A stretch of DNA of 64,000 bases from Cellulosimicrobium protaetiae. Lineage in GTDB: Bacteria > Actinomycetota > Actinomycetes > Actinomycetales > Cellulomonadaceae. The stretch spans positions 806,001 through 870,000 of the forward strand of contig NZ_CP052757.1 of NCBI RefSeq assembly GCF_009708005.2, read 5' to 3'. Of the stretch, positions 1 through 64,000 are shown piece after piece (positions within the stretch are counted from its first letter, which is position 1; each line of letters begins with the position of its first letter). Below the pieces are notes generated by a model. The model did not search any database. It had not been told where the DNA came from and saw only the letters and a program-made list of their open reading frames with translations. The position numbers were made by a program, and so were the translations under genes.

Positions 1-134
1 TACGCGGGCTGGGCGGGGTACTGCGTGGGCTGCCGTGCGGGGTGCTGCGCCTGCGGCGAGCCGTACGGTCCCGCCTGGGTCGGGCCGTACGCGTCGCGCG
101 GCTCGCGGCCGAGGAGCCGGTCCAGGAATCCCAT
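1..134 (-). CDS. Hypothetical protein, N-terminal part only
   Basis: The gene enters the window from its 5' end on the minus strand and runs off the left edge, so only 44 codons are visible. The ATG is preceded by a good GGAGG ribosome binding site at about 8 bases. The protein starts MGFLDRLLGRE and then becomes rich in Gln, Pro, Tyr and Gly, which looks like a disordered segment. No signal peptide or enzymatic motif is visible. Some actinobacterial membrane or zinc-ribbon proteins begin with a short amphipathic helix and a Q/P/Y-rich linker, but too little is present to name a family. Confidence 0.6.
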   Translation of the reverse strand, partial: MGFLDRLLGREPRDAYGPTQAGPYGSPQAQHPARQPTQYPAQPA

Positions 135-340
135 GGGTCGTCCTCCGAGTTCGGTGGCGCGGCGTCGGGCGCTCGCGCGGGGGTCGTGGCCGGTACGGCT
201 CACTCTCGGACCAACGAGAACTCCCGGCCCGCGGTTCCGCCCGACGCCGAACCCGGGTTCCTTCCTCACCGCGTCCGTCGCGCGAGGAGCTACCCCGGGT
301 TCGGCAGGGCTCCCGAGGCGCGACCGGCCCCGGACGCACG

Positions 341-372
341 AGTGCCCCCGACCCGGAGGGGTCGGGGGCACT
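341..372 (-). terminator. Terminator hairpin of the cold-shock gene
   Basis: A perfect 14-bp stem (341-354 with 359-372) closes a 4-base loop, 54 bases past the stop codon of the cold-shock gene on the minus strand. There is no T-run, as is usual for actinobacterial terminators. Confidence 0.75.
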
Positions 373-425
373 CGGTGAACGATCGGTCGGCGCGACCCAC
401 GAGGGTCGTCACCGGGGAGATCGGA

Positions 426-629
426 TCAGATCGCGCGGATGTTCTCCGCCTGCGGGCCCTTCGGGCCCTGCGTCACGTCGAACTCGACGCGCTGGTTCTC
501 CTCCAGCGTGCGGAAGCCCTGCGACTGGATCGCGGAGTAGTGCGCGAACACGTCGGCCGAGCCGTCCTCGGGGGCGATGAAGCCGTAGCCCTTCTCGCTG
601 TTGAACCACTTCACGGTTCCGGTAGCCAT
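426..629 (-). CDS. cspA: Cold-shock protein, CspA family
   Basis: This 67-residue protein is a complete single cold-shock domain. It carries both RNA-binding motifs, KGYGFI (RNP1) near residue 13 and DVFAHY (RNP2) near residue 26, and starts [18 protein letters not shown]. Such proteins bind single-stranded RNA and DNA in the cytoplasm, melt mRNA structure and act as RNA chaperones; actinobacterial copies are often constitutive and abundant. The ATG has a strong AAGGAG site 6 bases upstream. The gene is monocistronic: a terminator hairpin follows, and about 270 bases of non-coding DNA separate it from the next gene upstream. That leader contains a TTGACG hexamer on the minus strand at 695-700, a possible -35 element. 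The long leader is compatible with structured-leader control, which I cannot confirm. Confidence 0.97.
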
Positions 630-903
630 TGTTACTCCTTCAAGAGTGTGGAAACACCCCCCGCGGGCGCAGGGGAGTACATCACGGTGTTCGTCGTCAA
701 CTCTTGGGTAACAAGGTCCGCCGGGCGCCCACCAGGCGGTGGTCACATCGACGCGAGGACAAGCGAGGCACTGCAATCTCGGGGTCAACCGTACAGGGTA
801 GGCCCCATCTTGGCCATGGCTCTCCCCGCTGGTGTCGTCCCCGGTCGTGCGCCGGGTCTCCGGGGCGTCGTGGGGCCCTCCGGGAGCCAGGCTCCGCGGT
901 GCG

Positions 904-1380
904 TCAGGCCGCGGGCACCGTGAGCTCGACGACCGGCACGACACGACGCCAGTCGTCCTCGCCGCGCTCCGTCGCGAGCGGTTCCGCCCACTCGAGGACG
1001 ACCGGCTCCAGCACTTCCCAGGAGCGGGCGTGCTCGGCCGCGTACTCGCGGAGGAACCGCGCTCCGTCCTCGGGCGCCAGGGTGCGGGCGTGGCCGCGCA
1101 CGCCGCGACGGGCGCCCACCCAGAGGAGGACGCGCGGGTCGGCGACGACGTTGCGGTACCACTGAGATCGGGGGCCGAGCCCGGCGACGACGACCCACGT
1201 GCGGGGGTCCGGTCGCCCGGAGACCTCCAGCACGGCGTACCGGGTCTCGCCGGTCGTCCGGCCGCGGTGGCCGAGCAGCAGGAGCCGTCCGCCGAGCAGG
1301 AAGCCGAGCCCGGAGCGGAAGAGGGCGACGGGCGCCCGGACGAACCAGCGCGTGTGCAGGAGGCGGGACGCGAAGGTCAT
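904..1380 (-). CDS. Nitroreductase family deazaflavin-dependent oxidoreductase (DUF385)
   Basis: The 158-residue protein has the length and motif order of the F420-dependent Ddn/Rv3547-like family: an N-terminal stretch with an RTTG motif at about residues 41-44 followed by RYAVLEV, then [19 protein letters not shown] near residues 65-83. Members bind deazaflavin F420 and act on quinones or xenobiotics; the substrate here is unknown. The ATG is probably leaderless, because a TACGGT -10 element ends 6 bases before it. The gene stands alone between the cold-shock gene and the divergent liv operon. No signal peptide is visible, so a cytoplasmic or membrane-associated location is likely. Confidence 0.85.
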
Positions 1381-1386
1381 CCGTCC

Positions 1387-1392
1387 ACCGTA
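1387..1392 (-). promoter_or_regulatory. -10 element TACGGT, leaderless start
   Basis: TACGGT on the minus strand lies 6 bases before the ATG of the DUF385 gene. This spacing recurs at ten other starts in the window and places the transcription start on the initiation codon. Confidence 0.5.
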
Positions 1393-1633
1393 CGGCGACA
1401 CCTGAATCGGCACATCCGTACCGTCCACGGAACGAAACGAGACCCTTGCGTTACGAGTCGGTAACAACTCCCTGCGCCCCACGAAATCCGATCCGCCTAC
1501 GTTCGCGTCACCCAGGAACGCGGAGGGCGCCCTCTCCCGCGGATTCGTGGGTCCGGAGCCCTCCGGGATGCCGCGGAGGGCCCCGGACGACACGTCCGCG
1601 AGGAGGTTTCGCCCCCGGGTGACCTGTGTCACT

Positions 1634-1663
1634 ATTCAGCACGCAATTCAGTGTTGAATTCAG
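1634..1663. promoter_or_regulatory. Putative operator: three phased ATTCAG repeats
   Basis: ATTCAG occurs at 1634-1639, 1646-1651 and 1658-1663, exactly 12 bases apart. The last two form a palindrome, AATTCA-GTGT-TGAATT at 1645-1660. The cluster lies 63-93 bases before the livK start, a sensible place for a regulator controlling the importer. The regulator is not identified. Confidence 0.5.
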
Positions 1664-1726
1664 CGATCGACCGCGGGAGAAGCGGCTTCACGGCCCTCCG
1701 CGGGGATCAGGACCACGGAGGTTGGC

Positions 1727-2980
1727 ATGCATCGCACAGCACGACGGGCGAGCGGGGGCGCTGCCCTGCTCCTCGCGGCCACTCTCGTCCTCACCGCCTG
1801 CGGTCCCCAGTCCCAGGGCGGCGGAGACGACGAGACGACCGGGACGTCGACCGAGACCGACGACGGCGGCTCGGCCGAGCTCGCCATCGTCCCGTCGGTC
1901 CAGGTCGACATCGACGGCGCCGAGGTCGAGGCGACCGAGGCCGGCAACCCGGTCGACCCGGCCGGCGACGGCAGCGCCGAGTGCGCCGAGGGCACCTCGA
2001 TCGCGATGGCGGGCGCCCTCACGGGCCCGAACGCCGCGCTCGGCCTCAACATCCAGTACGGGGCGCAGGTCGCGGTCGACGCGTTCAACGCCGCGAACCC
2101 CGGCTGCCAGGTCACGCTCAAGCCGTTCGACACCGAGGGCGACCCGCAGAAGGCCACCCAGGTGGCCCCGCAGATCGTCGGCGACGCCACGGTCCTCGGC
2201 CTGCTCGGCCCGGCGTTCTCGGGCGAGACGGCGGCGACCGGCGACGTCTTCAACCAGGCGGGCCTGCTGTCGCTCACGGCGTCGGCCACGAACCCGGACC
2301 TCACCGGCAACGGGTGGACGAACTTCTTCCGCGGTCTCGCCAACGACGCCGTCCAGGGGCCGTCGGTCGCCAAGTACCTCGTCAACACGAAGGAGTTCGG
2401 CAGCGTCTGCGTCGTCTCCGACAACTCGGACTACGGCATCGGCCTCGCCCAGCAGATCACCGAGGGCCTGGGCGACGCCGCGAACGCCGACTGCGCCGCC
2501 GAGGTCAAGACGGGCGACAAGGACTTCTCCGCCGCCGTCCAGATCATCTCGGGCGCCGACGCGGACGCGGTCTTCTACGCCGGCTACTACGCCGAGGCCG
2601 CTCCGTTCGTGCAGCAGCTGCGCGACGGCGGCGTCGAGATCCCGTTCGTCTCGGCGGACGGCACGAACGACCCGCAGTTCGTCTCGCAGGCCGGCGCGTC
2701 GTCCGACGGCGCGATCCTGTCCTGCCCGTGCGGGCCCGCGCCCGACGACTTCGCGGCCACCTACGAGGAGTCGGCCGGCCAGGCGCCGGGCGTGTACTCG
2801 GTCGAGGGCTACGACCTCGCGACGATCATGCTCACGGGCATCGCCTCCGGGGTCACCGACCGTGCGGGCCTGATCGACTACGTGGCGAACTACTCCGGTG
2901 AGGGCCTGGCCCGCACCTACGAGTGGGACGACACGGGCGAGCTCGCCGCGGCACTCATCTGGATCTACGAGGTCCAGTAG
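1727..2980 (+). CDS. livK: Branched-chain amino acid ABC transporter substrate-binding lipoprotein
   Basis: The 417-residue protein begins with a lipoprotein signal: basic MHRTARR, a hydrophobic core and the lipobox LTAC with the lipidated Cys at 25. An acidic, Gly/Thr-rich linker follows to about residue 85. The rest is a type-1 periplasmic-binding fold of the Leu/Ile/Val family, with ALTGPNAALG near the start of the domain and VEGYDLATIM towards the end. It would capture branched-chain amino acids or a related ligand (amides, urea) outside the membrane and deliver them to LivHM. The ATG has a GGAGG site 5-6 bases upstream. It is the first gene of a five-gene operon and is separated from livH by a large hairpin. 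Confidence 0.93.
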   Translation: MHRTARRASGGAALLLAATLVLTACGPQSQGGGDDETTGTSTETDDGGSAELAIVPSVQVDIDGAEVEATEAGNPVDPAGDGSAECAEGTSIAMAGALTGPNAALGLNIQYGAQVAVDAFNAANPGCQVTLKPFDTEGDPQKATQVAPQIVGDATVLGLLGPAFSGETAATGDVFNQAGLLSLTASATNPDLTGNGWTNFFRGLANDAVQGPSVAKYLVNTKEFGSVCVVSDNSDYGIGLAQQITEGLGDAANADCAAEVKTGDKDFSAAVQIISGADADAVFYAGYYAEAAPFVQQLRDGGVEIPFVSADGTNDPQFVSQAGASSDGAILSCPCGPAPDDFAATYEESAGQAPGVYSVEGYDLATIMLTGIASGVTDRAGLIDYVANYSGEGLARTYEWDDTGELAAALIWIYEVQ

Positions 2981-2985
2981 TCCGA

Positions 2986-3060
2986 CGACGGGCGCCCCGC
3001 CCGCCGGACCTCCCGCCGGTCCCCGCACCGCGCGGGGACCGGCGGGCGGGGCGCCCGTCG
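2986..3060 (+). terminator. Intercistronic hairpin between livK and livH
   Basis: A 22-bp perfect stem (2986-3007 with 3039-3060) follows the livK stop. A second, competing hairpin of about 14 bp (3013-3026 with 3032-3045) shares bases 3039-3045 with the first, so the two cannot form together fully. Because livHMGF need read-through, it probably acts as a partial terminator or as a 3'-end stabiliser of the livK message. Confidence 0.75.
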
Positions 3061-3103
3061 TGGACCACGACCTCGTACGCCAGAGAAAGAACCAGGGAGC
3101 GAC

Positions 3104-4158
3104 ATGCCCGCTCTTGCCGACGCGCTCATCCACACCGCGACCGCCGGTCCCCTCGTCCACCAGTCCCTCATCGACTTCAACATCGCCGGCCTCGCCCGGA
3201 ACTTCTGGGGCCTCACCATCGAAGGCCTCACCTACGGCGCGATCTACGCGCTCGTGGCCGTCGGCTACACGCTCGTCTACGGCGTGCTGCGGCTCATCAA
3301 CTTCGCCCACTCCGAGGTCTTCATGCTCGGTATGTTCGGGCAGTACGCGACCCTCATGCTCCTGGGCTTCTACCCGAGCGGGAACGCGTACGACAAGGGG
3401 ATCGCCCTGACGGTCCTGTACCTCGGCATCGCGATGCTCGGCGGCATGCTCGTCGCGGGCGGCGCCGCCGTCGGGCTGGAACGCGTGGCCTACAGACCGC
3501 TGCGACGGCGCGGCGCGCCCGCTCTCGTGTTCCTCATCACCGCGATCGGGATGTCGTTCATCCTCCAGGAGTTCGTGCACTTCGTGCTGCCGAAGCTCAC
3601 GGGCGGCACCCTCGGCGGCGTGAACGCGCAGCAGCCGATCCGGCTCGTGCAGCCCGAGGTGCAGTTCACGATCGGCGGCGCACCCGTCACGAACATCACG
3701 CTCGTCATCATCCTGTCGGCGCTGATCCTCGCGCTCGCGACGGACATGTTCATCAACCGGACCAAGTTCGGCCGCGGCATCCGCGCGGTCGCGCAGGACC
3801 CGGTGACCGCGACCCTCATGGGCGTCTCGCGCGAACGCGTCATCATGCTGACGTTCCTCATCGGCGGCATCCTCGCCGGTGCGGCGGCGCTGCTGTACAC
3901 GCTGCGCGTGCCGAACGGGATCATCTACTCGGGCGGGTTCATCCTCGGCATCAAGGCGTTCTGCGCCGCGGTGCTGGGCGGGATCGGCAACCTGCGCGGC
4001 GCGCTGCTCGGCGGTCTGCTGCTCGGTGTCATGGAGAACTACGGCCAGGTCGTGTTCGGGACGGAGTGGCGCGACGTCGTCGCGTTCGCGCTCCTGATCA
4101 TCGTCCTGATGTTCCGCCCGACGGGCATCCTCGGCGAGTCTCTGGGGAGGGCGCGCGC

Positions 4159-4162
<4 letters not shown>
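3104..4162 (+). CDS. livH: Branched-chain amino acid ABC transporter permease LivH
   Basis: The 352-residue integral membrane protein has the LivH pattern: a hydrophilic N-terminus of about 30 residues, then GLTYGAIYALVAVGYTLVYG and the conserved INFAHSEVFMLG, several further membrane helices and a C-terminal FRPTGILGE. With LivM it forms the transmembrane channel of the importer. The N-terminus is longer than in short family members. A RBS (AGGGAG) lies 5 bases before the ATG. Its stop overlaps the livM start as ATGA, indicating translational coupling. Confidence 0.94.
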
Positions 4163-5531
<1,369 letters not shown>

Positions 5532-5535
<4 letters not shown>

Positions 5536-6608
5536 GCACCCACGACCCCGGCGGCATCGGGGCGGGCGGCGAGCACGGCGACGAGCACCTCGCGTCGTCG
5601 GGCCGCGCCGACTCGTCGCGCGCCGACCTCTACATGCCCGGCGCCGGGCTGGAGGAGCCGGTGATCGTCGACGTCGCGGAGGTGCGGCCCGAGCTCGCGA
5701 ACCCCGAGCTCGTCGACGCGATGGTCGCCCCGGACCGCACGGTCCACGCGAAGGTCGGCGAGCCGCTGCTCCAGATGGAGAACGTCACCGTGCAGTTCGG
5801 CGGTCTCGTCGCGCTCGACGACGTGTCTTTCGACATCCGTCGCGGCGAGATCCTCGGCCTCATCGGGCCGAACGGCGCGGGCAAGACGACGGCGTTCAAC
5901 GCGATGACCGGCGTCTACCGGCCCACGCAGGGGCAGGTCGTGTTCGACGGCACCCCCGTGGGCAAGCTCAAGCGGTACCGGATCACGCAGCGGGGCATCG
6001 CGCGCACGTTCCAGAACATCCGCCTGTTCAACGAGATGACGGCGCTGGAGAACGTCGTCGTCGGGTCGGACGCGCGGCACCGCACCTCGGTGCCGGGCGC
6101 GCTGTTCCGCACGCCGCGCCACCGGCGCGAGGAGCGGGACGCGATCGACCGCGCGATGGCGCTCCTGGAGTTCGTGGGCGTCGGTGGCCGGGCGACCGAG
6201 AAGGCGCGCAACCTCTCCTACGGCGACCAGCGCCGTCTGGAGATCGCGCGCGCCCTCGCGACCGAGCCCAAGCTGCTGTGCCTCGACGAGCCGGCGGCCG
6301 GCTTCAACCCGGCGGAGAAGGAGGCCCTCATGGACCTCATCCGCCACATCCGCGACGACGGCTACACCGTCCTGCTCATCGAGCACGACATGCGCCTCGT
6401 CCGCGGGGTCACCGACCGCATCGTCGTGCTCGAGTTCGGGCGCGTCATCGCGGACGGCACGCCCGACGAGGTCACGAACGACCCCAAGGTCATCGCGGCC
6501 TACCTGGGCGTCCCGGACTCCGAGCTGACGGCAGACGAGGGGGGCACGGGACCGGACCGTGCCGCCGGGCCGACGACCGAAGGAGGCAGCGGCGATGCCT
6601 CTGCTTGA
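5532..6608 (+). CDS. livG: Branched-chain amino acid ABC transporter ATP-binding protein LivG
   Basis: This ATPase has Walker [10 protein letters not shown] (112-120), signature LSYGDQ, Walker [14 protein letters not shown] and switch IIEHDM-type LLIEHDM. The fingerprint [13 protein letters not shown] is typical of LivG. It powers transport together with LivF on the cytoplasmic face. At 358 residues it is about 80 longer than usual because of a hydrophilic N-terminal extension (residues 1-78) rich in Gly, Asp and Glu. An internal Met at residue 82 ([10 protein letters not shown]) would give the usual length, but it has no RBS, whereas the upstream ATG overlaps the livM stop, so the long form is preferred. 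Confidence 0.93.
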
Positions 6609-7314
6609 GCTGCAGGACATGACGGTCGCCTACGGCCGGATCGAGGCGGTGCGGGGTATCTCGATCACCGTCGAGGAGGGTGAGCTCGTCACCCTCATCG
6701 GGGCGAACGGCGCCGGGAAGACGACGACGATGCGCGCGATCTCGGGCATCCGCCCGGTGTCGCGCGGCAAGGTCCTCTTCGACGGCAAGGACATCACGAA
6801 GATGAAGGCGCACCTGCGCGTGCTCGAGGGCATCGTGCAGGCGCCCGAGGGCCGCGGGATCTTCCCCGGGATGACCGTCATCGAGAACCTCGAGATGGGT
6901 GCCTACGCGCGGACGTTCGCGTCGAAGGCCGAGCACGACGAGACCCTCGACCGGGTGTTCGACCTCTTCCCGCGCCTCGCCGAGCGCAAGGACCAGGTGG
7001 GCGGCACGATGTCCGGCGGCGAGCAGCAGATGCTCGCGATCGGGCGCGCGCTCATGGCCCGCCCGCGGCTCCTGCTGCTCGACGAGCCGTCGATGGGCCT
7101 CGCGCCCATGGTCATCCAGCAGATCTTCCGCATCGTGTCGGAGATCAACGCGCAGGGGACGACCGTCCTGCTCGTCGAGCAGAACGCGCAGCAGGCGCTG
7201 TCGCGCTCCGACCGCGCGTACGTGCTGGAGACGGGTGAGGTCGTGCGCACGGGCGGGGGCAAGGAGCTCCTCGCGGACTCCAGCATCAAGGAGGCCTACC
7301 TGGGGGTCGCCTGA
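6595..7314 (+). CDS. livF: Branched-chain amino acid ABC transporter ATP-binding protein LivF
   Basis: The 239-residue ATPase carries Walker A GANGAGKTTT near residue 38, QAPEGRGIFPGMTV typical of LivF, the signature MSGGEQQML, Walker B LLLLDEPSMGLAP and switch LLVEQNAQQAL. It is the second nucleotide-binding subunit of the importer. I chose the ATG at 6595 because the family sequence [12 protein letters not shown] begins directly after it and AGGAGG lies 9 bases upstream; an in-frame ATG at 6559 would add 12 unusual residues. The gene overlaps livG by 14 bases and ends the operon ahead of a bidirectional terminator. Confidence 0.94.
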   Translation: MPLLELQDMTVAYGRIEAVRGISITVEEGELVTLIGANGAGKTTTMRAISGIRPVSRGKVLFDGKDITKMKAHLRVLEGIVQAPEGRGIFPGMTVIENLEMGAYARTFASKAEHDETLDRVFDLFPRLAERKDQVGGTMSGGEQQMLAIGRALMARPRLLLLDEPSMGLAPMVIQQIFRIVSEINAQGTTVLLVEQNAQQALSRSDRAYVLETGEVVRTGGGKELLADSSIKEAYLGVA

Positions 7315-7353
7315 CCCCTGGCGCGACCCGCCGAGCACGCTCTCACGCGCTGT

Positions 7354-7408
7354 CGAGCACGACCTGGGCGCCGTTATCCGACGGATAGCGGCGCCCAGGT
7401 CGTGCTCG
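7354..7408. terminator. Bidirectional terminator containing a stop codon
   Basis: A nearly perfect 26-bp stem (7354-7379 with 7383-7408, one G-U pair) lies between livF and the convergent GGDEF gene. The stop codon and last codons of the GGDEF gene are inside the stem. It can serve both strands. Confidence 0.85.
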
Positions 7409-8360
7409 GCGGGGTGCGGGCCGCCGCGAGGCGGGCCTCGCCCTCGCGCACGAGCTCGTCGGCGTCCGCCGCTCCCGCGACGGACCAGGTGAGGGAGGTG
7501 CGGAACGACGGCCGCACCGGAGCGTCGAGAGCGCCGAGCCGCGCGAGGACCTCCTGGCGCAGGGCCTCGGCGCTCGCGGCGGCGTCGTGGTCGCCCATCC
7601 CGGGGAGCGTCGCGAGCACGGCGAACCGGTCGCCGTCGACGCGCCCCGCCTCGCAGCCGCGAGGGAGCCACGCGAGGAGGCTGCGACCGACCGCGGTGAG
7701 CACCGCGTCCCCGGCGTCCTGCCCGTGCAGGGCGTTGATCCCGGCCATGTCCTGCACGTCGAGGAGCAGCAGGACGACGCGCGTCCCGCCGTGCGCGACG
7801 AGGCGGCAGCGCCGGGAGAGCGAGTGCCACGTGCTGCGGCGCGAGAGCAGGCCGGTGAGCGCGTCGTGCGTGGACCGCTCCGCGAGCGTGCCGACGAGGG
7901 AGCGCACGAGCTCGGCGGCTCCCACGCTCGTCCAGTGCGCGCCCCGGACGAGGACGTCGTCGTACCGGCGGTCGTCCGGCCGGGCCATGGCGAGGGTCGC
8001 GACCTCGGCGACGGCCGCCGTCGGCGCGACGACGAGCGGCGACCAGTCCGTGACGCTCGCGACCGGGCGGCGCTCCAGGACCGCCCGGCCGTAGCCGAGC
8101 CGTCCCGTGAGCGCGGCGACGAGGCTCGTGCGCACCACGACACCCGTGCGCGGGGCCGCCGCACCCGGAGGGGGGACCTCGTCGTCGTGCACGACGACGC
8201 ACGCCACGTCGGGGTTGCGGAACAGCACCTCGAGCTGCCCCACGGGCATCGAGGAGCCGACGGTCAGCGCGGGGCGGGCGAGGTCGGCGACGGTGCCGCC
8301 CGCCCGGCCGCCGGGGCGCATCGCGGTGTGCTGGGCCAGCGCGGTGAGTGAGTCGTGCAC
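7374..8360 (-). CDS. CBS-GGDEF protein with degenerate active site
   Basis: The 328-residue protein has two parts. Residues 30-150 resemble a paired CBS-type sensory module. Residues 160-320 are a GGDEF domain beginning THDALTGLLSRR, with the helix-strand pattern DVQDMAGINALHG, but the signature motif is VDGDRF (241-246) instead of GGDEF. The altered loop suggests it is a poor or inactive diguanylate cyclase and may act as a nucleotide-binding effector. The start is a GTG at 8360 with no good RBS; a weak CACACT -10 ends 6 bases upstream, so leaderless initiation is possible. An alternative ATG is at 8321. The stop lies in the shared terminator hairpin with livF. Confidence 0.75.
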   Translation of the reverse strand: MHDSLTALAQHTAMRPGGRAGGTVADLARPALTVGSSMPVGQLEVLFRNPDVACVVVHDDEVPPPGAAAPRTGVVVRTSLVAALTGRLGYGRAVLERRPVASVTDWSPLVVAPTAAVAEVATLAMARPDDRRYDDVLVRGAHWTSVGAAELVRSLVGTLAERSTHDALTGLLSRRSTWHSLSRRCRLVAHGGTRVVLLLLDVQDMAGINALHGQDAGDAVLTAVGRSLLAWLPRGCEAGRVDGDRFAVLATLPGMGDHDAAASAEALRQEVLARLGALDAPVRPSFRTSLTWSVAGAADADELVREGEARLAAARTPPSTTWAPLSVG

Positions 8361-8506
8361 AGGGGCAGTGTGGCGGCGCGGCAGCGGTCGCGGCGGGGCG
8401 GGGCTCAGTGTTCGACGAGAGTTCACCGCCGGGCCACCGGGGCGTCGACGGGCGTCACCGGTCGTGCCACGACGCGGGGGTGGGGACTCGGCGCGACGCC
8501 GTCCCC

Positions 8507-8512
8507 TACGCT
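8507..8512 (+). promoter_or_regulatory. -10 element TACGCT, leaderless start
   Basis: TACGCT lies 7 bases before the GTG of the first propeller protein, which has no ribosome binding site. The same hexamer and spacing recur in front of the paralogous gene downstream. Confidence 0.6.
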
Positions 8513-8519
8513 GGGCCGC

Positions 8520-10349
8520 GTGCCGCCCCGCCGTCGTGACGCCCGTGCCCGACTGACGTTCGAGCTCGTCGAGTCGCCCCACGAGCACGCCCTCGACGAG
8601 GACGACGCGTGGGCGGTCGGCCCCGCGCCGACCCGGTCGGCGGACGCGCACGCGGCCCGGGCCACGACCCCGTCGGGACCGGTGCCCGGGGGGCCCCGCG
8701 ACCTCGACGACGCAGACCTTGCCGCGGGGTCCGGCACAGAGCCCGACGACGAGCCCGGGTCCGACGGCGGCGACCGCGACGGCGCGCCGCCCGCTCGTCC
8801 GCGGCGCGGACGCCGGGCGGTCGTGGTCGGCGCGGTGTCCGCCGGGCTCGTGCTCGTGCTGGGCGGGATGGCGGCGGTCGACGCGTGGCACGGCCGGGCG
8901 GACCTCGAACGCCTCCGCACGGCCCCGGGCGGGATCGAGCCCATCGCGGAGACCCCTTCCGAGCTGTGGACCACCGACCTCGTCCTCGGGAACGGGCTCG
9001 GCTTCCTCCCCGGCGCGATCGTCACCGTCGAGGACGGCGCCGCGGTCGCCGTGTCCCTCGACGGCGGCGAGGAGCGCTGGCGCGTCGACGTCGGCGCGCA
9101 CGCGGTGTGCGGGAGCCCGTTCTTCTGGTCGCTGCCGTCGGGCGAGCCGGAGGCCAGGATCGTGTGCCTCGCCCCGGTCGTCGAGCACGCCGCCGGGGAG
9201 CCGCTCGCCGAGGCCGATCTGCCGGTCGACCCGACGACGGGCCGCATCGACGCGTCGGCCTGGTCGGTCACCGTCCTCGACGAGGACGGCGAGGTGCTCG
9301 GGCGCCGCGACACGACGGACGAGGGTGGACTGCCGGCACCCGGGCCCGGGGGCTCGCTGGTCCGCACCGAACGGGTGGGCGAGGTGCCCGCGGGCGACGG
9401 CGCCGTCGTCGAGCAGGACCCGGCCACGGGCGAGGTGACGGACCTCCCGGAGGGGCGGCCCGCCGTCGTCCGGGTCGAGGACGCGCTCACGGGCGAGGTG
9501 CGCTGGGAGGCCGAGCTGCCGTTCGTGCCCCGGACCGGGCAGTGCATCACGTGGAGCGAGGCCGACGGCGCCGAGACCGTCACTGCCGAGCTCGAGAGCG
9601 TCTGGACGGCGTCCGACGCGCGGCTCGTGCGCGTGGAGGGCTGCGGGCTGTCGGCCTGGTTCACGCCCGAGGGGACGCGCCTGGACGAGGTCGACAACCC
9701 TTCGGACTCCGTCGTCGCGCTGCCCGACGGGACCTTCTCCCGCGACCCCGCCGGCAACGAGTTCGGCTGGGGCGGGACCGCGGGCACGGACGTGTCGGCC
9801 GCTCCCGCGATCCTCGACGCCGACGGCTCGGTGCGCTGGGAGCCGCCGGGCGCCGTCCTCGTCCCGACGGCGACGGACGGGCGCGCCGCCCCGCTCCTCG
9901 TCCAGGACGGCCAGGACGTCGTGGCCTTCGACGACGAGGGGACCGAGCTGTGGCGGACGCCGGAGGTCGGGTCGTCGGCGCAGGTCCGGGCGGTCGCGGG
10001 CGGCACCGTCGTGCTCTCCAACGGGTACGGCTCGAGCGTCCTCGCCGGCCTGGACACCGCGACGGGCCGGCAGCGCTGGGTCCTGGACGAGGCGGCCACG
10101 CCCCTCCTGCCCGGGAGCAGGGGCGACGGCGGCTGGGGGATCGACGCCGCGTACACCGACGGCGTGCGGGTGGTCGTCTCGGTGACGGACTGGGACGCGG
10201 GGCGCACGGTGCTCACGGCGCTCGACCTCGTCGACGGCGCGGTCGCGTGGCAGACCGAGCTCGCGAACGACGACGGCGCGGCCTGGACGGTGCCGGTCCA
10301 GGGCCGGCTGCTGCGGGCCGACGACACCACGCTCGCCCGGATCGGGTGA
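8520..10349 (+). CDS. PQQ-like beta-propeller membrane protein, copy 1
   Basis: The 609-residue protein has a cytoplasmic N-terminal region of about 100 residues starting with basic, then acidic sequence (LTFELVESPHEHALDED), one membrane helix near residues 101-122 (VVVGAVSAGLVLVLGGMAAV), and a large extracytoplasmic domain. That domain has repeated blades with the pattern of PQQ-binding-like propellers (GGEERWRVDVG, TGEVRWEAELPF, TGRQRWVLDE), as in BamB-type and kinase-associated sensors. Its ligand and function are unknown. The GTG start is leaderless. The next gene is a clear paralogue with the same FELVE motif at the N-terminus, so the pair arose by tandem duplication. Confidence 0.8.
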   Translation: MPPRRRDARARLTFELVESPHEHALDEDDAWAVGPAPTRSADAHAARATTPSGPVPGGPRDLDDADLAAGSGTEPDDEPGSDGGDRDGAPPARPRRGRRAVVVGAVSAGLVLVLGGMAAVDAWHGRADLERLRTAPGGIEPIAETPSELWTTDLVLGNGLGFLPGAIVTVEDGAAVAVSLDGGEERWRVDVGAHAVCGSPFFWSLPSGEPEARIVCLAPVVEHAAGEPLAEADLPVDPTTGRIDASAWSVTVLDEDGEVLGRRDTTDEGGLPAPGPGGSLVRTERVGEVPAGDGAVVEQDPATGEVTDLPEGRPAVVRVEDALTGEVRWEAELPFVPRTGQCITWSEADGAETVTAELESVWTASDARLVRVEGCGLSAWFTPEGTRLDEVDNPSDSVVALPDGTFSRDPAGNEFGWGGTAGTDVSAAPAILDADGSVRWEPPGAVLVPTATDGRAAPLLVQDGQDVVAFDDEGTELWRTPEVGSSAQVRAVAGGTVVLSNGYGSSVLAGLDTATGRQRWVLDEAATPLLPGSRGDGGWGIDAAYTDGVRVVVSVTDWDAGRTVLTALDLVDGAVAWQTELANDDGAAWTVPVQGRLLRADDTTLARIG

Positions 10350-10365
10350 CGGTTGACGGTCGTCC

Positions 10366-10371
10366 TACGCT
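10366..10371 (+). promoter_or_regulatory. -10 element TACGCT, leaderless start
   Basis: TACGCT lies 6 bases before the GTG of the second propeller protein, in the 28-base gap between the paralogues. The second gene therefore probably has its own promoter. Confidence 0.55.
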
Positions 10372-10377
10372 GGGGGC

Positions 10378-12045
10378 GTGCCCGTCCGACGGCGAGACGG
10401 CGGTGACGACCGCCGCACGTTCGAGCTCGTCGAGACGGCCGGGGTCGACGTGGACCCCGACCTCCTCGACGCGCCGCACCCCGTGCTGCTCGGCGCGCCA
10501 CCGCCTCCTGGTCTGGACGGCGTCCCTCCTGCGAGCCGGGAGACCCCCGGGCCCGGCAGGAGGCGCCCGCGCCTCGTCGCCGCGGCCGTGGTGGCCGGCG
10601 TCGTGGTCGTGCTGGTGGGCGGGATGCTCGTCGTCGACGCGGTGACGAGCCGGGACGCGCAGGAGCGGCTGGAGACGGCGCGCGGCGCGGTGCGCGCGCT
10701 CGACGGCGCACCGGCCGAACGGTGGTCGGCACCGGCGGCGGCAGAGCGGGGCGTGGCCTTCCTGCCCGGCCTGCTCGTCACGGTCGAGGGTGACGAGGCG
10801 GTCGCGCTGGACCTGGACACGGGCGCGGAGGCGTGGCGCGCTCCGCTCGCCGGGGACGAGTCCGTGTGCGGGTCGTGGAGCCCGTGGATGCTGCCCGGCA
10901 CGCCGGCGCGCACGGTCGTGTGCGTCACCGGCTCCGAGGTGGTGCCGTCCTGGTACGAGCCCGCGCCGTCCGCACCCGTCGAGGAGGACGCCGACGTCCG
11001 CCCGGTGACCGTGGCCGTCCTGGACGCGACCGGCGCGGTCGTGGGGGAGCGCGAGGTCGAGCTGGGCGGTGCGGTGCTCGTCCCGGGGCCCGACGGCGGG
11101 CTCGTCCGGGCCGAGCGCGTCGGGGAGCCGGGGGAGCCGACCGGCGCACCGGTCGCGGTGGACCCGGGCGCGGGGGAGACCGTCGACGGCGTCGCGGGGC
11201 GGGACGTCGTCGTGACGCTCGAGGACGCCCGGAGCGGCGAGGTCCGCTGGCGGCGCGAGCTCCCGTTCCAGGACGTCCCGTGGTCGTGCACCACGTGGGA
11301 CGCCGAGACTGGCGGCGAGGAGATCGACCCGGAACGGCTCACCGTCGTCGCCACCGAGTCGCTCGTCGACGTCACCGGGTGCGGTGTCGCCGCGTCCTTC
11401 CTGCCCGACGGCGCGCGGCTCGACGACCCCGACGTGGCCGCCGACGGCGCGGTCCCGCTCGCGGGCGGGCGGTTCCTCGTCGACGCGGACCGGCAGGGGT
11501 CGTCCGGCGCGCTGCGGGCGGACCGTGTGCTGGACCCCGACGGCACGCCCGTGCTCGACCCCCCGGGCGAGGTGCTCGACCCGCAGGCGACGGACGACCC
11601 GGCGCCGGGGGTGCTCCTCGTGCGCGACGGCATCGACCTGCGCGCGTACGACGACGAGGGCTCGCGCCTGTGGACGTTCGACGGCACGCGCGCCCCGGAA
11701 GCGGTGTACGTGCTCGCGGACGGGACGGCCGTCGTCGGCACGGCCAGCACCGTCGTCGGGCTCGACGCGCTCTCCGGGGAGCAGACGTGGTCGCGGTTCC
11801 TCGACGACCTCGGGGGCGAGGAGGGCCGCCCGACCATGGTCGCGCAGGCGTTCACCGACGGGCGCTGCGCGATCCTCGTGCTCGTCGACCCGTCCACCGG
11901 CTCGCGGCCGCGGGTGGTCGCGCTCGAGCTCGGCACGGGCGCGCTCGTCTGGGAGGCCGACGTCGACGGGGAGTGGGCGTCGTTCGTCTCGGCCCAGGGG
12001 CGGTTCCTGCGCTGGGACGGGCAGACGGTGGCGCTGCTGGGGTGA
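10378..12045 (+). CDS. PQQ-like beta-propeller membrane protein, copy 2
   Basis: This 555-residue paralogue of the preceding gene shares its layout: a short cytoplasmic N-terminus containing RTFELVETAG, one membrane helix at about residues 63-84, then a propeller-like extracellular domain with blades such as TGAEAWRAPLAG, SGEVRWRRELPF and SGEQTWSRFL. Both copies also share a PGGLVRAERVGE-type segment after the third blade. The absence of enzyme motifs suggests a binding or scaffolding role at the cell surface. It starts at a leaderless GTG. The stop is embedded in a palindrome shared with the convergent transglutaminase-like gene. Confidence 0.8.
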   Translation: MPVRRRDGGDDRRTFELVETAGVDVDPDLLDAPHPVLLGAPPPPGLDGVPPASRETPGPGRRRPRLVAAAVVAGVVVVLVGGMLVVDAVTSRDAQERLETARGAVRALDGAPAERWSAPAAAERGVAFLPGLLVTVEGDEAVALDLDTGAEAWRAPLAGDESVCGSWSPWMLPGTPARTVVCVTGSEVVPSWYEPAPSAPVEEDADVRPVTVAVLDATGAVVGEREVELGGAVLVPGPDGGLVRAERVGEPGEPTGAPVAVDPGAGETVDGVAGRDVVVTLEDARSGEVRWRRELPFQDVPWSCTTWDAETGGEEIDPERLTVVATESLVDVTGCGVAASFLPDGARLDDPDVAADGAVPLAGGRFLVDADRQGSSGALRADRVLDPDGTPVLDPPGEVLDPQATDDPAPGVLLVRDGIDLRAYDDEGSRLWTFDGTRAPEAVYVLADGTAVVGTASTVVGLDALSGEQTWSRFLDDLGGEEGRPTMVAQAFTDGRCAILVLVDPSTGSRPRVVALELGTGALVWEADVDGEWASFVSAQGRFLRWDGQTVALLG

Positions 12046-12063
12046 GCCGCGCCGCGGCTCACC
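12041..12063. terminator. Palindrome overlapping two convergent stop codons
   Basis: An 11-bp inverted repeat with a 1-base centre (12041-12051 with 12053-12063) contains the stop codons of both convergent genes. In RNA the inner pairs would open into a loop. It probably acts as a compact bidirectional terminator. Confidence 0.55.
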
Positions 12064-12994
12064 CGACGAGCGCCGCGTCCGCGGGAACCGCGGCCCAACC
12101 CGTCCGCCGGGTGGCGAGGTCCGTGGATCCGAGCCGCCCCGTGGGGGACCACGTCGTCACGAAGCGTCCCGGGCGGAGCCGCTCGTCCGTCGCCCACAGG
12201 ACCGTGAGCGCGGCCTCGGCGTCACGGTCGCCGCCGTCCGCCAGGACGGTGAGCTCCGCGACGCGGTCGGTGAGTGCGACGGTGCCCTCGTCCGGCGTGC
12301 CGCCCGGGAGCACGGACGCGCCCCACACGTCCCACAGGAGGAGCTCGTGCCGCTGTCGGTGCGCCAGGTCGGCGAGCACGTACCGCTGCACGAACCCCGG
12401 CCCGGTCAACCAGGGGAGGTCGGGGCCGGCGCCGTGGTCGGTCAGGTCCCGACGCCCCGCGCGGTACGCGGACCAGACCTCGGCGGCCGTCTCGAACGGT
12501 GCGTCCTCCCCGGTGGGCAGGTCGTGCGGGTCGAACGCGACGTCGTCGGGCGCCGCCTCGGGGTCGAACCGGACCCAGCGCGCGCCGTCGTGCCGCTCCG
12601 CGACGACGTGGTCGTGGCGGAACCCTTCGGCGCCGAGGTAGTCGACGAAGCCGAGCCGCGTCCGGGCGGGGACGTCGTGCTCGCGGAGCACGGCCACCGC
12701 GAGGAGGGAGTGGTCCCGGCAGCACCCGCCGACCTGCTGCTCGGGGGAGCGGGGCGCGTCGAGGGGGCCGGGCGCGCGGTCCGCGACCGCGTCGAGGATC
12801 GACGCGACCCAGCGCCGGTCGACGTCGTCGAGCTGCGCGGGTGTCGGCGGGGTCGTCCCGGCGCGGTAGTGCACGACGGCGGTCGTCACCGCGGCGTGCA
12901 GGCTCGCCGGCTCGGGCGGCACGGCGGCGAGCAGCGGGGCGTGGTGGCGGGGGTCCGAGTACGGGCTGTGGTCGGCGTAGCGCGAGACGTCCAT
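12059..12994 (-). CDS. Transglutaminase-like domain protein
   Basis: The 311-residue protein carries a transglutaminase-like thiol core: Cys92 in GGCCRDHSLL, His129 in FRHDHVVAE and Asp144 in WVRFDPE, in the right order and spacing. Bacterial members are usually cysteine proteases or peptidases rather than cross-linking enzymes. There is no signal peptide or membrane helix, so it is predicted to be cytoplasmic. The C-terminal 130 residues have no recognisable domain. The ATG follows a GAGGGT hexamer by 6 bases, a weak leaderless signal. It stands alone, convergent with the propeller gene and divergent from the DUF1254 gene. Confidence 0.8.
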   Translation of the reverse strand: MDVSRYADHSPYSDPRHHAPLLAAVPPEPASLHAAVTTAVVHYRAGTTPPTPAQLDDVDRRWVASILDAVADRAPGPLDAPRSPEQQVGGCCRDHSLLAVAVLREHDVPARTRLGFVDYLGAEGFRHDHVVAERHDGARWVRFDPEAAPDDVAFDPHDLPTGEDAPFETAAEVWSAYRAGRRDLTDHGAGPDLPWLTGPGFVQRYVLADLAHRQRHELLLWDVWGASVLPGGTPDEGTVALTDRVAELTVLADGGDRDAEAALTVLWATDERLRPGRFVTTWSPTGRLGSTDLATRRTGWAAVPADAALVG

Positions 12995-13068
12995 GGGCCG
13001 ACCCTCGGCCCCGCCCCAGGGGCAGGGTCAAGCGGTCCTGTCCGGTGGCAGGACCTCGGGGCGGACCC

Positions 13069-13074
13069 TACGGT
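13069..13074 (+). promoter_or_regulatory. Candidate -10 element TACGGT
   Basis: TACGGT lies 55 bases before the ATG of the DUF1254 gene. A short leader with a GAAGG ribosome binding site at 13116-13120 would follow, in contrast to the leaderless starts nearby. Confidence 0.35.
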
Positions 13075-13129
13075 CGGCCTAGCCGCACGCCGCCGGGCGT
13101 GCCGCCCGCGACGACGAAGGGCCGCGCAC

Positions 13130-14566
13130 ATGACCGAGAGCACTCCCGCGACCGACGACGCGCTGGCCGCGGCGGTCGCCGCGGTGAGCACGCCGTCCCC
13201 GGTGGACACCCCGCTCGGCCGGTTCGAGCTGGTCGACGGGGTGCCGACCCCGGAGTCCGTCGAGCGGCTCTACGGCTCGCTGGACTTCCTGCGCGGCGTC
13301 GAGGCGTTCCTCAGCGCGATGCCCGGCGCGTCGCTCGTGGCGATGCGACGCGGGTTCCGCGAGCTCGGCCTCCTGCGCTCGAACCAGGTCGGGTACACCG
13401 ACCCGCGGGCCGACTCGGGCGGCATCTTCCTCACGCCGAACACGGCGACCACGTACGGGTCGCTCTTCGTCGACCTGCGCGAGACGGGCCCGCTCGTCAT
13501 CGAGCCCCCCAAGAACTCGCTGTGCGTGGTCGACGACTTCTGGTTCCGCTACGTCGCGGACATGGGCATCGCGGGTCCGGACCGCGGCGAGGGCGGCCGC
13601 TACCTGTTCCTCCCGCCCGGCTACGACGGCGAGGTCCCGGACGGCTACTTCGTCTACCGGACCCCCACGTTCACCAACTGGGTCGTGCTGCGCGCGCTGG
13701 GCGGCGTGCCGGCGATGAAGGAGACGCGGATCTACCCGCTCGCCGACGCGGGGGACCCGCCCCCGACCGAGTTCGTCAACATCGCGGGGACGCGCGTCAA
13801 CACGGTCCACGCCAACGACGCCTCGTTCTTCGACGAGGTCGCCGAGATCGTCGCGGAGGAGCCGACGAGCGCGCTCGACCCCGAGCGTGCCGGGCTGCTG
13901 CGGGCCGTCGGCATCGTGCCCGGCCGCCCGTTCGTCCCGAGCCCGGAGCTGCGCGCGACGCTCGACACGGCGGCCAAGGCCGGTGCGGCGATCAGCCGCG
14001 CGCTCGTCTACTCCCCCCGCGACCCGGAGGCGCGCGTCGCTCCCGGGTCGAGCTGGCTCCAGGCGTTCCTCGGCGGCTCGTACGAGTTCCTCGCCGACGG
14101 CGCGAGCCTGCTCGACGCACGCGCGCAGTTCCACTTCTTCGCAACCGTCATCACGCCCGCGATGGCGCACGCCCAGGTCGGCGCCGGGTCGGCGTACGCC
14201 TACACGGCGCACGACGCGCAGGGCCGCATCCTCGACGGGTCGCGCACGTACCGGCTCGTGCTGCCGCCCAACCCGCCCGCGAAGAACTTCTGGTCCGTCG
14301 ACCTCTACGACACCCAGACCCGGTCGCTGCTCCAGACGGACAACCCGTACCCGAGCCTCCTGAGCCTCAGCGGCGCCGTGGCGACGGAGGAGGACGGCAG
14401 CACCGTGCTGTGGTTCGGCCCGGAGCCCCCGGCGGGACGCGAGTCCAACTGGGTCGGGACCGTCCCGGGCAGGTCGTGGTTCCCCATGCTGCGCCTCTAC
14501 GGGCCGCTCGAGCCGTGGTTCGACCGCACGTGGCTCCCGGGGGACCTGGAGCTCGTCGAGGACTGA
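13130..14566 (+). CDS. DUF1254/DUF1214 domain protein
   Basis: The 478-residue protein has the two-domain layout of this family: DUF1254 at about residues 60-190 (SNQVGYTDPRADSGGIFLTP, TATTYGSLFVDL, GPLVIEPP) and DUF1214 at about 340-470 (LPPNPPAKNFWSVDLYDTQT, DNPYPSL, GRSWFPMLRLYGPLEPWFD). Domains of this type are often annotated as cell-envelope proteins; no enzymatic activity is firmly established for the family to my knowledge. No export signal is visible here. The ATG has a GAAGG site 9 bases upstream. It is convergent with the MerR gene, with only 9 bases between the stops. Confidence 0.88.
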   Translation: MTESTPATDDALAAAVAAVSTPSPVDTPLGRFELVDGVPTPESVERLYGSLDFLRGVEAFLSAMPGASLVAMRRGFRELGLLRSNQVGYTDPRADSGGIFLTPNTATTYGSLFVDLRETGPLVIEPPKNSLCVVDDFWFRYVADMGIAGPDRGEGGRYLFLPPGYDGEVPDGYFVYRTPTFTNWVVLRALGGVPAMKETRIYPLADAGDPPPTEFVNIAGTRVNTVHANDASFFDEVAEIVAEEPTSALDPERAGLLRAVGIVPGRPFVPSPELRATLDTAAKAGAAISRALVYSPRDPEARVAPGSSWLQAFLGGSYEFLADGASLLDARAQFHFFATVITPAMAHAQVGAGSAYAYTAHDAQGRILDGSRTYRLVLPPNPPAKNFWSVDLYDTQTRSLLQTDNPYPSLLSLSGAVATEEDGSTVLWFGPEPPAGRESNWVGTVPGRSWFPMLRLYGPLEPWFDRTWLPGDLELVED

Positions 14567-14575
14567 CGCCCGGTG

Positions 14576-15439
14576 TCAGTGCGCGCCCGCGGCGGGCCCG
14601 ACGGCGAGGGCGACCTCCGCGACGACCGCGTCCGGCTCGTCGGACCACGGGACGGCGTACACCTCGCGGGACGTGGCGTGCTCCTGGCCGGTCGCGACGC
14701 GGAGCACGTCGAGGTACCCGACGATCTGCGGGAACCGGCAGTCGCGCGACGGCACCTCGACGTAGGCCTCCGTGCGGGCCGGGTCCTCGCGGAGCACGAC
14801 CGGCCCAGCGGGGACGACCGCCCCGCGGTACGGGACGCACGCCTCGACGCGCCCGGCGACGTCGCGGCCGACGGGCGAGTGGTAGATCACCCAGTGCGCG
14901 GCACCCGCCTCCGCCCCGGCGGCGGCGAGGTGCGCGCGGATCGTCAGCAGGTCCGCGCTGAACGTGGGGACGAGCTCGGACTGGGTCGTCAGCGACGTGA
15001 TGGTCGCGACCGTGCACGCGGGGACGTCGCGCCACCGGACCGACGCGCCCTCCGGGCCGGGCGCGGTCTCGTGCCGGTCGTCGCCGGCGAGCCGGCGCGC
15101 GAGCTCCTCCGCGGTCGCACGCTGCGCGGCGAGGGCCCGCTGCTGCTCGTCCCACCAGCCGAGGAGGACGTCGCGCACGTCCCGCGGGTCGGCGTCGAGC
15201 ACCTCGGGGACGCGCGCGAGCGGTACGTCGATCCGGCGCAGCAGCGCCAGGGCACGTGCCCGCTCGACCTGCTCGGGCGCGTACGCGCGGTACCCCGTGC
15301 GGGGGTCGACGCGGGCCGGGGCGAGGAGTCCGTTCGCGTCGTAGATCCGCAGGGCCTTGATCGACAACCCGGACGCGCGCACCATCTCGCCGCTCGTGAG
15401 CGACGCCGACGCCCGGGGCGCCCCCTGCTCCTCCGTCAC
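14576..15439 (-). CDS. MerR family transcriptional regulator with GyrI-like effector domain
   Basis: The 287-residue protein starts with a MerR winged helix-turn-helix (residues 13-85: LTSGEMVRASGLSIKALRIY, ending in LLRRIDVPLARV), followed by a coiled-coil dimer helix and a C-terminal effector-binding domain (about 130-280) like that of BmrR/GyrI, which senses small hydrophobic drugs or ligands. No Cys-based metal site is present, so a metal sensor is unlikely. The GTG start is leaderless with TACGCT 6 bases upstream. The gene is divergent from the oligopeptidase gene, 73 bases apart, which may be its target. Confidence 0.88.
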   Translation of the reverse strand: MTEEQGAPRASASLTSGEMVRASGLSIKALRIYDANGLLAPARVDPRTGYRAYAPEQVERARALALLRRIDVPLARVPEVLDADPRDVRDVLLGWWDEQQRALAAQRATAEELARRLAGDDRHETAPGPEGASVRWRDVPACTVATITSLTTQSELVPTFSADLLTIRAHLAAAGAEAGAAHWVIYHSPVGRDVAGRVEACVPYRGAVVPAGPVVLREDPARTEAYVEVPSRDCRFPQIVGYLDVLRVATGQEHATSREVYAVPWSDEPDAVVAEVALAVGPAAGAH

Positions 15440-15445
15440 GCGTCG

Positions 15446-15451
15446 AGCGTA
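15446..15451 (-). promoter_or_regulatory. -10 element TACGCT, leaderless start
   Basis: TACGCT on the minus strand ends 6 bases before the GTG of the MerR gene. The oligopeptidase -10 element lies only 50 bases away on the other strand, so one operator could control both genes. Confidence 0.6.
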
Positions 15452-15500
15452 ACGACCGGGGTGCGTCCCGTCCGGGCGACCGCACGCCGTCGCGCAGCAC

Positions 15501-15506
15501 TACCCT
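15501..15506 (+). promoter_or_regulatory. -10 element TACCCT, leaderless start
   Basis: TACCCT ends 6 bases before the ATG of the oligopeptidase gene; no ribosome binding site is present. Confidence 0.55.
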
Positions 15507-15512
15507 GGCCAG

Positions 15513-17879
15513 ATGCCTGACGACCTCACGCAGACCGCCGTGCCCGAGCCGACCGTGGGCCGGCAGGTGCCCGAGGCGCCGGTCGCGCCCCGCCGTCCGA
15601 CCCCGCGCACGCACCACGGCGAGACCGTCACCGACGACTACGAGTGGCTGCGGGACAAGGAGTCGCCCGAGGTCGTCGCGCACCTGGAGGCCGAGAACGC
15701 GTACACCGAGGCGCGGCTCGCCCACCTCGAGCCGCTGCGCGAGCGCATCTTCGAGGAGATCAAGGCGCGCACCCTGGAGACCGACCTGTCCGTGCCCGTG
15801 CGGCAGGGCGCGCACTGGTACTACGCGCGCACCGTCGAGGGCTCGCAGTACCCGATCCGGGCGCGCGCGCCGATCGACGCGAGCCTCGGCAGCGACGCGC
15901 CGTCGTCGTGGGTGCCGCCCGTGCTGGAGCCGGGCGTGCCCGTGCCGGGCGAGCAGGTGCTGCTCGACGACAACGTCGAGGCCGAGGGCCACGAGTTCTT
16001 CTCGCTCGGGTCGTTCGACGTGTCGGTCGACGGCACGCGGCTCGCGTACGCCGTCGACGTCGTCGGCGACGAGCGGTACACGCTGCGGATCCGTGACCTG
16101 GAGTCCGGCACCGACCTCGTCGACGAGGTCCCCGGGACGTTCCCGGGCGCCGTCTTCTCCCCGGACGGGCGGTACGTCTTCTACCCGACGGTCGACGACG
16201 CGTGGCGGCCCTGGCGCGTGTGGCGCCACGAGGTGGGCACGCCCGCGACGCAGGACGTCGTCGTCTTCGAGGAGCCCGACGAGCGCTACTGGGTCGGGGT
16301 GGGCGTCTCGCGCTCGCAGCGGTTCGTGCAGATCGACGTGGGCTCGAAGATCACGTCGGAGACGTGGCTGATCGACGCCGCCGACCCGACGGCCGAGCCC
16401 CGCGTCGTGTGGCCGCGCCGCGAGGGCGTCGAGTACACGGTCGAGCACGCCGTCCTGCCGAGCACGTGGTTGCCCGCCGTCGAGCACGACACGGAGGACG
16501 GCGACGGCCCGACGACGACGTCCATGTCGGGTTCGGCGGGGGCCGGGCGGGACGTGCTGCTCGTGCTGCACAACGACGGCGCGGAGAACTTCGAGCTCGT
16601 CGTGACCGGGGTGCCCGACGACGGCGCGAGCCCGGGCGGGCCGGGCGACGCGACCGTCGTCGTGCCGCACGACCCCGAGACCCGGCTGGAAGGGGTCGAC
16701 GCCTTCGCCTCGCACCTGGTCGTGTCCTACCGGCGCGACGCGCTGTCGCGGCTCGGGGTGATCGACCTCGCGTCCGCCGAGCCACCGCGGCCCGTCGGTC
16801 TGCCGACACCGATCCGCACCGGCGACACGCCCGCGCCCGCGACCGACCACTGGCACGTGCACGAGGTCGCGTTCGACGAGCCCCTGTACACCGCGGCGCT
16901 CGCGGGCAACCCCGAGTGGGACCAGCCCAACGTGCGCCTGTCCTACTCGAGCTTCGTCACGCCCTCGACCGTGTACGACCTGCGCGTCGAGACCGACGAG
17001 CTCACGCTCCTCAAGCAGCAGCCCGTGCTCGGCGGGTACGACGCCGCGGACTACGTGCAGCGTCGAGAGTGGGCCACGGCCGAGGACGGGACGCAGGTGC
17101 CGGTCTCGCTCGTGTGGCGGCGCGACACCGTCGGGCTCGACGCGACGGGCACGGGCGCGGAGCCCGCGCCGCTGCTGCTCTACGGGTACGGGTCGTACGA
17201 GATCAGCATCGACCCGGGGTTCTCGATCTCGCGCCTGTCGCTGCTCGACCGCGGCGTCGTGTTCGCCGTCGCGCACGTGCGCGGCGGCGGCGAGATGGGC
17301 CGCCGCTGGTACGACGACGGCAAGACGCTCGCCAAGCGCAACACGTTCACCGACTTCGTCGCCGCGGCACGCCACCTCGTCGACGCGGGCTGGACGAGCC
17401 CCGAGCGGCTGGTCGCGCAGGGGGGGTCCGCGGGCGGGCTGCTCATGGGCGCGGTGACCAACCTCGCGCCCGAGCTGTTCGCGGGCGTGCTCGCGCAGGT
17501 GCCGTTCGTCGACGCGCTCACGTCGATCCTCGACCCGTCGCTCCCGCTGACCGTCGTCGAGTGGGACGAGTGGGGCGACCCGCTGCACGACCCCGACGTC
17601 TACCGGTACATGCGCACGTACACGCCGTACGAGAACGTGCCCGACGACGCGGCCCACTACCCGCGGATCCTCGCCGTGACGTCGTTCCACGACACGCGCG
17701 TGCTCTACGTCGAGCCGGCCAAGTGGGTCGCGCGCCTGCGCGCCGCCGGGGCGCCGGCCCTGCTCAAGATCGAGATGCACGCCGGTCACGGCGGCGTCTC
17801 GGGCCGGTACGAGGGCTGGCGCGAGGTCGCCTACGAGGACGCCTGGGTCCTCGACGTGCTCGGGCTCGCGGGGCGGTGA
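15513..17879 (+). CDS. ptrB: Prolyl oligopeptidase family serine peptidase (oligopeptidase B type)
   Basis: The 788-residue enzyme has the S9 layout: an N-terminal beta-propeller (about 80-470) and a C-terminal alpha/beta-hydrolase. The catalytic triad is visible as Ser639 (GGSAGG), Asp727 (SFHDTRV) and His759 (AGHGGVSG). The N-terminal DDYEWLRDKESPEV and the hydrolase segments YGSYEISIDPGFS and HVRGGGEMGRRWYDDGK match oligopeptidase B (protease II), which cuts short peptides after basic residues in the cytoplasm. It is somewhat longer than typical family members because of insertions in the propeller. The ATG is leaderless, divergent from a MerR gene, and followed after 63 bases by two membrane-protein genes. 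Confidence 0.93.
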   Translation: MPDDLTQTAVPEPTVGRQVPEAPVAPRRPTPRTHHGETVTDDYEWLRDKESPEVVAHLEAENAYTEARLAHLEPLRERIFEEIKARTLETDLSVPVRQGAHWYYARTVEGSQYPIRARAPIDASLGSDAPSSWVPPVLEPGVPVPGEQVLLDDNVEAEGHEFFSLGSFDVSVDGTRLAYAVDVVGDERYTLRIRDLESGTDLVDEVPGTFPGAVFSPDGRYVFYPTVDDAWRPWRVWRHEVGTPATQDVVVFEEPDERYWVGVGVSRSQRFVQIDVGSKITSETWLIDAADPTAEPRVVWPRREGVEYTVEHAVLPSTWLPAVEHDTEDGDGPTTTSMSGSAGAGRDVLLVLHNDGAENFELVVTGVPDDGASPGGPGDATVVVPHDPETRLEGVDAFASHLVVSYRRDALSRLGVIDLASAEPPRPVGLPTPIRTGDTPAPATDHWHVHEVAFDEPLYTAALAGNPEWDQPNVRLSYSSFVTPSTVYDLRVETDELTLLKQQPVLGGYDAADYVQRREWATAEDGTQVPVSLVWRRDTVGLDATGTGAEPAPLLLYGYGSYEISIDPGFSISRLSLLDRGVVFAVAHVRGGGEMGRRWYDDGKTLAKRNTFTDFVAAARHLVDAGWTSPERLVAQGGSAGGLLMGAVTNLAPELFAGVLAQVPFVDALTSILDPSLPLTVVEWDEWGDPLHDPDVYRYMRTYTPYENVPDDAAHYPRILAVTSFHDTRVLYVEPAKWVARLRAAGAPALLKIEMHAGHGGVSGRYEGWREVAYEDAWVLDVLGLAGR

Positions 17880-17942
17880 CCGGCCGGTGACGGGCCCGAC
17901 GACGGACGGGGTGAGCCCGGTGGCCGCCGTGGCGACGACCCG

Positions 17943-18944
17943 GTGACCGGGCCCACGCCCACGGCCGACCCGCGAGCGGCGCACGACGCGACGCCCCCGG
18001 GCACGGCGGCGCTGCTGCTGCGCCCGCTCGGCTACCTCGCGATCGGGCTCGTGTGGACGGCGATCGGGCTGTTCGTCGTCGGGCTGTACCTCGCGCTCGC
18101 CACCTACGGGCTGTTCGAGCCACCCGAGGACCAGGAGCTGTGGTCCGAGCTCGCCGCGGCTCCCGGTGACGTGGCCGGTCGCCTCGCCGTCGTCGCGCCG
18201 ATCGCCGTCGTGCTGACGGGTCCGGTCGCCTGGTACCTGTCGTGCGCGATCTGGCCGCTCGCGGCGCTGTCGTTCGTGTACGCCGGGCGGGCGCTGCGGC
18301 CGTCGTACCGCGGCGACCGGCTGTCGTTCACGAGCCACGTCGCGCCCGGGACGACGCTCGGCCCGCCCGTGCCCGGGCCGGTCGCGATGTCGCTCCAGCC
18401 GCAGCGGCGCTCGCGGCTCACGGACACGCTCATGCGCTTCTACGCCTGCGGCTGGAACCCGGACTTCCGTGAGTTCTGGCCCGCCGTCCCGGCCGGGATC
18501 GCGTGGGCGCTCGCGAGCACCGGGGCGTCGACGGCCCTGCCGTCGGGCTGGCGGCTCGGGCTCGCCGTGGCTGCGGTCCCGTTCGCGCTCTGGTCCGTCG
18601 TCGCGCTGCGCCGGGCGTGGACGTGGCGGTTCCACCGCGAGCGCGCACGCCTGGCGGCGCGGCGCCGCCTCGAGCGGCACGGCGACCGGTACCGGATGGA
18701 CCCGCGCGTCGTCCGCACGCGCCCGCAGTCGTCCGAGCACCGGGCCGGTGTCGAGGCCGAGCGCGCCGCGTCGCGCGTCGCGCAGGACCGGCTGACGAGC
18801 CTCACGAGCGACGAGATCGGCGAGCGGCGCGAGGCCGTGCTCCGGGCGCGCGAGCGGCGCCGCGCCGAGGGCGGAGCCCATGGTGGGCGCCGCGCCGGAG
18901 GCGACGACGGGGAGCGGGGGCGCGCGGGGGAGACCGCACCGTGA
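17943..18944 (+). CDS. Unknown membrane protein, copy 1 of a tandem pair
   Basis: The 333-residue protein has at least three hydrophobic segments: residues about 28-58 (GYLAIGLVWTAIGLFVVGLY), about 78-115 (ending AIWPLAALSFVYAGRALRP) and about 180-220. The C-terminal 110 residues are highly charged, Arg-rich and end with a motif LTSDEIGERREAVLRARERR that the paralogue also has. No known family is recognised. The start is a GTG 63 bases after the oligopeptidase stop, without a strong RBS. Its stop overlaps the next start as GTGA, so the two are translationally coupled and probably interact. Confidence 0.7.
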   Translation: MTGPTPTADPRAAHDATPPGTAALLLRPLGYLAIGLVWTAIGLFVVGLYLALATYGLFEPPEDQELWSELAAAPGDVAGRLAVVAPIAVVLTGPVAWYLSCAIWPLAALSFVYAGRALRPSYRGDRLSFTSHVAPGTTLGPPVPGPVAMSLQPQRRSRLTDTLMRFYACGWNPDFREFWPAVPAGIAWALASTGASTALPSGWRLGLAVAAVPFALWSVVALRRAWTWRFHRERARLAARRRLERHGDRYRMDPRVVRTRPQSSEHRAGVEAERAASRVAQDRLTSLTSDEIGERREAVLRARERRRAEGGAHGGRRAGGDDGERGRAGETAP

Positions 18945-19762
18945 CGACGGGTGGAGACGACGGCGCCCGCCCGGCCGTGGTCCGTGCGGACGCGCCGGGG
19001 CCGAGCACGGTCGCGCTCGTGCTCCGCCCGTTCGGCTACCTCACGACCGGGCTCGTGTGGACGGCGATCGGGCTGCTCCTCCTGGCGCTCTACGCCGGCG
19101 TGGCGGTCGCGCAGGTCGTGTGGGGCGCCGGCGTCCCGCCGGTGTGGGAGGTCGACGGCAGGCCTGTGGGCTGGGGCGTCGCCGCACTGCTCGTCGTGGT
19201 GCTGGCACCGCTCGCGGGACCGGCCGCCTGGTACCTCGGGTGCGCGACGTGGCCGCTGGCGGCGCTCTCGTGGATCTACGTGGTGCGTGCGCTCCGACCG
19301 GCCTTCCGGCGGGAGAAGCTCTCCCGCACCACGTACGCGCTCCCCGGCACGACCCTCGGACCGATGACCGCGACGCCCGTCGCCCTGTCGCTCCAGCCGG
19401 TGCGGGCGTCTCGTGCCACGGACGTGCTCATGCGGTTCTCCGCGCGCGGCTGGCGGCCGGTCGGCCGCGATGCCCTCGCCACGCTCCCGGCCGGCGTCGG
19501 CTGGGCGGCGGCGACCGTCGCGTGCTCGCCCCACCTGGGGGCGGGCGCGCGGACGGCGCTCGGCGTGGCTGCGCTCCTGCTCTACGGCACGACGGCGGTC
19601 CTGCTGCGTCGTGGGTGGACCCGGCAGTCGGGTGCCGTGGCAGCCCCGGAACAGCGCCCGGTGGTGGACCTGACGGCCGACGAGATCGGTGCCCGCCGTG
19701 CGGCGGTGGCCCGGGCCCGGGAGCGGCGGCTGCGCGCTCGAGGACGGTCCCGGGAACGCTGA
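18941..19762 (+). CDS. Unknown membrane protein, copy 2 of a tandem pair
   Basis: The 273-residue paralogue of the preceding gene keeps the same order of elements: LRPFGYLTTGLVWTAIGLLL, AAWYLGCATWPLAALSWIYV, RALRPAFRREKLS, PGTTLGPMTATPVALSLQPV and, at the end, LTADEIGARRAAVARARERR. It lacks the long Arg-rich insertion of copy 1. Start is a GTG overlapping the upstream stop, with a GGGGGAGA site upstream. Function unknown. It is convergent with the zinc-ribbon gene 23 bases away, and I see no strong terminator in the gap. Confidence 0.7.
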   Translation: MTTGGDDGARPAVVRADAPGPSTVALVLRPFGYLTTGLVWTAIGLLLLALYAGVAVAQVVWGAGVPPVWEVDGRPVGWGVAALLVVVLAPLAGPAAWYLGCATWPLAALSWIYVVRALRPAFRREKLSRTTYALPGTTLGPMTATPVALSLQPVRASRATDVLMRFSARGWRPVGRDALATLPAGVGWAAATVACSPHLGAGARTALGVAALLLYGTTAVLLRRGWTRQSGAVAAPEQRPVVDLTADEIGARRAAVARARERRLRARGRSRER

Positions 19763-19785
19763 GCGCGCGGGGACCGGCGGTGCGG

Positions 19786-20430
19786 TCAGGTGGTCTGCGG
19801 GCTCCCGCAGTCGGCGCAGAACCGCGCGCCCGTGGCGTTCTGCGCGCCGCACTCGCGGCACGCGGCGACCTGCGCGAGCCGCTCGCCGCACTCGCCGCAG
19901 AACTTGCCGCCGTCGACCTTGGCCGCGCACGACGGACACTGCGTCACGGCCTGGGTGCGCAGGTCGGTGCCGCCGACGAGATCGGTCGTCCGGAGCTGCT
20001 CCCGGAGCTGGTCGCGCCGCGCGTCGGCCTGGAGCTGGGAGAGCTCCTCCGCCTGCTTGGGGGAGCAGCGCACGCACTGACCGACGGCGTCGTTCCAGCA
20101 GACCTCGTGGCACATCCAGTCACCGCACCCGTGGCACTGGCGGAACGCGTCGCGCACCTCGCCGACGGCGGCGTCCATCGCCTTGTCCTTGGCCTGCGAG
20201 TTGGTCTGGCGGTCCGCGGCCCACGACCCCGCCGCGTAGGAGAGGTCGGCGACCTTGCCCCCGAACAACCGGCCCGCCGCCTGGATCAGGCTGCTGCCCT
20301 TCGCGACGACGTCGGTCTGGTAGGCGGAGCGGTAGCCGTTGCCGCAGCGCTCGCACCGGAACTCGAACTGGTAGCCACCGGCGTTCGACAGGTCGCGGAC
20401 GTTGTCGGTGAAGGCGATGGGCGCGCTCAT
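19786..20430 (-). CDS. Zinc-ribbon protein
   Basis: The 214-residue protein contains several Cys-pair zinc sites: FRCERCGNGY near residue 25, CHGCGDWMCHEVCW near 99, CVRCS near 119, then two C-terminal zinc ribbons CPSCAAKVDGGKFCGECG (about 165-182) and CRECGAQNATGARFCADCG (about 191-209). It has no membrane segment or signal peptide. Such proteins are usually cytoplasmic binding or scaffolding partners of unknown role. The ATG is at 20430; a GAGG lies 9-12 bases upstream. It lies 164 bases downstream of the NAD-kinase-like gene on the same strand, so it could be the distal gene of the SPFH transcript, or be transcribed alone. Confidence 0.8.
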   Translation of the reverse strand: MSAPIAFTDNVRDLSNAGGYQFEFRCERCGNGYRSAYQTDVVAKGSSLIQAAGRLFGGKVADLSYAAGSWAADRQTNSQAKDKAMDAAVGEVRDAFRQCHGCGDWMCHEVCWNDAVGQCVRCSPKQAEELSQLQADARRDQLREQLRTTDLVGGTDLRTQAVTQCPSCAAKVDGGKFCGECGERLAQVAACRECGAQNATGARFCADCGSPQTT

Positions 20431-20594
20431 GGCAGGGACCTCGGCAGGCTCGGGGGTCGGCTTCCCCGCAGGCCAGGCCCGCGGGAGGGGGCATCATGGG
20501 GATTCCATGACCGCAGCGATGCTACCCACCGACCCTCGTCGCCCGGGCGGATCACCCGGGTGAAATCGGGCAGACCGCCGAGCGTGCGGGTGGG

Positions 20595-21512
20595 TCAGGG
20601 GTGGATGAGGCGGAGCGGGGCTGCGGCGGTGCGGACCGTGACCGTCTGTCCCCAGGAGGCGACGAGGCGGTCGTCCTCCACGCCGTCGCCGAACACGACG
20701 AGGCGGTCCGAGGCGACGGTGAGCGCGACGTCGTCGCCGTCCTCCACGACGCCCTCCGTGAGCGTGACGCCCGTCGCGGGCGACGGCCACGCCTCGCGGA
20801 CGAACCAGCCGAGCCGGTGCTCGGTGCGCCCCGGTGCCGGGCGGCCGCCGCGGTCGTGCGCGAGCGACGCCCACCAGCCCGTCGCGCCCGTCCCCGTCGC
20901 GACGAGCACCCCCGACGACGACTGCCGCTCCTCGCCCGCCGCGCACCGCAGCGTGTAGCGCGCGCTCTGGTGGCTCGGGTGCCCGACGAACACCTCGTTG
21001 AGCGCGGTGAGGTGCTGGCCGTCGTCGAGGTCGGCGCGGACCATCGTGAGCGCGTCGACGGGCAGGACGGCCGCGCGGTCGGGCGCTCCCGCGGGGGCGT
21101 CGGCGTCGAGCCCGCGCAGGAGCGCCGTCGCCGCGGCCACCGAGTGCCGCACGAGCACACCGGCGTTGACGCCGGGCTCCGGGTCGACCCCGAGCACGGG
21201 CTGCCCGCGCAGGTACTTCGCGACGTTCGCGACGAGGCCGTCCTGCCCGACGACCACCACGACGTCCTCGGGCGCGACGAGGAACCGCGACAGGTCGGCC
21301 CGCTCGACGTCCGCGCGCGCCCAGCCCGCGGGGAGGGCGGCCACGACGGCGTCGCGCGCCGCGGAGAGCGCGTCGTGCCGTGCCTGGACCTCGGCGAGCG
21401 ACCGCCCGCGTGAGCGGAGGAAGAACTCCGCCTGGCCCCGGGTCCCGTGCCGGTCCAGCAGGTCGTCGAGCTCCGTCCGGCGGTGCACGACGACGGCGCG
21501 TCGCCGCAGCAT
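20595..21512 (-). CDS. NAD kinase-like protein with altered GGDG motif
   Basis: The 305-residue protein belongs to the ATP-NAD kinase superfamily: a Rossmann-like N-terminal part, LNEVFVGH (counterpart of the ALNEV motif) and GVLVATGTGATGWW (counterpart of the Thr/Ser-rich loop). The nucleotide-binding GGDG motif of NAD kinases reads GQDG here (residues 89-92), keeping the Asp but not the second Gly. A housekeeping NAD kinase should be elsewhere in the genome, so this is probably a specialised or regulatory homologue. The ATG lies 2 bases after the SPFH stop, giving a tight operon. The link to an NrtR-type regulator supports a role in NAD or ADP-ribose metabolism (inference). Confidence 0.75.
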   Translation of the reverse strand: MLRRRAVVVHRRTELDDLLDRHGTRGQAEFFLRSRGRSLAEVQARHDALSAARDAVVAALPAGWARADVERADLSRFLVAPEDVVVVVGQDGLVANVAKYLRGQPVLGVDPEPGVNAGVLVRHSVAAATALLRGLDADAPAGAPDRAAVLPVDALTMVRADLDDGQHLTALNEVFVGHPSHQSARYTLRCAAGEERQSSSGVLVATGTGATGWWASLAHDRGGRPAPGRTEHRLGWFVREAWPSPATGVTLTEGVVEDGDDVALTVASDRLVVFGDGVEDDRLVASWGQTVTVRTAAAPLRLIHP

Positions 21513-21514
21513 CG

Positions 21515-22600
21515 TCAGGCCGCCTTCCCGGTGGTACCCGACCCCGTGCCGTCCGGCGTGCCGCCCGGACGCGTGGCGCTCGGTCCGCCGTCGGGACGAC
21601 CGAGCGCGCCGCCCAGGAGCGAGCCGAGCACACCCGTCAGGAGGTCGGGCGTGATGGTGAGGTTCTGGACGTCGGGGAGCGACCCGGCGGCCTCGCGGAC
21701 CGCGAGCGCGAGGAGCGTGCCCTGCCCGGCGCTCGCGTAGACGTCCATGCGGGCCTGCTCCGCGGCGGCCTCGGCCGCGCCGACGACGCGCACCTGCTCG
21801 GCCTTCGCGTCGGTCGCGAGCTGCGCCCGCTCGGCGGTCGCGCGGGCGTCGACGAGTGCGGCGGCGGCCTTCTCCTCCGCCTCGCGCCGCGCGTTCGCGC
21901 CCTCCTGGGCGACGAGCCGTTCCCGCCGCGTGGCGAGCTCGATCCTGCTCGCGAGCTCGTTCTCGGCGATGGCGCGCTCGCGCTCGACGGCGAGGGCGCG
22001 GCGCTCGTAGGTCGCGCGGTCGGCCTCGGCCTGGACGTGCTCGCGCGCGGGCGTCTGGAGCGCGCGCTCGACGTCCTTCTCCGGCCGGACGGCGAGCACC
22101 TGGACGCCGATGACGACGATGCCCGTCGCGGTGAGGCGCGGGTCCGTGGTCAGCGCCCCGGTGAGGACGTCGCGCACGCGGGGCACGCCGCTCGTGAGCG
22201 CGTCGGCGAGCGGCATCGTCGCGAGCGCGTCGGCGGCCGTGCTCTGCGCGAGCCGGCCGACGATGCTCGTGACCTGGTCGCGACCTGCGGTGCTGGTCTC
22301 CCCGCTGCCCGGGTCGACCGCGAAGTCGAGGCGCTGCGACGCGACCACCGGGTCGGCGAACCGGTAGGTCACGCCGGCCTGGACGGTGACGTCCTGCTGG
22401 TCGGCGGTCACGGCGTGGAAGAAGACGGGCAGCTCCTGGTCGTCGACGGGGACCTCGGAGAGGACCGACGTCGTCGGGCGGAACCAGAACGCCTGCCCGA
22501 CACCCTCGTGCGCGACGCGCCCGCGGCGCAGGTGGACGACGTGCCCGGTGGGGCTGCCGAGGAAGTGCCGGGTCCACGGGTAGGTGCGGATGGTGGCCAT
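21515..22600 (-). CDS. SPFH/Band 7 domain protein
   Basis: The 361-residue protein has an SPFH/Band 7 domain at about residues 40-210 (VTVQAGVTYRFADP, TATGIVVIGVQVLAVRPEKD), then a charged Ala/Glu/Arg-rich coiled coil at about 190-300 and a Gly/Pro-rich C-terminal tail. Unlike typical stomatins it has no N-terminal membrane helix and starts directly with MATIRTYPWTRHFLG. SPFH proteins form large oligomeric rings or scaffolds at membranes. The ATG has a GGAG site 8 bases upstream. It is the first gene of the operon with the NAD-kinase-like gene and is divergent from the NrtR-type gene, with a shared, palindrome-rich promoter region. Confidence 0.85.
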   Translation of the reverse strand: MATIRTYPWTRHFLGSPTGHVVHLRRGRVAHEGVGQAFWFRPTTSVLSEVPVDDQELPVFFHAVTADQQDVTVQAGVTYRFADPVVASQRLDFAVDPGSGETSTAGRDQVTSIVGRLAQSTAADALATMPLADALTSGVPRVRDVLTGALTTDPRLTATGIVVIGVQVLAVRPEKDVERALQTPAREHVQAEADRATYERRALAVERERAIAENELASRIELATRRERLVAQEGANARREAEEKAAAALVDARATAERAQLATDAKAEQVRVVGAAEAAAEQARMDVYASAGQGTLLALAVREAAGSLPDVQNLTITPDLLTGVLGSLLGGALGRPDGGPSATRPGGTPDGTGSGTTGKAA

Positions 22601-22615
22601 GGTCGTCTCCGATCT

Positions 22616-22675
22616 GTTCTCGTCATGGTGACGATAAGAGCGTAGGCACGTCGACACGTTCTCGTCAATCTGACG
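22616..22675. promoter_or_regulatory. Paired operator: two GTTCTCGTCA-N3-TGACG boxes
   Basis: GTTCTCGTCA followed by three bases and TGACG occurs at 22616-22633 and 22658-22675, exactly 42 bases apart, about four helical turns. Each box holds the palindrome CGTCA-N3-TGACG. They flank the SPFH promoter in the divergent region and are the natural candidates for binding by the adjacent NrtR-type regulator. Confidence 0.65.
22639..22668 (-). promoter_or_regulatory. Promoter of the SPFH operon
   Basis: On the minus strand a TTGACG -35 (22663-22668) and a TACGCT -10 (22639-22644) are separated by 18 bases. This is the clearest two-element promoter of the window. One palindrome covers the -35 and another lies just downstream of the -10, so repression by a bound regulator is easy to picture. 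Confidence 0.7.
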
Positions 22676-22696
22676 CGAATGTGCGACGATGGCTGC

Positions 22697-23563
22697 ATGA
22701 CCGAGCCTGTGAGCCCGCACGCCGACGTCCCGCCGACCGCCGCGCTCCTGCCCGTGACGGTCGACGTCGTCGCGCTCACGGTGCGCGACGACGCCCTCCA
22801 CGTGCTCCTCGTCGAGCGCGGGGTCGACCCCTACCGCGGTGCGCTCGCCCTGCCCGGCGGCTTCGTCCTGCCGGGGGAGCGGCTCGCGCAGGCGGCGCGC
22901 CGCGAGCTCGCGGAGGAGACGGGCGTCCGCCCGCCCGGCCATCTCGAGCAGCTCCGCACCTACGGGCCGCTCGACCGCGACCCGCGCGGCCCGGTCCTCT
23001 CCGTCGCCTACCTGCTGCTCGCGCCGGAGTTCGGCGTCGTGCACGCGGGGTCAGACGCCGGGGGAGCGGCCTGGCACCCCGTCGAACCCCTGCTCCCCGC
23101 CGCCCCGGGCCCGTCGGCCGGGCCGGGCGTGCCGACGGCGTCGGGCGACCCGGCGCCGTCGGGAGGTCTCGCGTTCGACCACGCGCGGATCCTGGCCGAC
23201 GGCGTCGAGCGCGCCCGCGCCAAGCTCGAGTACTCCGCGCTCGCGACCGCGTTCTGCCCGCCCGAGTTCACCGTCGCCGACCTGCGGCGCGTCTACGAGG
23301 CGGTGTGGGGCGTGCGGCTCGACCCCCGCAACTTCTCCCGCAAGGCCACCACGACCCCCGGCTTCCTCGCCGAGACCGGTCGCACGACGTCGGGCGGCAC
23401 CGGTCGCCCCGCCACCCTCTACCGCGCCGCGCCGAACCCGGCATCCCTCCCCACGACCGTCCCCGCCCAAGGAGCGACCCCGGGTTCGGCGGCGGACCCG
23501 GACGACGCCCCGGCGAGCGTGCCCGCCGTCCTCGACCCGCCGCTCATGCGTCCGCGACGCTGA
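22697..23563 (+). CDS. nrtR: NrtR-type Nudix transcriptional regulator
   Basis: The 288-residue protein joins an N-terminal Nudix domain with a C-terminal winged-helix, as in NrtR regulators of NAD metabolism. The Nudix box is complete: GGFVLPGERLAQAARREL continuing into AEETGV, with the REL and EE metal ligands. The DNA-binding part (about 190-265) contains FTVADLRRVYEAVWG and RNFSRKA. NrtR proteins sense ADP-ribose; with an intact box this one may also hydrolyse it. Another in-frame ATG lies 18 bases upstream; I chose 22697 because the Nudix fold starts soon after. The C-terminal 40 residues are a Pro/Ala-rich tail. It is divergent from the SPFH/NAD-kinase-like operon, its likely target. 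Confidence 0.85.
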   Translation: MTEPVSPHADVPPTAALLPVTVDVVALTVRDDALHVLLVERGVDPYRGALALPGGFVLPGERLAQAARRELAEETGVRPPGHLEQLRTYGPLDRDPRGPVLSVAYLLLAPEFGVVHAGSDAGGAAWHPVEPLLPAAPGPSAGPGVPTASGDPAPSGGLAFDHARILADGVERARAKLEYSALATAFCPPEFTVADLRRVYEAVWGVRLDPRNFSRKATTTPGFLAETGRTTSGGTGRPATLYRAAPNPASLPTTVPAQGATPGSAADPDDAPASVPAVLDPPLMRPRR

Positions 23564-23617
23564 CCGCCGCGGCGCGGACCGGGGAGAACTCCCCCTCGAC
23601 AGCGGTGTGCCGCTGAG

Positions 23618-23623
23618 TACGCT
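23618..23623 (+). promoter_or_regulatory. -10 element TACGCT, leaderless start
   Basis: TACGCT ends 7 bases before the ATG of the coiled-coil membrane protein gene, which lacks a ribosome binding site, so this gene has its own promoter although it follows the NrtR-type gene. Confidence 0.6.
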
Positions 23624-23630
23624 CGCGCGC

Positions 23631-25412
23631 ATGTCGACGTACAGCTACTGGCGCAGCGACCAGGGCAACATGCAGGCCCTCTCGGACGAGCTCGCCTCGC
23701 AGGCCGCGATGGCCCGGTCGCGGGAGGCGTCGCTCAACCGGCGGCTGCGCTCGCTCGAGGGGGACCTGTCGAGCCGCGTCGAGGTGCTCACGCGCCTCGT
23801 CAACGCGCTCATCGAGCTCGGCGAGGTGCGCGAGGAGCTCGCCCTGTTCACGCCCGCGCGCCGTGCGCGGGACGCGGCGCGCGCCCTGACGCGCGCCGTC
23901 GTGACGGGCGAGGGCGACGTGTCCCACCTGCGCCGGTCGCCCGACCTCGCCGACGTGCCCGGCTACTGGCTCGTCCCGGCCGCGCTCGCCGTCGCCGAGG
24001 TCGCGGCGGGCCACGTCGACGCGGAGGCCGCGCAAGAGGCGCTCCTGCGTGACCGTCGCCGCGCCGCGACGTACCTCGTCGCGGTGTGCACCCTGGTCGG
24101 ACGGCCGGCTCTCGCGCGCGAGTGGACGCCCTGGGTGCTCGACGCCCCCGTCCTCCCGGCGGCGGGCTGGGGGAGCGCCGACGGCGCGCCCGGGCCGACG
24201 GCCGCGATCGGGCACCCGGAAGGGGTGCCCGAGGAGGTGCTCGTCACCGCCGCCGAGCGTGCGCTCTGGCTCGCGGCCGCAGCAGGGCACCTCGGGGACG
24301 ACGGCGTGGCGGTCCTGCGCTCGGCGCTCGCCGATCGCGTCGCCCTGCTCGACGACGACGCGCACGCCCGCTGGCGCGCCCGGCTCCTCGAGGCCGCCCC
24401 CGCGCTCCCCGGGGGCGGGGGCGACTGGGGCACGCCCGAGACCGGGTCGGGCGACCGGTCCGGGACGCGTCGCCGTCCCGCGGCGCCCGACGCCCTGCCG
24501 CTGCTGCGGTCCTGGACCGCGTGGTCGCGTGCCGTCGCGGCGGGGGAGGTCGCGGTGCCCGCGCCGGCGCCCGGTCCGCTCGCCCTCGGGGCGTCGTCGG
24601 GCACCGCGGGCACGGCACCGGGTACCCCGGGCGCGGCCCCCGGCGCCGCTCCGACGCCGAGCGGCCCGCAGGTCCTGCGCGGCTCCCCGAGCGGGGTGCT
24701 GCTGGGCGTCGTCGGGTCGCTCGTGAACGAGGGCGCGCCCGTGGAGCGCGACCTGCTCGAACGGGCGGAGCTGCTGGCCGACCGCGTGGGGCGTGCGCCC
24801 GAGGACGACGGCCCGGAGTGGGACGCGTCCGCGGGGACGCTCGTCGACCTGCTCGTGGACGACGCGCGCGGGACCGACCCCGGGCTCGCCGCGCTGGCCG
24901 CCCCGTTGCTCGTCGACGACCTGCGCGCCGCGAGCCACGCGCGCGCCGCCGAGCTCGCGGCCGCCCCGGTGCCGTCGCGGGAACTGCGTCTCGCGGGCCG
25001 GACGGTCACGGTCACGCCGACCGAGGACGGCGCGGCGCTCGCCGCGACGGCGCGGTCGGAGCTCCTGGCGCGCCCCGTCGACGGGGTGTCGTGGGGCGTC
25101 GTCGGCGGGGTCGGCGCGATCGCGGTGGTCACGCTCGTGCTCGGGATCGCCGTCGCGCCGGCGTGGTTCGCCGTGGCCGTCGTCACCGGTGTCGTGGCGG
25201 CGTGGCAGTGGTTCGCGGGCGAGCAGCGCGCACGCGAGCAGCGCACCGACGCCCAGGCGCGTGCCGCCCGGTTCGACGTCGATCTCGCGCAGGCGCGCAG
25301 CACCGTCACCGCGGAGGCCGAGCGTGCCCGGACGCAGCGCGAGGCCGTCGCGACCGTCCTCGCCGACCTCGACGACACCCTCGCCGACCTGGGGGAACGC
25401 GCGCTCGCGTGA
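23631..25412 (+). CDS. Large coiled-coil membrane protein of unknown function
   Basis: The 593-residue protein starts MSTYSYWRSDQGNMQALSDE and has an N-terminal coiled coil (about 20-70), an Ala-rich helical middle of more than 350 residues with a Gly/Pro-rich linker near residue 325, two adjacent hydrophobic helices (about 485-530: VVGGVGAIAVVTLVLGIAVA and AVAVVTGVVAAWQWF) and a C-terminal coiled coil to the end. The hairpin-like membrane anchor between two coiled coils suggests a scaffold at the inner membrane. No family is recognised. It follows the NrtR-type gene by 67 bases but has its own leaderless start. Its position next to the SPFH locus hints at a shared membrane role, without proof. 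Confidence 0.7.
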   Translation: MSTYSYWRSDQGNMQALSDELASQAAMARSREASLNRRLRSLEGDLSSRVEVLTRLVNALIELGEVREELALFTPARRARDAARALTRAVVTGEGDVSHLRRSPDLADVPGYWLVPAALAVAEVAAGHVDAEAAQEALLRDRRRAATYLVAVCTLVGRPALAREWTPWVLDAPVLPAAGWGSADGAPGPTAAIGHPEGVPEEVLVTAAERALWLAAAAGHLGDDGVAVLRSALADRVALLDDDAHARWRARLLEAAPALPGGGGDWGTPETGSGDRSGTRRRPAAPDALPLLRSWTAWSRAVAAGEVAVPAPAPGPLALGASSGTAGTAPGTPGAAPGAAPTPSGPQVLRGSPSGVLLGVVGSLVNEGAPVERDLLERAELLADRVGRAPEDDGPEWDASAGTLVDLLVDDARGTDPGLAALAAPLLVDDLRAASHARAAELAAAPVPSRELRLAGRTVTVTPTEDGAALAATARSELLARPVDGVSWGVVGGVGAIAVVTLVLGIAVAPAWFAVAVVTGVVAAWQWFAGEQRAREQRTDAQARAARFDVDLAQARSTVTAEAERARTQREAVATVLADLDDTLADLGERALA

Positions 25413-25495
25413 CGGCTCGCCAGGGTCGGACGGCCGCGGTGCCCGGGTCGTCCGACCCTGCCCGTCCGGGCCTCTCGCCGCGTTCGAACAAGCGC

Positions 25496-25524
25496 TTCGA
25501 ACACTGGATGAACTGTCGGTGAAC
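25496..25524 (-). promoter_or_regulatory. PHO box (PhoP binding site) upstream of pit
   Basis: On the minus strand GTTCACC (25518-25524), GTTCATC (25507-25513) and GTTCGAA (25496-25502) follow each other at exactly 11-base steps. The first two match the actinobacterial PHO box, GTTCACC repeats with 4-base spacers, very well. It lies 54-82 bases before the phosphate transporter start, where a -35 element would be. Confidence 0.8.
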
Positions 25525-25577
25525 AGTGGCCGAAGAATCCACAGGATGGTCGAGCGCGCTCCCACGGTGACCTCACC

Positions 25578-26879
25578 ATGGAGAACGTGACCGAGACGCT
25601 CCTGCTGGTGCTCGTCGTCGTGACCGCACTGGCCTTCGACTTCACCAACGGCTTCCACGACACGGGCAACGCGATGGCCACGTCCATCGCCACCAAGGCC
25701 CTCAAGCCCAAGACCGCCGTCGCCCTCTCCGCCGTCCTCAACATGGTCGGGGCGTTCCTCTCCCTGGCCGTCGCGGCGACCATCGCGAAGGGCCTGGTCG
25801 ACGCCAACGTCATCACCCTCGAGGTCGTCCTCGCGGGGCTCGTGGGCGGCATCACCTGGAACCTGCTGACCTGGTTGCTCGGCATCCCGTCGAGCTCCTC
25901 GCACGCCCTGATCGGCGGTGTCGTGGGCTCCGTGCTCGCGGCCGTCGGCACCCAGGGCGTCATCTGGAGCGGCGTCGCCGCGAAGGTGCTCATCCCCGCG
26001 CTGCTGGCCCCGCTCATCGCGGTCGGCGTCGCGAGCGTCGGCACGTGGGCGGTCGCACGGCTCACGCGCGACGTCCCCGAGGGCGTCTCGACCCGCGCGT
26101 TCCGCTGGGGCCAGGTCGGCTCCGCGTCGCTCGTCTCGCTCGCGCACGGCACCAACGACGCGCAGAAGTCGATGGGCATCATCCTGCTCGCGCTCATCGC
26201 GGCGGGCGCCGTGCCCGCGGACTCCAGCGTGCCGTTCTGGGTCATCCTGTCCTGCGCGTTCTTCATGGCGCTCGGCACCTACCTGGGTGGCTGGCGCATC
26301 ATCCGCACGCTCGGCAAGGGCCTCGTCGAGATCGACACGCGTCAGGGCATGGCCGCCGAGACGTCGTCCGCGGCCGTCATCCTCATGTCGGGCCTGTTCG
26401 GCTACTCGCTCTCGACGACGCACGTCGCCACGGGCTCGATCCTCGGCTCGGGCGTCGGCATGCCGGGCGCCAAGGTCCGCTGGGGAGTCGCCGGCCGGAT
26501 GCTCGCCGCCTGGGGCCTCACGCTCCCCGCCGCCGGGATCGTCGGCGCCGCGTGCTACGGCATCCAGCACCTGATCGGGGGCACGGCCGGGACGGTCGTC
26601 GTGTTCGCGATCCTCATCGTCACCTCGGCAGCCATCTGGGTCGCGTCGCGCCGCAAGCCGGTCGACCACACCAACGTCAACGACGCCTGGGAGGAGGGCG
26701 CGGTGGACGCCGGGCTCGAGTCCGAGGTCGTCGAGGCACGCGAGGCCGCGCTGGAGCGCCGGCTCGACATGGCCGACCCGTTCACCGACGCCGAGGCGCC
26801 TGCCGCCGCGTCGCCTGCGCCCGTCCCGGGCGCCCCGACCGTGACCTCGCCCGCCGCGCGTCAGCGCGCGAGCGTCTGA
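25578..26879 (+). CDS. pit: Low-affinity inorganic phosphate transporter, Pit family
   Basis: The 433-residue membrane protein is a Pit-type phosphate:cation symporter. Both halves of the internal duplication show the family signature: DFTNGFHDTGNAMATSIAT near residue 21 and SLAHGTNDAQKSMGIILLAL near residue 189. It has about ten membrane helices and a cytoplasmic C-terminal tail of about 70 residues rich in Ala, Glu and Pro. It takes up metal-phosphate complexes. The ATG at 25578 directly precedes the family start; no strong RBS is visible. A PHO box upstream predicts control by PhoP, and a small membrane protein gene follows after 25 bases. Confidence 0.94.
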   Translation: MENVTETLLLVLVVVTALAFDFTNGFHDTGNAMATSIATKALKPKTAVALSAVLNMVGAFLSLAVAATIAKGLVDANVITLEVVLAGLVGGITWNLLTWLLGIPSSSSHALIGGVVGSVLAAVGTQGVIWSGVAAKVLIPALLAPLIAVGVASVGTWAVARLTRDVPEGVSTRAFRWGQVGSASLVSLAHGTNDAQKSMGIILLALIAAGAVPADSSVPFWVILSCAFFMALGTYLGGWRIIRTLGKGLVEIDTRQGMAAETSSAAVILMSGLFGYSLSTTHVATGSILGSGVGMPGAKVRWGVAGRMLAAWGLTLPAAGIVGAACYGIQHLIGGTAGTVVVFAILIVTSAAIWVASRRKPVDHTNVNDAWEEGAVDAGLESEVVEAREAALERRLDMADPFTDAEAPAAASPAPVPGAPTVTSPAARQRASV

Positions 26880-26904
26880 CCCCGGCCGCCCGGAGGAGAG
26901 AACC

Positions 26905-27183
26905 GTGTTCGTCGAGATCGACTCCCTGCTCAAGGTCGTCGTCGCCGGCCTCGTCGTCGGCGCCGGCCTGCCCGCCCTGTTCGCGCTCGGGGTCCGGCTC
27001 GCCGCCGGTCGCGCCGTGCGCGTCGAGGTCGGCACCCCCGACGGCCGTCTCACGTCCGACGGCCGCACCGTGCGCGTCGAGCGGGCGTCGGGAGCGCGCC
27101 AGGTCGGCGCGGTCGTGTGCTTCGCCGTGGTCGTCGTCGCGATCGTGGTCGGCATCGCCTTCGTCGCGGGCGGCGGCCACTGA
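26905..27183 (+). CDS. Small membrane protein linked to phosphate transporter
   Basis: This 92-residue protein has two membrane helices, at about residues 9-34 (KVVVAGLVVGAGLPALFALG) and 67-88 (VGAVVCFAVVVVAIVVGIAF), joined by a short hydrophilic loop rich in Arg, Asp and Gly. A very good GGAGGAGA site precedes the GTG start. It is 25 bases downstream of pit and probably cotranscribed. Small membrane proteins of this type are often found next to actinobacterial pit genes and could be an accessory subunit; no function is known. Confidence 0.8.
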   Translation: MFVEIDSLLKVVVAGLVVGAGLPALFALGVRLAAGRAVRVEVGTPDGRLTSDGRTVRVERASGARQVGAVVCFAVVVVAIVVGIAFVAGGGH

Positions 27184-27200
27184 CCCGGGCTACCCACCCC

Positions 27201-27264
27201 CGCTGAGTGCATGAGATAGTCGCGGTCGGATCGATCCGATCGCGACTGTTTCATGCACTCAGCG
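27201..27264. terminator. 64-bp palindrome, bidirectional terminator
   Basis: Two 32-base arms (27201-27232 and 27233-27264) are complementary except for a few positions and meet at a central GATCGATC. The element separates the convergent pit operon and the LacI gene, the position of a two-way terminator. Confidence 0.8.
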
Positions 27265-27274
27265 CGAGGCGAGG

Positions 27275-28327
27275 TCAGGCGGAGTCGCGCACCACGAGGG
27301 TCGGGTCGAACAGGACCGAGCGGGGCTCGGTCTCCGGGGTGTCGATGGCCGCGAGCAGGAGGCGGGCCATCTCCGCCGCCATCTCCTCGACGGGCTGACG
27401 GACCGTGGTGAGCGGCGGGTGCGCCTGGTGCGCGACCGTGGAGTCGTCGAACCCCACGACCGCGACGTCCTCCGGGACCCGCCGGCCCGACTCCTGCAGG
27501 ACCGTGGACGCCCCGTCCGCCATGAGGTCGCTCGCGCCGAACACGCCGTCGACGTCGGGCCGGGCTGCGAGCAGCTCGCGCGCGGCCGCCTCGCCGCCCG
27601 CGCGCGTGAAGTCGCCCTCCACGACGAGCGGCTCGGGCAGGCCCGCGGCGCGCACCGCGTCGAGGAAGCCGTCGAGGCGGGCGCGGGCGAAGGGGACGTC
27701 GGTGGGCCCCGCGACGGTCGCCAGGCGCGTCCGGCCACGTGCCACGAGGTGCTCCGCCGCGAGCCTGCCGCCCGCCGCCTGGTCGAGGTCGACCCAGCTC
27801 ACCCCGGCCGACTCGTCCGCGCCCGCGAGGTGCGTCGACAGCACGACGGGGACGGCCAGCGCGGCGAACCGGGCCGGGAGCGGGTCGCCGGTGCTCGACG
27901 TGACGAGCAGGACGCCGTCGACGTGCCCCTGGCGCACGTAGCGCACGACCTGGTCGTGCGCGGGCGGGTCGGCGGGCAGGATCGCGAGGTGGATGTCACG
28001 GGGGCGGAGCACCTGCTGCGCCCCGGCCGTCACCCGGCCGACGTACGGGTCGGTGAACAGGCGCTCCAGGAAGGGGCTGGCGTGGGGCCGCTCCGTCGGC
28101 TCGGAGACGACGAGCGCGACCGACCCGGTGCGCCGGGTGACGAGCGTGCGGGCCGCGAGGTTGGGGACGTAGCCCGTCTCGTCGATCGCCTTCTCGACCA
28201 TCGCGACGATCGCCGGGTCGACCGTCTGCACGCCGTTGATGACGCGGGACACGGTGGCGCGGGAGACGCCCGCCACGGCCGCGACGGCCTCGAGCGTCGG
28301 GCGGGTATCGGGGCGACGGGCGGTCAT
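27275..28327 (-). CDS. LacI family transcriptional regulator
   Basis: The 350-residue protein starts with a LacI helix-turn-helix (TLEAVAAVAGVSRATVSRVI, residues 11-30) and hinge helix (NLAARTLVTRRTGSVALVVS), followed by a sugar-binding periplasmic-fold domain (about 65-340) ending in VVGFDDSTVAHQAHPPLTTV and QPVEEM. It represses sugar-utilisation genes until an inducer binds. The ATG at 28327 has a TATAAC -10 element 7 bases upstream and no RBS, so it is leaderless. The GH3 gene lies 38 bases upstream in the same direction, so the likely inducer is an amino sugar or a related oligosaccharide (inference). Confidence 0.92.
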   Translation of the reverse strand: MTARRPDTRPTLEAVAAVAGVSRATVSRVINGVQTVDPAIVAMVEKAIDETGYVPNLAARTLVTRRTGSVALVVSEPTERPHASPFLERLFTDPYVGRVTAGAQQVLRPRDIHLAILPADPPAHDQVVRYVRQGHVDGVLLVTSSTGDPLPARFAALAVPVVLSTHLAGADESAGVSWVDLDQAAGGRLAAEHLVARGRTRLATVAGPTDVPFARARLDGFLDAVRAAGLPEPLVVEGDFTRAGGEAAARELLAARPDVDGVFGASDLMADGASTVLQESGRRVPEDVAVVGFDDSTVAHQAHPPLTTVRQPVEEMAAEMARLLLAAIDTPETEPRSVLFDPTLVVRDSA

Positions 28328-28334
28328 GGCGTCA

Positions 28335-28340
28335 GTTATA
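28335..28340 (-). promoter_or_regulatory. -10 element TATAAC, leaderless start
   Basis: TATAAC on the minus strand ends 7 bases before the ATG of the LacI gene. It is the most AT-rich -10 element seen here. Confidence 0.5.
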
Positions 28341-28365
28341 CCCGCCGCCGCGGGCGAGGCGCCGG

Positions 28366-29580
28366 TCAGCCCAGACGCTCCTTCGCGGCGAGCACCCGGA
28401 CCACCGCGGCGTCGACCTTCGCGGCGAACGCCGGGTCGGTCGTCGCGCGCTCGACGACCGCCGCCACCATGGGCTGCACGACGCTCGGGTCCGCCGACGC
28501 GAGCACCATGTCGCCGCCCGCCTCGATCGTCAGGACCGCACGGTCGGCGGGCGACCACGCCTGCACCTGCCGCGCCGCGGACACGTCGTCCGTGATGACG
28601 ACCCCGTCGAACCCGAGGTCGCCACGGAGCATCCCGTCCACGACGACGGGCGAGAACGCCGCGGGGAGCGACCCGTCGATCTGCGAGTAGACAGCCGTGG
28701 ACGTCATGACGAACGCGGCGCCGGCCTCGATCCCCGACGCGAAGACCGCGACGGACGGGTCGTCGCGCGTCGTCACGTCGTCGGTGACCCCCGCGTCCGT
28801 GTCCGTGTTCTCGGTGACGCGCCCCAGCCCCGGGAAGTGCTTGATCGTCACGTCCACGCCGGACGCCTCCATGCCGGCGCTGAACGCGTTCGCGTGGGAG
28901 GTCACGACGTCGGGCGTGGAGCCGTAGTTCCGCTCGAAGTACCCGATCGGCGGGTTCTGCGCGGCCGTCCCCTCGGGCACGAGGTCCATGACGGGGGCGA
29001 GGTTGAGGTTCACGCCCGCGGCCGCGAGCTCGGCGCCCCAGGCCATCGCGTCCGCCTGGAGCGTCGCCGGGTCGAGCGTCGCCTGGTCCGTGGCCGTGGG
29101 GACCTGCGAGAACCCGGGGCCGCGCAGCACCTGGACGTAGCCGCCCTCCTGGTCGGTCGCGACGAACAGCGGCGTGCCGTTCGTGGTCTCCGGCGAGACG
29201 AGCGCGGTGAAGCCCGCGACGAGGTCCGCCGTCGGGCCGGTGCCGGCTTGTGACCGTCCCGCGAGGAACACGTTGCCGACGTGGAGCTGCGACACGGCGT
29301 CGTAGCTCTCCTGCTGCGGGGCGCGCACGTCCACGCCGACCATGAAGAGCTGTCCCACCTTCTGCTCGAGCGTCCACCCGGCCAGCGGGTCCGCGGGCGG
29401 GGTGGACGGGGTCGGGGGAGTGCCCGACGGCGACGGGTCGGGCGAGGCGGTCGGCGCGCCCGAGGGCGACGGGGCCCGGGCGGGGCCCGGGCGGGTCAGG
29501 TACCACGCGACCGCAGAGACGGCGGCGAGCGTGGTGACGACGGCGACGACGATCCAGGTGGTCCGGGCGCGGGTGGTCAA
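28366..29580 (-). CDS. GH3 family beta-N-acetylhexosaminidase-like protein
   Basis: The 404-residue protein has one N-terminal membrane anchor or signal (about residues 7-28), then a Pro/Ser/Thr-rich linker (to about 65) and a GH3 catalytic domain. The domain shows LFVATDQEGGYVQVLRG, the NagZ-type IKHFPGLG near residue 245, and GVVITDDVSA with the nucleophile Asp (first D of DD). NagZ-type enzymes remove GlcNAc from muropeptides or chitin fragments; with this anchor it would act outside the membrane. I prefer a TTG start at 29580 because GGAGG lies 8 bases before it; a GTG at 29589 and ATGs further upstream are alternatives. A LacI gene follows. Confidence 0.85.
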   Translation of the reverse strand: MTTRARTTWIVVAVVTTLAAVSAVAWYLTRPGPARAPSPSGAPTASPDPSPSGTPPTPSTPPADPLAGWTLEQKVGQLFMVGVDVRAPQQESYDAVSQLHVGNVFLAGRSQAGTGPTADLVAGFTALVSPETTNGTPLFVATDQEGGYVQVLRGPGFSQVPTATDQATLDPATLQADAMAWGAELAAAGVNLNLAPVMDLVPEGTAAQNPPIGYFERNYGSTPDVVTSHANAFSAGMEASGVDVTIKHFPGLGRVTENTDTDAGVTDDVTTRDDPSVAVFASGIEAGAAFVMTSTAVYSQIDGSLPAAFSPVVVDGMLRGDLGFDGVVITDDVSAARQVQAWSPADRAVLTIEAGGDMVLASADPSVVQPMVAAVVERATTDPAFAAKVDAAVVRVLAAKERLG

Positions 29581-29737
29581 GACGGGCACCTCCAGCGGCC
29601 ACCGTAGCCCGCTGGCGTTCGACGGGCGGAACCTGGGGCGGCGCGACATGATGCCCGCACGGGGTGCCGCGTCCCGGGGCAACGGTGCGTCGGGACCCGC
29701 GCGCCGCAGAACGACGTCACCGATCCTGGAGCCCGGC

Positions 29738-32700
29738 ATGACCTATCGCTCGCCCACCCGTCCCGCCCTGCTCGACCGTGCTCGTCGGGCCACCGCCGCG
29801 CTCGTCGTCGCCGCGCTCGCGCTGGCGGGAGCGGTCGCTCTGGTGGCCGGCCCGCAGGCCCGACCTGCGGCGGCGGCGATCGGGTTCTGCCCCGACCCCG
29901 ACGACTTCCCGAACATCGGCCCGCTGCCGATCTTCACGGACAACAACGTCGCCGTGTATGCGGGCGGGGACTACACGGCGACGGGGACCTCGGCCGAGAG
30001 CGAGGGCGTGCTCGTCGTGCGGGGGGACGCGACGTTCGACACCCCGGGGAGCTTCAACGTGGGCACGGTCGGTGCCGGGTCGGGCATCACCCCCGCGCCG
30101 GGGTCGCCCATGCTGCACGTCGGGGGCGTGATGAGCATCGCCGCCGGGACCAACGTCATCGTGGGCGCGAACCTCGACGGCGGCGGGGCGGTGCACGTCG
30201 GCGGGGACCTGGCGGACGCGGGCGGCCTCGACACCAACGGCGGCGCGGTCGAGACGAACATGGGCGCGGACGCGGCGATCGCGCCGTGGCAGGGCTTCCA
30301 GGACGCCGTCGTCGACACGTCGGCCGTGCTGGGCGCCGCGCCGGACACCGGCACGGCGGCGCGCGACGGCGGCCGCGTCACGTTCACCAGCACCGACCCG
30401 GCCAATACGACGCTCCAGGCGTTCACCGTCGACGCGGCGGCCCTCGACGGCGCGTCGGAGTTCTTCTTCGAGGGCATCCCGGAGGGCGCGCCGATCGTCG
30501 TCAACGTCGTCGGCGACGAGCCCGTCACCGTCTCGTCCGCGTACGTCGACATCAACGGCGAACGCGTCGACGACCCGGCGAACATCGGCAACGCGGCCGC
30601 GCGCACCCTGTGGAACTTCACGGGCACAGGCGACGTCACGGTGAGCGGTTCCGGGCAGTGGGTGGGCTCGATCCTGGTGCCGTCGGCGGACCAGGTGACG
30701 CTCACGGCGAGCACCAACGGGCGCGTCTACGCGGGGAACGACCTCACGACGTCGGGCAGCGGCAACGAGCAGCACAACTACCCCTGGATCGGGCCGGGGC
30801 CGTTCGACTGCATCCCGTCGGCGAGCTTCGTCGTCCAGAAGACCGTGACGGGCGAGGCCGCCGCCGACGTGCCCGCCGACACGACGTTCGACGTCGGGTA
30901 CACGTACGAGGAGCCGGACGGGACGACCGGTGGCGACACGCTCGTCGTGCCGATCAGCGGCGCGCTCGTGAACGGACCGACGCTCCCGGTCGGCACCGTC
31001 GTGACGATCACCGAGACGAACCTGCCCACCGTGCCCGGTGTCGAGTGGGGCACGCCCGTCATCCAGGTGAACGGCGAGCCGCTCGGCGACCCCGCCCAGT
31101 TCACGATCCAGGAGAACCAGACCGTCACGGTGACCGTGGTGAACACGGCGAACGGCGGCGCCGTCCCGGTGGTGGGCGGGTTCTCCGTGGCCAAGGCCAT
31201 GACGGGCGACGCCGCGGGGCTCGTCCCCGACGACACCGCGTTCCTCGTCGACTGGGAGGCCACCCTCCCTGAGGGGGCCACGTACGACGGCGACCTGTCG
31301 GGCACGCTGACCGTGCTCGCGGACGGGACCGTGGTGGACGGCCCGTCCGACCTGCCCGTCGGCACGACCGTCACGCTCACGGAGCAGACGCCGCTGCCGG
31401 AGATCGACGGTGTGGAGTGGGGCGAACCCGTGCTCAGCCCGGCGTCGCCGATCACGATCGTCGAGGGCGCGACCGGGGTCGCGGTCACGGTGACCAACGT
31501 CGCGGACGCCGTGGTCGGCGGCTTCACGGTCCAGAAGGCGCTCGAGGGCGGCGCGGCCGACGTCGTCCCGCCCGGCACCGCGTTCCTCGTCGACTGGACC
31601 GCGACCGTCCCCGCCGGCGTCGTGTACGACGGTGACACGTCGGGCACGCTGACCGTCCTCGCGGACGGGACCGTGACGGGCGGACCGTCGGACCTGCCGA
31701 TCGGCACGACCGTGACCCTCGTCGAGCAGCCGCTGCCCGACGTCGGCGGCGTCGTGTGGGGTCTGCCCACCCTCGAGCCGGCGTCCCCGATCACGATCGT
31801 CGAGGGGCCGACGGGCGTCGCGGTGACCGTGACGAACACGGCGAACGCGCCGGAGGAGGTCGGCGGGTTCGCGGTGCAGAAGTCCGTCACGGGCGACGCG
31901 TCCGGGGCGGTGCCGCCGGACGCCGCGTTCGTCGTCGCCTGGGAGGCTGAGCTGCCGCCCGACTCCGGCTACGAGGGCCCGACCTCCGGGACGGTGACCG
32001 TGCTCGCGGACGGGACCGTGGTGGACGGCCCGCAGGACCTGCCCGAGGGCACGGTCGTGACGTTCACGGAGCAGACCATGCCCGACGTCCCCGGCGTCGA
32101 CTGGGGGCAGCCCACCGTCTCGCCCGGCACCGTGACGATCGGCGAGGGGGACGCCGTCGCGGGCGTCGTCGTGACGAACACGGCGACCGCGCAGGTCGGC
32201 GGGTTCTCGCTCGCGAAGGCGGTCGAGGGCGACCTCGCCGGGAGCGTGCCGCCCGGGACGGCGTTCGAGGTCGAGTGGTCCGCGACCCTGCCCGCGGGCT
32301 TCGCGTACGACGGCCCGCTCGCGGGGTCGCTGACCGTGCTCGCCGACGGCACGGTGGTCGACGGCCCGCAGGACCTCCCGGTGGGGACGGTCGTGACGTT
32401 CACCGAGATCAACCTGCCGGAGGTCGACGGCGTCGTCTGGGGCGCTCCCACGTTCTCCCCGGGTTCCGTGACGGTCGGCAACGAGGAGAACACCCTCGTC
32501 ACGCTGACCAACACCACGCAGGACGTGGCCGAGGTCGGCGGGTTCTCCGTCGCCAAGGAGGTGACCGGCGACCGCGCGGACCTCGTGCCCGCCGACACCG
32601 AGTTCACCGTCGCGTACTCGTACGAGCTCGACGGCACCCTCGTCGGCGGGTACCTCCAGGTCCCGGCCGACGGGACGGTCGTCGCCGGCCCGCAGAACCT

Positions 32701-33295
32701 CCCCGTCGGCACGGTCGTCACGTTCACGGAGGCGGACCTGCCCGACATCCCCGGCGTCGCATGGGGCGTCCCGACGTTCAGCCCGCCGACGCTCGTCGTC
32801 GGAGACGGGGAGGACACGCAGGTCACCGCGACCAACACGGCGAACGAGGCGGTCGGCGGGTTCTCCGTGGTCAAGCGGGTGACCGGCGAGGCGTCCGACG
32901 CCGTCCCCGCGGCCACGGAGTTCGTCGTGGGCTACGCGTACGACGGCCCGGACGGCACCGTCACCGGGTCGCTCACCGTCCGCGCCGACGGGGTCGCGGT
33001 CGACGGCCCGCAGAACCTGCCCGTGGGGACCGTCGTCCGGCTCACCGAGACGGGCGTGCCCGAGATCGGCGGGGTCGACTGGGGCACGCCGACCTTCACG
33101 GTCGAGGGGACGGTGGTCACCGAGGTGACGGTGGGCGACGGCACGGTGGTCGTGACGCTCACCAACGCCGCGGAGGACGAGGAGCTCGCGATCACCGGCA
33201 CCGACGCGGTGCTCGTGACCGTCCTCGCCCTGACCTTCCTCGCGACCGGCAGCGCGCTCCTGCTGCTCCGCGCCCGACGTCGCCGCCTCGCCTGA
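29738..33295 (+). CDS. LAxTG-anchored surface protein, choice-of-anchor A domain and seven DUF5979 repeats
   Basis: The 1185-residue protein has an export signal (basic residues then AALVVAALALAGAVALVAG, cleavage near residue 47), a choice-of-anchor A domain (about 50-355, closing with HNYPWIGPGPFDC), seven DUF5979-type Ig-like repeats of about 112 residues from residue 363, and a C-terminal sorting signal: LAITG at 1150, a hydrophobic helix and RARRRRLA. LAxTG is the motif of class E sortases, so it should be linked to the cell wall. Each repeat begins FxVxK, has a Glu in TFTE-like strands and ends in VTxTN. A role as adhesin or stalk is likely. The ATG at 29738 lacks a strong RBS. The next gene is a larger paralogue. 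Confidence 0.88.
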   Translation: MTYRSPTRPALLDRARRATAALVVAALALAGAVALVAGPQARPAAAAIGFCPDPDDFPNIGPLPIFTDNNVAVYAGGDYTATGTSAESEGVLVVRGDATFDTPGSFNVGTVGAGSGITPAPGSPMLHVGGVMSIAAGTNVIVGANLDGGGAVHVGGDLADAGGLDTNGGAVETNMGADAAIAPWQGFQDAVVDTSAVLGAAPDTGTAARDGGRVTFTSTDPANTTLQAFTVDAAALDGASEFFFEGIPEGAPIVVNVVGDEPVTVSSAYVDINGERVDDPANIGNAAARTLWNFTGTGDVTVSGSGQWVGSILVPSADQVTLTASTNGRVYAGNDLTTSGSGNEQHNYPWIGPGPFDCIPSASFVVQKTVTGEAAADVPADTTFDVGYTYEEPDGTTGGDTLVVPISGALVNGPTLPVGTVVTITETNLPTVPGVEWGTPVIQVNGEPLGDPAQFTIQENQTVTVTVVNTANGGAVPVVGGFSVAKAMTGDAAGLVPDDTAFLVDWEATLPEGATYDGDLSGTLTVLADGTVVDGPSDLPVGTTVTLTEQTPLPEIDGVEWGEPVLSPASPITIVEGATGVAVTVTNVADAVVGGFTVQKALEGGAADVVPPGTAFLVDWTATVPAGVVYDGDTSGTLTVLADGTVTGGPSDLPIGTTVTLVEQPLPDVGGVVWGLPTLEPASPITIVEGPTGVAVTVTNTANAPEEVGGFAVQKSVTGDASGAVPPDAAFVVAWEAELPPDSGYEGPTSGTVTVLADGTVVDGPQDLPEGTVVTFTEQTMPDVPGVDWGQPTVSPGTVTIGEGDAVAGVVVTNTATAQVGGFSLAKAVEGDLAGSVPPGTAFEVEWSATLPAGFAYDGPLAGSLTVLADGTVVDGPQDLPVGTVVTFTEINLPEVDGVVWGAPTFSPGSVTVGNEENTLVTLTNTTQDVAEVGGFSVAKEVTGDRADLVPADTEFTVAYSYELDGTLVGGYLQVPADGTVVAGPQNLPVGTVVTFTEADLPDIPGVAWGVPTFSPPTLVVGDGEDTQVTATNTANEAVGGFSVVKRVTGEASDAVPAATEFVVGYAYDGPDGTVTGSLTVRADGVAVDGPQNLPVGTVVRLTETGVPEIGGVDWGTPTFTVEGTVVTEVTVGDGTVVVTLTNAAEDEELAITGTDAVLVTVLALTFLATGSALLLLRARRRRLA
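30824..33180 (+). repeat. Seven DUF5979 coding repeats, about 337 bp each
   Basis: The repeats encode Ig-like domains of about 112 residues. The seven are clearly more diverged from one another than the 24 in the next gene, so they did not arise from a very recent expansion. Confidence 0.85.
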
Positions 33296-33308
33296 CGAGC
33301 ACCGAACC

Positions 33309-33340
33309 GACGGCCGGCATCCCGCGGGGTGCCGGCCGTC
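33309..33340 (+). terminator. Terminator hairpin after the first giant gene
   Basis: An 11-bp stem (33309-33319 with 33330-33340) extended by further G-C pairs follows the stop by 14 bases. The loop sequence CCCGCGGGG is the same as in the terminator of the second giant gene, suggesting common ancestry. Confidence 0.75.
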
Positions 33341-33506
33341 GTCGTGTCGGGGAGGACGAGGTGGGTCCGATCCGACCAAGCCACTCAAGAGGACGAGACC
33401 GAGATCACAGCGCAGAATGCGTCATGGGGGAAGAGCCGCGATGTCTCAGAGACAGAGGACGGCGCCGCGATCCTGGGCGCCGTCGCCCGCCTGACCAGGA
33501 GCGCGC

Positions 33507-36500
33507 ATGACCCGAGGTTCCCGACCCCGAACGTTCGACCCGTTGCGACGCGTCGTCGCCGCCGTCACGGCCGCGACGCTGGCGTTCGCCGGGGCGGTGG
33601 TGCTGGTCACCGGACCGCAGGCCGTTCCCTCGTTCGCCGCGGTCGGGCAGTGCCCGGACCCGGGCCAGTTCCCCGGCATCGGGAACTTGCCGCCGGTGTT
33701 CACCGACAACAACGCCGCCGTCTACACGGGGGGGAACTTCCTGGCCACGGGCTCGGCCTCCGAGGCCGAGGGCGTGCTGGTCGTCGAGGGGAACGCGACG
33801 TTCAACCGGACCCTCAGTGGGAACTCGTTCAACGTCGGCACGGTCGGGGCGGGTTCGCAGATCGCGCCGGACCCCGGCACGGTCATGCTCCACGTGGGTG
33901 GCACCCTCGATGTCGTCGCACCGACGAACGTCATCGTGGGCGCGGGCTACCAGGACCAAGGGGGCGGCGACGTCCAGGTCGGCTCGACGAAGACCGGGAC
34001 CGGGACGGTCGACACGAACAACGGCGAGCTGCGGCAGAACCTCGGGGAGGCGCCCGCGCTCGCGCCGTTCGGCAACTTCGGGGATCAGGTCTCCCAGGCC
34101 TCTACGGCGTTCGCCGGTCTGACCGGGACGCCCGCCGCGGTGGCGGGCAACATCGCGACCTTCGACGGCTCGACGAGCGCCGACCTCCACGTGTTCACGG
34201 TGGACGCCGCAGCGCTCAACGGCGTGAACACCCTCAACTTCGACGGGTTCGCCGACGGCTCCCCGATCGTCATCAACGTGGTGGGCGGCCCCGTCGACTT
34301 CCAGCCCAACTACTTCGCTGCGAACAACGTCCGGTTCGACGACTTCGCCAGCCCCGACTTCGGCAACTGGGCCTCGCGGATCATGTGGAACTTCGTCGAC
34401 GCCGACGCGGTCCAGCTCGGCCCGGCGGGGGCGGCACAGTTCATGGGGTCGGTCCTGGCACCGGCGGCGGACGTGCAGCTCTACAACCACATGAACGGGC
34501 GCGTCTACGTGGGCGGCGACCTCACCTTCGGGGGCGAGGGCTCGCAGAGCGGCCTGGAGATCCACAACTACCCGTGGATCGGACCGGGGCCGTTCAACTG
34601 CGTCCCGACGTCGAGCTTCGTCGTGCAGAAGACGGTGACGGGCGCTGCCGCGGCGGACGTCCCGGCCGGGACCGTGTTCACGGTCCACTACTCGTACGTC
34701 ACCCCGGCGCCGGACAGCGAGACCGGCGAGGGCGACCTCGAGGTGCCGCTCAACGGCAACCTCGTCGCAGGCCCGGACCTTCCCGTCGGGACCGTCGTGA
34801 CGATCTCGGAACCGACGTTGCCCAGCATCCCCGGTGTCTCGTGGGGCTCGCCGGTGTTCCGGGTCAACGGGGACGTGGTGAGCGACCCCGCCTCGTTCAC
34901 CGTCGTGGACGGCACGATGATGACCGTGACGGTGGTCAACACCGCGAACGTCGGCGGTCCCGTCGGCGGGTTCTCGGTGCAGAAGGCGCCGCTCCAGGGC
35001 AACGCGGCGGGCGCCGTCGACCCCGCGACGGAGTACCAGGTCCAGTGGGCGGCCGAGATCCCGAGTGGCTCTACGTACGACGGGGAGCTGAACGGCACGC
35101 TCACCGTGCTCGCGGGTGGCGCGGTCGTCGACGGCCCCCAGGACCTGCCGGTCGGCACGATCGTGACGTTCACGGAGGTCACGCCCGACCCGGTCGACGG
35201 CGTCGTCTGGGCGACGCCCGTCGTCGAGCCGTCGACCGTGACGGTCGGCGAGGGCCAGAACGTGCTCGTCACGGTGACCAACACGGCGACCTCGCAGGTC
35301 GGCGGGTTCACGGTCGTGAAGATCGTGGACGGCAACGCCGCGGGGCTGGTCCCGGGTGACACGGCGTTCACCGTGACGTGGACCGCCGACATCCCCGACG
35401 GCGTCGTCTACGAGGGGGAGACGACCGGCGAGGGCGTGATCCTCGCGGACGGCACGGTCTACGCCGGACCCGTCGACCTCCCCGTCGGGACGGTCGTCAC
35501 GTTCACGGAGGTCGCGCCGCCGGTGATCGACGGCGTCGTGTGGGGCACGCCGTCCATCAGTCCTGCCGAGCTCACGGTGGGCCAGGGCCAGCCGGCGATC
35601 GTCCAGGTGACGAACACCGCGAGCACCGTGAACGGCGGGTTCACGGTGCACAAGGAGCTCCTGGGCAACGCCTCGGGTGCGGTGCCGGGCGACACGGAGT
35701 TCCTCGTGGACTGGGCGGCGACGCTGCCGACCGGGGTCACCTACGGCGGTCCTCTCGCCGGCACGCTGACCGTGCTCGCGGACGGGACCGTGGTGGACGG
35801 CCCGCAGGACCTCCCGGTCGGGACGGTCGTGACGTTCGCCGAGCAGACGCCGTTCCCCGAGGTCGACGGCGTCCAGTGGGGCAGCCCGATCGTCTCGCCC
35901 GAGTCGCTCGTCGTGAGCGAGAACGGCGGGCAGCCCGTCGCGGTGACGGTCACGAACGTCGCGACCTCCGTCGACGGCGGGTTCACGCTCCAGAAGGCGC
36001 TCGCGGGGAACGCGTCGGGCGCCGTACCGGACGACACCGAGTTCCTCGTGGACTGGTCGGCGGTGCTGCCGACGGGCGTGACGTACGACGGCGCCCTCTC
36101 CGGCACGCTGACGGTGCTCGCGGACGGGACCGTCGTGGACGGCCCGCAGAACCTCCCGGTGGGTACCGTCGTGACGCTCACGGAGCAGACCCCCCTGCCG
36201 GCCGTGCCGAACGTCGTCTGGGGCGAGCCGTCGTTCGACCCGGGCGCGCAGGTGACCATCACCGAGAACGGTGGTGAGGCGGTCGGGATCACCGTGACCA
36301 ACATGGCGACCAGCACCGTGGGCGGGTTCGCGGTCGCCAAGGACGTCGCCGGCGACGCCGAGGGCCTCGTACCGGGGAGCACGCCGTTCTCCGTGACGTG
36401 GGTCGCGACGCTCCCCGCGGGCGTCACGTACGAGGGCCCGGTCACCGGGACGCTGACCGTCCTCGCGGACGGGACCGTCGTGGACGGACCGCAAGACCTC

Positions 36501-39500
36501 CCGGTCGGGACGACCGTGACGTTCTCCGAGCCGACGCTCCCGACGATCCCGAACGTCGTCTGGGGCGAACCGTCGTTCGACCCCGCCACGCTGACGGTCA
36601 CCGAGACCGGGGACACCCCCACGCTCGTGACCGTGACCAACACGGCGTCGAGCGTCGTGGGTGGCTTCACGCTCCAGAAGGACGTCCAGGGGAACGCAGC
36701 CGGGATCGTGCCCGACATCACCACGTTCACGGTCGCCTGGACCGCGGTCCTGCCCCCGGACGTCGCCTACGACGGCCCGCTCACCGGGACGCTGACGGTA
36801 CGGGCCGACGGGACTGTCGTGGACGGACCGGCGGACCTCCCGGTGGGCACCGTGGTGACCTTCGCCGAGCAGACCCCGCTGCCCGAGGTCGGTGACGTCG
36901 TGTGGGGCCCGCCGTCGTTCACCCCGGCGCAGCTCACCGTCACCGAGAACGACGGCGAGCCCGTCGCGGTCACGGTGACGAACACCGCGAACTCGGTCGT
37001 CGGGTCGTTCGGCGTCGCGAAGACGGTCGCGGGCAACGCCGCCGGGCTGGTGCCCCGCGACACCGCGTTCCTCGTGGACTGGAGCGCCGACGTCCCCGAC
37101 GGCGTCGAGTACGACGGCGACACGTCCGGCACGCTCACCGTCCTCGCGGACGGCACGGTCGTCGACGGCCCGACCGACCTGCCGGTCGGGACGGTCGTGA
37201 CCCTGAGCGAGCAGACCCCGCTCCCGGAGATCGACGGCGTCGTGTGGGGCACGCCGTCGTACGACCCCGGCACCACGGTCACCATCACCGAGAACGCCGG
37301 CGCGCCCGTCGTCGTGACGCTGACGAACACCGCGACCACGGTGGACGGCGGGTTCTCGGTCGCCAAGGCGCTGACCGGGAACGCGGCCGGGCTGGTACCC
37401 GGCGACACCGCGTTCCTCGTCGACTGGTCCGCGGTGCTGCCCGACGGGGTCACGTACGCGGGTCCGCTGACCGGGACGGTGACCGTGCTCGCGAGCGGGG
37501 CCGTCGTCGACGGCCCGCAGGACCTCCCGGTGGGCACCACGGTGACGTTCACCGAACGCACGCCGCTGCCGTCGGTCGACGGCGTGGTCTGGGGCGTGCC
37601 GACCTTCGCGCCCGCGTCGACGGTCGTCGTCGTGGAGAACGGGGGCGACCCCGTCGCGGTGACGGTCACCAACACGGCCACGACGGTGAACGGCGGGTTC
37701 ACGGTGGCCAAGGCCGTGACGGGGAACGCCGCCGGCCTCGTGCCGGACGACACGGAGTTCCTGGTCTCGTGGTCGGCGGCCCTCCCGCAGGGCGTCACGT
37801 ACCCCGGTGCGCTGACCGGCATCCTCACGGTCCTCGCGGACGGGACGGTCGTGGACGGTCCGGCAGACCTGCCGGTCGGGACGGTCGTGACGTTCACGGA
37901 GCAGACCCCGCTGCCCGACGTCGAGAACGTCGTCTGGGGGACCCCCGCGTTCACGCCGGGCGCCCAGGTGACGATCGTCGAGGGCGCGACGGGCGTCGAG
38001 CTCACGGTGACGAACACGGCGACGAGCGTCGTCGGCGGGTTCACGCTGCAGAAGGACGTCCAGGGGGACGCAGCCGGGATCGTGCCCGACGGCACGGAGT
38101 TCCTGGTCGACTGGACCGCGACGCTCCCCGACGACGTGACCTACGAGGGCGACCTGTCCGGGACGCTGACGCTCCTGGCGGACGGGACCGTCGTGAACGG
38201 TCCGCAGGACCTGCCGGTGGGCACGGTCGTGACGTTCGCCGAGCAGACGCCGCTGCCCGAGGTGCCGAACGTGGTCTGGGGCACCCCGACGTACGCGCCG
38301 GGCACCGAGCTCACGGTCACCGAGAACGGTGGTACGCCCGTCGCGGTGACAGTGACGAACACGGCGACGAGCGTCGTCGGCGGGTTCACGGTCCAGAAGG
38401 CGCTCGCGGGGAACGCTGCGGGCGCGGTGCCGCCCGGCACGGAGTTCCAGGTCGACTGGACGGCGGTGCTGCCCGAGGGGGTGACCTACGAGGGCGACCT
38501 CTCCGGGAGCCTCACGGTGCTGGCGGACGGGACCGTCGTGGACGGACCGGCGGACCTGCCGGTGGGCACGGTCGTGACGTTCACGGAGCAGACGCCGCTG
38601 CCCGACGTCCCGAACGTGGTCTGGGGGAGCCCGGCGTTCGCGCCGGGTGCCGAGGTGACGATCGTCGAGGGCGCGACGGGGGTCGAGCTCACCGTGACGA
38701 ACACGGCGACGAGCGTCGTCGGCGGCTTCACGCTGCAGAAGGCCGTGACGGGGAACGCCGCTGGTCTCGTGCCGGGCGACACCGCGTTCTCCGTGACCTG
38801 GGTGGCGACCCTCCCTGCGGGCGTGACGTACGACGGGTTCCTCACCGGGACGCTGACGATCCTGGCCGACGGAACAGTCGTGGACGGCGCGCAGGACCTG
38901 CCGGTGGGGACCACGGTGACGTTCACCGAGGCGACGCCTCCCGCGCTCGACGGCGTCACGTGGGGCGCGGTGTCCGTGGACCCCGCGACGCTGACGGTCA
39001 CCGAGAACGGTGGGGCGCCGTCCGCGGTGACCGTGACGAACACCGCGAACGCGGTGACCGGGTCGTTCGGGGTGGCCAAGGCGCTCGCGGGCGACGCGGC
39101 CGGCGTGGTCCCGGACGACACGGCGTTCCTCGTCGACTGGACCGCGACGATCCCGCCCGGGGTCGACTACGACGGCGACACGTCCGGCACGCTGAGCGTG
39201 CTCGCAGACGGGACGGTCGCGGACGGCCCGGCGGACCTGCCGGTCGGGACGGTCGTGACGTTCGCGGAGCAGACGCCGCTCCCCGAGGTCGAGAACGTGG
39301 TCTGGGGGCCGCCGGAGCTCTCCCCGGAGTCGGTGACGATCGCCGAGGGCGACGAGCCGGTCGTGGTGACGGTGACGAACACGGCGACGAGCGTCGTCGG
39401 CGGGTTCTCGCTGGCGAAGTCGGTCGGGGGCGACGCGGCCGGGATCGTGCCGGACGACACCGCGTTCCTCGTGGACTGGACGGCGACCCTGCCGGACGGC

Positions 39501-42500
39501 GTGACCTACGACGGGACCCCGTCGGGCACGCTCACGGTGCTCGCCGACGGGACGGCCGTGGACGGTCCGCAGGACCTGCCCGTGGGCACGGTCGTCACGT
39601 TCGCCGAGCAGACCCCGCTGCCCGAGGTCGAGAACGTCGTGTGGGGCACCCCGACGTACGCGCCGGGCGCCGAGCTGACCATCACGGAGAACGACGGGCA
39701 GCCCGTCGCGGTGACGGTGACGAACACGGCGACGAGCGTCGTCGGCGGGTTCGCCGTGCAGAAGGCGCTGGCCGGGGACGCGGCGGGCATCGTGCCGGGC
39801 GGGACGGAGTTCTTGGTCGACTGGACCGCGGTGCTGCCCGGCGGCGTGACGTACGAGGGTGACCTGTCCGGGACGCTGACGGTGCTCGCGGACGGGACCG
39901 TCGTGGACGGCCCGCAGGATCTGCCGGTGGGCACGGTCGTGACGTTCGCGGAGCAGGCTCCGCTGCCGGAGGTCGAGAACGTCGTGTGGGGCGACCCGGT
40001 CGTCTCCCCGGAGTCGGTGACCGTCACGGAGACGGGCGAGACACCGACCCTCGTGACGGTGACGAACACCGCGACGAGCGTCGTGGGCGGGTTCGCCGTG
40101 GCCAAGGCGCTCGCGGGGAACGCGGCGGGGGTCGTGCCGGACGGCACGGAGTTCCTCGTCGACTGGACGGCGACCCCGCCCGACGGTGTGACGTACGACG
40201 GCGACCTGTCCGGGACCCTCACGGTGCTCGCGGACGGGACCGTCGTGGACGGCCCGCAGGACCTGCCGGTGGGGACGGTCGTGACGTTCGCCGAGCAGAC
40301 ACCGCTGCCCGACGTCCCGGACGTCGTCTGGGGGACCCCGGAGATCTCGCCGGAGTCCGTGACGATCACGGAGACCGGGGACACCCCCACCGAGGTCACC
40401 GTGACGAACACGGCGACGAGCGTCGTCGGCGGCTTCACGCTGCAGAAGTCCGTCATCGGCGACGCCGCGGGGATCGTGCCGGGCGACACGGAGTTCTCCG
40501 TGACGTGGGTCGCGACCCTCCCGCCGGACGTGACGTACGACGGGTTCCTCACGGGGACGCTGACCGTCCTGGCGGACGGGACGGTCGTCGACGGTCCGCA
40601 GGACCTCCCGGTGGGGACCACCGTGACGTTCACCGAGGCCACGCCTCCGCCCGTCCCGGACGTCACGTGGGGCGCGGTCTCCGTGGACCCGGCGACGCTG
40701 ACGATCACCGAGAACGCCGGCGAGCCGTCCGCGGTGACGGTGACCAACACCGCGAACGCGGTGACGGGGTCGTTCGGGGTGGCCAAGGCGCTCGCCGGGA
40801 ACGCGGCCGGCGCGGTGCCGGACGACACGGCGTTCCTCGTGGACTGGTCGGCGACGCTGCCCGACGGCGTGACGTACCCCGGCCCGCTGACCGGAACCCT
40901 CACCGTCCTCGCGGACGGCACGATCGCCGACGGCCCGGCGGACCTGCCGGTCGGGACGGTCGTGACGTTCGCGGAGCAGACGCCGCTGCCCGACGTGCCG
41001 GACGTCGTGTGGGGCACGCCGGAGCTCTCGCCGGAGTCGGTGACGATCGCCGAGGGCGACGAGCCGGTCGTGGTGACGGTGACGAACACGGCGACGAGCG
41101 TCGTCGGCGGGTTCGCCGTGGCCAAGGCGCTGGCCGGGAACGCGGCCGGTCTCGTGCCGGACGACACGGAGTTCCTGGTGGACTGGTCCGCGGTGCTGCC
41201 CGACGGCGTGACGTACGACGACCCGCTCACCGGCACCCTCACGGTGCTGGCGGACGGGACCGTCGTGGACGGCCCGCAGGACCTGCCTGTCGGCACGGTC
41301 GTGACGTTCGCCGAGCAGACGCCGCCCGACGTGGCGGACGTGGTCTGGGGCGACCCGGTCTTCTCCCCGGAGTCGGTGACGATCACGGAGACCGGGGACA
41401 CCCCCACCGAGGTCACCGTGACGAACACGGCGACGAGCGTCGTCGGCGGCTTCTCGCTGCAGAAGGCGCTGATCGGCGACTCGGCCGGGGTCGTCCCGGG
41501 CGACACGGCGTTCCTCGTGGACTGGTCGGTGGTCCTGCCCGACGGCGTGACGTACGACGACCCGCTCACCGGCACCCTCACGGTGCTCGCGGACGGGACC
41601 GTCGTGGACGGCCCGCAGGACCTGCCCGTGGGCACGGTCGTGACGTTCGCGGAGCAGACGCCGCTGCCGGGGGTCCCGGGCGTCGCGTGGGGCGAGCCGA
41701 GCCTCGACCCCGAGGGCGCGCTGACGATCACGGAGAACGGCGGCGAGCCCGCGGCCGTGACCGTCGTCAACACTGCGGACACCGTCTTCGGCACGTTCAC
41801 CGTCGCGAAGACGCTCACCGGCGCCGCGGCCGGCGCCGTCCCGGAGGACACGGCGTTCACCGTGACCTGGTCGGCGACCGTGCCCGACGGCGTCGCGTTC
41901 GACGGCCCGACGAGCGGCACGCTCACGGTCCTCGCGGACGGGACGGTCGTCGACGGACCCGAGCTGCCGTACGGCTCCGCCGTGACGCTCGCCGAGCCGA
42001 CGTTCCCCGACGTCCCCGGGATCACGTGGGGCACGCCGTCGTTCGACCCGACCACGGTCGTGGTCGGGGACGCCGGCGCCCCGGTGGCGGTCACGGTGAC
42101 GAACACGGCGGTCGCGCAGGCCGGCGGGTTCACCGTGCACAAGGAGGTCGGCGGCGAGGCCGCGAGCCTCGTCCCGGTCGGCACGGCGTTCCAGGTCGAC
42201 TGGACCGCCGTGCTCCCGGGAGGGGTCGAGTACGACGGCGCCACGGGGGGCACGCTCACCGTCCTCGCCGACGGCACCGTGGTTGCCGGGCCGCAGGACC
42301 TGCCCGCGGGGACCGAGGTGACGTTCACCGAGCGCACCCCGCTGCCGGAGGTCCGGGGCGTCCTCTGGGGCGAGCCGACGTTCGCGGTGGACGGCGTGGC
42401 CGTCGACCCGGCGACTCTCACGGTCGTCGCGGACACCGCGGTCGCGGTCACCCTGACCAACGCCGCGAACGACGCGCACCTCGTCGGCGGGTTCGCCGTG

Positions 42501-42944
42501 CACAAGGTCGTCGCCGGGAACGCGGCGGGCCGGGTGCCCGACGACACCACGTTCACGGTCACCTGGACCGCCGACGTCCCAGGCGGGACGCTCTACGCCG
42601 GCCCGACGTCCGGGCGGCTCACGATCCGCGCCGACGGCACGGTCGTCACCGGCCCGGCGGACATCCCCGAGGGGACCGTGGTGACGCTCGGCGAGGTGGA
42701 CCTGCCGGAGATCGACGGCGTCCGGTGGGGCACGCCGGCCTTCACGGTCGACGGCGAGCGCACCACCGGGCTGACGGTCGCCGTCGGCGAGGTCGCGGAC
42801 GTGACGCTCACCAACACGGCGAGCACGACCGGGGGCCTCGCCGTGACCGGCGCGACCACGGGCGGGCTCGTCGGCCTGGGTGCGCTGCTCGTCCTCGGCG
42901 GGGCCGCGCTGCTCGCCGTGACGCGGCGCCGCCGGACCGCCTGA
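33507..42944 (+). CDS. Giant LAxTG-anchored surface protein with 24 DUF5979 repeats
   Basis: The 3145-residue protein has the same plan as its upstream paralogue: an export signal (cleavage near SFAA, residue 45), a choice-of-anchor A head (about 48-360, ending HNYPWIGPGPFNC), 24 Ig-like DUF5979 repeats of about 114 residues from residue 370 to about 3105, and the sorting signal LAVTG at 3111 with a hydrophobic helix and TRRRRTA. If each domain is about 4-5 nm long, the stalk would reach roughly 100 nm (inference). Lys, Glu and Asn of a likely isopeptide bond are kept in all repeats. The ATG has an AGGAG site 5 bases upstream. It has its own space of 211 bases and terminators on both sides, so it is probably a single-gene unit. 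Confidence 0.9.
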   Translation: MTRGSRPRTFDPLRRVVAAVTAATLAFAGAVVLVTGPQAVPSFAAVGQCPDPGQFPGIGNLPPVFTDNNAAVYTGGNFLATGSASEAEGVLVVEGNATFNRTLSGNSFNVGTVGAGSQIAPDPGTVMLHVGGTLDVVAPTNVIVGAGYQDQGGGDVQVGSTKTGTGTVDTNNGELRQNLGEAPALAPFGNFGDQVSQASTAFAGLTGTPAAVAGNIATFDGSTSADLHVFTVDAAALNGVNTLNFDGFADGSPIVINVVGGPVDFQPNYFAANNVRFDDFASPDFGNWASRIMWNFVDADAVQLGPAGAAQFMGSVLAPAADVQLYNHMNGRVYVGGDLTFGGEGSQSGLEIHNYPWIGPGPFNCVPTSSFVVQKTVTGAAAADVPAGTVFTVHYSYVTPAPDSETGEGDLEVPLNGNLVAGPDLPVGTVVTISEPTLPSIPGVSWGSPVFRVNGDVVSDPASFTVVDGTMMTVTVVNTANVGGPVGGFSVQKAPLQGNAAGAVDPATEYQVQWAAEIPSGSTYDGELNGTLTVLAGGAVVDGPQDLPVGTIVTFTEVTPDPVDGVVWATPVVEPSTVTVGEGQNVLVTVTNTATSQVGGFTVVKIVDGNAAGLVPGDTAFTVTWTADIPDGVVYEGETTGEGVILADGTVYAGPVDLPVGTVVTFTEVAPPVIDGVVWGTPSISPAELTVGQGQPAIVQVTNTASTVNGGFTVHKELLGNASGAVPGDTEFLVDWAATLPTGVTYGGPLAGTLTVLADGTVVDGPQDLPVGTVVTFAEQTPFPEVDGVQWGSPIVSPESLVVSENGGQPVAVTVTNVATSVDGGFTLQKALAGNASGAVPDDTEFLVDWSAVLPTGVTYDGALSGTLTVLADGTVVDGPQNLPVGTVVTLTEQTPLPAVPNVVWGEPSFDPGAQVTITENGGEAVGITVTNMATSTVGGFAVAKDVAGDAEGLVPGSTPFSVTWVATLPAGVTYEGPVTGTLTVLADGTVVDGPQDLPVGTTVTFSEPTLPTIPNVVWGEPSFDPATLTVTETGDTPTLVTVTNTASSVVGGFTLQKDVQGNAAGIVPDITTFTVAWTAVLPPDVAYDGPLTGTLTVRADGTVVDGPADLPVGTVVTFAEQTPLPEVGDVVWGPPSFTPAQLTVTENDGEPVAVTVTNTANSVVGSFGVAKTVAGNAAGLVPRDTAFLVDWSADVPDGVEYDGDTSGTLTVLADGTVVDGPTDLPVGTVVTLSEQTPLPEIDGVVWGTPSYDPGTTVTITENAGAPVVVTLTNTATTVDGGFSVAKALTGNAAGLVPGDTAFLVDWSAVLPDGVTYAGPLTGTVTVLASGAVVDGPQDLPVGTTVTFTERTPLPSVDGVVWGVPTFAPASTVVVVENGGDPVAVTVTNTATTVNGGFTVAKAVTGNAAGLVPDDTEFLVSWSAALPQGVTYPGALTGILTVLADGTVVDGPADLPVGTVVTFTEQTPLPDVENVVWGTPAFTPGAQVTIVEGATGVELTVTNTATSVVGGFTLQKDVQGDAAGIVPDGTEFLVDWTATLPDDVTYEGDLSGTLTLLADGTVVNGPQDLPVGTVVTFAEQTPLPEVPNVVWGTPTYAPGTELTVTENGGTPVAVTVTNTATSVVGGFTVQKALAGNAAGAVPPGTEFQVDWTAVLPEGVTYEGDLSGSLTVLADGTVVDGPADLPVGTVVTFTEQTPLPDVPNVVWGSPAFAPGAEVTIVEGATGVELTVTNTATSVVGGFTLQKAVTGNAAGLVPGDTAFSVTWVATLPAGVTYDGFLTGTLTILADGTVVDGAQDLPVGTTVTFTEATPPALDGVTWGAVSVDPATLTVTENGGAPSAVTVTNTANAVTGSFGVAKALAGDAAGVVPDDTAFLVDWTATIPPGVDYDGDTSGTLSVLADGTVADGPADLPVGTVVTFAEQTPLPEVENVVWGPPELSPESVTIAEGDEPVVVTVTNTATSVVGGFSLAKSVGGDAAGIVPDDTAFLVDWTATLPDGVTYDGTPSGTLTVLADGTAVDGPQDLPVGTVVTFAEQTPLPEVENVVWGTPTYAPGAELTITENDGQPVAVTVTNTATSVVGGFAVQKALAGDAAGIVPGGTEFLVDWTAVLPGGVTYEGDLSGTLTVLADGTVVDGPQDLPVGTVVTFAEQAPLPEVENVVWGDPVVSPESVTVTETGETPTLVTVTNTATSVVGGFAVAKALAGNAAGVVPDGTEFLVDWTATPPDGVTYDGDLSGTLTVLADGTVVDGPQDLPVGTVVTFAEQTPLPDVPDVVWGTPEISPESVTITETGDTPTEVTVTNTATSVVGGFTLQKSVIGDAAGIVPGDTEFSVTWVATLPPDVTYDGFLTGTLTVLADGTVVDGPQDLPVGTTVTFTEATPPPVPDVTWGAVSVDPATLTITENAGEPSAVTVTNTANAVTGSFGVAKALAGNAAGAVPDDTAFLVDWSATLPDGVTYPGPLTGTLTVLADGTIADGPADLPVGTVVTFAEQTPLPDVPDVVWGTPELSPESVTIAEGDEPVVVTVTNTATSVVGGFAVAKALAGNAAGLVPDDTEFLVDWSAVLPDGVTYDDPLTGTLTVLADGTVVDGPQDLPVGTVVTFAEQTPPDVADVVWGDPVFSPESVTITETGDTPTEVTVTNTATSVVGGFSLQKALIGDSAGVVPGDTAFLVDWSVVLPDGVTYDDPLTGTLTVLADGTVVDGPQDLPVGTVVTFAEQTPLPGVPGVAWGEPSLDPEGALTITENGGEPAAVTVVNTADTVFGTFTVAKTLTGAAAGAVPEDTAFTVTWSATVPDGVAFDGPTSGTLTVLADGTVVDGPELPYGSAVTLAEPTFPDVPGITWGTPSFDPTTVVVGDAGAPVAVTVTNTAVAQAGGFTVHKEVGGEAASLVPVGTAFQVDWTAVLPGGVEYDGATGGTLTVLADGTVVAGPQDLPAGTEVTFTERTPLPEVRGVLWGEPTFAVDGVAVDPATLTVVADTAVAVTLTNAANDAHLVGGFAVHKVVAGNAAGRVPDDTTFTVTWTADVPGGTLYAGPTSGRLTIRADGTVVTGPADIPEGTVVTLGEVDLPEIDGVRWGTPAFTVDGERTTGLTVAVGEVADVTLTNTASTTGGLAVTGATTGGLVGLGALLVLGGAALLAVTRRRRTA
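34614..42825 (+). repeat. 24 DUF5979 coding repeats, about 342 bp each
   Basis: The units are highly similar at DNA level, especially in the stretch coding for LTVLADGTVVDGPQDLPVGT and for TNTATSVVGGF. A higher-order pattern is visible: the block of repeats 13-15 (38721 to about 39400) resembles the block 18-20 (40430 to about 41105). Such DNA can recombine and vary in copy number. Confidence 0.88.
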
Positions 42945-42974
42945 CGGGCGGGACGCCGTCGCTCACCGCGACGC

Positions 42975-43014
42975 ACGACGGGCCGGTCACCCCGCGGGGT
43001 GACCGGCCCGTCGT
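42975..43014. terminator. Bidirectional terminator after the giant gene
   Basis: An 18-bp perfect stem (42975-42992 with 42997-43014) with a 4-base loop lies between the giant surface-protein gene and the convergent SRPBCC gene. Confidence 0.85.
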
Positions 43015-43042
43015 CGTACCGCTCGCGCGGGGGTGCCCGGCC

Positions 43043-43471
43043 TCAGTCGTGGCCCGCGAGCGTCGCGAGCGCCTTGCTCCACAGCGCGTGCGCGCGCTCG
43101 GCGCGCTCAGCCGTCTCGATGTTGCGCTCGACGACGCGCACGCGCGTCCCGGAGTCGTCCGGCTCGAGCGTGATGGCGATGTCGTGGTAGTTCTCCGGGG
43201 CGTCGGGCAGGCCCATCGTCGGGGAGAAGTGCGTGAAGTGCAGCAGCCGCGGGCGCTCGACCGCGACGACGGTGCCCCAGTCCGCGAACTCGCGACCCAT
43301 GTAGTGGCCCTCGAAGGTCACGGGGCTGCCGGGCATGAAGTCGGTCTCGACGTTCATGCCGAGCATCCAGCGGGCGCTCGGGTGCATGAGCTCGGCCCAC
43401 ACGACCTGCGGGGGTCGTGCGACGTGGATCTCGGCGGTCGTGCTGTGGTCGGTCAGGGAGGGGTCGCTCAT
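43043..43471 (-). CDS. SRPBCC (START-like) domain protein
   Basis: The 142-residue protein is a single SRPBCC fold of the polyketide-cyclase/AHSA1 type: an N-terminal strand with STTAEIHVARPPQVVWAELM, a middle with VTFEGHYMGREFADWG and a C-terminal helix ERAERAHALWSKALATLAGH. Such proteins bind hydrophobic ligands in a deep cavity; substrates vary widely and cannot be predicted here. The ATG is preceded by GAGG at about 8 bases. It is divergent from the alpha/beta-hydrolase gene and shares its terminator with the giant surface-protein gene. Confidence 0.87.
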   Translation of the reverse strand: MSDPSLTDHSTTAEIHVARPPQVVWAELMHPSARWMLGMNVETDFMPGSPVTFEGHYMGREFADWGTVVAVERPRLLHFTHFSPTMGLPDAPENYHDIAITLEPDDSGTRVRVVERNIETAERAERAHALWSKALATLAGHD

Positions 43472-43542
43472 GGGTACCTCGGGGGCTCGGGGGCTCGCTT
43501 CTGGGGCCGACGGTAGACCCTCCGGCCGACACCGGCAGCCGG

Positions 43543-43548
43543 TAGGTT
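43543..43548 (+). promoter_or_regulatory. -10 element TAGGTT, leaderless start
   Basis: TAGGTT ends 7 bases before the GTG of the hydrolase gene; no ribosome binding site is present. Confidence 0.5.
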
Positions 43549-43555
43549 CGGGCGC

Positions 43556-44470
43556 GTGACCCGACTCGTGCTCGTCCACGGCCGCGACAACCAGGGCCTC
43601 GACGCCGACGTCCTCGACCGGACGTGGACCACCGTGCTGGACGCGGGCCTGAGCGCGGCGGGGTCCGGGCGCGTGCTGCACGACGACGACACTGCGTTCG
43701 TCTTCTACGGCGACACCCTCGCGGGGCTCGTCGCGGGCGACGCCGACCCGCCGCCGGTGACCGTGCACGCGCTGGCGGAGCTGCCCGACGCGGAGCTCGC
43801 GTTCGTCGCGGCCGTCGCCGAGGAGGTGCTGCGGGGCGCGGGAGCGCGCGTCCCGGCGCGCCCCGAGGGTGCCGGGGCAGGCGGCGGCGCCGATGTCGGG
43901 GCATGGCTGAACCTGCTGCTGGCCGCGCTCGACCGGTACGTGCCCGGCCTGAGCGGCGCGGTCGTCGTGCTGCTCGCGCGCGACGTGTGGGCGTACCTGC
44001 ACGACGACGCCGTGCGCGCGACGATCGACGACGCCGTCGCGGCGGCGATCCCCACGGACGGCCCGGCCGTCGTGGTCGCGCACTCGCTCGGGTCGGTCGT
44101 GGCGTACTCGGTGCTGCGCGAGCACCCTGACGCCGCACGGTGGGACGTGGCCCTGCTGCTCACGCTCGGTTCACCGCTCGCGATCCGGGCGATCCGCGAC
44201 GTCCTCGCCGCCCGCGCCGCGCTGCGCGTGCCCGCCCCGGTGCGGCGCTGGGTCGCGGTGCGCGACCGCCGGGACGCGCTCGCGCTCCACGGTCTCGGCC
44301 CGGACGCGTTCCCGCTCGACCCGGCGACGCCGGCGATCGAGGACCTCGTCGTCGCGAACGCGGCACCCGGGCACCACGCGGCGGCCGTGCTGCTCGCCGA
44401 CGGCAGCCCGGCGGGCTACCTCGCGCTCCCGGAGGTCGCGGGCGCGGTGGCGGCCGCGCTGGACGGCTGA
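43556..44470 (+). CDS. Alpha/beta-hydrolase-like protein
   Basis: The 304-residue protein starts with LVLVHGRDNQG, has the nucleophile elbow AHSLGSVVAYSV near residues 183-194 (Ser in the SxG context), a following strand VALLLTLGSPLAI, a candidate Asp in VRDRRDALAL and a candidate His in PGHHAA, consistent with an alpha/beta-hydrolase. No signal peptide is visible, so it is probably a cytoplasmic esterase or lipase-like enzyme with unknown substrate. The GTG start is leaderless. It is a single gene, divergent from the SRPBCC gene, with a strong terminator behind it. Confidence 0.8.
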   Translation: MTRLVLVHGRDNQGLDADVLDRTWTTVLDAGLSAAGSGRVLHDDDTAFVFYGDTLAGLVAGDADPPPVTVHALAELPDAELAFVAAVAEEVLRGAGARVPARPEGAGAGGGADVGAWLNLLLAALDRYVPGLSGAVVVLLARDVWAYLHDDAVRATIDDAVAAAIPTDGPAVVVAHSLGSVVAYSVLREHPDAARWDVALLLTLGSPLAIRAIRDVLAARAALRVPAPVRRWVAVRDRRDALALHGLGPDAFPLDPATPAIEDLVVANAAPGHHAAAVLLADGSPAGYLALPEVAGAVAAALDG

Positions 44471-44482
44471 CGCGACCTGTCA

Positions 44483-44514
44483 GCGCGAGGTCGCGACAGG
44501 TCGCGACCTCGCGC
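44483..44514. terminator. Bidirectional terminator
   Basis: A perfect 14-bp stem (44483-44496 with 44501-44514) around a 4-base loop lies between the convergent hydrolase and deaminase genes. Confidence 0.85.
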
Positions 44515-44522
44515 CGGCAGGC

Positions 44523-45017
44523 TCAGGACACGCCGTGCAGGCGCGCGTGCAGCGACCGGATCTCGGGCGCGAGCTCGTACGCCGGGCCGCGGACGGCGAC
44601 GCCGGGGGCGACGTCGCCGATCGCGAGCGGGCGCACGGGTCCGGGCGCCACGCCCCACTCGTCGAGCCAGCCGACGAGCTGCGTCGTGCTCGACGCGTAG
44701 ACGATCGGGCCGAGCCCGACCCAGGCGTGGGCCGCGCTGCACATCGCGCAGTGCTCGCCCGACGTGTACACGACCGCGTCGCGACGCTCGCCGGGCGTGA
44801 GGTGCTCCGCGGCCCAGCGGGCGATCTCGAACTCCGGGTGCCGGGTCGCGTCGCCGTCCTTCACGCGGTTGCGGTCCTCGAACCGCACGACCCCGTCGCG
44901 GTCGACGAGGAGCGAGCCGAACGGCTCGTCGCCGTCGTCGAGCGCCTCGCGCGCGAGCTCGACGCAGCGGCGCAGGTGGAGGAGGTCGTCGGCGGTGGGC
45001 AGCGTGTCGGGAGCCAT
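44523..45017 (-). CDS. Nucleoside/cytosine deaminase-like protein
   Basis: The 164-residue protein is a zinc-dependent deaminase of the cytidine/guanine deaminase superfamily: RHPEFEIARWA supplies the zinc-binding His and the catalytic Glu, and GEHCAMCSAA supplies the two Cys ligands. Related enzymes act on cytosine, guanine or adenosine in tRNA; the C-terminal part does not settle which. I chose the ATG at 45017 with GAGG at 9 bases; an ATG three codons upstream (45026) is possible. It starts about 20 bases after the end of the ancestral threonine aldolase frame, on the same strand, so the two may be cotranscribed. Confidence 0.85.
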   Translation of the reverse strand: MAPDTLPTADDLLHLRRCVELAREALDDGDEPFGSLLVDRDGVVRFEDRNRVKDGDATRHPEFEIARWAAEHLTPGERRDAVVYTSGEHCAMCSAAHAWVGLGPIVYASSTTQLVGWLDEWGVAPGPVRPLAIGDVAPGVAVRGPAYELAPEIRSLHARLHGVS

Positions 45018-45036
45018 GGCGCCCATCCTCGCCCGG

Positions 45037-45117
45037 TCAGCGCGCGACCGCGAGGACGCTGCGCACGTCCGCGACGAACGCGTCCACGTCGCCGGGGGTG
45101 GTGTCCCACGCGCACAT
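45037..45117 (-). pseudogene. Orphaned C-terminal codons of threonine aldolase
   Basis: Directly after the TAG stop of the aldolase gene, the same frame continues for 26 codons (MCAWDTTPGDVDAFVADV and on to AR) and ends at a TGA. The segment matches the expected C-terminus of threonine aldolases, where the stop position would be the Trp of a WMCAWDT-like motif. It is therefore best read as sequence cut off by a nonsense change. Confidence 0.7.
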
Positions 45118-46173
45118 CTACCGGACCTCGACCCGGTCGGGCGACTCGCCCGGACCCCAGTCGTAGAAGCGGTGCCGCTCGCGCAGGCGCTCGACGGCGG
45201 CGCGGGGGAGCGTCGCGAAGACCGCGTTGACGAGCGTGGGCTGCGTGAAGGCGAGGCCCGACGTCGGCGCGGGGACGGCGTCGTCGGGGCCGAGCGCGGC
45301 GGGGACGACGACGTCCGCGAGCCCGGCGCGCAGGCGCGCCGCCATCGCGTTCGCGTGCCGCGCGTTGCGCAGCCACAGCTCGTCCTCGTCCGCGATCTCG
45401 TCGACCTCGGCGACGGCGTCGCCCACCGGCTCGAACAGCGCGAGGAGCTGCGCGGACACGTAGCGCATCTTCGACGCGAGCTGCATCGTCGCCTTGCGCA
45501 CGAACTCGACGCCGTCGACGGCCGACGGGTCGAGCACGACGACCGCCTCCCCGAGCGCGAGCCCGTTCTTGGTGCCGCCGAACGACAGCACGTCCACGCC
45601 GGCGTCCGTGGTCAGCGCGCGCAGCGGGACGTCGAGCGCCGCGGCGGCGTTCGCGAGGCGCGACCCGTCGAGGTGCACGCGCATGCCGCGGGCGTGCGCG
45701 GCGTCGGCCAGCGCGCGGATCTCGGCCGGCGTGTACAGCGTGCCGAGCTCGGTGGACTGCGTGAGCGACACGACGAGCGGCTGCGCGCGGTGCGGGTCGC
45801 CGAGGTCGCCCGCGAACCGCTCTACCGCGGCGGGCGTGAGCTTCGCGTCCGGCGCCGGGACGGCGAGCACCTTGACCCCGCCGACACGCTCGGGCGCCCC
45901 GTTCTCGTCCGTGTTGAGGTGCGCGTGCTCGGTCGCGACGACCGCGCCCCACCTCGGCAGCATCGCCATGAGCGCGACGACGTTCGCCCCCGTCCCCGTG
46001 AGCACCGGGTACGCCGTGGCGTCCGGGCCGAAGCGCGCCCGCACGACGTCCTGCAGGCGAGCGGTCCACGGGTCCTCGCCGTACGAGACCTCGTGCCCCG
46101 CGCTCGCGGTGGCGAGCGCGGCGAGGACGTCCGGGTGGGCGGGGGAGTAGTTGTCCGAGGCGAACGAGGTCAC
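45118..46173 (-). CDS. ltaE: Low-specificity L-threonine aldolase, truncated by an amber codon
   Basis: The 351-residue frame is a PLP-dependent threonine aldolase, which cleaves threonine or allo-threonine to glycine and acetaldehyde. It starts FASDNYSPAHPDVL, contains GTGANVVALM, the substrate-site segment THL-like EHAHLNTDENGAPE and the PLP-lysine motif SFGGTKNGLALGEAVVV. The last codon visible, before TAG at 45118-45120, is in the conserved RVEVR segment; a TGG to TAG change there removes 26 residues. The core active site is intact, so partial activity is possible, but stability may suffer. The GTG start at 46173 is leaderless with TAGGGT 6 bases upstream. Confidence 0.88.
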   Translation of the reverse strand: MTSFASDNYSPAHPDVLAALATASAGHEVSYGEDPWTARLQDVVRARFGPDATAYPVLTGTGANVVALMAMLPRWGAVVATEHAHLNTDENGAPERVGGVKVLAVPAPDAKLTPAAVERFAGDLGDPHRAQPLVVSLTQSTELGTLYTPAEIRALADAAHARGMRVHLDGSRLANAAAALDVPLRALTTDAGVDVLSFGGTKNGLALGEAVVVLDPSAVDGVEFVRKATMQLASKMRYVSAQLLALFEPVGDAVAEVDEIADEDELWLRNARHANAMAARLRAGLADVVVPAALGPDDAVPAPTSGLAFTQPTLVNAVFATLPRAAVERLRERHRFYDWGPGESPDRVEVR

Positions 46174-46179
46174 GGTCCC

Positions 46180-46185
46180 ACCCTA
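46180..46185 (-). promoter_or_regulatory. -10 element TAGGGT, leaderless start
   Basis: TAGGGT on the minus strand ends 6 bases before the GTG of the threonine aldolase gene. Confidence 0.5.
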
Positions 46186-46330
46186 GGCACCCGGGCGCGC
46201 GCCTCCGTGCGACCACGGCGCGCCGACGCCGCGCGCCGTGCGCGGCGGTCCGTGCGCACGAGCCGTGGAGACGTCGCGCAGGTCCGTGGCCGGGACGCGT
46301 GCACCGGGGACCACGGACCGACCGCTCTCG

Positions 46331-46336
46331 TACGCT
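46331..46336 (+). promoter_or_regulatory. -10 element TACGCT, leaderless start
   Basis: TACGCT ends 6 bases before the ATG of the VanZ gene; no ribosome binding site is present. The divergent aldolase promoter is about 145 bases away. Confidence 0.6.
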
Positions 46337-46342
46337 GACGCG

Positions 46343-46804
46343 ATGCGCCTCCTGACCTGGACGTTCGCGGCCTATCTCGCCGCCGTGGGCGTGGTCACGC
46401 TGTGGCCGTCGCCGCAGTCGACCGCCGCGCCCGGCTGGGCGACCGCGACCCTCGACGTCCTGCACGGGCTCGGCGTCCCGATGACGCTCGCGGTGCTGGA
46501 GGCGTCGGCGAACGTCGTCATGTTCCTCCCGTTCGGGGTGCTCGGGCTGCCGCTGCTCCGGGGCCGCGCGGCGCGGCGCGGGGCGCGCGTGCCCGGCCCG
46601 TGGCGCGGCGTCGGGATCGTCACGCTCGCCGGAGGCGTGCTGTCCGCGGCGATCGAGCTGACGCAGAACCTGCTGCCCGGCCGTGTCCCGACCGTCCAGG
46701 ACGTCGTCCTCAACACGCTCGGCGCGCTCGTGGGCGCGCTGGCCGTGGCCGCCGTGCTCGCGCTCCGGGGCCGTCGCCGGGCCGTGCGGTCCGGGACGGC
46801 CTGA
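46343..46804 (+). CDS. VanZ family membrane protein
   Basis: The 153-residue protein has four membrane helices and the VanZ pattern: VTLWPSPQ after the first helix, ANVVMFLPFGVLGLPLL (the conserved N-x-x-x-F-x-P-F-G motif), AIELTQNLLPGRVPTVQDVV with the conserved E-x-x-Q, and LNTLGALVGAL. VanZ proteins are linked to low-level glycopeptide resistance in some Gram-positives, but most actinobacterial copies have no known role. The ATG is leaderless. It converges on the GlxA-type regulator gene with 4 bases between the stops. Confidence 0.9.
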   Translation: MRLLTWTFAAYLAAVGVVTLWPSPQSTAAPGWATATLDVLHGLGVPMTLAVLEASANVVMFLPFGVLGLPLLRGRAARRGARVPGPWRGVGIVTLAGGVLSAAIELTQNLLPGRVPTVQDVVLNTLGALVGALAVAAVLALRGRRRAVRSGTA

Positions 46805-46808
46805 GCCC

Positions 46809-47774
46809 TCAGGCCTGGCGGCGCTGCACCGCCCGGTACTGCGACGGCGGCTGCCCGTACTCCGACGAGAACGCCTGGCGGAGCGCCTCGGCCGTCCCGA
46901 GCCCGCACTCGCGCGCGATGGCGGCCACCGTCCGGTCCGTCGTCACGAGCAGGTGGGCGGCCGCCTCGGTGCGGGCCCGCCGGACGTAGCGCGCGGGCGT
47001 GCGTCCCGTGTGCCGGACGAACAGGCGGCTGAGCTGGCGCGGGCTCACCCCCGCGTGGTCGGCCAGGGCGCCCAGGCTCAGGTCGGCGTCGGGCCGTGAC
47101 GTGACGTGGTCCACGACGTCCCGCACGACGGCGTCGCGCACCTGGCGACCGGCCGTGAACATGCTCATCTGCGCCTGGTTCCCGGGACGCTGGAGGTAGG
47201 TGACGAGCACGCGGGCGACGCGCCGCGCGAGATCGGGACCGTGGTCCTCCTCGACGAGCGCGAGCGTGAGGTCGAGCCCGCTCGTCACCCCCGCCGAGGT
47301 GTAGACGTCGCCGTCGCGGACGTAGATCGGCGCCGGGTCCACGTGCACCGCGGGGAAGTCACGGGCGAGCTGGTCCGCGTAGTGCCAGTGCGTGGTGGCG
47401 CGGCGCCCGTCCAGCAGGCCGCACGCGGCGAGGACGGTCGACCCGGTGCAGACGGAGGCGACCCTGCGGCTCAGGCCCGCGAGGCGGCGCACGTGGGCGA
47501 CGACGAGCGGGTCCGTCCCCGCGGCCGTGTGCCCGAGCCCGCCGGCCACGACGAGGGTGTCGAGCGGTCGGGTCCACCGCTGCAACGAGCCCTGCGCCTC
47601 GAGGGTCAGCCCGGAGTCGCACACGACCGGGCCCCCGGCGGGGGTGAGCAGGACGACGTCGTACGCGGGCGCCGCGCCGAGCCGGTTCGCCATCGCCAGC
47701 GTCGACGTGACGCAGGAGACGTCGAGCAGCTCCGAGCCGGGGTAGCCCACCACGGCGACCCGTCGTGCGTCCAT
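46809..47774 (-). CDS. GlxA-type AraC family regulator with DJ-1/PfpI domain
   Basis: The 321-residue protein combines an N-terminal DJ-1/PfpI-like domain (about 5-175; VAVVGYPGSELLDVSCVTST, VCTGSTVLAACGLLDGRRAT with the Cys at the nucleophile elbow) with a C-terminal AraC DNA-binding domain (about 220-315; LSLGALADHAGVSPRQLSRL and VAAIARECGLGTAEALRQAF). Such regulators respond to small metabolites and often activate neighbouring genes. The ATG at 47774 places the DJ-1 domain at the very N-terminus and has a G-rich stretch upstream; an ATG at 47829 would add 18 residues. It is divergent from a membrane-protein gene, a plausible target. Confidence 0.88.
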   Translation of the reverse strand: MDARRVAVVGYPGSELLDVSCVTSTLAMANRLGAAPAYDVVLLTPAGGPVVCDSGLTLEAQGSLQRWTRPLDTLVVAGGLGHTAAGTDPLVVAHVRRLAGLSRRVASVCTGSTVLAACGLLDGRRATTHWHYADQLARDFPAVHVDPAPIYVRDGDVYTSAGVTSGLDLTLALVEEDHGPDLARRVARVLVTYLQRPGNQAQMSMFTAGRQVRDAVVRDVVDHVTSRPDADLSLGALADHAGVSPRQLSRLFVRHTGRTPARYVRRARTEAAAHLLVTTDRTVAAIARECGLGTAEALRQAFSSEYGQPPSQYRAVQRRQA

Positions 47775-47889
47775 CCCCACCCCCGTGCACCAGACGTCCA
47801 CGCCAACGATCCGGACACGTTCGACCATACCCCCAGGGAGTACCCGTGCGGGAGGGGCAGCCTGAGGTTCCGACGGAGAGGGAGGAACC

Positions 47890-48549
47890 ATGAGCACGCA
47901 GCACACCGACCGCACCGCGGGGCACGACGCCCCGCCCCGGACGACCGCACCCACCACGGCCCCACCTCGGGCCCCGAGGCCCGACGCCGTCGGCACCGCG
48001 GTGTCGTCGCGGCGCTCCGGGGCCCGCGCTCTCCTCGACCGCTGGCCGGGCGTCCTCGGCCTGGTCGTGGCGGCCGCGCTCCTGGCCGTCGGCGCGGGCG
48101 ACCGCGACACCCTGGCCATCGGGGTCACGGCGGCCGCGTCCTGCTACCTCGCGGCCGGGGCGCTGGGCAGACCGTGGGTCGCGTGGGCCGCGATCCCGGG
48201 AGCCTCGCTCGTCATCGTGGCCGCGCGGCTCGCGGACGTGCCCTGGTGGGCCGGGCTGGGGCTCGCCGCGCTCGTGCTCGTCGTCCTCGGCCTGCGGCGC
48301 GGCGCCGCCCGGCCGACCCTCGTCCAGGGCGCGGCGCTGCTGGCCTACGGGGGCCTCGCCGTCCTCGCGCTGGCGATCGACCCGCGCGCGGGCCTCGTGC
48401 TCGCCGGCCTGACCCTCGCGGTGCACGCGGTGTGGGACGTCGTCCACCACCGCCGGGGCGAGGTCGTGCCCCGCTCGATGGCCGAGGCGTGCATCGGGTT
48501 CGACGTCGTCCTGGGCCTGGGGGCGATCGTCCTCGCCGCCACGGGGTGA
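47890..48549 (+). CDS. Hypothetical multi-pass membrane protein
   Basis: The 219-residue protein has a hydrophilic, Pro/Thr-rich N-terminus of about 45 residues and five or six membrane helices, among them VLGLVVAAALLAVGAG, LGLAALVLVVLGL and a last helix with FDVVLGLGAIVLAATG. Between helices sits AVHAVWDVVHHRRGEVVPRS, whose two adjacent His could bind metal or haem, but this is speculation. The family is not recognised. A strong GGAGG site lies 5 bases before the ATG. It is divergent from a GlxA-type regulator. Confidence 0.75.
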   Translation: MSTQHTDRTAGHDAPPRTTAPTTAPPRAPRPDAVGTAVSSRRSGARALLDRWPGVLGLVVAAALLAVGAGDRDTLAIGVTAAASCYLAAGALGRPWVAWAAIPGASLVIVAARLADVPWWAGLGLAALVLVVLGLRRGAARPTLVQGAALLAYGGLAVLALAIDPRAGLVLAGLTLAVHAVWDVVHHRRGEVVPRSMAEACIGFDVVLGLGAIVLAATG

Positions 48550-48594
48550 CGGTCGACGCCGGCGTCGCGGGGTGACGGTCGACGGCGGCGCGTC
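48543..48594. repeat. 26-bp direct duplication
   Basis: GGGGTGACGGTCGACG occurs at 48543 and again at 48569, a 26-base step. The first copy contains the stop codon of the membrane-protein gene, the second lies just past the convergent YchJ gene. It is a simple local duplication. Confidence 0.6.
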
Positions 48595-49025
48595 TACCCG
48601 GCCGCGCCGTCCACGTACGACCAGCGGCCTCCCTCGCGGACGAACCGGCTGACCTCGTGGAGCCGACCGCGCTCGGCGCGGTCCGTGCGCGACCGGTGGT
48701 GCGCGACGAACTCGACGACGCCCGTGGCGTCGAACGGCCCGCCGGCCTCGGTGCGCAGCACGTCGAGGCGGCGCCACTCGAGGTCGTCGTCGAGGTCGAG
48801 CACCTCGGGGCGGGTCGACGGGTGCCACGTCGCGAGCAGGTAGCGGGAGTCCCCGTCGGCGAACGCGCTGTAGCGCGAGCGCATGAGCGCCTCGGCCGTC
48901 GGGGCGTGCGGCCCCGGGGCGGTGCCCTCCGCCCCGGGGCGCGCTCCCGCGTGGTACCTCCCGCAGCACGACCCGTAGGCGTCGCCGGACTGGCAGGGGC
49001 ACCGCGCGTCGTCGGGCAGGGTCAC
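48594..49025 (-). CDS. ychJ: YchJ family protein (SEC-C motif)
   Basis: The 143-residue protein starts with the SEC-C zinc motif ARCPCQSGDAYGSCCGRYH, followed by the YchJ core: AEALMRSRYSAFADGDSRYL, ATWHPSTRPEVLDL and VVEFVAHHR. Members are small cytoplasmic proteins of unknown role, found widely in bacteria. The GTG start overlaps the stop of the MarR gene as GTGA, so the two are translationally coupled. Confidence 0.9.
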   Translation of the reverse strand: MTLPDDARCPCQSGDAYGSCCGRYHAGARPGAEGTAPGPHAPTAEALMRSRYSAFADGDSRYLLATWHPSTRPEVLDLDDDLEWRRLDVLRTEAGGPFDATGVVEFVAHHRSRTDRAERGRLHEVSRFVREGGRWSYVDGAAG

Positions 49026-49543
49026 GACGCGGCCCGACGACGCGCGGGCGTGGCGGCCCCGTCGCACCCGGCACCGGGGGCCCGGCCCGAGCGTTCGACC
49101 GCCTGCGCGATGGTGCGCGACACCGCCTCGAGCCGGGCCAGGCCTTCGGGCCCGAGGGGCTCGAAGACGACCTCGCGCAGCAGCTCGGTGTGCCCGCGCA
49201 CGGTGCGCAGGAGGGCGCGGCGGCCGGGGTTGGTGAGGACGATCCACGTGCCGCGCGCGTCGTCGGCGCGCTCGGTCCGCTCGACGAGGCCGCGGTCGGC
49301 CATGCGGCGCGTGAGGTGCGAGACGCGGCTGCGCTCCCAGCACAGCTCCGCGGCGAGCTCGCCCGTGCGCAGGGCGCGGTCCGTCGCGGCGTGCAGCGCC
49401 GCGAGTGCCTGGAACTCGGCCTCGGAGAGGTCGCCGTCGTCGCGCATCCCGGCGGCGAGCACGCGGTCGAGCGCCTTGCGCATCGTCACGAAGGCGTCCC
49501 ACGCGTCGTGCTCGGCATCGTCGAGGATCGGGTGTCCCGCCAT
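49022..49543 (-). CDS. MarR family transcriptional regulator
   Basis: The 173-residue protein has the MarR winged helix: LSEAEFQALAALHAA, the recognition region LCWERSRVSHLTRRMADRGL and the wing ADDARGTWIVLTNPGRRAL, flanked by N- and C-terminal dimerisation helices. MarR dimers bind palindromes and release DNA on contact with phenolic compounds or oxidants. The ATG is leaderless with TAGGAT 7 bases upstream. It is divergent from an FMN reductase gene; three near-identical palindromes lie between the two genes and suggest both autoregulation and control of the reductase. Confidence 0.92.
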   Translation of the reverse strand: MAGHPILDDAEHDAWDAFVTMRKALDRVLAAGMRDDGDLSEAEFQALAALHAATDRALRTGELAAELCWERSRVSHLTRRMADRGLVERTERADDARGTWIVLTNPGRRALLRTVRGHTELLREVVFEPLGPEGLARLEAVSRTIAQAVERSGRAPGAGCDGAATPARRRAAS

Positions 49544-49550
49544 GCGGACG

Positions 49551-49556
49551 ATCCTA
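49551..49556 (-). promoter_or_regulatory. -10 element TAGGAT, leaderless start of marR
   Basis: TAGGAT on the minus strand ends 7 bases before the MarR ATG. The nearest palindrome begins 10 bases further upstream and covers the -35 region. Confidence 0.55.
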
Positions 49557-49565
49557 CCGCTGGAG

Positions 49566-49579
49566 GGTGACACGTCACC
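49566..49579. promoter_or_regulatory. MarR operator, copy 1
   Basis: GGTGACACGTCACC, a perfect palindrome, overlaps the expected -35 region of the MarR gene. Confidence 0.75.
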
Positions 49580-49592
49580 GAGATGGAGCTAT

Positions 49593-49606
49593 GGTGACGC
49601 ATCACC
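49593..49606. promoter_or_regulatory. MarR operator, copy 2
   Basis: GGTGACGCATCACC differs from copy 1 at two bases. It overlaps TATGGT at 49590-49595, a candidate -10 element of the reductase gene, and should block transcription when occupied. Confidence 0.75.
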
Positions 49607-49612
49607 AATTTT

Positions 49613-49626
49613 GGTGACACGTCACT
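49613..49626. promoter_or_regulatory. MarR operator, copy 3
   Basis: GGTGACACGTCACT is 20 bases downstream of copy 2 and 15 bases before the reductase ATG, just upstream of its GGAGG ribosome binding site. Confidence 0.7.
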
Positions 49627-49641
49627 CTTTCTGGAGGAGCC

Positions 49642-50232
49642 ATGACCTCGACCCCGCGCATCGCCGTCCTCGTCGGCAGCACGCGCACCGGGCGCAAGAG
49701 CGCGAGCGTCGCGACGTGGGTGCTCGACCGTGCCGTGCAGCGCGCCGACGCCACGTTCGGTCTCGTCGACCTCGCCGACCACCCGCTGCCGCACCTCGAC
49801 GAGGCGCTCCCGCCGCGGATGCAGCAGTACGAGAACCCGCTCGTGTGGGAGTGGTCCCGCGTGATCGACGGCTACGACGGCTACGTCGTCGTGACCCCCG
49901 AGTACAACCGCGCGCCCGCTGCGGTGCTGAAGAACGCGCTCGACTGGCTGTACCACGAGTGGGCGGACAAGTCCGTCGGCTTCGTCGGGTACGGCGTCCA
50001 GGGCGGCGCCCGCGCCGTCGAGCAGCTCCGCCTCGTCGCGGGCGAGCTCCAGCTCGCCGACGTGCGTACCCAGGTGGGGCTGTCGCTCTTCGACGACTTC
50101 GAGGAGTACACCCGCCTCGCGCCCCGCGAGCGGCACGAGCGCGACCTCGACCAGCTGCTCGACGAGCTCGTGGCCTGGAGCGGAGCCCTGCGCTCCGTGC
50201 GCGAGCACAAGGCCGTCGCCGCGGCAGCCTGA
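49642..50232 (+). CDS. NADPH-dependent FMN reductase family protein
   Basis: The 196-residue protein is a flavodoxin-like reductase: IAVLVGSTRTGRKS binds the FMN phosphate, VVVTPEYNRAPAAVLKNALD is the family signature with the flavin-contacting PEYN, and GFVGYGVQGGARA follows in the next strand. It reduces quinones, azo compounds or chromate in related bacteria. A strong GGAGG site precedes the ATG. It is divergent from a MarR gene, the common arrangement in which an electrophile or quinone releases the repressor. Confidence 0.93.
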   Translation: MTSTPRIAVLVGSTRTGRKSASVATWVLDRAVQRADATFGLVDLADHPLPHLDEALPPRMQQYENPLVWEWSRVIDGYDGYVVVTPEYNRAPAAVLKNALDWLYHEWADKSVGFVGYGVQGGARAVEQLRLVAGELQLADVRTQVGLSLFDDFEEYTRLAPRERHERDLDQLLDELVAWSGALRSVREHKAVAAAA

Positions 50233-50260
50233 CGCGGGCACCGCGCCGCCGAGACGCGAG

Positions 50261-50296
50261 GATCCGCCCCGGAATCCGACGATCCCGGGGCGGATC
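50261..50296 (+). terminator. Terminator hairpin after FMN reductase
   Basis: A 12-bp perfect stem (50261-50272 with 50285-50296) lies 28 bases after the FMN reductase stop. Confidence 0.75.
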
Positions 50297-50318
50297 GGCA
50301 CTTCTCGCTGCGGTCCGG

Positions 50319-50365
50319 TGCCCGACGGCGCCCGCCCACCTGGGGTGAGCGGGCGGCGTCGGGCA
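50319..50365. terminator. Second, longer terminator hairpin
   Basis: Arms 50319-50340 and 50344-50365 pair with two mismatches over 22 bases. The hairpin lies 50 bases beyond the stop of the convergent LVIVD gene and probably ends its transcript. Confidence 0.7.
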
Positions 50366-50414
50366 TCGCCTCACCCGGGCCGGGGGCCCGGGCGGCCGTG
50401 CGAGACCGGCCGGT

Positions 50415-52211
50415 TCAGGACTGTGCCGCCCACGGGCCCCAGCGGTCACCGGGCTCCTGGTTCCGCGTCCACCACTTCGCGGTGTACGTCGTGCCCTCGT
50501 GGGTCACGGTGTCGCCCTTGACGTAGACGCGGCTCGGCTTCCACGCTCCGACGCCGTTCGCGTCGACGCCCGCGATCTCCTCCCACGGGCCCCACGGGTC
50601 GCCCGGTTTCTGGCCCTTCGTCCACCACTGCGCGCGCCAGACCGAGCCGCCGTACGTGACGGTCGCCCCGCCCTGGTAGGCCGTGCTCTTCGACCAGGCC
50701 GACGGCTCCTCGTACGTCGGCTGGGCCTGCGGGTTGAACTCGTCCGTGACGATCGACTTCGCCGCGTTGGTGTGCGGGTCGTCGAGCAGCAGGACGTCGA
50801 GGCCCATCTGGATGTCGTTCGAGATGATCGCGCCGTTGTACCAGTACGCCGACCACGAGCCGCCGAGGATCAGCCGGTCGGTGGAGAGCGGTCCGCGGTC
50901 GAACCACGCGATCTCGACCGGGTTCGCCGAGTCCGTGAAGTCCCACACGGAGATGCCGCCCTGGTACCAGGCCTGGACCATGATGTCGCGGCCCGGGACG
51001 GGGATGAGCGACCCGTTGTGCGCGACGCAGTTCTCCGTCGCGGCCTGCTCCCGGTCGATCTTGTAGTAGCTCTTGAAGACGAGCTCACCGTCCACGATGT
51101 CGTAGATCGCGTCCGCGCCCTTCTCGGGACCGGTCGCCGCGTTGCACGTCGGGCCGCTCCCCCCGCCGAGCTCGTCGGTGAAGACGACCTTCGTGCCGGC
51201 GTTGTTGAACGTCGCGGAGTGCCAGAACGCGAAGTTCTCCGTGTCGCGGACGACCTCCGTGACCACCGGGTGCGCGCGGTCGGAGATGTCCATGAGGACG
51301 CCGTCGCCCATGCACGCGCCTGCCGCGAGGTCCTTCGACGGGTACGTCGTGATGTCGTGGCAGCCCGAGGTCTCCCGGGAGTAGTTGCCGGCCGGGTTGC
51401 CGCCCTGGGGGAACAGGACCGGCTCCCCGACGAGCGCGGCGGACGCGGGGTCGTCGAGCGGGATCTGCACGACCGAGATGAGGTCGTGCGGCGTCTGGCA
51501 GTCGGGGAACGCGTCGTTCGGCCCGTACGACGAGACGTAGACGAACAGGTCCTCCCCGTCCTGGCTCGGTGCCAGGGAGTGCGTGTGGGAGCCGCACAGC
51601 GTCTCGACCGACGACACGTACTGCGGCGACGTCGGGTCGGAGACGTCGAAGACCTTGAGGCCTTCCCACGAGTCCTTGACCGTGGCGCTCTGGGCGACGT
51701 TGTTGCACGAGTCGTTGCTGCGCGAGGAGTCGGTGCTCAGGACGAGCAGGTCCCCGTAGACCGAGATGTCGTTCTGGGAGCCCGGGCAGATCACCTGGGC
51801 GACCTGCTGCGGGGCGGTGGGGTTCGCGACGTCGTAGACCGTGAACCCGCCGTAGTTGCCGGCGAACGCGTAGCGGCCCTGGAACGCGAGGTCGCTGCTG
51901 TACTGGCCCTCGGGGGTGAACGCACCGTTCTTCGGGATGTTCGCGACGAGGGTCAGGTTGGGGCTGCTCGCCACCTCTCCGGGAGCCAGGACGTCGGTGG
52001 CCTGGGCGAGGGGGGCGAGGCGCTGGGCGGGAAGGCCGGCGGTCGAGGACTCCTCGATCAGGGCGGCCACCGCCTCGGGGGAGCCGTCGGACGGTTCGGC
52101 GGACGCCGACGAGACGACCGCGAGCGAGGACACGGCGAGCGTGGCCGCGAGGGACGAGGCGAGCAGGACCCGGCTTCCTTGCCGGCGCGTCTTGTTCGTC
52201 GTTCGATGCAC
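50415..52211 (-). CDS. Secreted LVIVD-repeat protein with two C-terminal chitin-binding modules
   Basis: The 598-residue protein has a clear signal peptide (basic start, VLLASSLAATLAVSSLAVV, cleavage near SASA, residue 36). The body contains beta-propeller LVIVD-type repeats (FQGRYAFAGNYGGFTVYDVA, GLKVFDVSDPTSPQYVSSVE, DGVLMDISDRAHPVV, GGISVWDFTDSANPVEIAWF). Two CBM5/12-type modules close the protein (about 505-546 and 556-598), each with the aromatic motif RAQWWTKGQKPGDPWGPW or a close variant. It is expected to bind chitin or similar glycans outside the cell; no enzymatic activity is evident. GTG start with an excellent AAGGAGG site about 10 bases upstream. It is divergent from the DUF305 gene and close to the GH19 chitinase. 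Confidence 0.9.
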   Translation of the reverse strand: MHRTTNKTRRQGSRVLLASSLAATLAVSSLAVVSSASAEPSDGSPEAVAALIEESSTAGLPAQRLAPLAQATDVLAPGEVASSPNLTLVANIPKNGAFTPEGQYSSDLAFQGRYAFAGNYGGFTVYDVANPTAPQQVAQVICPGSQNDISVYGDLLVLSTDSSRSNDSCNNVAQSATVKDSWEGLKVFDVSDPTSPQYVSSVETLCGSHTHSLAPSQDGEDLFVYVSSYGPNDAFPDCQTPHDLISVVQIPLDDPASAALVGEPVLFPQGGNPAGNYSRETSGCHDITTYPSKDLAAGACMGDGVLMDISDRAHPVVTEVVRDTENFAFWHSATFNNAGTKVVFTDELGGGSGPTCNAATGPEKGADAIYDIVDGELVFKSYYKIDREQAATENCVAHNGSLIPVPGRDIMVQAWYQGGISVWDFTDSANPVEIAWFDRGPLSTDRLILGGSWSAYWYNGAIISNDIQMGLDVLLLDDPHTNAAKSIVTDEFNPQAQPTYEEPSAWSKSTAYQGGATVTYGGSVWRAQWWTKGQKPGDPWGPWEEIAGVDANGVGAWKPSRVYVKGDTVTHEGTTYTAKWWTRNQEPGDRWGPWAAQS

Positions 52212-52322
52212 GAGCGAAACACCTCCTTGGTAGTGTTCTGCGAATTCTGTCCGGCAGATGTGATCTGGACCACCCCAAGCGCGCGATTCGTGGCGAGCTT
52301 TTACACGGAGGGAACAGAGCGG

Positions 52323-53054
52323 GTGCAGAGTTTTCCCAGTGGAAACGTGGTCCAGGTCGTCGGTGCACGGGTCCTGACCTGCGGCGCCGTGCTGCTCGGC
52401 GTCGTGCTCGGCGTGTCCGCCTGCACGCCTGACCCCGCGCCGACCCCCACACCGTCGAGCGCCGTCGTCCAGCCCGGCAGGCCGGGGGAGGGCGCGACGA
52501 CGGTCGCCCCCGAGGACTACACGGCCGCGCCCGAGGAGGACTCCTGGAACGAGGCCGACGCCGCGTTCGTGACCGGGATGATCGAGCACCACCTCCAGGC
52601 GCTGGAGATCGCGGCGCTCGCACCGGACCGCGCGGGGTCCGACGCCGTCCGGTCGTTCGCGGAGCGGGTCACCGCCGCGCAGGGTCCGGAGGTCCACGGG
52701 CTCGCGGCCTGGCTCCAGGCGCGCGACCTCGCCGTCCCCGAGGGGGCGCAGGGCGCGGGCGGGACGGGACCGCGCACCCCGGAGGGTGCGGGGTCGGAGC
52801 ACGGTGCGCACGGCGACGGGGTCGCCGGGATGCTCTCGGACGAGCAGCTCGCCGCGCTCGAGTCCGCGAACGGCGCGGAGTTCGACCGCCTCTTCCTCGA
52901 GGGGATGATCCAGCACCACGAGGGTGCGCTCGCCATGACGGACGTCGTGCTCGTGGAGGGTCAGGACCTGTTCGCGAACGAGATCGCGGCCGAGACCGCG
53001 TCCGGCCAGGGCGGCGAGATCGAGCGCATGCGCGACCTCCTCGCGGACCTCTGA
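52323..53054 (+). CDS. DUF305 family lipoprotein
   Basis: The 243-residue protein is a lipoprotein (hydrophobic segment ending in the lipobox VSAC), with a Pro/Thr-rich linker and a DUF305 four-helix domain in two halves: AAFVTGMIEHHLQALEIAAL and RLFLEGMIQHHEGALAMTD. The paired HH motifs are the family hallmark and probably bind metal, with links to copper handling in some species. The start is uncertain: GTG at 52323 has GGAGG 11 bases upstream, while GTG at 52347 gives a shorter signal. The gene is divergent from the LVIVD gene. A small hairpin (53060-53077) follows. Confidence 0.85.
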   Translation: MQSFPSGNVVQVVGARVLTCGAVLLGVVLGVSACTPDPAPTPTPSSAVVQPGRPGEGATTVAPEDYTAAPEEDSWNEADAAFVTGMIEHHLQALEIAALAPDRAGSDAVRSFAERVTAAQGPEVHGLAAWLQARDLAVPEGAQGAGGTGPRTPEGAGSEHGAHGDGVAGMLSDEQLAALESANGAEFDRLFLEGMIQHHEGALAMTDVVLVEGQDLFANEIAAETASGQGGEIERMRDLLADL

Positions 53055-53059
53055 CCCCC

Positions 53060-53077
53060 ACCGAGGAAGACCTCGGT
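53060..53077 (+). terminator. Small hairpin after DUF305 gene
   Basis: ACCGAGG-AAGA-CCTCGGT, a 7-bp stem with a 4-base loop, starts 6 bases after the DUF305 stop and runs into the 21-bp tandem repeat. Confidence 0.6.
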
Positions 53078-53179
53078 AGCGCGAGGTAGAACCCTGGTAC
53101 CGCGAGGTAGAACTCTGGTACCGCGAGATAGAACCCTGGTAGCGCGAGGTAGGACCGTGGTCGCGCGCGGTTGAGCTCT
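53075..53179. repeat. Five tandem copies of a 21-bp repeat
   Basis: The unit GGTAGCGCGAGGTAGAACCC plus one base occurs five times head to tail with gradual decay (units begin at 53075, 53096, 53117, 53138 and 53159). Several units contain GGTACC or GGTAGC and GAGGTAGAAC. It is in the non-coding region between the DUF305 gene and the convergent chitinase gene. The period equals two DNA turns. Confidence 0.85.
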
Positions 53180-53228
53180 GGTCCGCCGGGAGGCGGTGCC
53201 GGTGCGGGCTGCACGGGCCCCGGACGCA

Positions 53229-53266
53229 CGACGGCGGCCCGCCCGGGGAGGGGCGAGCCGCCGTCG
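53229..53266 (-). terminator. Terminator of chitinase gene
   Basis: A 10-bp stem (53229-53238 with 53257-53266), extended inside by CGCCC with GGGCG, lies 16 bases past the chitinase stop. Confidence 0.75.
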
Positions 53267-53281
53267 GGCGGGTGGGCGGGG

Positions 53282-54247
53282 TCAGCAGGAGAGGTTCGCG
53301 CCCGTCGTCGTGCCGAGGATCTGGGTGAACCGCTGGAAGGCGTTGATCCGCGACTGGACCTGCGCCGGGTTGCCGCCGTTGCACTCCAGCGACCCGTTGA
53401 TGGAGCGGATCGTCTCACCGAAGCCGGCGCCGTTCACGATCGCCTGGTGGCCCGTCATCGTGCCCGGTCCGGACTGGGTGTTCCAGTACCAGAGCGCGGT
53501 CTTCCACGCGATCGCCGAGTTCTGCTCCACGAGGTACGGGTTGTTGAGCAGGTCGATGCCGAGGGCGTCGCCGGCGGCCTTGTAGTTGTAGTTCCAGCTC
53601 AGCTGGATCGGGCCCTTGCCGTAGTAGGCGCTCTGGCCGGCGGGGCAGCCGTACGGCTGCGTGGCGTCGCAGTAGTGCGGGTAGTTCGCGGTGTTGATCT
53701 CCTTCACGTAGACCAGGCCGCCCGTCTCGTGGTTGATGTTCGCGAGGAACGCCGCCGCCTCGCGCTTGGCGACCTGGTCGCCGCCCGTCGTCGCGAACGC
53801 GGGGTACGCGGAGAGCGCGTCGACGAGGCCCTGGTAGGTGTAGAACGCGTTCCGGTTCGGGAACATCTGGTTGAACTGCGCCTGCGACACGACGAAGCCG
53901 CTCGGGTCGGGGTCGACCGGACCGGTCCCGCCGCCGCAGGCGCCTTCCGTGCGCCAGACGCCCCACTGGCCGGTGCTGCCGGGCGTCTCGCCCTGGGTCC
54001 ACCAGCCGGCCTTCCAGTTCTGACCGCCGTGCGAGACGACGGCGCCTCCCACGTACACGGAGCCCGCGCTCCACGCGGGGGCGCAGGCCGCGGCGTCCGC
54101 GCGCTGCGCGGGCCCGGCGACGGTCCACGAGAGGGCGCCGAGGAGGGCGAGGGTGGCGGCGAGGAGCAGGGCGACCGGACGGGACGCGCGGCGTGCCGCC
54201 GTGGCGGGCGCGGCAGGGGAGTGCGACGCCGGGGCTCGGGTGTGCAT
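53282..54247 (-). CDS. Secreted GH19 chitinase with N-terminal chitin-binding module
   Basis: The 321-residue protein has a signal peptide (RPVALLLAATLALLGALS, cleavage near residue 53), a CBM5/12 chitin-binding module (about 55-104, with WKAGWWTQGETPG) and a GH19 catalytic domain (about 115-321). The catalytic Glu174 sits in NHETGG, and the second carboxylate is probably Glu183 in VKEIN. AYYGKGPIQLSWNYNYKAAG is the typical family segment. The enzyme cleaves chitin by inversion outside the cell. The ATG has an AAAGG site at about 8 bases. It stands near the secreted LVIVD protein with similar modules, forming a small chitin cluster. Confidence 0.95.
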   Translation of the reverse strand: MHTRAPASHSPAAPATAARRASRPVALLLAATLALLGALSWTVAGPAQRADAAACAPAWSAGSVYVGGAVVSHGGQNWKAGWWTQGETPGSTGQWGVWRTEGACGGGTGPVDPDPSGFVVSQAQFNQMFPNRNAFYTYQGLVDALSAYPAFATTGGDQVAKREAAAFLANINHETGGLVYVKEINTANYPHYCDATQPYGCPAGQSAYYGKGPIQLSWNYNYKAAGDALGIDLLNNPYLVEQNSAIAWKTALWYWNTQSGPGTMTGHQAIVNGAGFGETIRSINGSLECNGGNPAQVQSRINAFQRFTQILGTTTGANLSC

Positions 54248-54380
54248 CGGTGCACCTTTCGTCGGGATCGGGACCGTTCGAGCCTGGGGTGCCGCGTCGC
54301 CGTGGACAACCCCCGTACGAGGAACCCCGTACCCGGGGTTGACGACCGCGGGGGACGGGTGCGAGAGTGGCCGCACCCCC

Positions 54381-54392
54381 GGAAACGTTTCC
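54381..54392. promoter_or_regulatory. LacI-type operator, copy 1
   Basis: GGAAACGTTTCC is a perfect palindrome with the central CG typical of LacI-family sites, 71 bases before the LacI start of the sugar operon. Confidence 0.75.
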
Positions 54393-54413
54393 AGGACTGC
54401 CGAGGCCGACAGT

Positions 54414-54429
54414 CTGGAAACGATTCCAG
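54414..54429. promoter_or_regulatory. LacI-type operator, copy 2
   Basis: CTGGAAACGATTCCAG, a near-perfect palindrome, is centred 35 bases from the first copy. Together they are expected to bind the LacI regulator encoded just downstream, giving autoregulation and control of the whole operon. Confidence 0.75.
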
Positions 54430-54462
54430 AACGACGGTCCTTCGACGACGAGGTGGACGACA

Positions 54463-55560
54463 GTGACGTCATCACGCGCCACGCTGAACCAGGTGGCACA
54501 GCGGGCCGGGGTCTCCCTGGCCTCGACCTCCCGCGCCCTGCACGGGACGGGCGCGAGCCCTGCGATGGTCGAGCGCGTGCGCGCCGCGGCCACCGAGCTC
54601 GGCTACAGCCCCGACGCGATCGGGCGCTCGCTGCGGCTCAAGAAGACGTTCCAGGTCGCGTTCGCCGTCGCCGACATCGGCAACCCCGTCTACGTCGAGA
54701 TGATGACCGCGATCCACGAGGTCCTCGCGCCGCACGGGTACCGCGTCGTCGTCATGACGACGGGGGACACCACGAGGTCGACCGTCGAGCTCGTGCGCAG
54801 CCTGTCGAGCGGGTTCGTCGACGCGATGATCCTCAGCCCGCTGCGCACCGACGACGAGCTCGTCGAGGAGATCCGGCAGGCGCCCGTGCCCGTCGTCGTC
54901 ATCGGCCGCACCCTCGCGGACCGCGGCATCGACTCCGTGTCCACCGACTCGGCGGGCGGGATCGGCGAGGCCGTCCGCCACCTGCTCGACCTCGGACGCC
55001 GCCGCGTCGCGTTCCTCAACGGTCCCCTCGACACCACGCCCGGCGAGGCGCGGCAGCGCGGCTTCGACGCCGCGACGCGCGCGGACGGGTTCACGGGGGA
55101 GCGCATCGACGTCGCCCCCGCGGCCGACTTCACCGTCGCGGCGGGCCTCGCCGCCACGCGCGCGCTCCTCGACGTGCCCGACGGCGGCCCCCGCCCGGAC
55201 GCGATCGTCGCGGCCAACGACCTGCTCGCCATCGGCGCGATCCGTGCCGTGCGCGAGCGCGGGCTGTCCGTCCCCGAGGACGTCGCCGTGACCGGCATGG
55301 ACGACACCGAGATCGGCCGCGTGTTCCAGCCCAGCCTCACGAGCGTCTCGCTCGGCTCCACCGAGCGCGGGCGGATCGCCGCTCAGCTCGTCGTCGACCT
55401 CGTGGACGGCGACGCGCAGGCCGGTCGGCACGAGGCCGTGGGGCCGCGCCTCGTCGTGCGCGAGTCGACCGCGGCGACGACCGAGGCCGGCGCGCCGGCT
55501 GGGGCGAGCGGCGCCGTCGGGCACGACGCCACGGCCACGACGGGGGACGACCAGCGATGA
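54463..55560 (+). CDS. LacI family regulator of the sugar ABC operon
   Basis: The 365-residue protein has a LacI helix-turn-helix (TLNQVAQRAGVSLASTSRAL, residues 6-25), hinge (IGRSLRLKKTFQVAFAVAD) and a sugar-binding domain (about 60-340) with DAIVAANDLLAIGAIRAV and VAVTGMDDTEIGRVFQPSLT. The GTG at 54463 has GAGGTGG upstream and places the DNA-binding domain at the N-terminus; the frame is open further upstream but across the two operators. The stop overlaps the permease start as ATGA, so it is the first gene of the operon. The last 35 residues are a Thr/Gly/Ala-rich tail. Confidence 0.92.
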   Translation: MTSSRATLNQVAQRAGVSLASTSRALHGTGASPAMVERVRAAATELGYSPDAIGRSLRLKKTFQVAFAVADIGNPVYVEMMTAIHEVLAPHGYRVVVMTTGDTTRSTVELVRSLSSGFVDAMILSPLRTDDELVEEIRQAPVPVVVIGRTLADRGIDSVSTDSAGGIGEAVRHLLDLGRRRVAFLNGPLDTTPGEARQRGFDAATRADGFTGERIDVAPAADFTVAAGLAATRALLDVPDGGPRPDAIVAANDLLAIGAIRAVRERGLSVPEDVAVTGMDDTEIGRVFQPSLTSVSLGSTERGRIAAQLVVDLVDGDAQAGRHEAVGPRLVVRESTAATTEAGAPAGASGAVGHDATATTGDDQR

Positions 55561-56519
55561 GCGCCCCGACCCTCGCGGGCGACCCGCACGCCGCTGCGGC
55601 CCGTCGCCCGGACCGCCGCGCCCCGCGCCGGACAGGCGGCATGGCGCGCGCCAAGCGGCGCGAGGCGATCGCGCTCGTCATGCCGTCGCTCCTGCCGATC
55701 CTCGTGCTGAGCGTCGCGCCGCTCGTCATGGGCGTCGCGCTCGCGTTCACCGACGCGCGGCTCGTGCGCCACCCGGACTACCAGTTCGTGGGCGTCGACA
55801 ACTTCGTGCGGCTCGCGGACAACTCGTTCTTCTGGGACTCGTTCCGCATCGGCATGATCTGGGCCGTCTCGGTGACGCTGCTCCAGCTCGTCGCGGCGAT
55901 GGGCCTCGCCCTCCTGCTCAACTCCGGGCTCCGGCTCCAGGGGCTGACCCGCGTCCTCGCGCTCATCCCGTGGGCCATGCCGCCGGTCGTCGTGGCGATC
56001 ATGTGGCAGATGATCTACTCGCCCAACGCCGGGCCGCTCAACGCGTTCCTCGGCGCCCTCGGGCTGCCGGACGACATCAACTGGCTCGCGGACTTCTCGA
56101 CCGCGCTGCCCGCCGTGATCGTCGTCGGGGTGTGGGTCGGCATGCCGCAGACCACCGTGACGCTGCTCGCCGGCCTTCAGCAGATCCCGGACGAGCTCCA
56201 CGAGGCCGCCGCCATGGACGGCGCGGGCGCGTGGCGCCGCTTCACCGCCGTGACGCTCCCGAGCCTGCGACCGATCATCACGTCGATCACCTCGCTGAAC
56301 TTCATCTGGAACTTCAACTCGTTCTCGCTGGTCTACGTGCTCACCGAGGGCGGGCCGGGCGGCCGGACCATGCTGCCGATGCTCTTCACCTACCTGGAGG
56401 CGTTCAAGAACCGGAACATCGGCTACGCCGCCGCGATGGGCGTCGTGCTCGTGGTCGTCGTCGTCCTCCTGCTCGCGATCTACCTGCGGTCGCAGTTCCG
56501 CTCCGAGAAGGAGAGCTGA
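55557..56519 (+). CDS. Sugar ABC transporter permease 1 (CUT1, MalF-like)
   Basis: The 320-residue permease has a basic N-terminus of about 35 residues and six membrane helices. The cytoplasmic EAA loop is EAAAMDGAGAWRRFTAVTLP (about 220-239), which contacts the ATPase. FIWNFNSFSLVYVLTEGGP is typical of the MalF group. It forms the pore with the next gene product. No ATPase gene is present in the operon, so a shared ATPase of the MsiK type encoded elsewhere is expected, as usual in actinobacteria. The start overlaps the LacI stop (ATGA). Confidence 0.93.
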   Translation: MSAPTLAGDPHAAAARRPDRRAPRRTGGMARAKRREAIALVMPSLLPILVLSVAPLVMGVALAFTDARLVRHPDYQFVGVDNFVRLADNSFFWDSFRIGMIWAVSVTLLQLVAAMGLALLLNSGLRLQGLTRVLALIPWAMPPVVVAIMWQMIYSPNAGPLNAFLGALGLPDDINWLADFSTALPAVIVVGVWVGMPQTTVTLLAGLQQIPDELHEAAAMDGAGAWRRFTAVTLPSLRPIITSITSLNFIWNFNSFSLVYVLTEGGPGGRTMLPMLFTYLEAFKNRNIGYAAAMGVVLVVVVVLLLAIYLRSQFRSEKES

Positions 56520-56522
56520 CCC

Positions 56523-57350
56523 GTGCGCGCACTCGTCCGCCCGGCCCAGTACGTGGCCCTGGCGTTCTACATCCTCTTCCTCGGCTTCCCGCTGCTGTGG
56601 CTCATCTCGGCGTCGCTCAAGTCGTCGGGCGAGCTCAACTCGCTGACCGTGAGCCTGATCCCGCAGGACTTCCACTGGGAGAACTACTCCCAGGCGCTCT
56701 CGCGGCAGGGCCTCGTGCGCTCCGCGTGGAACAGCGCGCTCGTCGCGGTCGTCTCGACGATGCTCGTCATCGTCATCGCGCTGCCCGCGTCGTACGTGCT
56801 CGCGCGCCTGCGGGGCAAGATCCGCGCGGCCGGCGTCGGCTGGATCCTCGTGAGCCAGGTGTTCCCGGTGATCCTCATCATCCTGCCGCTGTTCCTCATC
56901 CTGCGGACCATCGGGCTCACGGACTCGCTCGTCGGGCTGACGCTCGTCCACACCACGTACACCCTGCCGTTCGCGCTGTGGATGATGCAGGGCTACGTCT
57001 CCGCGATCCCCGTGGACCTCGAGGAGGCGGGCTCGATGGACGGAGCGAGCCGGTTGACCGTGCTGCGCACGATCGTCTTCCCGCTCCTCATGCCGGGCAT
57101 CGTCGCGACGGCGATGTTCAGCTTCGTCTCGTCGTGGAACGAGTTCTTCTTCGCGCTCGTCCTGCTCCAGTCGCCCGAGAACTACACGCTGCCCATCACG
57201 CTGAAGATGTTCATCGGCGGCGAGGGCAAGGTGGCGCTCGGCCCGCTCGCCGCGGGCTCCGTGCTCGCGGCCATCCCCAGCATCGTCTTCTTCTCGATCA
57301 TGCAGAAGAAGCTCACCGGCGGGCTGCTGTCCGGCGCCGTGAAGGGGTGA
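56523..57350 (+). CDS. Sugar ABC transporter permease 2 (CUT1, MalG-like)
   Basis: The 275-residue permease has six membrane helices, the MalG-type ISASLKSSGEL segment after the first helix and the EAA loop EEAGSMDGASRLTVLRTIVF (about 170-189). The C-terminus QKKLTGGLLSGAVKG is the family standard. Its GTG start lies 3 bases after the previous stop, with AAGGAG upstream. It pairs with the preceding permease in one importer. Confidence 0.93.
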   Translation: MRALVRPAQYVALAFYILFLGFPLLWLISASLKSSGELNSLTVSLIPQDFHWENYSQALSRQGLVRSAWNSALVAVVSTMLVIVIALPASYVLARLRGKIRAAGVGWILVSQVFPVILIILPLFLILRTIGLTDSLVGLTLVHTTYTLPFALWMMQGYVSAIPVDLEEAGSMDGASRLTVLRTIVFPLLMPGIVATAMFSFVSSWNEFFFALVLLQSPENYTLPITLKMFIGGEGKVALGPLAAGSVLAAIPSIVFFSIMQKKLTGGLLSGAVKG

Positions 57351-57396
57351 CCCCCCATGTACCCCCCTGCAACACCCCCACCCGAAAGGTAGAACC

Positions 57397-58686
57397 ATGA
57401 AGACTCGTGGTGCGTCCATCGCCGCATGCCTCACGATCACGACCCTGCTCGTCGCCTCCTGCTCGAGCGGGGGCGGCAGCGGGGACGACGGCGCCGACGG
57501 CGGCCCGGTGACCCTGAAGTTCCAGTCGCTGTCCGACCAGCCGGCCGCCATCGAGGCGACCGAGAAGATCGTCGCGGACTGGAACGAGGCCAACCCCGAC
57601 GTCCAGGTCGAGATCGTGCCCGCGGGCTGGGACGGGATCTACGACAAGCTCATCACGCAGTTCAACGGCGGCGCCGCGCCGGACATCATCCACTACGAGG
57701 CGGCGAGCATCGTGCCCTTCGCCGTGGACGGCTACCTGGCCGACCTGTCGGAGTACATGTCGGACGAGAAGCGTGCCGACATCCCCGAGGGCATCCTCGA
57801 CTCCGTGACGGTCGACGACCAGGTCATCGCGTACCCGACCGAGCTGCAGTCCTACATGGTGTTCGCCAACAGGACGATGCTCGAGGCCGCCGGTGTCGAG
57901 ATCCCGACCGGCGAGACCATGACGTGGGACGAGCTGCGCGAGATCGCGAAGGCCACCACGAAGGACGGCGCGTACGGGCTCGGGTGGGGGCTCGCGAGCC
58001 CGACGGCCGCGTTCATGGCGATGGCCCCCGGCTTCGGCGGCCAGTACTTCGAGGGCACCGGCGCCGACGCGAGCATCACCATCGGCGAGGGCGAGATGGC
58101 CCTGCCGGAGCTCGTCGACGAGATGGCGCACACGGACAGCACGGTGCTGCCGGTGACGCTCACGCAGTCCGGCTCGGAGACGCTCGCGTCGTTCTACGCG
58201 GGCCAGGTCGCGATGACGATCCAGGGCTCGTTCCAGGCCGCGAACATCGCCAACGACGCGCCCGACGGCTTCGACTGGGTCGTGCTGCCCCCGCTCGAGG
58301 GCCCCGACGGCGCCGAGCAGGCCGCCAACCCGCAGACGCTCTCGGTGAACATCGACTCCGAGCACGTCGAGGAGTCCGCGGAGTTCATCGAGTTCTTCAC
58401 CGACACGGAGAACCTCGCCGCGCTCAACGAGGCGGACGCGCTCATCCCGGCCACGACGTCGGCGCAGGAGGCCATGGCGGCCTCGCTCGGCGACGAGAAC
58501 GGCTGGTCGACGATCCTCTCGTCCGGCCAGTTCCTCACGTCCGCGCCGTACCTGTTCGTCGACGCGTACGCGCAGTGGAAGGACACGGTCGCGACGCCCG
58601 CGTACCAGAAGTTCCTCGCCCAGGAGATCGACGCCGACCAGCTCGCGACCGAGCTCGAGGCCGGCTGGGACGAGATCACCAAGTAG
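57397..58686 (+). CDS. Sugar ABC transporter substrate-binding lipoprotein
   Basis: The 429-residue protein has a lipoprotein signal with lipobox VASC (Cys22), a Gly/Ser/Asp-rich linker and an extracellular solute-binding family 1 domain. Recognisable parts are VTLKFQSLSDQPA, IVADWNEANPDVQVEIVPAG, FAGQ-like FYAGQVAMTIQGSFQA and the C-terminal AYQKFLAQEID. Its ligand is not evident; the neighbours suggest a riboside, an ADP-ribosyl compound or an oligosaccharide. AAAGG lies 9 bases before the ATG. A hairpin follows, as after livK, probably raising its level above that of the distal genes. Confidence 0.92.
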   Translation: MKTRGASIAACLTITTLLVASCSSGGGSGDDGADGGPVTLKFQSLSDQPAAIEATEKIVADWNEANPDVQVEIVPAGWDGIYDKLITQFNGGAAPDIIHYEAASIVPFAVDGYLADLSEYMSDEKRADIPEGILDSVTVDDQVIAYPTELQSYMVFANRTMLEAAGVEIPTGETMTWDELREIAKATTKDGAYGLGWGLASPTAAFMAMAPGFGGQYFEGTGADASITIGEGEMALPELVDEMAHTDSTVLPVTLTQSGSETLASFYAGQVAMTIQGSFQAANIANDAPDGFDWVVLPPLEGPDGAEQAANPQTLSVNIDSEHVEESAEFIEFFTDTENLAALNEADALIPATTSAQEAMAASLGDENGWSTILSSGQFLTSAPYLFVDAYAQWKDTVATPAYQKFLAQEIDADQLATELEAGWDEITK

Positions 58687-58752
58687 CACCTTGACCGCTC
58701 GCCACGGGTCCGCGCCCCCACGGGTGCGGGCACGACGAGCACCGAGCAGCAG

Positions 58753-58788
58753 CGGCCGGGGCGGCCGCGACCGTGACCGCCCCGGCCG
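58753..58788 (+). terminator. Intercistronic hairpin after the sugar-binding protein gene
   Basis: A perfect 12-bp stem (58753-58764 with 58777-58788) lies in the 171-base gap between the binding-protein gene and the first ADP-ribosylglycohydrolase gene. It may be a partial terminator. I see no clear promoter in the rest of the gap. Confidence 0.65.
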
Positions 58789-58857
58789 GGAACCGCGGCC
58801 CGTACGGGTCGCACCGGGCGCGACCTGCGCCGTGGAGAGATCGACAGGGAGTGGACC

Positions 58858-60087
58858 GTGACCTGGCTGGACGACCGAGCGGTGGCAGTGATCACCGGAG
58901 CGGCGGTGGGGGACGCGCTGGGGGGCGCCACCGAGGGCTGGACCCCCGAGCAGATCGAGGAGCGCCACGGGGGGCGCGTGACGGGGATCGTGGAGCCCTG
59001 GTACCCGAACTGGCAGGACGCGCGTCCGATCGCGCCCTACCACAAGGGTGACGGGCACATCACGGACGACACCCTCATGACGCGCGCGCTCGTGGAGGTG
59101 TACGCGAAGCGTCGCGAGCACCTCGACGCGTACGCGATGGCCGAGGACCTCGTGCCGCTCATGATCGGCGAGCCGCGCTGGATCCCCGAGCTCGAGTCGA
59201 CCGCGCTGCTGCTGCAGCGCGTGTTCCTCGCCGAGAAGTGGATCGTCGCGCGTCTGCACTACGGGCACGTCGACCCGCGCGAGGCCGGGGTCGGGAACGT
59301 CGTCAACTGCGGCGCCGCGATGTACGTCGCGCCCGTCGGCCTCGCGAACGCCGGCGACCCGCGCGGCGCGTACGCCGAGGCGATCGACCTCACCGGCGCG
59401 CACCAGTCGAGCTACGGCCGCGAGGCCGCAGGCGTCTTCGCGGCCATGGTCGCCGCGTCCGTCGCGCCGGGGGCGACGGTCGACGACGTCGTGCACGCCG
59501 CGCTCGACGTCGCCCACGACGGCACCGCCGCGGCGCTCCAGGCCGTCGTCGAGGCCTTCGACGGCTGGACGACGGCCCCGACGACCGACGAGGAGGAGCG
59601 CGCGCTCGCGCGGCTCGTCCGGGAGACGGTCGCGCCGTTCGACTCCGTCGGTCCCGCCTACCGGCAGATGTCCATGGACGCGCGCCGCCCGTCGCGCACC
59701 AAGTCCATCGAGGAGCTCCCCGCGGCGCTCGGCTTCGTGCTCGGGCACCGCGGCGACTTCCGCGGCGCGGTGCTCGGCGCCGTGAACTACGGTCGAGACG
59801 CCGACTCGATCGCCGTCATGGCCGGCGCGGTCTGCGCGGGCCTCGGCGGGACCGCCGTCGTGCCGGACGAGTGGCTCGACGCGATCGAGGAGGCGAGCCG
59901 CATGGACGTCCGCGAGACCGGCCGCCTCATGGCGTCCGCCGCGGCGGACATCCTCCGCTCCGACCGGGAACGCGCCACGTCGCGCCTGCGCGCGCTCGCC
60001 GAGCTCGGCGGCGCGGCGGTGGACGTCGACGGCCTCGGGCTGCCCGACGGCGCGGCGCAGGCCGCGCGGGCGGGTGACCCGGCGTGA
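58858..60087 (+). CDS. ADP-ribosylglycohydrolase family protein 1
   Basis: The 409-residue protein is an ARH/DraG-type all-helical hydrolase. The two metal-binding clusters are present: GHITDDTLMTRAL (Thr69, Asp70, Asp71) at the N-terminus and NYGRDADSIAVMAGA (Asp314, Asp316) at the C-terminus, which bind the magnesium pair. The family usually removes ADP-ribose from Arg or Ser residues, or cleaves O-acetyl-ADP-ribose, but bacterial homologues in sugar operons have unknown substrates. The GTG start has AGGGAG 6 bases upstream. It is coupled to the second homologue by GTGA. No signal peptide is visible, so it acts in the cytoplasm after import. Confidence 0.9.
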   Translation: MTWLDDRAVAVITGAAVGDALGGATEGWTPEQIEERHGGRVTGIVEPWYPNWQDARPIAPYHKGDGHITDDTLMTRALVEVYAKRREHLDAYAMAEDLVPLMIGEPRWIPELESTALLLQRVFLAEKWIVARLHYGHVDPREAGVGNVVNCGAAMYVAPVGLANAGDPRGAYAEAIDLTGAHQSSYGREAAGVFAAMVAASVAPGATVDDVVHAALDVAHDGTAAALQAVVEAFDGWTTAPTTDEEERALARLVRETVAPFDSVGPAYRQMSMDARRPSRTKSIEELPAALGFVLGHRGDFRGAVLGAVNYGRDADSIAVMAGAVCAGLGGTAVVPDEWLDAIEEASRMDVRETGRLMASAAADILRSDRERATSRLRALAELGGAAVDVDGLGLPDGAAQAARAGDPA

Positions 60088-61559
60088 GGCTCACCTGGGC
60101 CCAGCCCGAGGACCTGCTCGCGCACGAGCTCGTCCAGGCGGCGGCGGAGGGCAAGGACGCCGCGGCGCTCGCCGACGTCCGCGACCGCTGGGTCGCCGCG
60201 GGCGGCGACCCCGTCCCCGCCGTGAGCGGCGCCGGTCCCGTCTCCGCGACCCCGGCGCTCCGTGCGCTCGCGCGGGACCTGCTCGTCGAGCTCGACGCGC
60301 TGCCCGCGGCGCCCGCGCCGGACGAGCCCGACGACTGGGACGCGATCCTCGCCACGCTCCCGGCCGCACCGGACCTGCCGCGCCGACCGGGCGGCGTCGG
60401 TCGGGCGGCCTCGACGGACGTGAGCCGCGACGCCGCGTACGCCGACCGCGTGCTCGGCGCGTGGACGGGCCGTGCGGCGGGCTGCCTGCTCGGCAAGCCG
60501 GTGGAGAAGATCCCGCGCGCGGGCATCGAGGAGATCCTGCGTGCGACCGGCCGGTGGCCGCTCGACCGCTGGTTCACCGCCGTCGGGCTGCCCGACGACG
60601 TCGCCGCGCGCTGGCCGTGGAACCGGCGCAGCGCCCCGACGTCGCTCGAGGAGAACATCGACGGGATGCCGGAGGACGACGACCTCAACTACCCGATCCT
60701 CGCGCTCGCCCTGCTGGAGCGGCACGGGCGCGGCTTCACGACGGACGACGTCGCGCAGCTCTGGCTCGACGCGCTGCCCGCGGGTCGCGTGTTCACGGCC
60801 GAGCGTGCGGCGTACCGCAACATCCTCGACGCGCGGCCGGTGCCGGAGACGGCGACGCACCACAACCCGTTCCGCGAGTGGATCGGCGCGCTCATCCGTA
60901 CCGACGTCCTCGGGTGGGTCTCGCCCGGCGACGTGCGCGAGGCCGCGCGCCTCGCGTGGACGGACGCGCGGCTGAGCCACACGCGCAACGGCGTGTACGG
61001 CGCGATGTGGGCCGCCGCGCTCGCGTCGGCGGCCATGGTCTGCGAGACGGTGGACGAGGTGCTCGACGCTGCGGACGCCGTCGTGCCGCCCGGCAGCCGC
61101 CTCGCCGCCGCGATCCGGCTCGGCCGTGACGCGGGCCGCGGCGGCGACGCGTCCGAGGCGGGCGTGCGTGCCGGCCTCGACGCGATCCACGCCGCCTACG
61201 GCGACCTGCACTGGGTGCACGTGCTCAACAACGCCGCGGTGGTCGCCTACGCGCTCACGGCAGGGCGCGGGGCGGACGGGCGCGGCGACTTCGGCGCGAG
61301 CGTCGCGATCGCCGTCACCGCGGGCTGGGACACCGACTCCGCGGGCGCGACGGTCGGCGGCGTGGTGGGTGCGCTGCAGGGCGTCGACGGGATCGGCCCG
61401 CAGTGGACGCGCCCGCTCGACGGTCACATCGCGACCTCGCTGCCCGGTGGCGAGCAGAGGATCGTGGACCTCGCGGCGCGGACGGTCGCGCTCGCGGCGC
61501 CGCCGGTCGCGGTGGCCGGGGGAGCCGCGCAGGGAGCCACGGAGGAGGCGCACGCATGA
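60084..61559 (+). CDS. ADP-ribosylglycohydrolase family protein 2, divergent
   Basis: The 491-residue homologue has about 110 additional N-terminal residues of unknown fold, then the ARH domain starting DRVLGAWTGRAAGCLLGKP. The C-terminal cluster TAGWDTDSAGATVGGVVGAL (Asp416, Asp418) is standard. In the N-terminal cluster the usual TDDT is replaced by DDDLNY (Asp198-Tyr203), a subfamily variant that probably alters metal geometry or substrate. Together with the first copy it may process two related ribosides. The GTG start overlaps the previous stop (GTGA) and the stop overlaps the ribokinase start (ATGA). Confidence 0.88.
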   Translation: MRLTWAQPEDLLAHELVQAAAEGKDAAALADVRDRWVAAGGDPVPAVSGAGPVSATPALRALARDLLVELDALPAAPAPDEPDDWDAILATLPAAPDLPRRPGGVGRAASTDVSRDAAYADRVLGAWTGRAAGCLLGKPVEKIPRAGIEEILRATGRWPLDRWFTAVGLPDDVAARWPWNRRSAPTSLEENIDGMPEDDDLNYPILALALLERHGRGFTTDDVAQLWLDALPAGRVFTAERAAYRNILDARPVPETATHHNPFREWIGALIRTDVLGWVSPGDVREAARLAWTDARLSHTRNGVYGAMWAAALASAAMVCETVDEVLDAADAVVPPGSRLAAAIRLGRDAGRGGDASEAGVRAGLDAIHAAYGDLHWVHVLNNAAVVAYALTAGRGADGRGDFGASVAIAVTAGWDTDSAGATVGGVVGALQGVDGIGPQWTRPLDGHIATSLPGGEQRIVDLAARTVALAAPPVAVAGGAAQGATEEAHA

Positions 61560-62668
61560 GCACGACGGCGGACGCGGGGCAGGGTGATCGGGTGCCCACG
61601 GGCGCGGCGACCGGTGCGCGGGACGACGTGGCCCCGTCGGAGGACGTCGGGGCCGGGCGGGTCGTGGTGGTCGGGTCGGCGAACGTCGACCTCGTCGTCG
61701 ACGTGCCACGCCACCCCGGCGGCGGCGAGACGATCCTCGGCGGCGACCTGCGCCGGAACCCGGGCGGCAAGGGCGCGAACCAGGCCGTCGGCGCGGCGCG
61801 CGCGGGCGGCGCGGACACGACGTTCGTCGGGGCGCTCGGGCACGACGACGCCGCGGACCTGCTGCTCTCGTCGCTCGACCGCGGGGGCGTGCGCACCGAC
61901 CTCGTGGAGCGCGTCGACGTCTCGACGGGGACGGCGCTCATCACGGTCTCGCCCGACGGCGAGAACGCGATCGTCGTCGCTCCGGGCGCGAACTCGCACG
62001 TGACGATCGGCGCGGCGCAGGCCGAGCGGATCGCCGCGGCGGACGTCGTGCTCGCGCAGCTCGAGATCCCGCTCGACGTCGTGCGCGCCGCCGCGGCGGC
62101 GCGCCGCCCCGGCGCGCTGATGGTGCTCAACGCCGCGCCGTCGCGCGGCCTGCCCGACGACGTGTGGGACACGATCGACGTCCTCGTCGTCAACGAGCAC
62201 GAGGCCGCCGACCTCGCGGGCGTCCTACGTGCGGGCGCGTCTCCCGGTGACGCAGGATCGGCCGACTCGCTGGACAACGACGGCGCGCCGGGCGCTCCGG
62301 GTCCCGAAGAGGCGAGGGCGCACGAGAACGACCCGAGCGGCCTCGCGAGTCTCCTGCTCCTGCGCGTCCCTGCCGTCGTCGTGACGCTCGGCGGCCGGGG
62401 CAGCCTCGTGGCCGAGCGCCTGCCCGGCGGAAAGCTGCTCACCGACGTCTCGGCGATCGCTGTGGAGGCCGTCGACACGACCGGCGCGGGCGACACGTTC
62501 TGCGGCGTCCTCGCCGCTGCCCTCGCGCGCGGCGCGGACCTGCCCGACGCCGCGCGCCTCGCCGCCGCCGCGGGCGCGCTCGCGGTGACCCGGCCCGGGG
62601 CGCAGGACGCCGTGCCCGACGCGGCGGACGTCGTCGCGCTCGCGCACCGGGCCGAGGGCCTCACCTGA
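61556..62668 (+). CDS. rbsK: Ribokinase-like PfkB family sugar kinase
   Basis: The 370-residue enzyme has both PfkB signatures: the N-terminal RNPGGKGANQAVGAARAGG, typical of ribokinase, and the C-terminal DTTGAGDTFCGVLAAAL with the catalytic Asp. VVVVGSANVDLVVDVPRHPG at the domain start also fits ribokinase. It would phosphorylate free ribose, or a related sugar, to the 5-phosphate. It carries an N-terminal extension of about 35 residues and an Asp/Gly/Ala-rich insertion near residues 225-262, which make it longer than the usual 300-310. Its place after two ADP-ribosylglycohydrolases suggests that ribose is released upstream in the pathway. Confidence 0.9.
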   Translation: MSTTADAGQGDRVPTGAATGARDDVAPSEDVGAGRVVVVGSANVDLVVDVPRHPGGGETILGGDLRRNPGGKGANQAVGAARAGGADTTFVGALGHDDAADLLLSSLDRGGVRTDLVERVDVSTGTALITVSPDGENAIVVAPGANSHVTIGAAQAERIAAADVVLAQLEIPLDVVRAAAAARRPGALMVLNAAPSRGLPDDVWDTIDVLVVNEHEAADLAGVLRAGASPGDAGSADSLDNDGAPGAPGPEEARAHENDPSGLASLLLLRVPAVVVTLGGRGSLVAERLPGGKLLTDVSAIAVEAVDTTGAGDTFCGVLAAALARGADLPDAARLAAAAGALAVTRPGAQDAVPDAADVVALAHRAEGLT

Positions 62669-62729
62669 CCGACCTGAGCCACTTCGCAGCACGACCGAGC
62701 GCGGGCCCGCCCGCCGAGGGAAAGGCACC

Positions 62730-64000
62730 ATGACGTACACGTTCGACCCGCTCGTCCCGCGACCGATCGACAAGCCGACCGAGGTCGCGCTCGACGGGGC
62801 GTTCACGCCCGAGCAGTCCCTCGCGCTCGACGAGGCGAAGATCTTCGTCGGCCCGGCCGACCCCGCCCACCGCCCCGCGTGGCGCGAGCGGCTCGCCGCC
62901 TGGCGCGACGACGCGCGCCGCCGGCACGGGTACACGGGCGCGGCGTACGACCGCCCGGAGGCGACGTGGGCCGCGGGCTGCTCGACGGTCGCGCAGGTGT
63001 GGCTCTGGGACGAGCTGCTGTACTCGTTCGACGAGCACCGGTTCACGCCCGAGCGGTTCCTCGCGGACGCGCGCGAGCGGTTCGGCGGCCTCGACGCGGT
63101 GGTCCTGTGGCACGCGTACCCCGTCATCGGGATCGACGACCGCAACCAGTGGGACTTCTACCGGGACGTCCCGGGGATCGTCGACCTCGTGCAGACGTTC
63201 CACGACGCGGGCCTGCACGTGTTCGTCGACTACAACCCGTGGGACGTCGGCACGCGCCGCGGCGACGACGACCTCACCGAGCTCGCCGCCGTCGTGCGCG
63301 ACCTCGGCGCCGACGGCGTCTTCCTCGACACCCTGAAGAAGGCCGAGCCGGAGCTCGTCGCGCGGCTCGAGGCGGCGCGTCCCGGCATCGTCCTGGAGGG
63401 CGAGTCCAAGCTGCCGGTCGAGCGCATCGAGGACCACTCGTCGTCGTGGGCGCAGTTCTTCGCCGACTCGCCCGTGCCCGGCGTGCTGCGCGCGCACTGG
63501 TACGAGCGCCGGCACATGCAGCACCACGTGCGCCGCTGGCACCGCGACCACTCCGAGGAGCTCCAGTCCGCGTGGCTCAACGGCGTGGGCGTCATGGTGT
63601 GGGAGGTCGTGTTCGGCGTCTGGGTCGGCTGGTCGCCGCGCGACGCCGCGACGGTCAAGCGCCTGGTCACGGTGCAGCGCGCGGCGCGGCCGCTGCTGCT
63701 CGACGGCGAGTGGACGCCGCTCGCCGAGCTCGCCCCCGAGGCCGAGGCGGCAGGCGTGTACGCGTCGCGCTGGGAGCTCGACGGCACCACCCTGTGGACG
63801 CTGGTGAACCGCGGCGACTCGGACTACGACGGCCCGCTGCTCCCGGCCGACCAGCCCTCCCGTCGAACCCTGGGTCCCTCCCCAGCCGGGGCGGTCGGTG
63901 GGGAAGAGCCCCGGGCTCGGCGCGACGTGCGGGTGCCGGGGCGGGGGGTCGCCGCGGTGCTGCACGTGGCCGACGGCGCCGGTGAGCCCGACTGGCTGCC
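62730..64000 (+). CDS. TIM-barrel glycosidase-like enzyme, C-terminus cut by the window
   Basis: The frame is open to the last base, giving 423 codons without a stop. The ATG has AAAGG 5 bases upstream and lies 61 bases after the kinase stop. The protein shows a beta/alpha-barrel pattern: GGLDAVVLWHAYPVIGIDDR, GLHVFVDYNPWDVGTRR, LGADGVFLDTL, IVLEGESKL and GVMVWEVVFGVWVGW. Asp in VFLDTL and Glu in LEGES are candidate catalytic carboxylates, as in retaining glycosidases of clan-D type, but no family is assigned. There is no export signal, so it probably acts on imported material. The last 40 residues visible belong to a C-terminal beta domain with a Pro/Arg-rich loop. Confidence 0.75.
   Translation, partial: MTYTFDPLVPRPIDKPTEVALDGAFTPEQSLALDEAKIFVGPADPAHRPAWRERLAAWRDDARRRHGYTGAAYDRPEATWAAGCSTVAQVWLWDELLYSFDEHRFTPERFLADARERFGGLDAVVLWHAYPVIGIDDRNQWDFYRDVPGIVDLVQTFHDAGLHVFVDYNPWDVGTRRGDDDLTELAAVVRDLGADGVFLDTLKKAEPELVARLEAARPGIVLEGESKLPVERIEDHSSSWAQFFADSPVPGVLRAHWYERRHMQHHVRRWHRDHSEELQSAWLNGVGVMVWEVVFGVWVGWSPRDAATVKRLVTVQRAARPLLLDGEWTPLAELAPEAEAAGVYASRWELDGTTLWTLVNRGDSDYDGPLLPADQPSRRTLGPSPAGAVGGEEPRARRDVRVPGRGVAAVLHVADGAGEPDWL

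Follow-up and report, generated by a model that had tools for sequence, protein, structure and literature searches.

An actinobacterial operon with two divergent ADP-ribosylglycohydrolase homologues and a candidate route for furanosides of 3-hydroxy acids

Introduction

Why does a LacI-family repressor share an operon with a sugar importer, two ADP-ribosylglycohydrolase (ARH) homologues, a ribokinase homologue and a barrel protein? We analyzed this locus of Cellulosimicrobium protaetiae in a window of 64,000 nucleotides, the whole stretch of DNA under study, and in the sequence beyond its end. The answer we favor, at a probability of slightly below one half (about 0.47), is that the operon imports a furanoside, probably a riboside, of a 3-hydroxy acid, cleaves it, phosphorylates the ribose and splits the acid via CoA. 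The argument draws on gene content, co-conservation, a predicted fold, catalytic residues and operator-like sites, from which we infer each reaction and the substrate. The gene set was not described in the titles and abstract openings among the matches listed from the open-licence literature. If true, the proposal would assign a role to an ARH group that is widespread but uncharacterised, remove it from the presumed erasers of ADP-ribosylation, and indicate a natural compound so far unnamed as a nutrient.

Organization and regulation of the operon

The operon comprised ten genes, seven of which were complete in the window together with the start of the barrel gene (Table 1). All genes named in the original prediction (lacI, importer, two ARH, ribokinase homologue and barrel) were present on the plus strand. 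The operon was truncated by the window end; extension of the sequence, as that prediction had proposed, revealed the end of the barrel gene, a CaiB-type CoA-transferase gene and then a CitE-like lyase gene beyond position 64000. The coupling by ATGA/GTGA overlaps that had been claimed was found at three junctions within the window, namely lacI/permease 1 (ATGA), ARH1/ARH2 (GTGA) and ARH2/kinase (ATGA), and ATGA overlaps connected the barrel gene to the CoA-transferase gene and the latter to the lyase gene past the window end. It does not hold throughout the operon, however, because gaps separated permease 1/2 (3 bases), permease 2/binding protein (46), binding protein/ARH1 (171) and kinase/barrel (61).

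Table 1 Features of the operon, with positions in the window or in the extended sequence and, where given, in locus L004.
Feature	Position	Strand	Position in L004	Remarks
LacI operator 1	54381..54392	.		GGAAACGTTTCC; near-palindrome upstream of lacI
LacI operator 2	54416..54427	.		GGAAACGATTCC; operator-like site by sequence
LacI-family repressor	54463..55560	+		PF00356, PF13377
CUT1-type permease 1	55557..56519	+		UgpA/MalF-like
CUT1-type permease 2	56523..57350	+		MalG/GlcU-like
Solute-binding lipoprotein	57397..58686	+		SBP_bac_1/8
ARH1	58858..60087	+		ADP-ribosylglycohydrolase homologue; metal ligands retained; loop NCGA-x-MY
ARH2	60084..61559	+		ARH fold; ~115-residue N-terminal extension; loop NG-x-YGAMW
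Ribokinase homologue	61556..62668	+		PfkB
Barrel/FGE protein	62730..64000 in window, to 64862 extended	+	10730-12862	GH13-like barrel, beta domain, FGE-like domain
CaiB CoA-transferase	64859-66079 (extended)		12859-14079	outside window
CitE-like lyase	66076-66939 (extended)		14076-14939	outside window

An operator-type near-palindrome preceded lacI in 75/76 operons, and the exact core GGAAACGWTTCC was found in the 4.78 Mb genome only at the two sites before lacI. This architecture suggests that a ligand would free LacI from the two putative operators.

The importer consisted of an SBP_bac_1-type binding protein and two MalF/MalG-type permeases, as in CUT1 ABC sugar importers. As predicted, the operon contained no ATPase gene of its own; two MalK-type (OB_MalK-bearing) genes were located elsewhere in the genome. 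The binding protein and permeases, presumably driven by a MalK-type ATPase encoded elsewhere, may bring in a small glycoside that includes a carboxylic acid and a furanosyl group, the latter most likely ribosyl. The best PDB relatives of the binding protein were CUT1 binding proteins (best E 3.4e-22) too diverse for the aglycone to be named from them.

Conservation and distribution

Nine genes (kinase aside) occurred together in 16 of the 17 barrel loci retrieved from the order and in 69/80 ARH2 loci, many contributed by congeneric species; given the latter count, the grouping is not due to chance. Distance correlations gave r values of 0.82–0.96 with no outside control gene, values that plain common descent would also give. 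ARH1 was detected in 88 of the 121 genomes from a Streptomyces-like genus and in 62/394 genomes of the class. When flanking genes were clustered, the only one to recur in at least five genera was of esterase type (17 loci, seven genera), and it did not overlap the operon in the window genome. A GH127 homologue occupied the place of the ARH pair in Sphingopyxis, and a barrel/FGE homologue adjoined a GH28 gene in Spirosoma.

ARH1 and ARH2

ARH1 and ARH2 each matched PF03747 and carried the binuclear metal ligands, which places them in the ARH/DraG fold family in a comparison covering the families present in the fold lists. The N-G-x-x-M-R loop of ordinary ARHs takes part in substrate binding; in place of its M-R, ARH1 has M-Y and ARH2 has M-W, so that neither carries the loop of an ADP-ribosyl hydrolase. 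In counts by pattern match, which list unmatched sequences as such, MY was found in 77/79 and MF in 2/79 ARH1 sequences, and NG-x-YG-x-MW in 56 of 78 ARH2 sequences (22 unmatched). The Trp was present in 17/17 and 29/29 aligned rows of ARH2, whose folding alignment held 29 of the 78 sequences, and the wider ARH2 sequences (n = 17) had seven Phe, two Trp and eight unmatched. Thirty ordinary ARHs extracted from the order comprised 16 with MR, one with MK, one of the operon type and 12 without a readable motif. In the phylogenetic tree, ARH1 (support 0.91) and ARH2 (support 1.0) each formed their own clade, with that of ARH1 nested among ordinary ARHs. The operon thus differs from the DraG/ARH family (DraG, ARH1, ARH3, MJ1187) in its loop Tyr/Trp for Arg and its separate clades, and it has no ADP-ribosyltransferase gene.

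These features bear on the scavenging of ADP-ribose or ADP-ribosylated proteins, the function originally suggested. A pair of ARH-family genes whose metal sites are intact, beside a ribokinase homologue, would suit it, as would ARH3 of wider operons, in which 11 or more of 16 sequences retained M-R. We nevertheless consider it very unlikely, because M-R is replaced in both ARH1 and ARH2 and no Nudix gene was found among the ten operon genes; macrodomain and nucleotidase genes were likewise absent from the ten, and the importer belongs to the CUT1 type, that for oligosaccharides. Purified SCO2028 and SCO2030 of S. coelicolor, which probably belong to an operon of this kind, also had no detectable activity on U-alpha-ADPr, the one substrate covered in excerpts of PMC13036486. 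Still less credible, and rejected on gene content, is an ARG-centred system that undoes phage ADP-ribosylation, as PMC9503650 proposes for other ARG neighbourhoods: actinobacterial ARG genes are indeed members of systems predicted there (section 3.8), but the Nudix/WYL regulators, phosphatases and chaperones described for those systems are absent from the ten genes.

In the reading we prefer, ARH1 with ARH2 would hydrolyse the C1 bond of a ribofuranosyl group using two metal ions, much as ARHs act on ADP-ribosyl bonds, with ADP not required. Four consecutive “uncharacterized DraG/ARH homologues” of S. coelicolor, SCO2028-SCO2031, are treated as putative ADP-ribosyl hydrolases in excerpts of PMC9411070. 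The Streptomyces-like operon was located between gltB and lgt-trpA-trpB with the order ARH3-ARH4-ARH1-ARH2 (family models applied to one locus, L209), and by gene order SCO2028-SCO2031 are probably these four genes.

The ribokinase homologue and the identity of the sugar

The kinase contained motifs that we take to be the ribose and ATP site motifs of ribokinase: GGKGAN and QLE in 64/64 orthologues, D-x-T-x-AGD in 63/64 and GS-x-N-x-D in at least 62/64. Its score against the TIGR02152 ribokinase equivalog was 254.2 bits, below a strict cut-off of 299.65 that no match in 16 related genomes exceeded. The kinase would convert ribose to ribose 5-phosphate. The earlier proposal of import, glycoside cleavage and ribose phosphorylation agrees with this gene content (LacI, importer, ARHs and kinase motifs) and is retained here, except for an ADP-ribose derivative as the cargo.

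The kinase was missing from 16/80 loci, some truncated by contig ends, and from 8/18 wider loci, and ribose is thus the probable, not the certain, sugar. Four genomes with a kinase-free operon each had another ribokinase match (272–297 bits); this says little, since such a match was also present in 11 of the 12 genomes whose operon has the kinase. The sugar could instead be a different 1,2-cis pentofuranose, namely arabinofuranose, apiose or a branched sugar acid, with the CoA-transferase acting on the acid of that sugar rather than on the aglycone. The GH127 replacement in Sphingopyxis and the GH28 neighbour in Spirosoma would fit, and ribokinase-like kinases take several pentoses; against this, the ribokinase motifs are invariably or almost invariably kept, characterised ARHs cleave ribosyl bonds, and the operon has no oxidoreductase or isomerase gene among its ten. 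We regard this alternative as doubtful.

The CoA-transferase and the CitE-like lyase

The CoA-transferase matched PF02515 at 402.9 bits, as expected of CaiB/family III, and GLADG-x-AS, presumably containing the catalytic Asp of that family, was found in 68 of 74 CoA-transferases (six unmatched by pattern). Its NCBIfam scores were below the cut-offs (best equivalog 217 vs 700 bits, best subfamily 224 vs 442). The lyase scored 151.3 bits against the citramalyl-CoA lyase RipC (NF038242, cut-off 375), and its best PDB relatives, 8khl and 9nzb, are annotated as acyl-CoA lyase beta chains; the pattern for the last CitE motif was unmatched in 68/73 and was left out of the results. A CoA-transferase followed by a CitE-type lyase is also found in itaconate/citramalate degradation (Ict/RipA-RipC/Ccl) and malyl-CoA lyase routes, but the operon differs in the low RipC score of its lyase and in the absence of a hydratase gene among its ten.

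The presence of both genes suggests that the cargo carries a carboxylic acid, and, as neither an oxidoreductase nor a hydratase is encoded, this acid is expected to bear a 3-hydroxy group from the outset, like malate, citramalate, citrate or hydroxymethylglutarate. The CaiB-type transferase would attach CoA to the released acid, and the lyase would split the product into acetyl-CoA and a 2-keto acid.

Alternatively, the operon might serve the general salvage of ribosides or nucleosides, in the manner of E. coli yegTUV, and the CoA-transferase and lyase an unrelated need. According to excerpts of PMC10819704, yegTUV, under GgaR (YegW), likewise places a transporter, an ARH homologue (YegU) and a PfkB sugar kinase (YegV) together in a single repressed operon of unresolved function linked to ADP-glucose and glycogen; it differs in its MFS transporter, single ARH and GntR-type repressor, and has no CoA-transferase, lyase or barrel enzyme. 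Loci with ARH, kinase and importer lacking CoA-transferase and lyase occur also in Mycolicibacterium, Deinococcus and Nonomuraea. Such salvage is distinctly unlikely, in that the CoA-transferase and lyase overlap their neighbours at 66/69 and 64/69 junctions, are retained in 74/80 loci and 16/18 wider loci (absent from 2/18 and also from a Nonomuraea locus), and are kept even in two genomes of 1.3 and 1.8 Mb.

The barrel/FGE protein

The barrel enzyme, found in 4/18 wider loci versus 16/18 for the CoA-transferase and lyase, is encoded by 710 codons, with a GH13-like domain joined to a C-terminal FGE-like domain. The barrel domain matched no Pfam family; the model (folding alignment, 30 of 73 sequences) predicted a (beta/alpha)8 fold like that of GH13/clan GH-H, in a comparison with the families present in the fold lists. 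GH13 enzymes have an Asp nucleophile after strand 4, a Glu acid/base after strand 5 and an invariant Arg two residues ahead of the nucleophile. D200 and E225 were invariant in 17/17 aligned rows and followed strands 192-195 and 217-220 in the model, matching these Asp and Glu places, whereas Phe198, also invariant in 17/17, occupied the place of the Arg. Since the model had only moderate confidence near the catalytic residues (pLDDT 66–70 by block), the Foldseek TM-scores to the amylases listed were low (0.29–0.48) and the GH13 Arg is replaced, the barrel may have a function other than that of a glycosidase.

The other domain was predicted to have the formylglycine-generating enzyme fold and was present in 17/17 rows, with GFR-x in 72/73 sequences. 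Formylglycine-generating enzymes have conserved active-site cysteines; no invariant Cys was found in the 17-row alignment. The fusion is a further difference from GH13/clan GH-H. In the favored reading, the protein would take off an alpha-linked sugar unit inside the cell, and ARH3 and ARH4 possibly stand in for it in other genomes.

More tentatively, the ARHs of the operon, including the four of Streptomyces, could be new small-molecule furanosidases rather than ADP-ribosyl hydrolases, acting on a common compound in which ribose is joined to a 3-hydroxy acid. The operon would then be the catabolic route for this compound in much of Actinomycetota, yielding ribose 5-phosphate, acetyl-CoA and one keto acid, and the GH13-related FGE fusion would make up another new family of glycosidases.

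Among 396 sampled genomes of the phylum, the barrel profile gave a full match solely in its own genome and a match to the FGE domain alone in five others. The plasmid collection contained six records for ARH2 and three for the barrel protein.

Gene content and extent of the operon

The genome carrying the window comprises 4.78 Mb in two contigs, and the nearest named relatives of the operon belong to Cellulosimicrobium. The genes described in the original prediction, eight in number, are all present on the plus strand, and the set was incomplete: the operon has ten genes. The long eighth gene, encoding a GH13-like barrel with an FGE-like domain (barrel gene), is incomplete at the window end and has 710 codons when the bases past it are fetched. 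This extension, which had been proposed as a check, also revealed a CaiB/BaiF-type CoA-transferase gene (PF02515, 403 bits) and a CitE/HpcH-type lyase gene (PF03328, 104 bits), each joined to the preceding gene by an ATGA overlap. Both products carry the family motifs and miss every NCBIfam cut-off. Lying outside the window, these two genes alter the meaning of the operon.

Features of the operon and of related or neighbouring elements (L, fetched loci; L004 extends past the window end; G000, the window genome)
Feature	Location	Strand	Remark
lacI, two CUT1 permeases, lipoprotein binding protein, two ADP-ribosylglycohydrolase (ARH) homologues, ribokinase homologue, long gene	window, from 54463	+	
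GH19 chitinase gene	window 53282-54499	-	one side of operon
GH19 chitinase gene	L004 17812-18705	-	other side of operon
Paired inverted repeat	L004 14971-15023, 17697-17749, 18662-18714		just past window; ~20 bases, half-sites 33 bases apart
Second, diverged, lone barrel/FGE gene	L043 9568-11601		adjoins divergent lacI, GH4 gene, another CUT1 importer
Third ARH gene	G000:C1:988087-988974 (L001, L005)		ordinary GNGALMR loop

Conservation and control

The ten genes form a single unit. Across 297 genomes searched in the order, the barrel protein turned up in 17, the window's own included (8 of 95 genera), and 16 of the 17 barrel loci fetched from the other 16 genomes carried the complete operon in identical order, kinase aside; four of these operons lacked the kinase (L035, L037, L038, L041). 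A profile of the second ARH (ARH2) retrieved 238 relatives from the named genome collection. Among the best 80 of these 238, at least seven of which are the same records as barrel-search loci, all nine genes (kinase aside) occurred in 69 loci and all ten in 60, some incomplete loci ending at contig ends. Individually, the binding protein and ARH2 were found in 80, permease 2 and the first ARH (ARH1) in 79, permease 1 in 78, lacI in 76, the CoA-transferase and lyase in 74 each, the barrel gene in 73 and the kinase in 64. Hosts among the best 80 include Cellulosimicrobium, Promicromonospora, Oerskovia, Georgenia, Cellulomonas, Microbacterium, Arthrobacter, Amycolatopsis, Saccharopolyspora and Nocardiopsis. 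For the ten proteins, pairwise distances were correlated, with r = 0.82 to 0.96, which fits a co-travelling unit and also plain descent, since no outside gene served as control.

In 75 of 76 operons, the 200 bases before lacI contain a near-palindrome around AAACGTTT, most commonly TGGAAACGTTTCCA, and 56 of those operons have at least two copies. Exact GGAAACGWTTCC occurs at two sites in the window genome, both before the operon's lacI, and its reversed control pattern has zero occurrences there. With one mismatch allowed, the window holds four strand matches, none of them outside this pair of sites (shuffles average 0.37). Because the matches are so confined, the LacI repressor seems dedicated to this operon only.

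The operon of L109, titled Sphaerisporangium cinnabarinum, is about as close to the window's as those of Cellulosimicrobium itself (ARH2 92%, CoA-transferase 99%), and the assembly may be mislabelled. In three Microbacterium loci (L118, L121, L123), the CoA-transferase and lyase genes precede lacI and neither kinase nor barrel gene was found; in L121, ARH2 is followed by two additional ARH-type genes.

Wider family of operons

With the ARH1 profile (E <= 1e-60), matches came from 62 of 394 genomes in the class, representing 16 of 138 genera. In one genus 88 of 121 genomes matched, and these measure 5.9-12.1 Mb. Among 18 of the 62 loci fetched, ARH2 was present in 17, two further ARHs (ARH3 and ARH4) in 16, the CoA-transferase and lyase in 16 (all except L215 and L224), an adjacent importer in 12, the kinase in 10 and the barrel gene in four. 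L212 and L213 carry twelve genes: lacI, two permeases, binding protein, ARH3, ARH4, ARH1, ARH2, kinase, barrel, CoA-transferase and lyase. Two carriers have small genomes of 1.8 and 1.3 Mb, with locus G+C of 47% and 45% (L218, L219).

In the three loci inspected from the 5.9-12.1 Mb genus (L208, L209, L211), the set sits between glutamate synthase and lgt-trpA-trpB genes, family models having been run on L209 only. From these flanks we therefore infer that this is the Streptomyces locus and that S. coelicolor SCO2028-SCO2031 are its four ARH genes, which PMC9411070 counts among eight uncharacterised DraG/ARH homologues.

A Nonomuraea relative has lacI, importer, four ARHs and kinase without CoA-transferase and lyase; Mycolicibacterium and Deinococcus relatives likewise lack these two. 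On a Sphingopyxis plasmid, genes for a TonB receptor, ribokinase, barrel/FGE protein, GH127 homologue and CoA-transferase are consecutive.

Proposed route

CitE-type cleavage requires a 3-hydroxy group on the acid. A family-model search of the operon found no dehydrogenase or hydratase gene, so the established chemistry of these families suggests that the acid enters with the cargo, its 3-hydroxy group already in place. The cargo would be imported, a sugar unit removed, the ribosyl bond hydrolysed, the ribose phosphorylated, CoA transferred to the acid and the acid split by carbon-carbon cleavage, a closed route ending in ribose 5-phosphate, acetyl-CoA and a keto acid. We give this scheme a probability of slightly under one half (about 0.47). 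The stronger claim, that the operon ARHs form a new group of small-molecule ribosidases, we consider somewhat less likely.

The kinase retains ribokinase motifs and is the sole strong ribokinase match in the window genome. All four genomes with kinase-free operons have another ribokinase match (272-297 bits). This pattern allows ribose as the sugar and lends it no support, because in 11 of the 12 genomes whose operon carries a kinase, one or two matches likewise occur beyond the operon's own (only G172 has none).

In logic, the closest described relative is E. coli yegTUV, and as an operon type the finding is ordinary. Its gene set, its breadth and the poor fit of the label 'ADP-ribosylglycohydrolase' are noteworthy.

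Neighbouring and side elements

The lone barrel/FGE gene lies in the 17th fetched barrel locus, where no ARH match was found. Neighbours of the third ARH gene with a Pfam match encode OmpA, HSP20 and a beta-helix/CBM5 protein, with no sugar catabolism genes among them. Nine loci labelled Cellulosimicrobium, Oerskovia or Sphaerisporangium contain likely GH19 chitinase relatives, at 9 places upstream and 7 downstream. The repeat half-site (two free positions, <= 2 mismatches) has 92 genome matches versus three for its reversed control; the paired inverted repeat is a dispersed extragenic element, one copy of which directly follows the operon.
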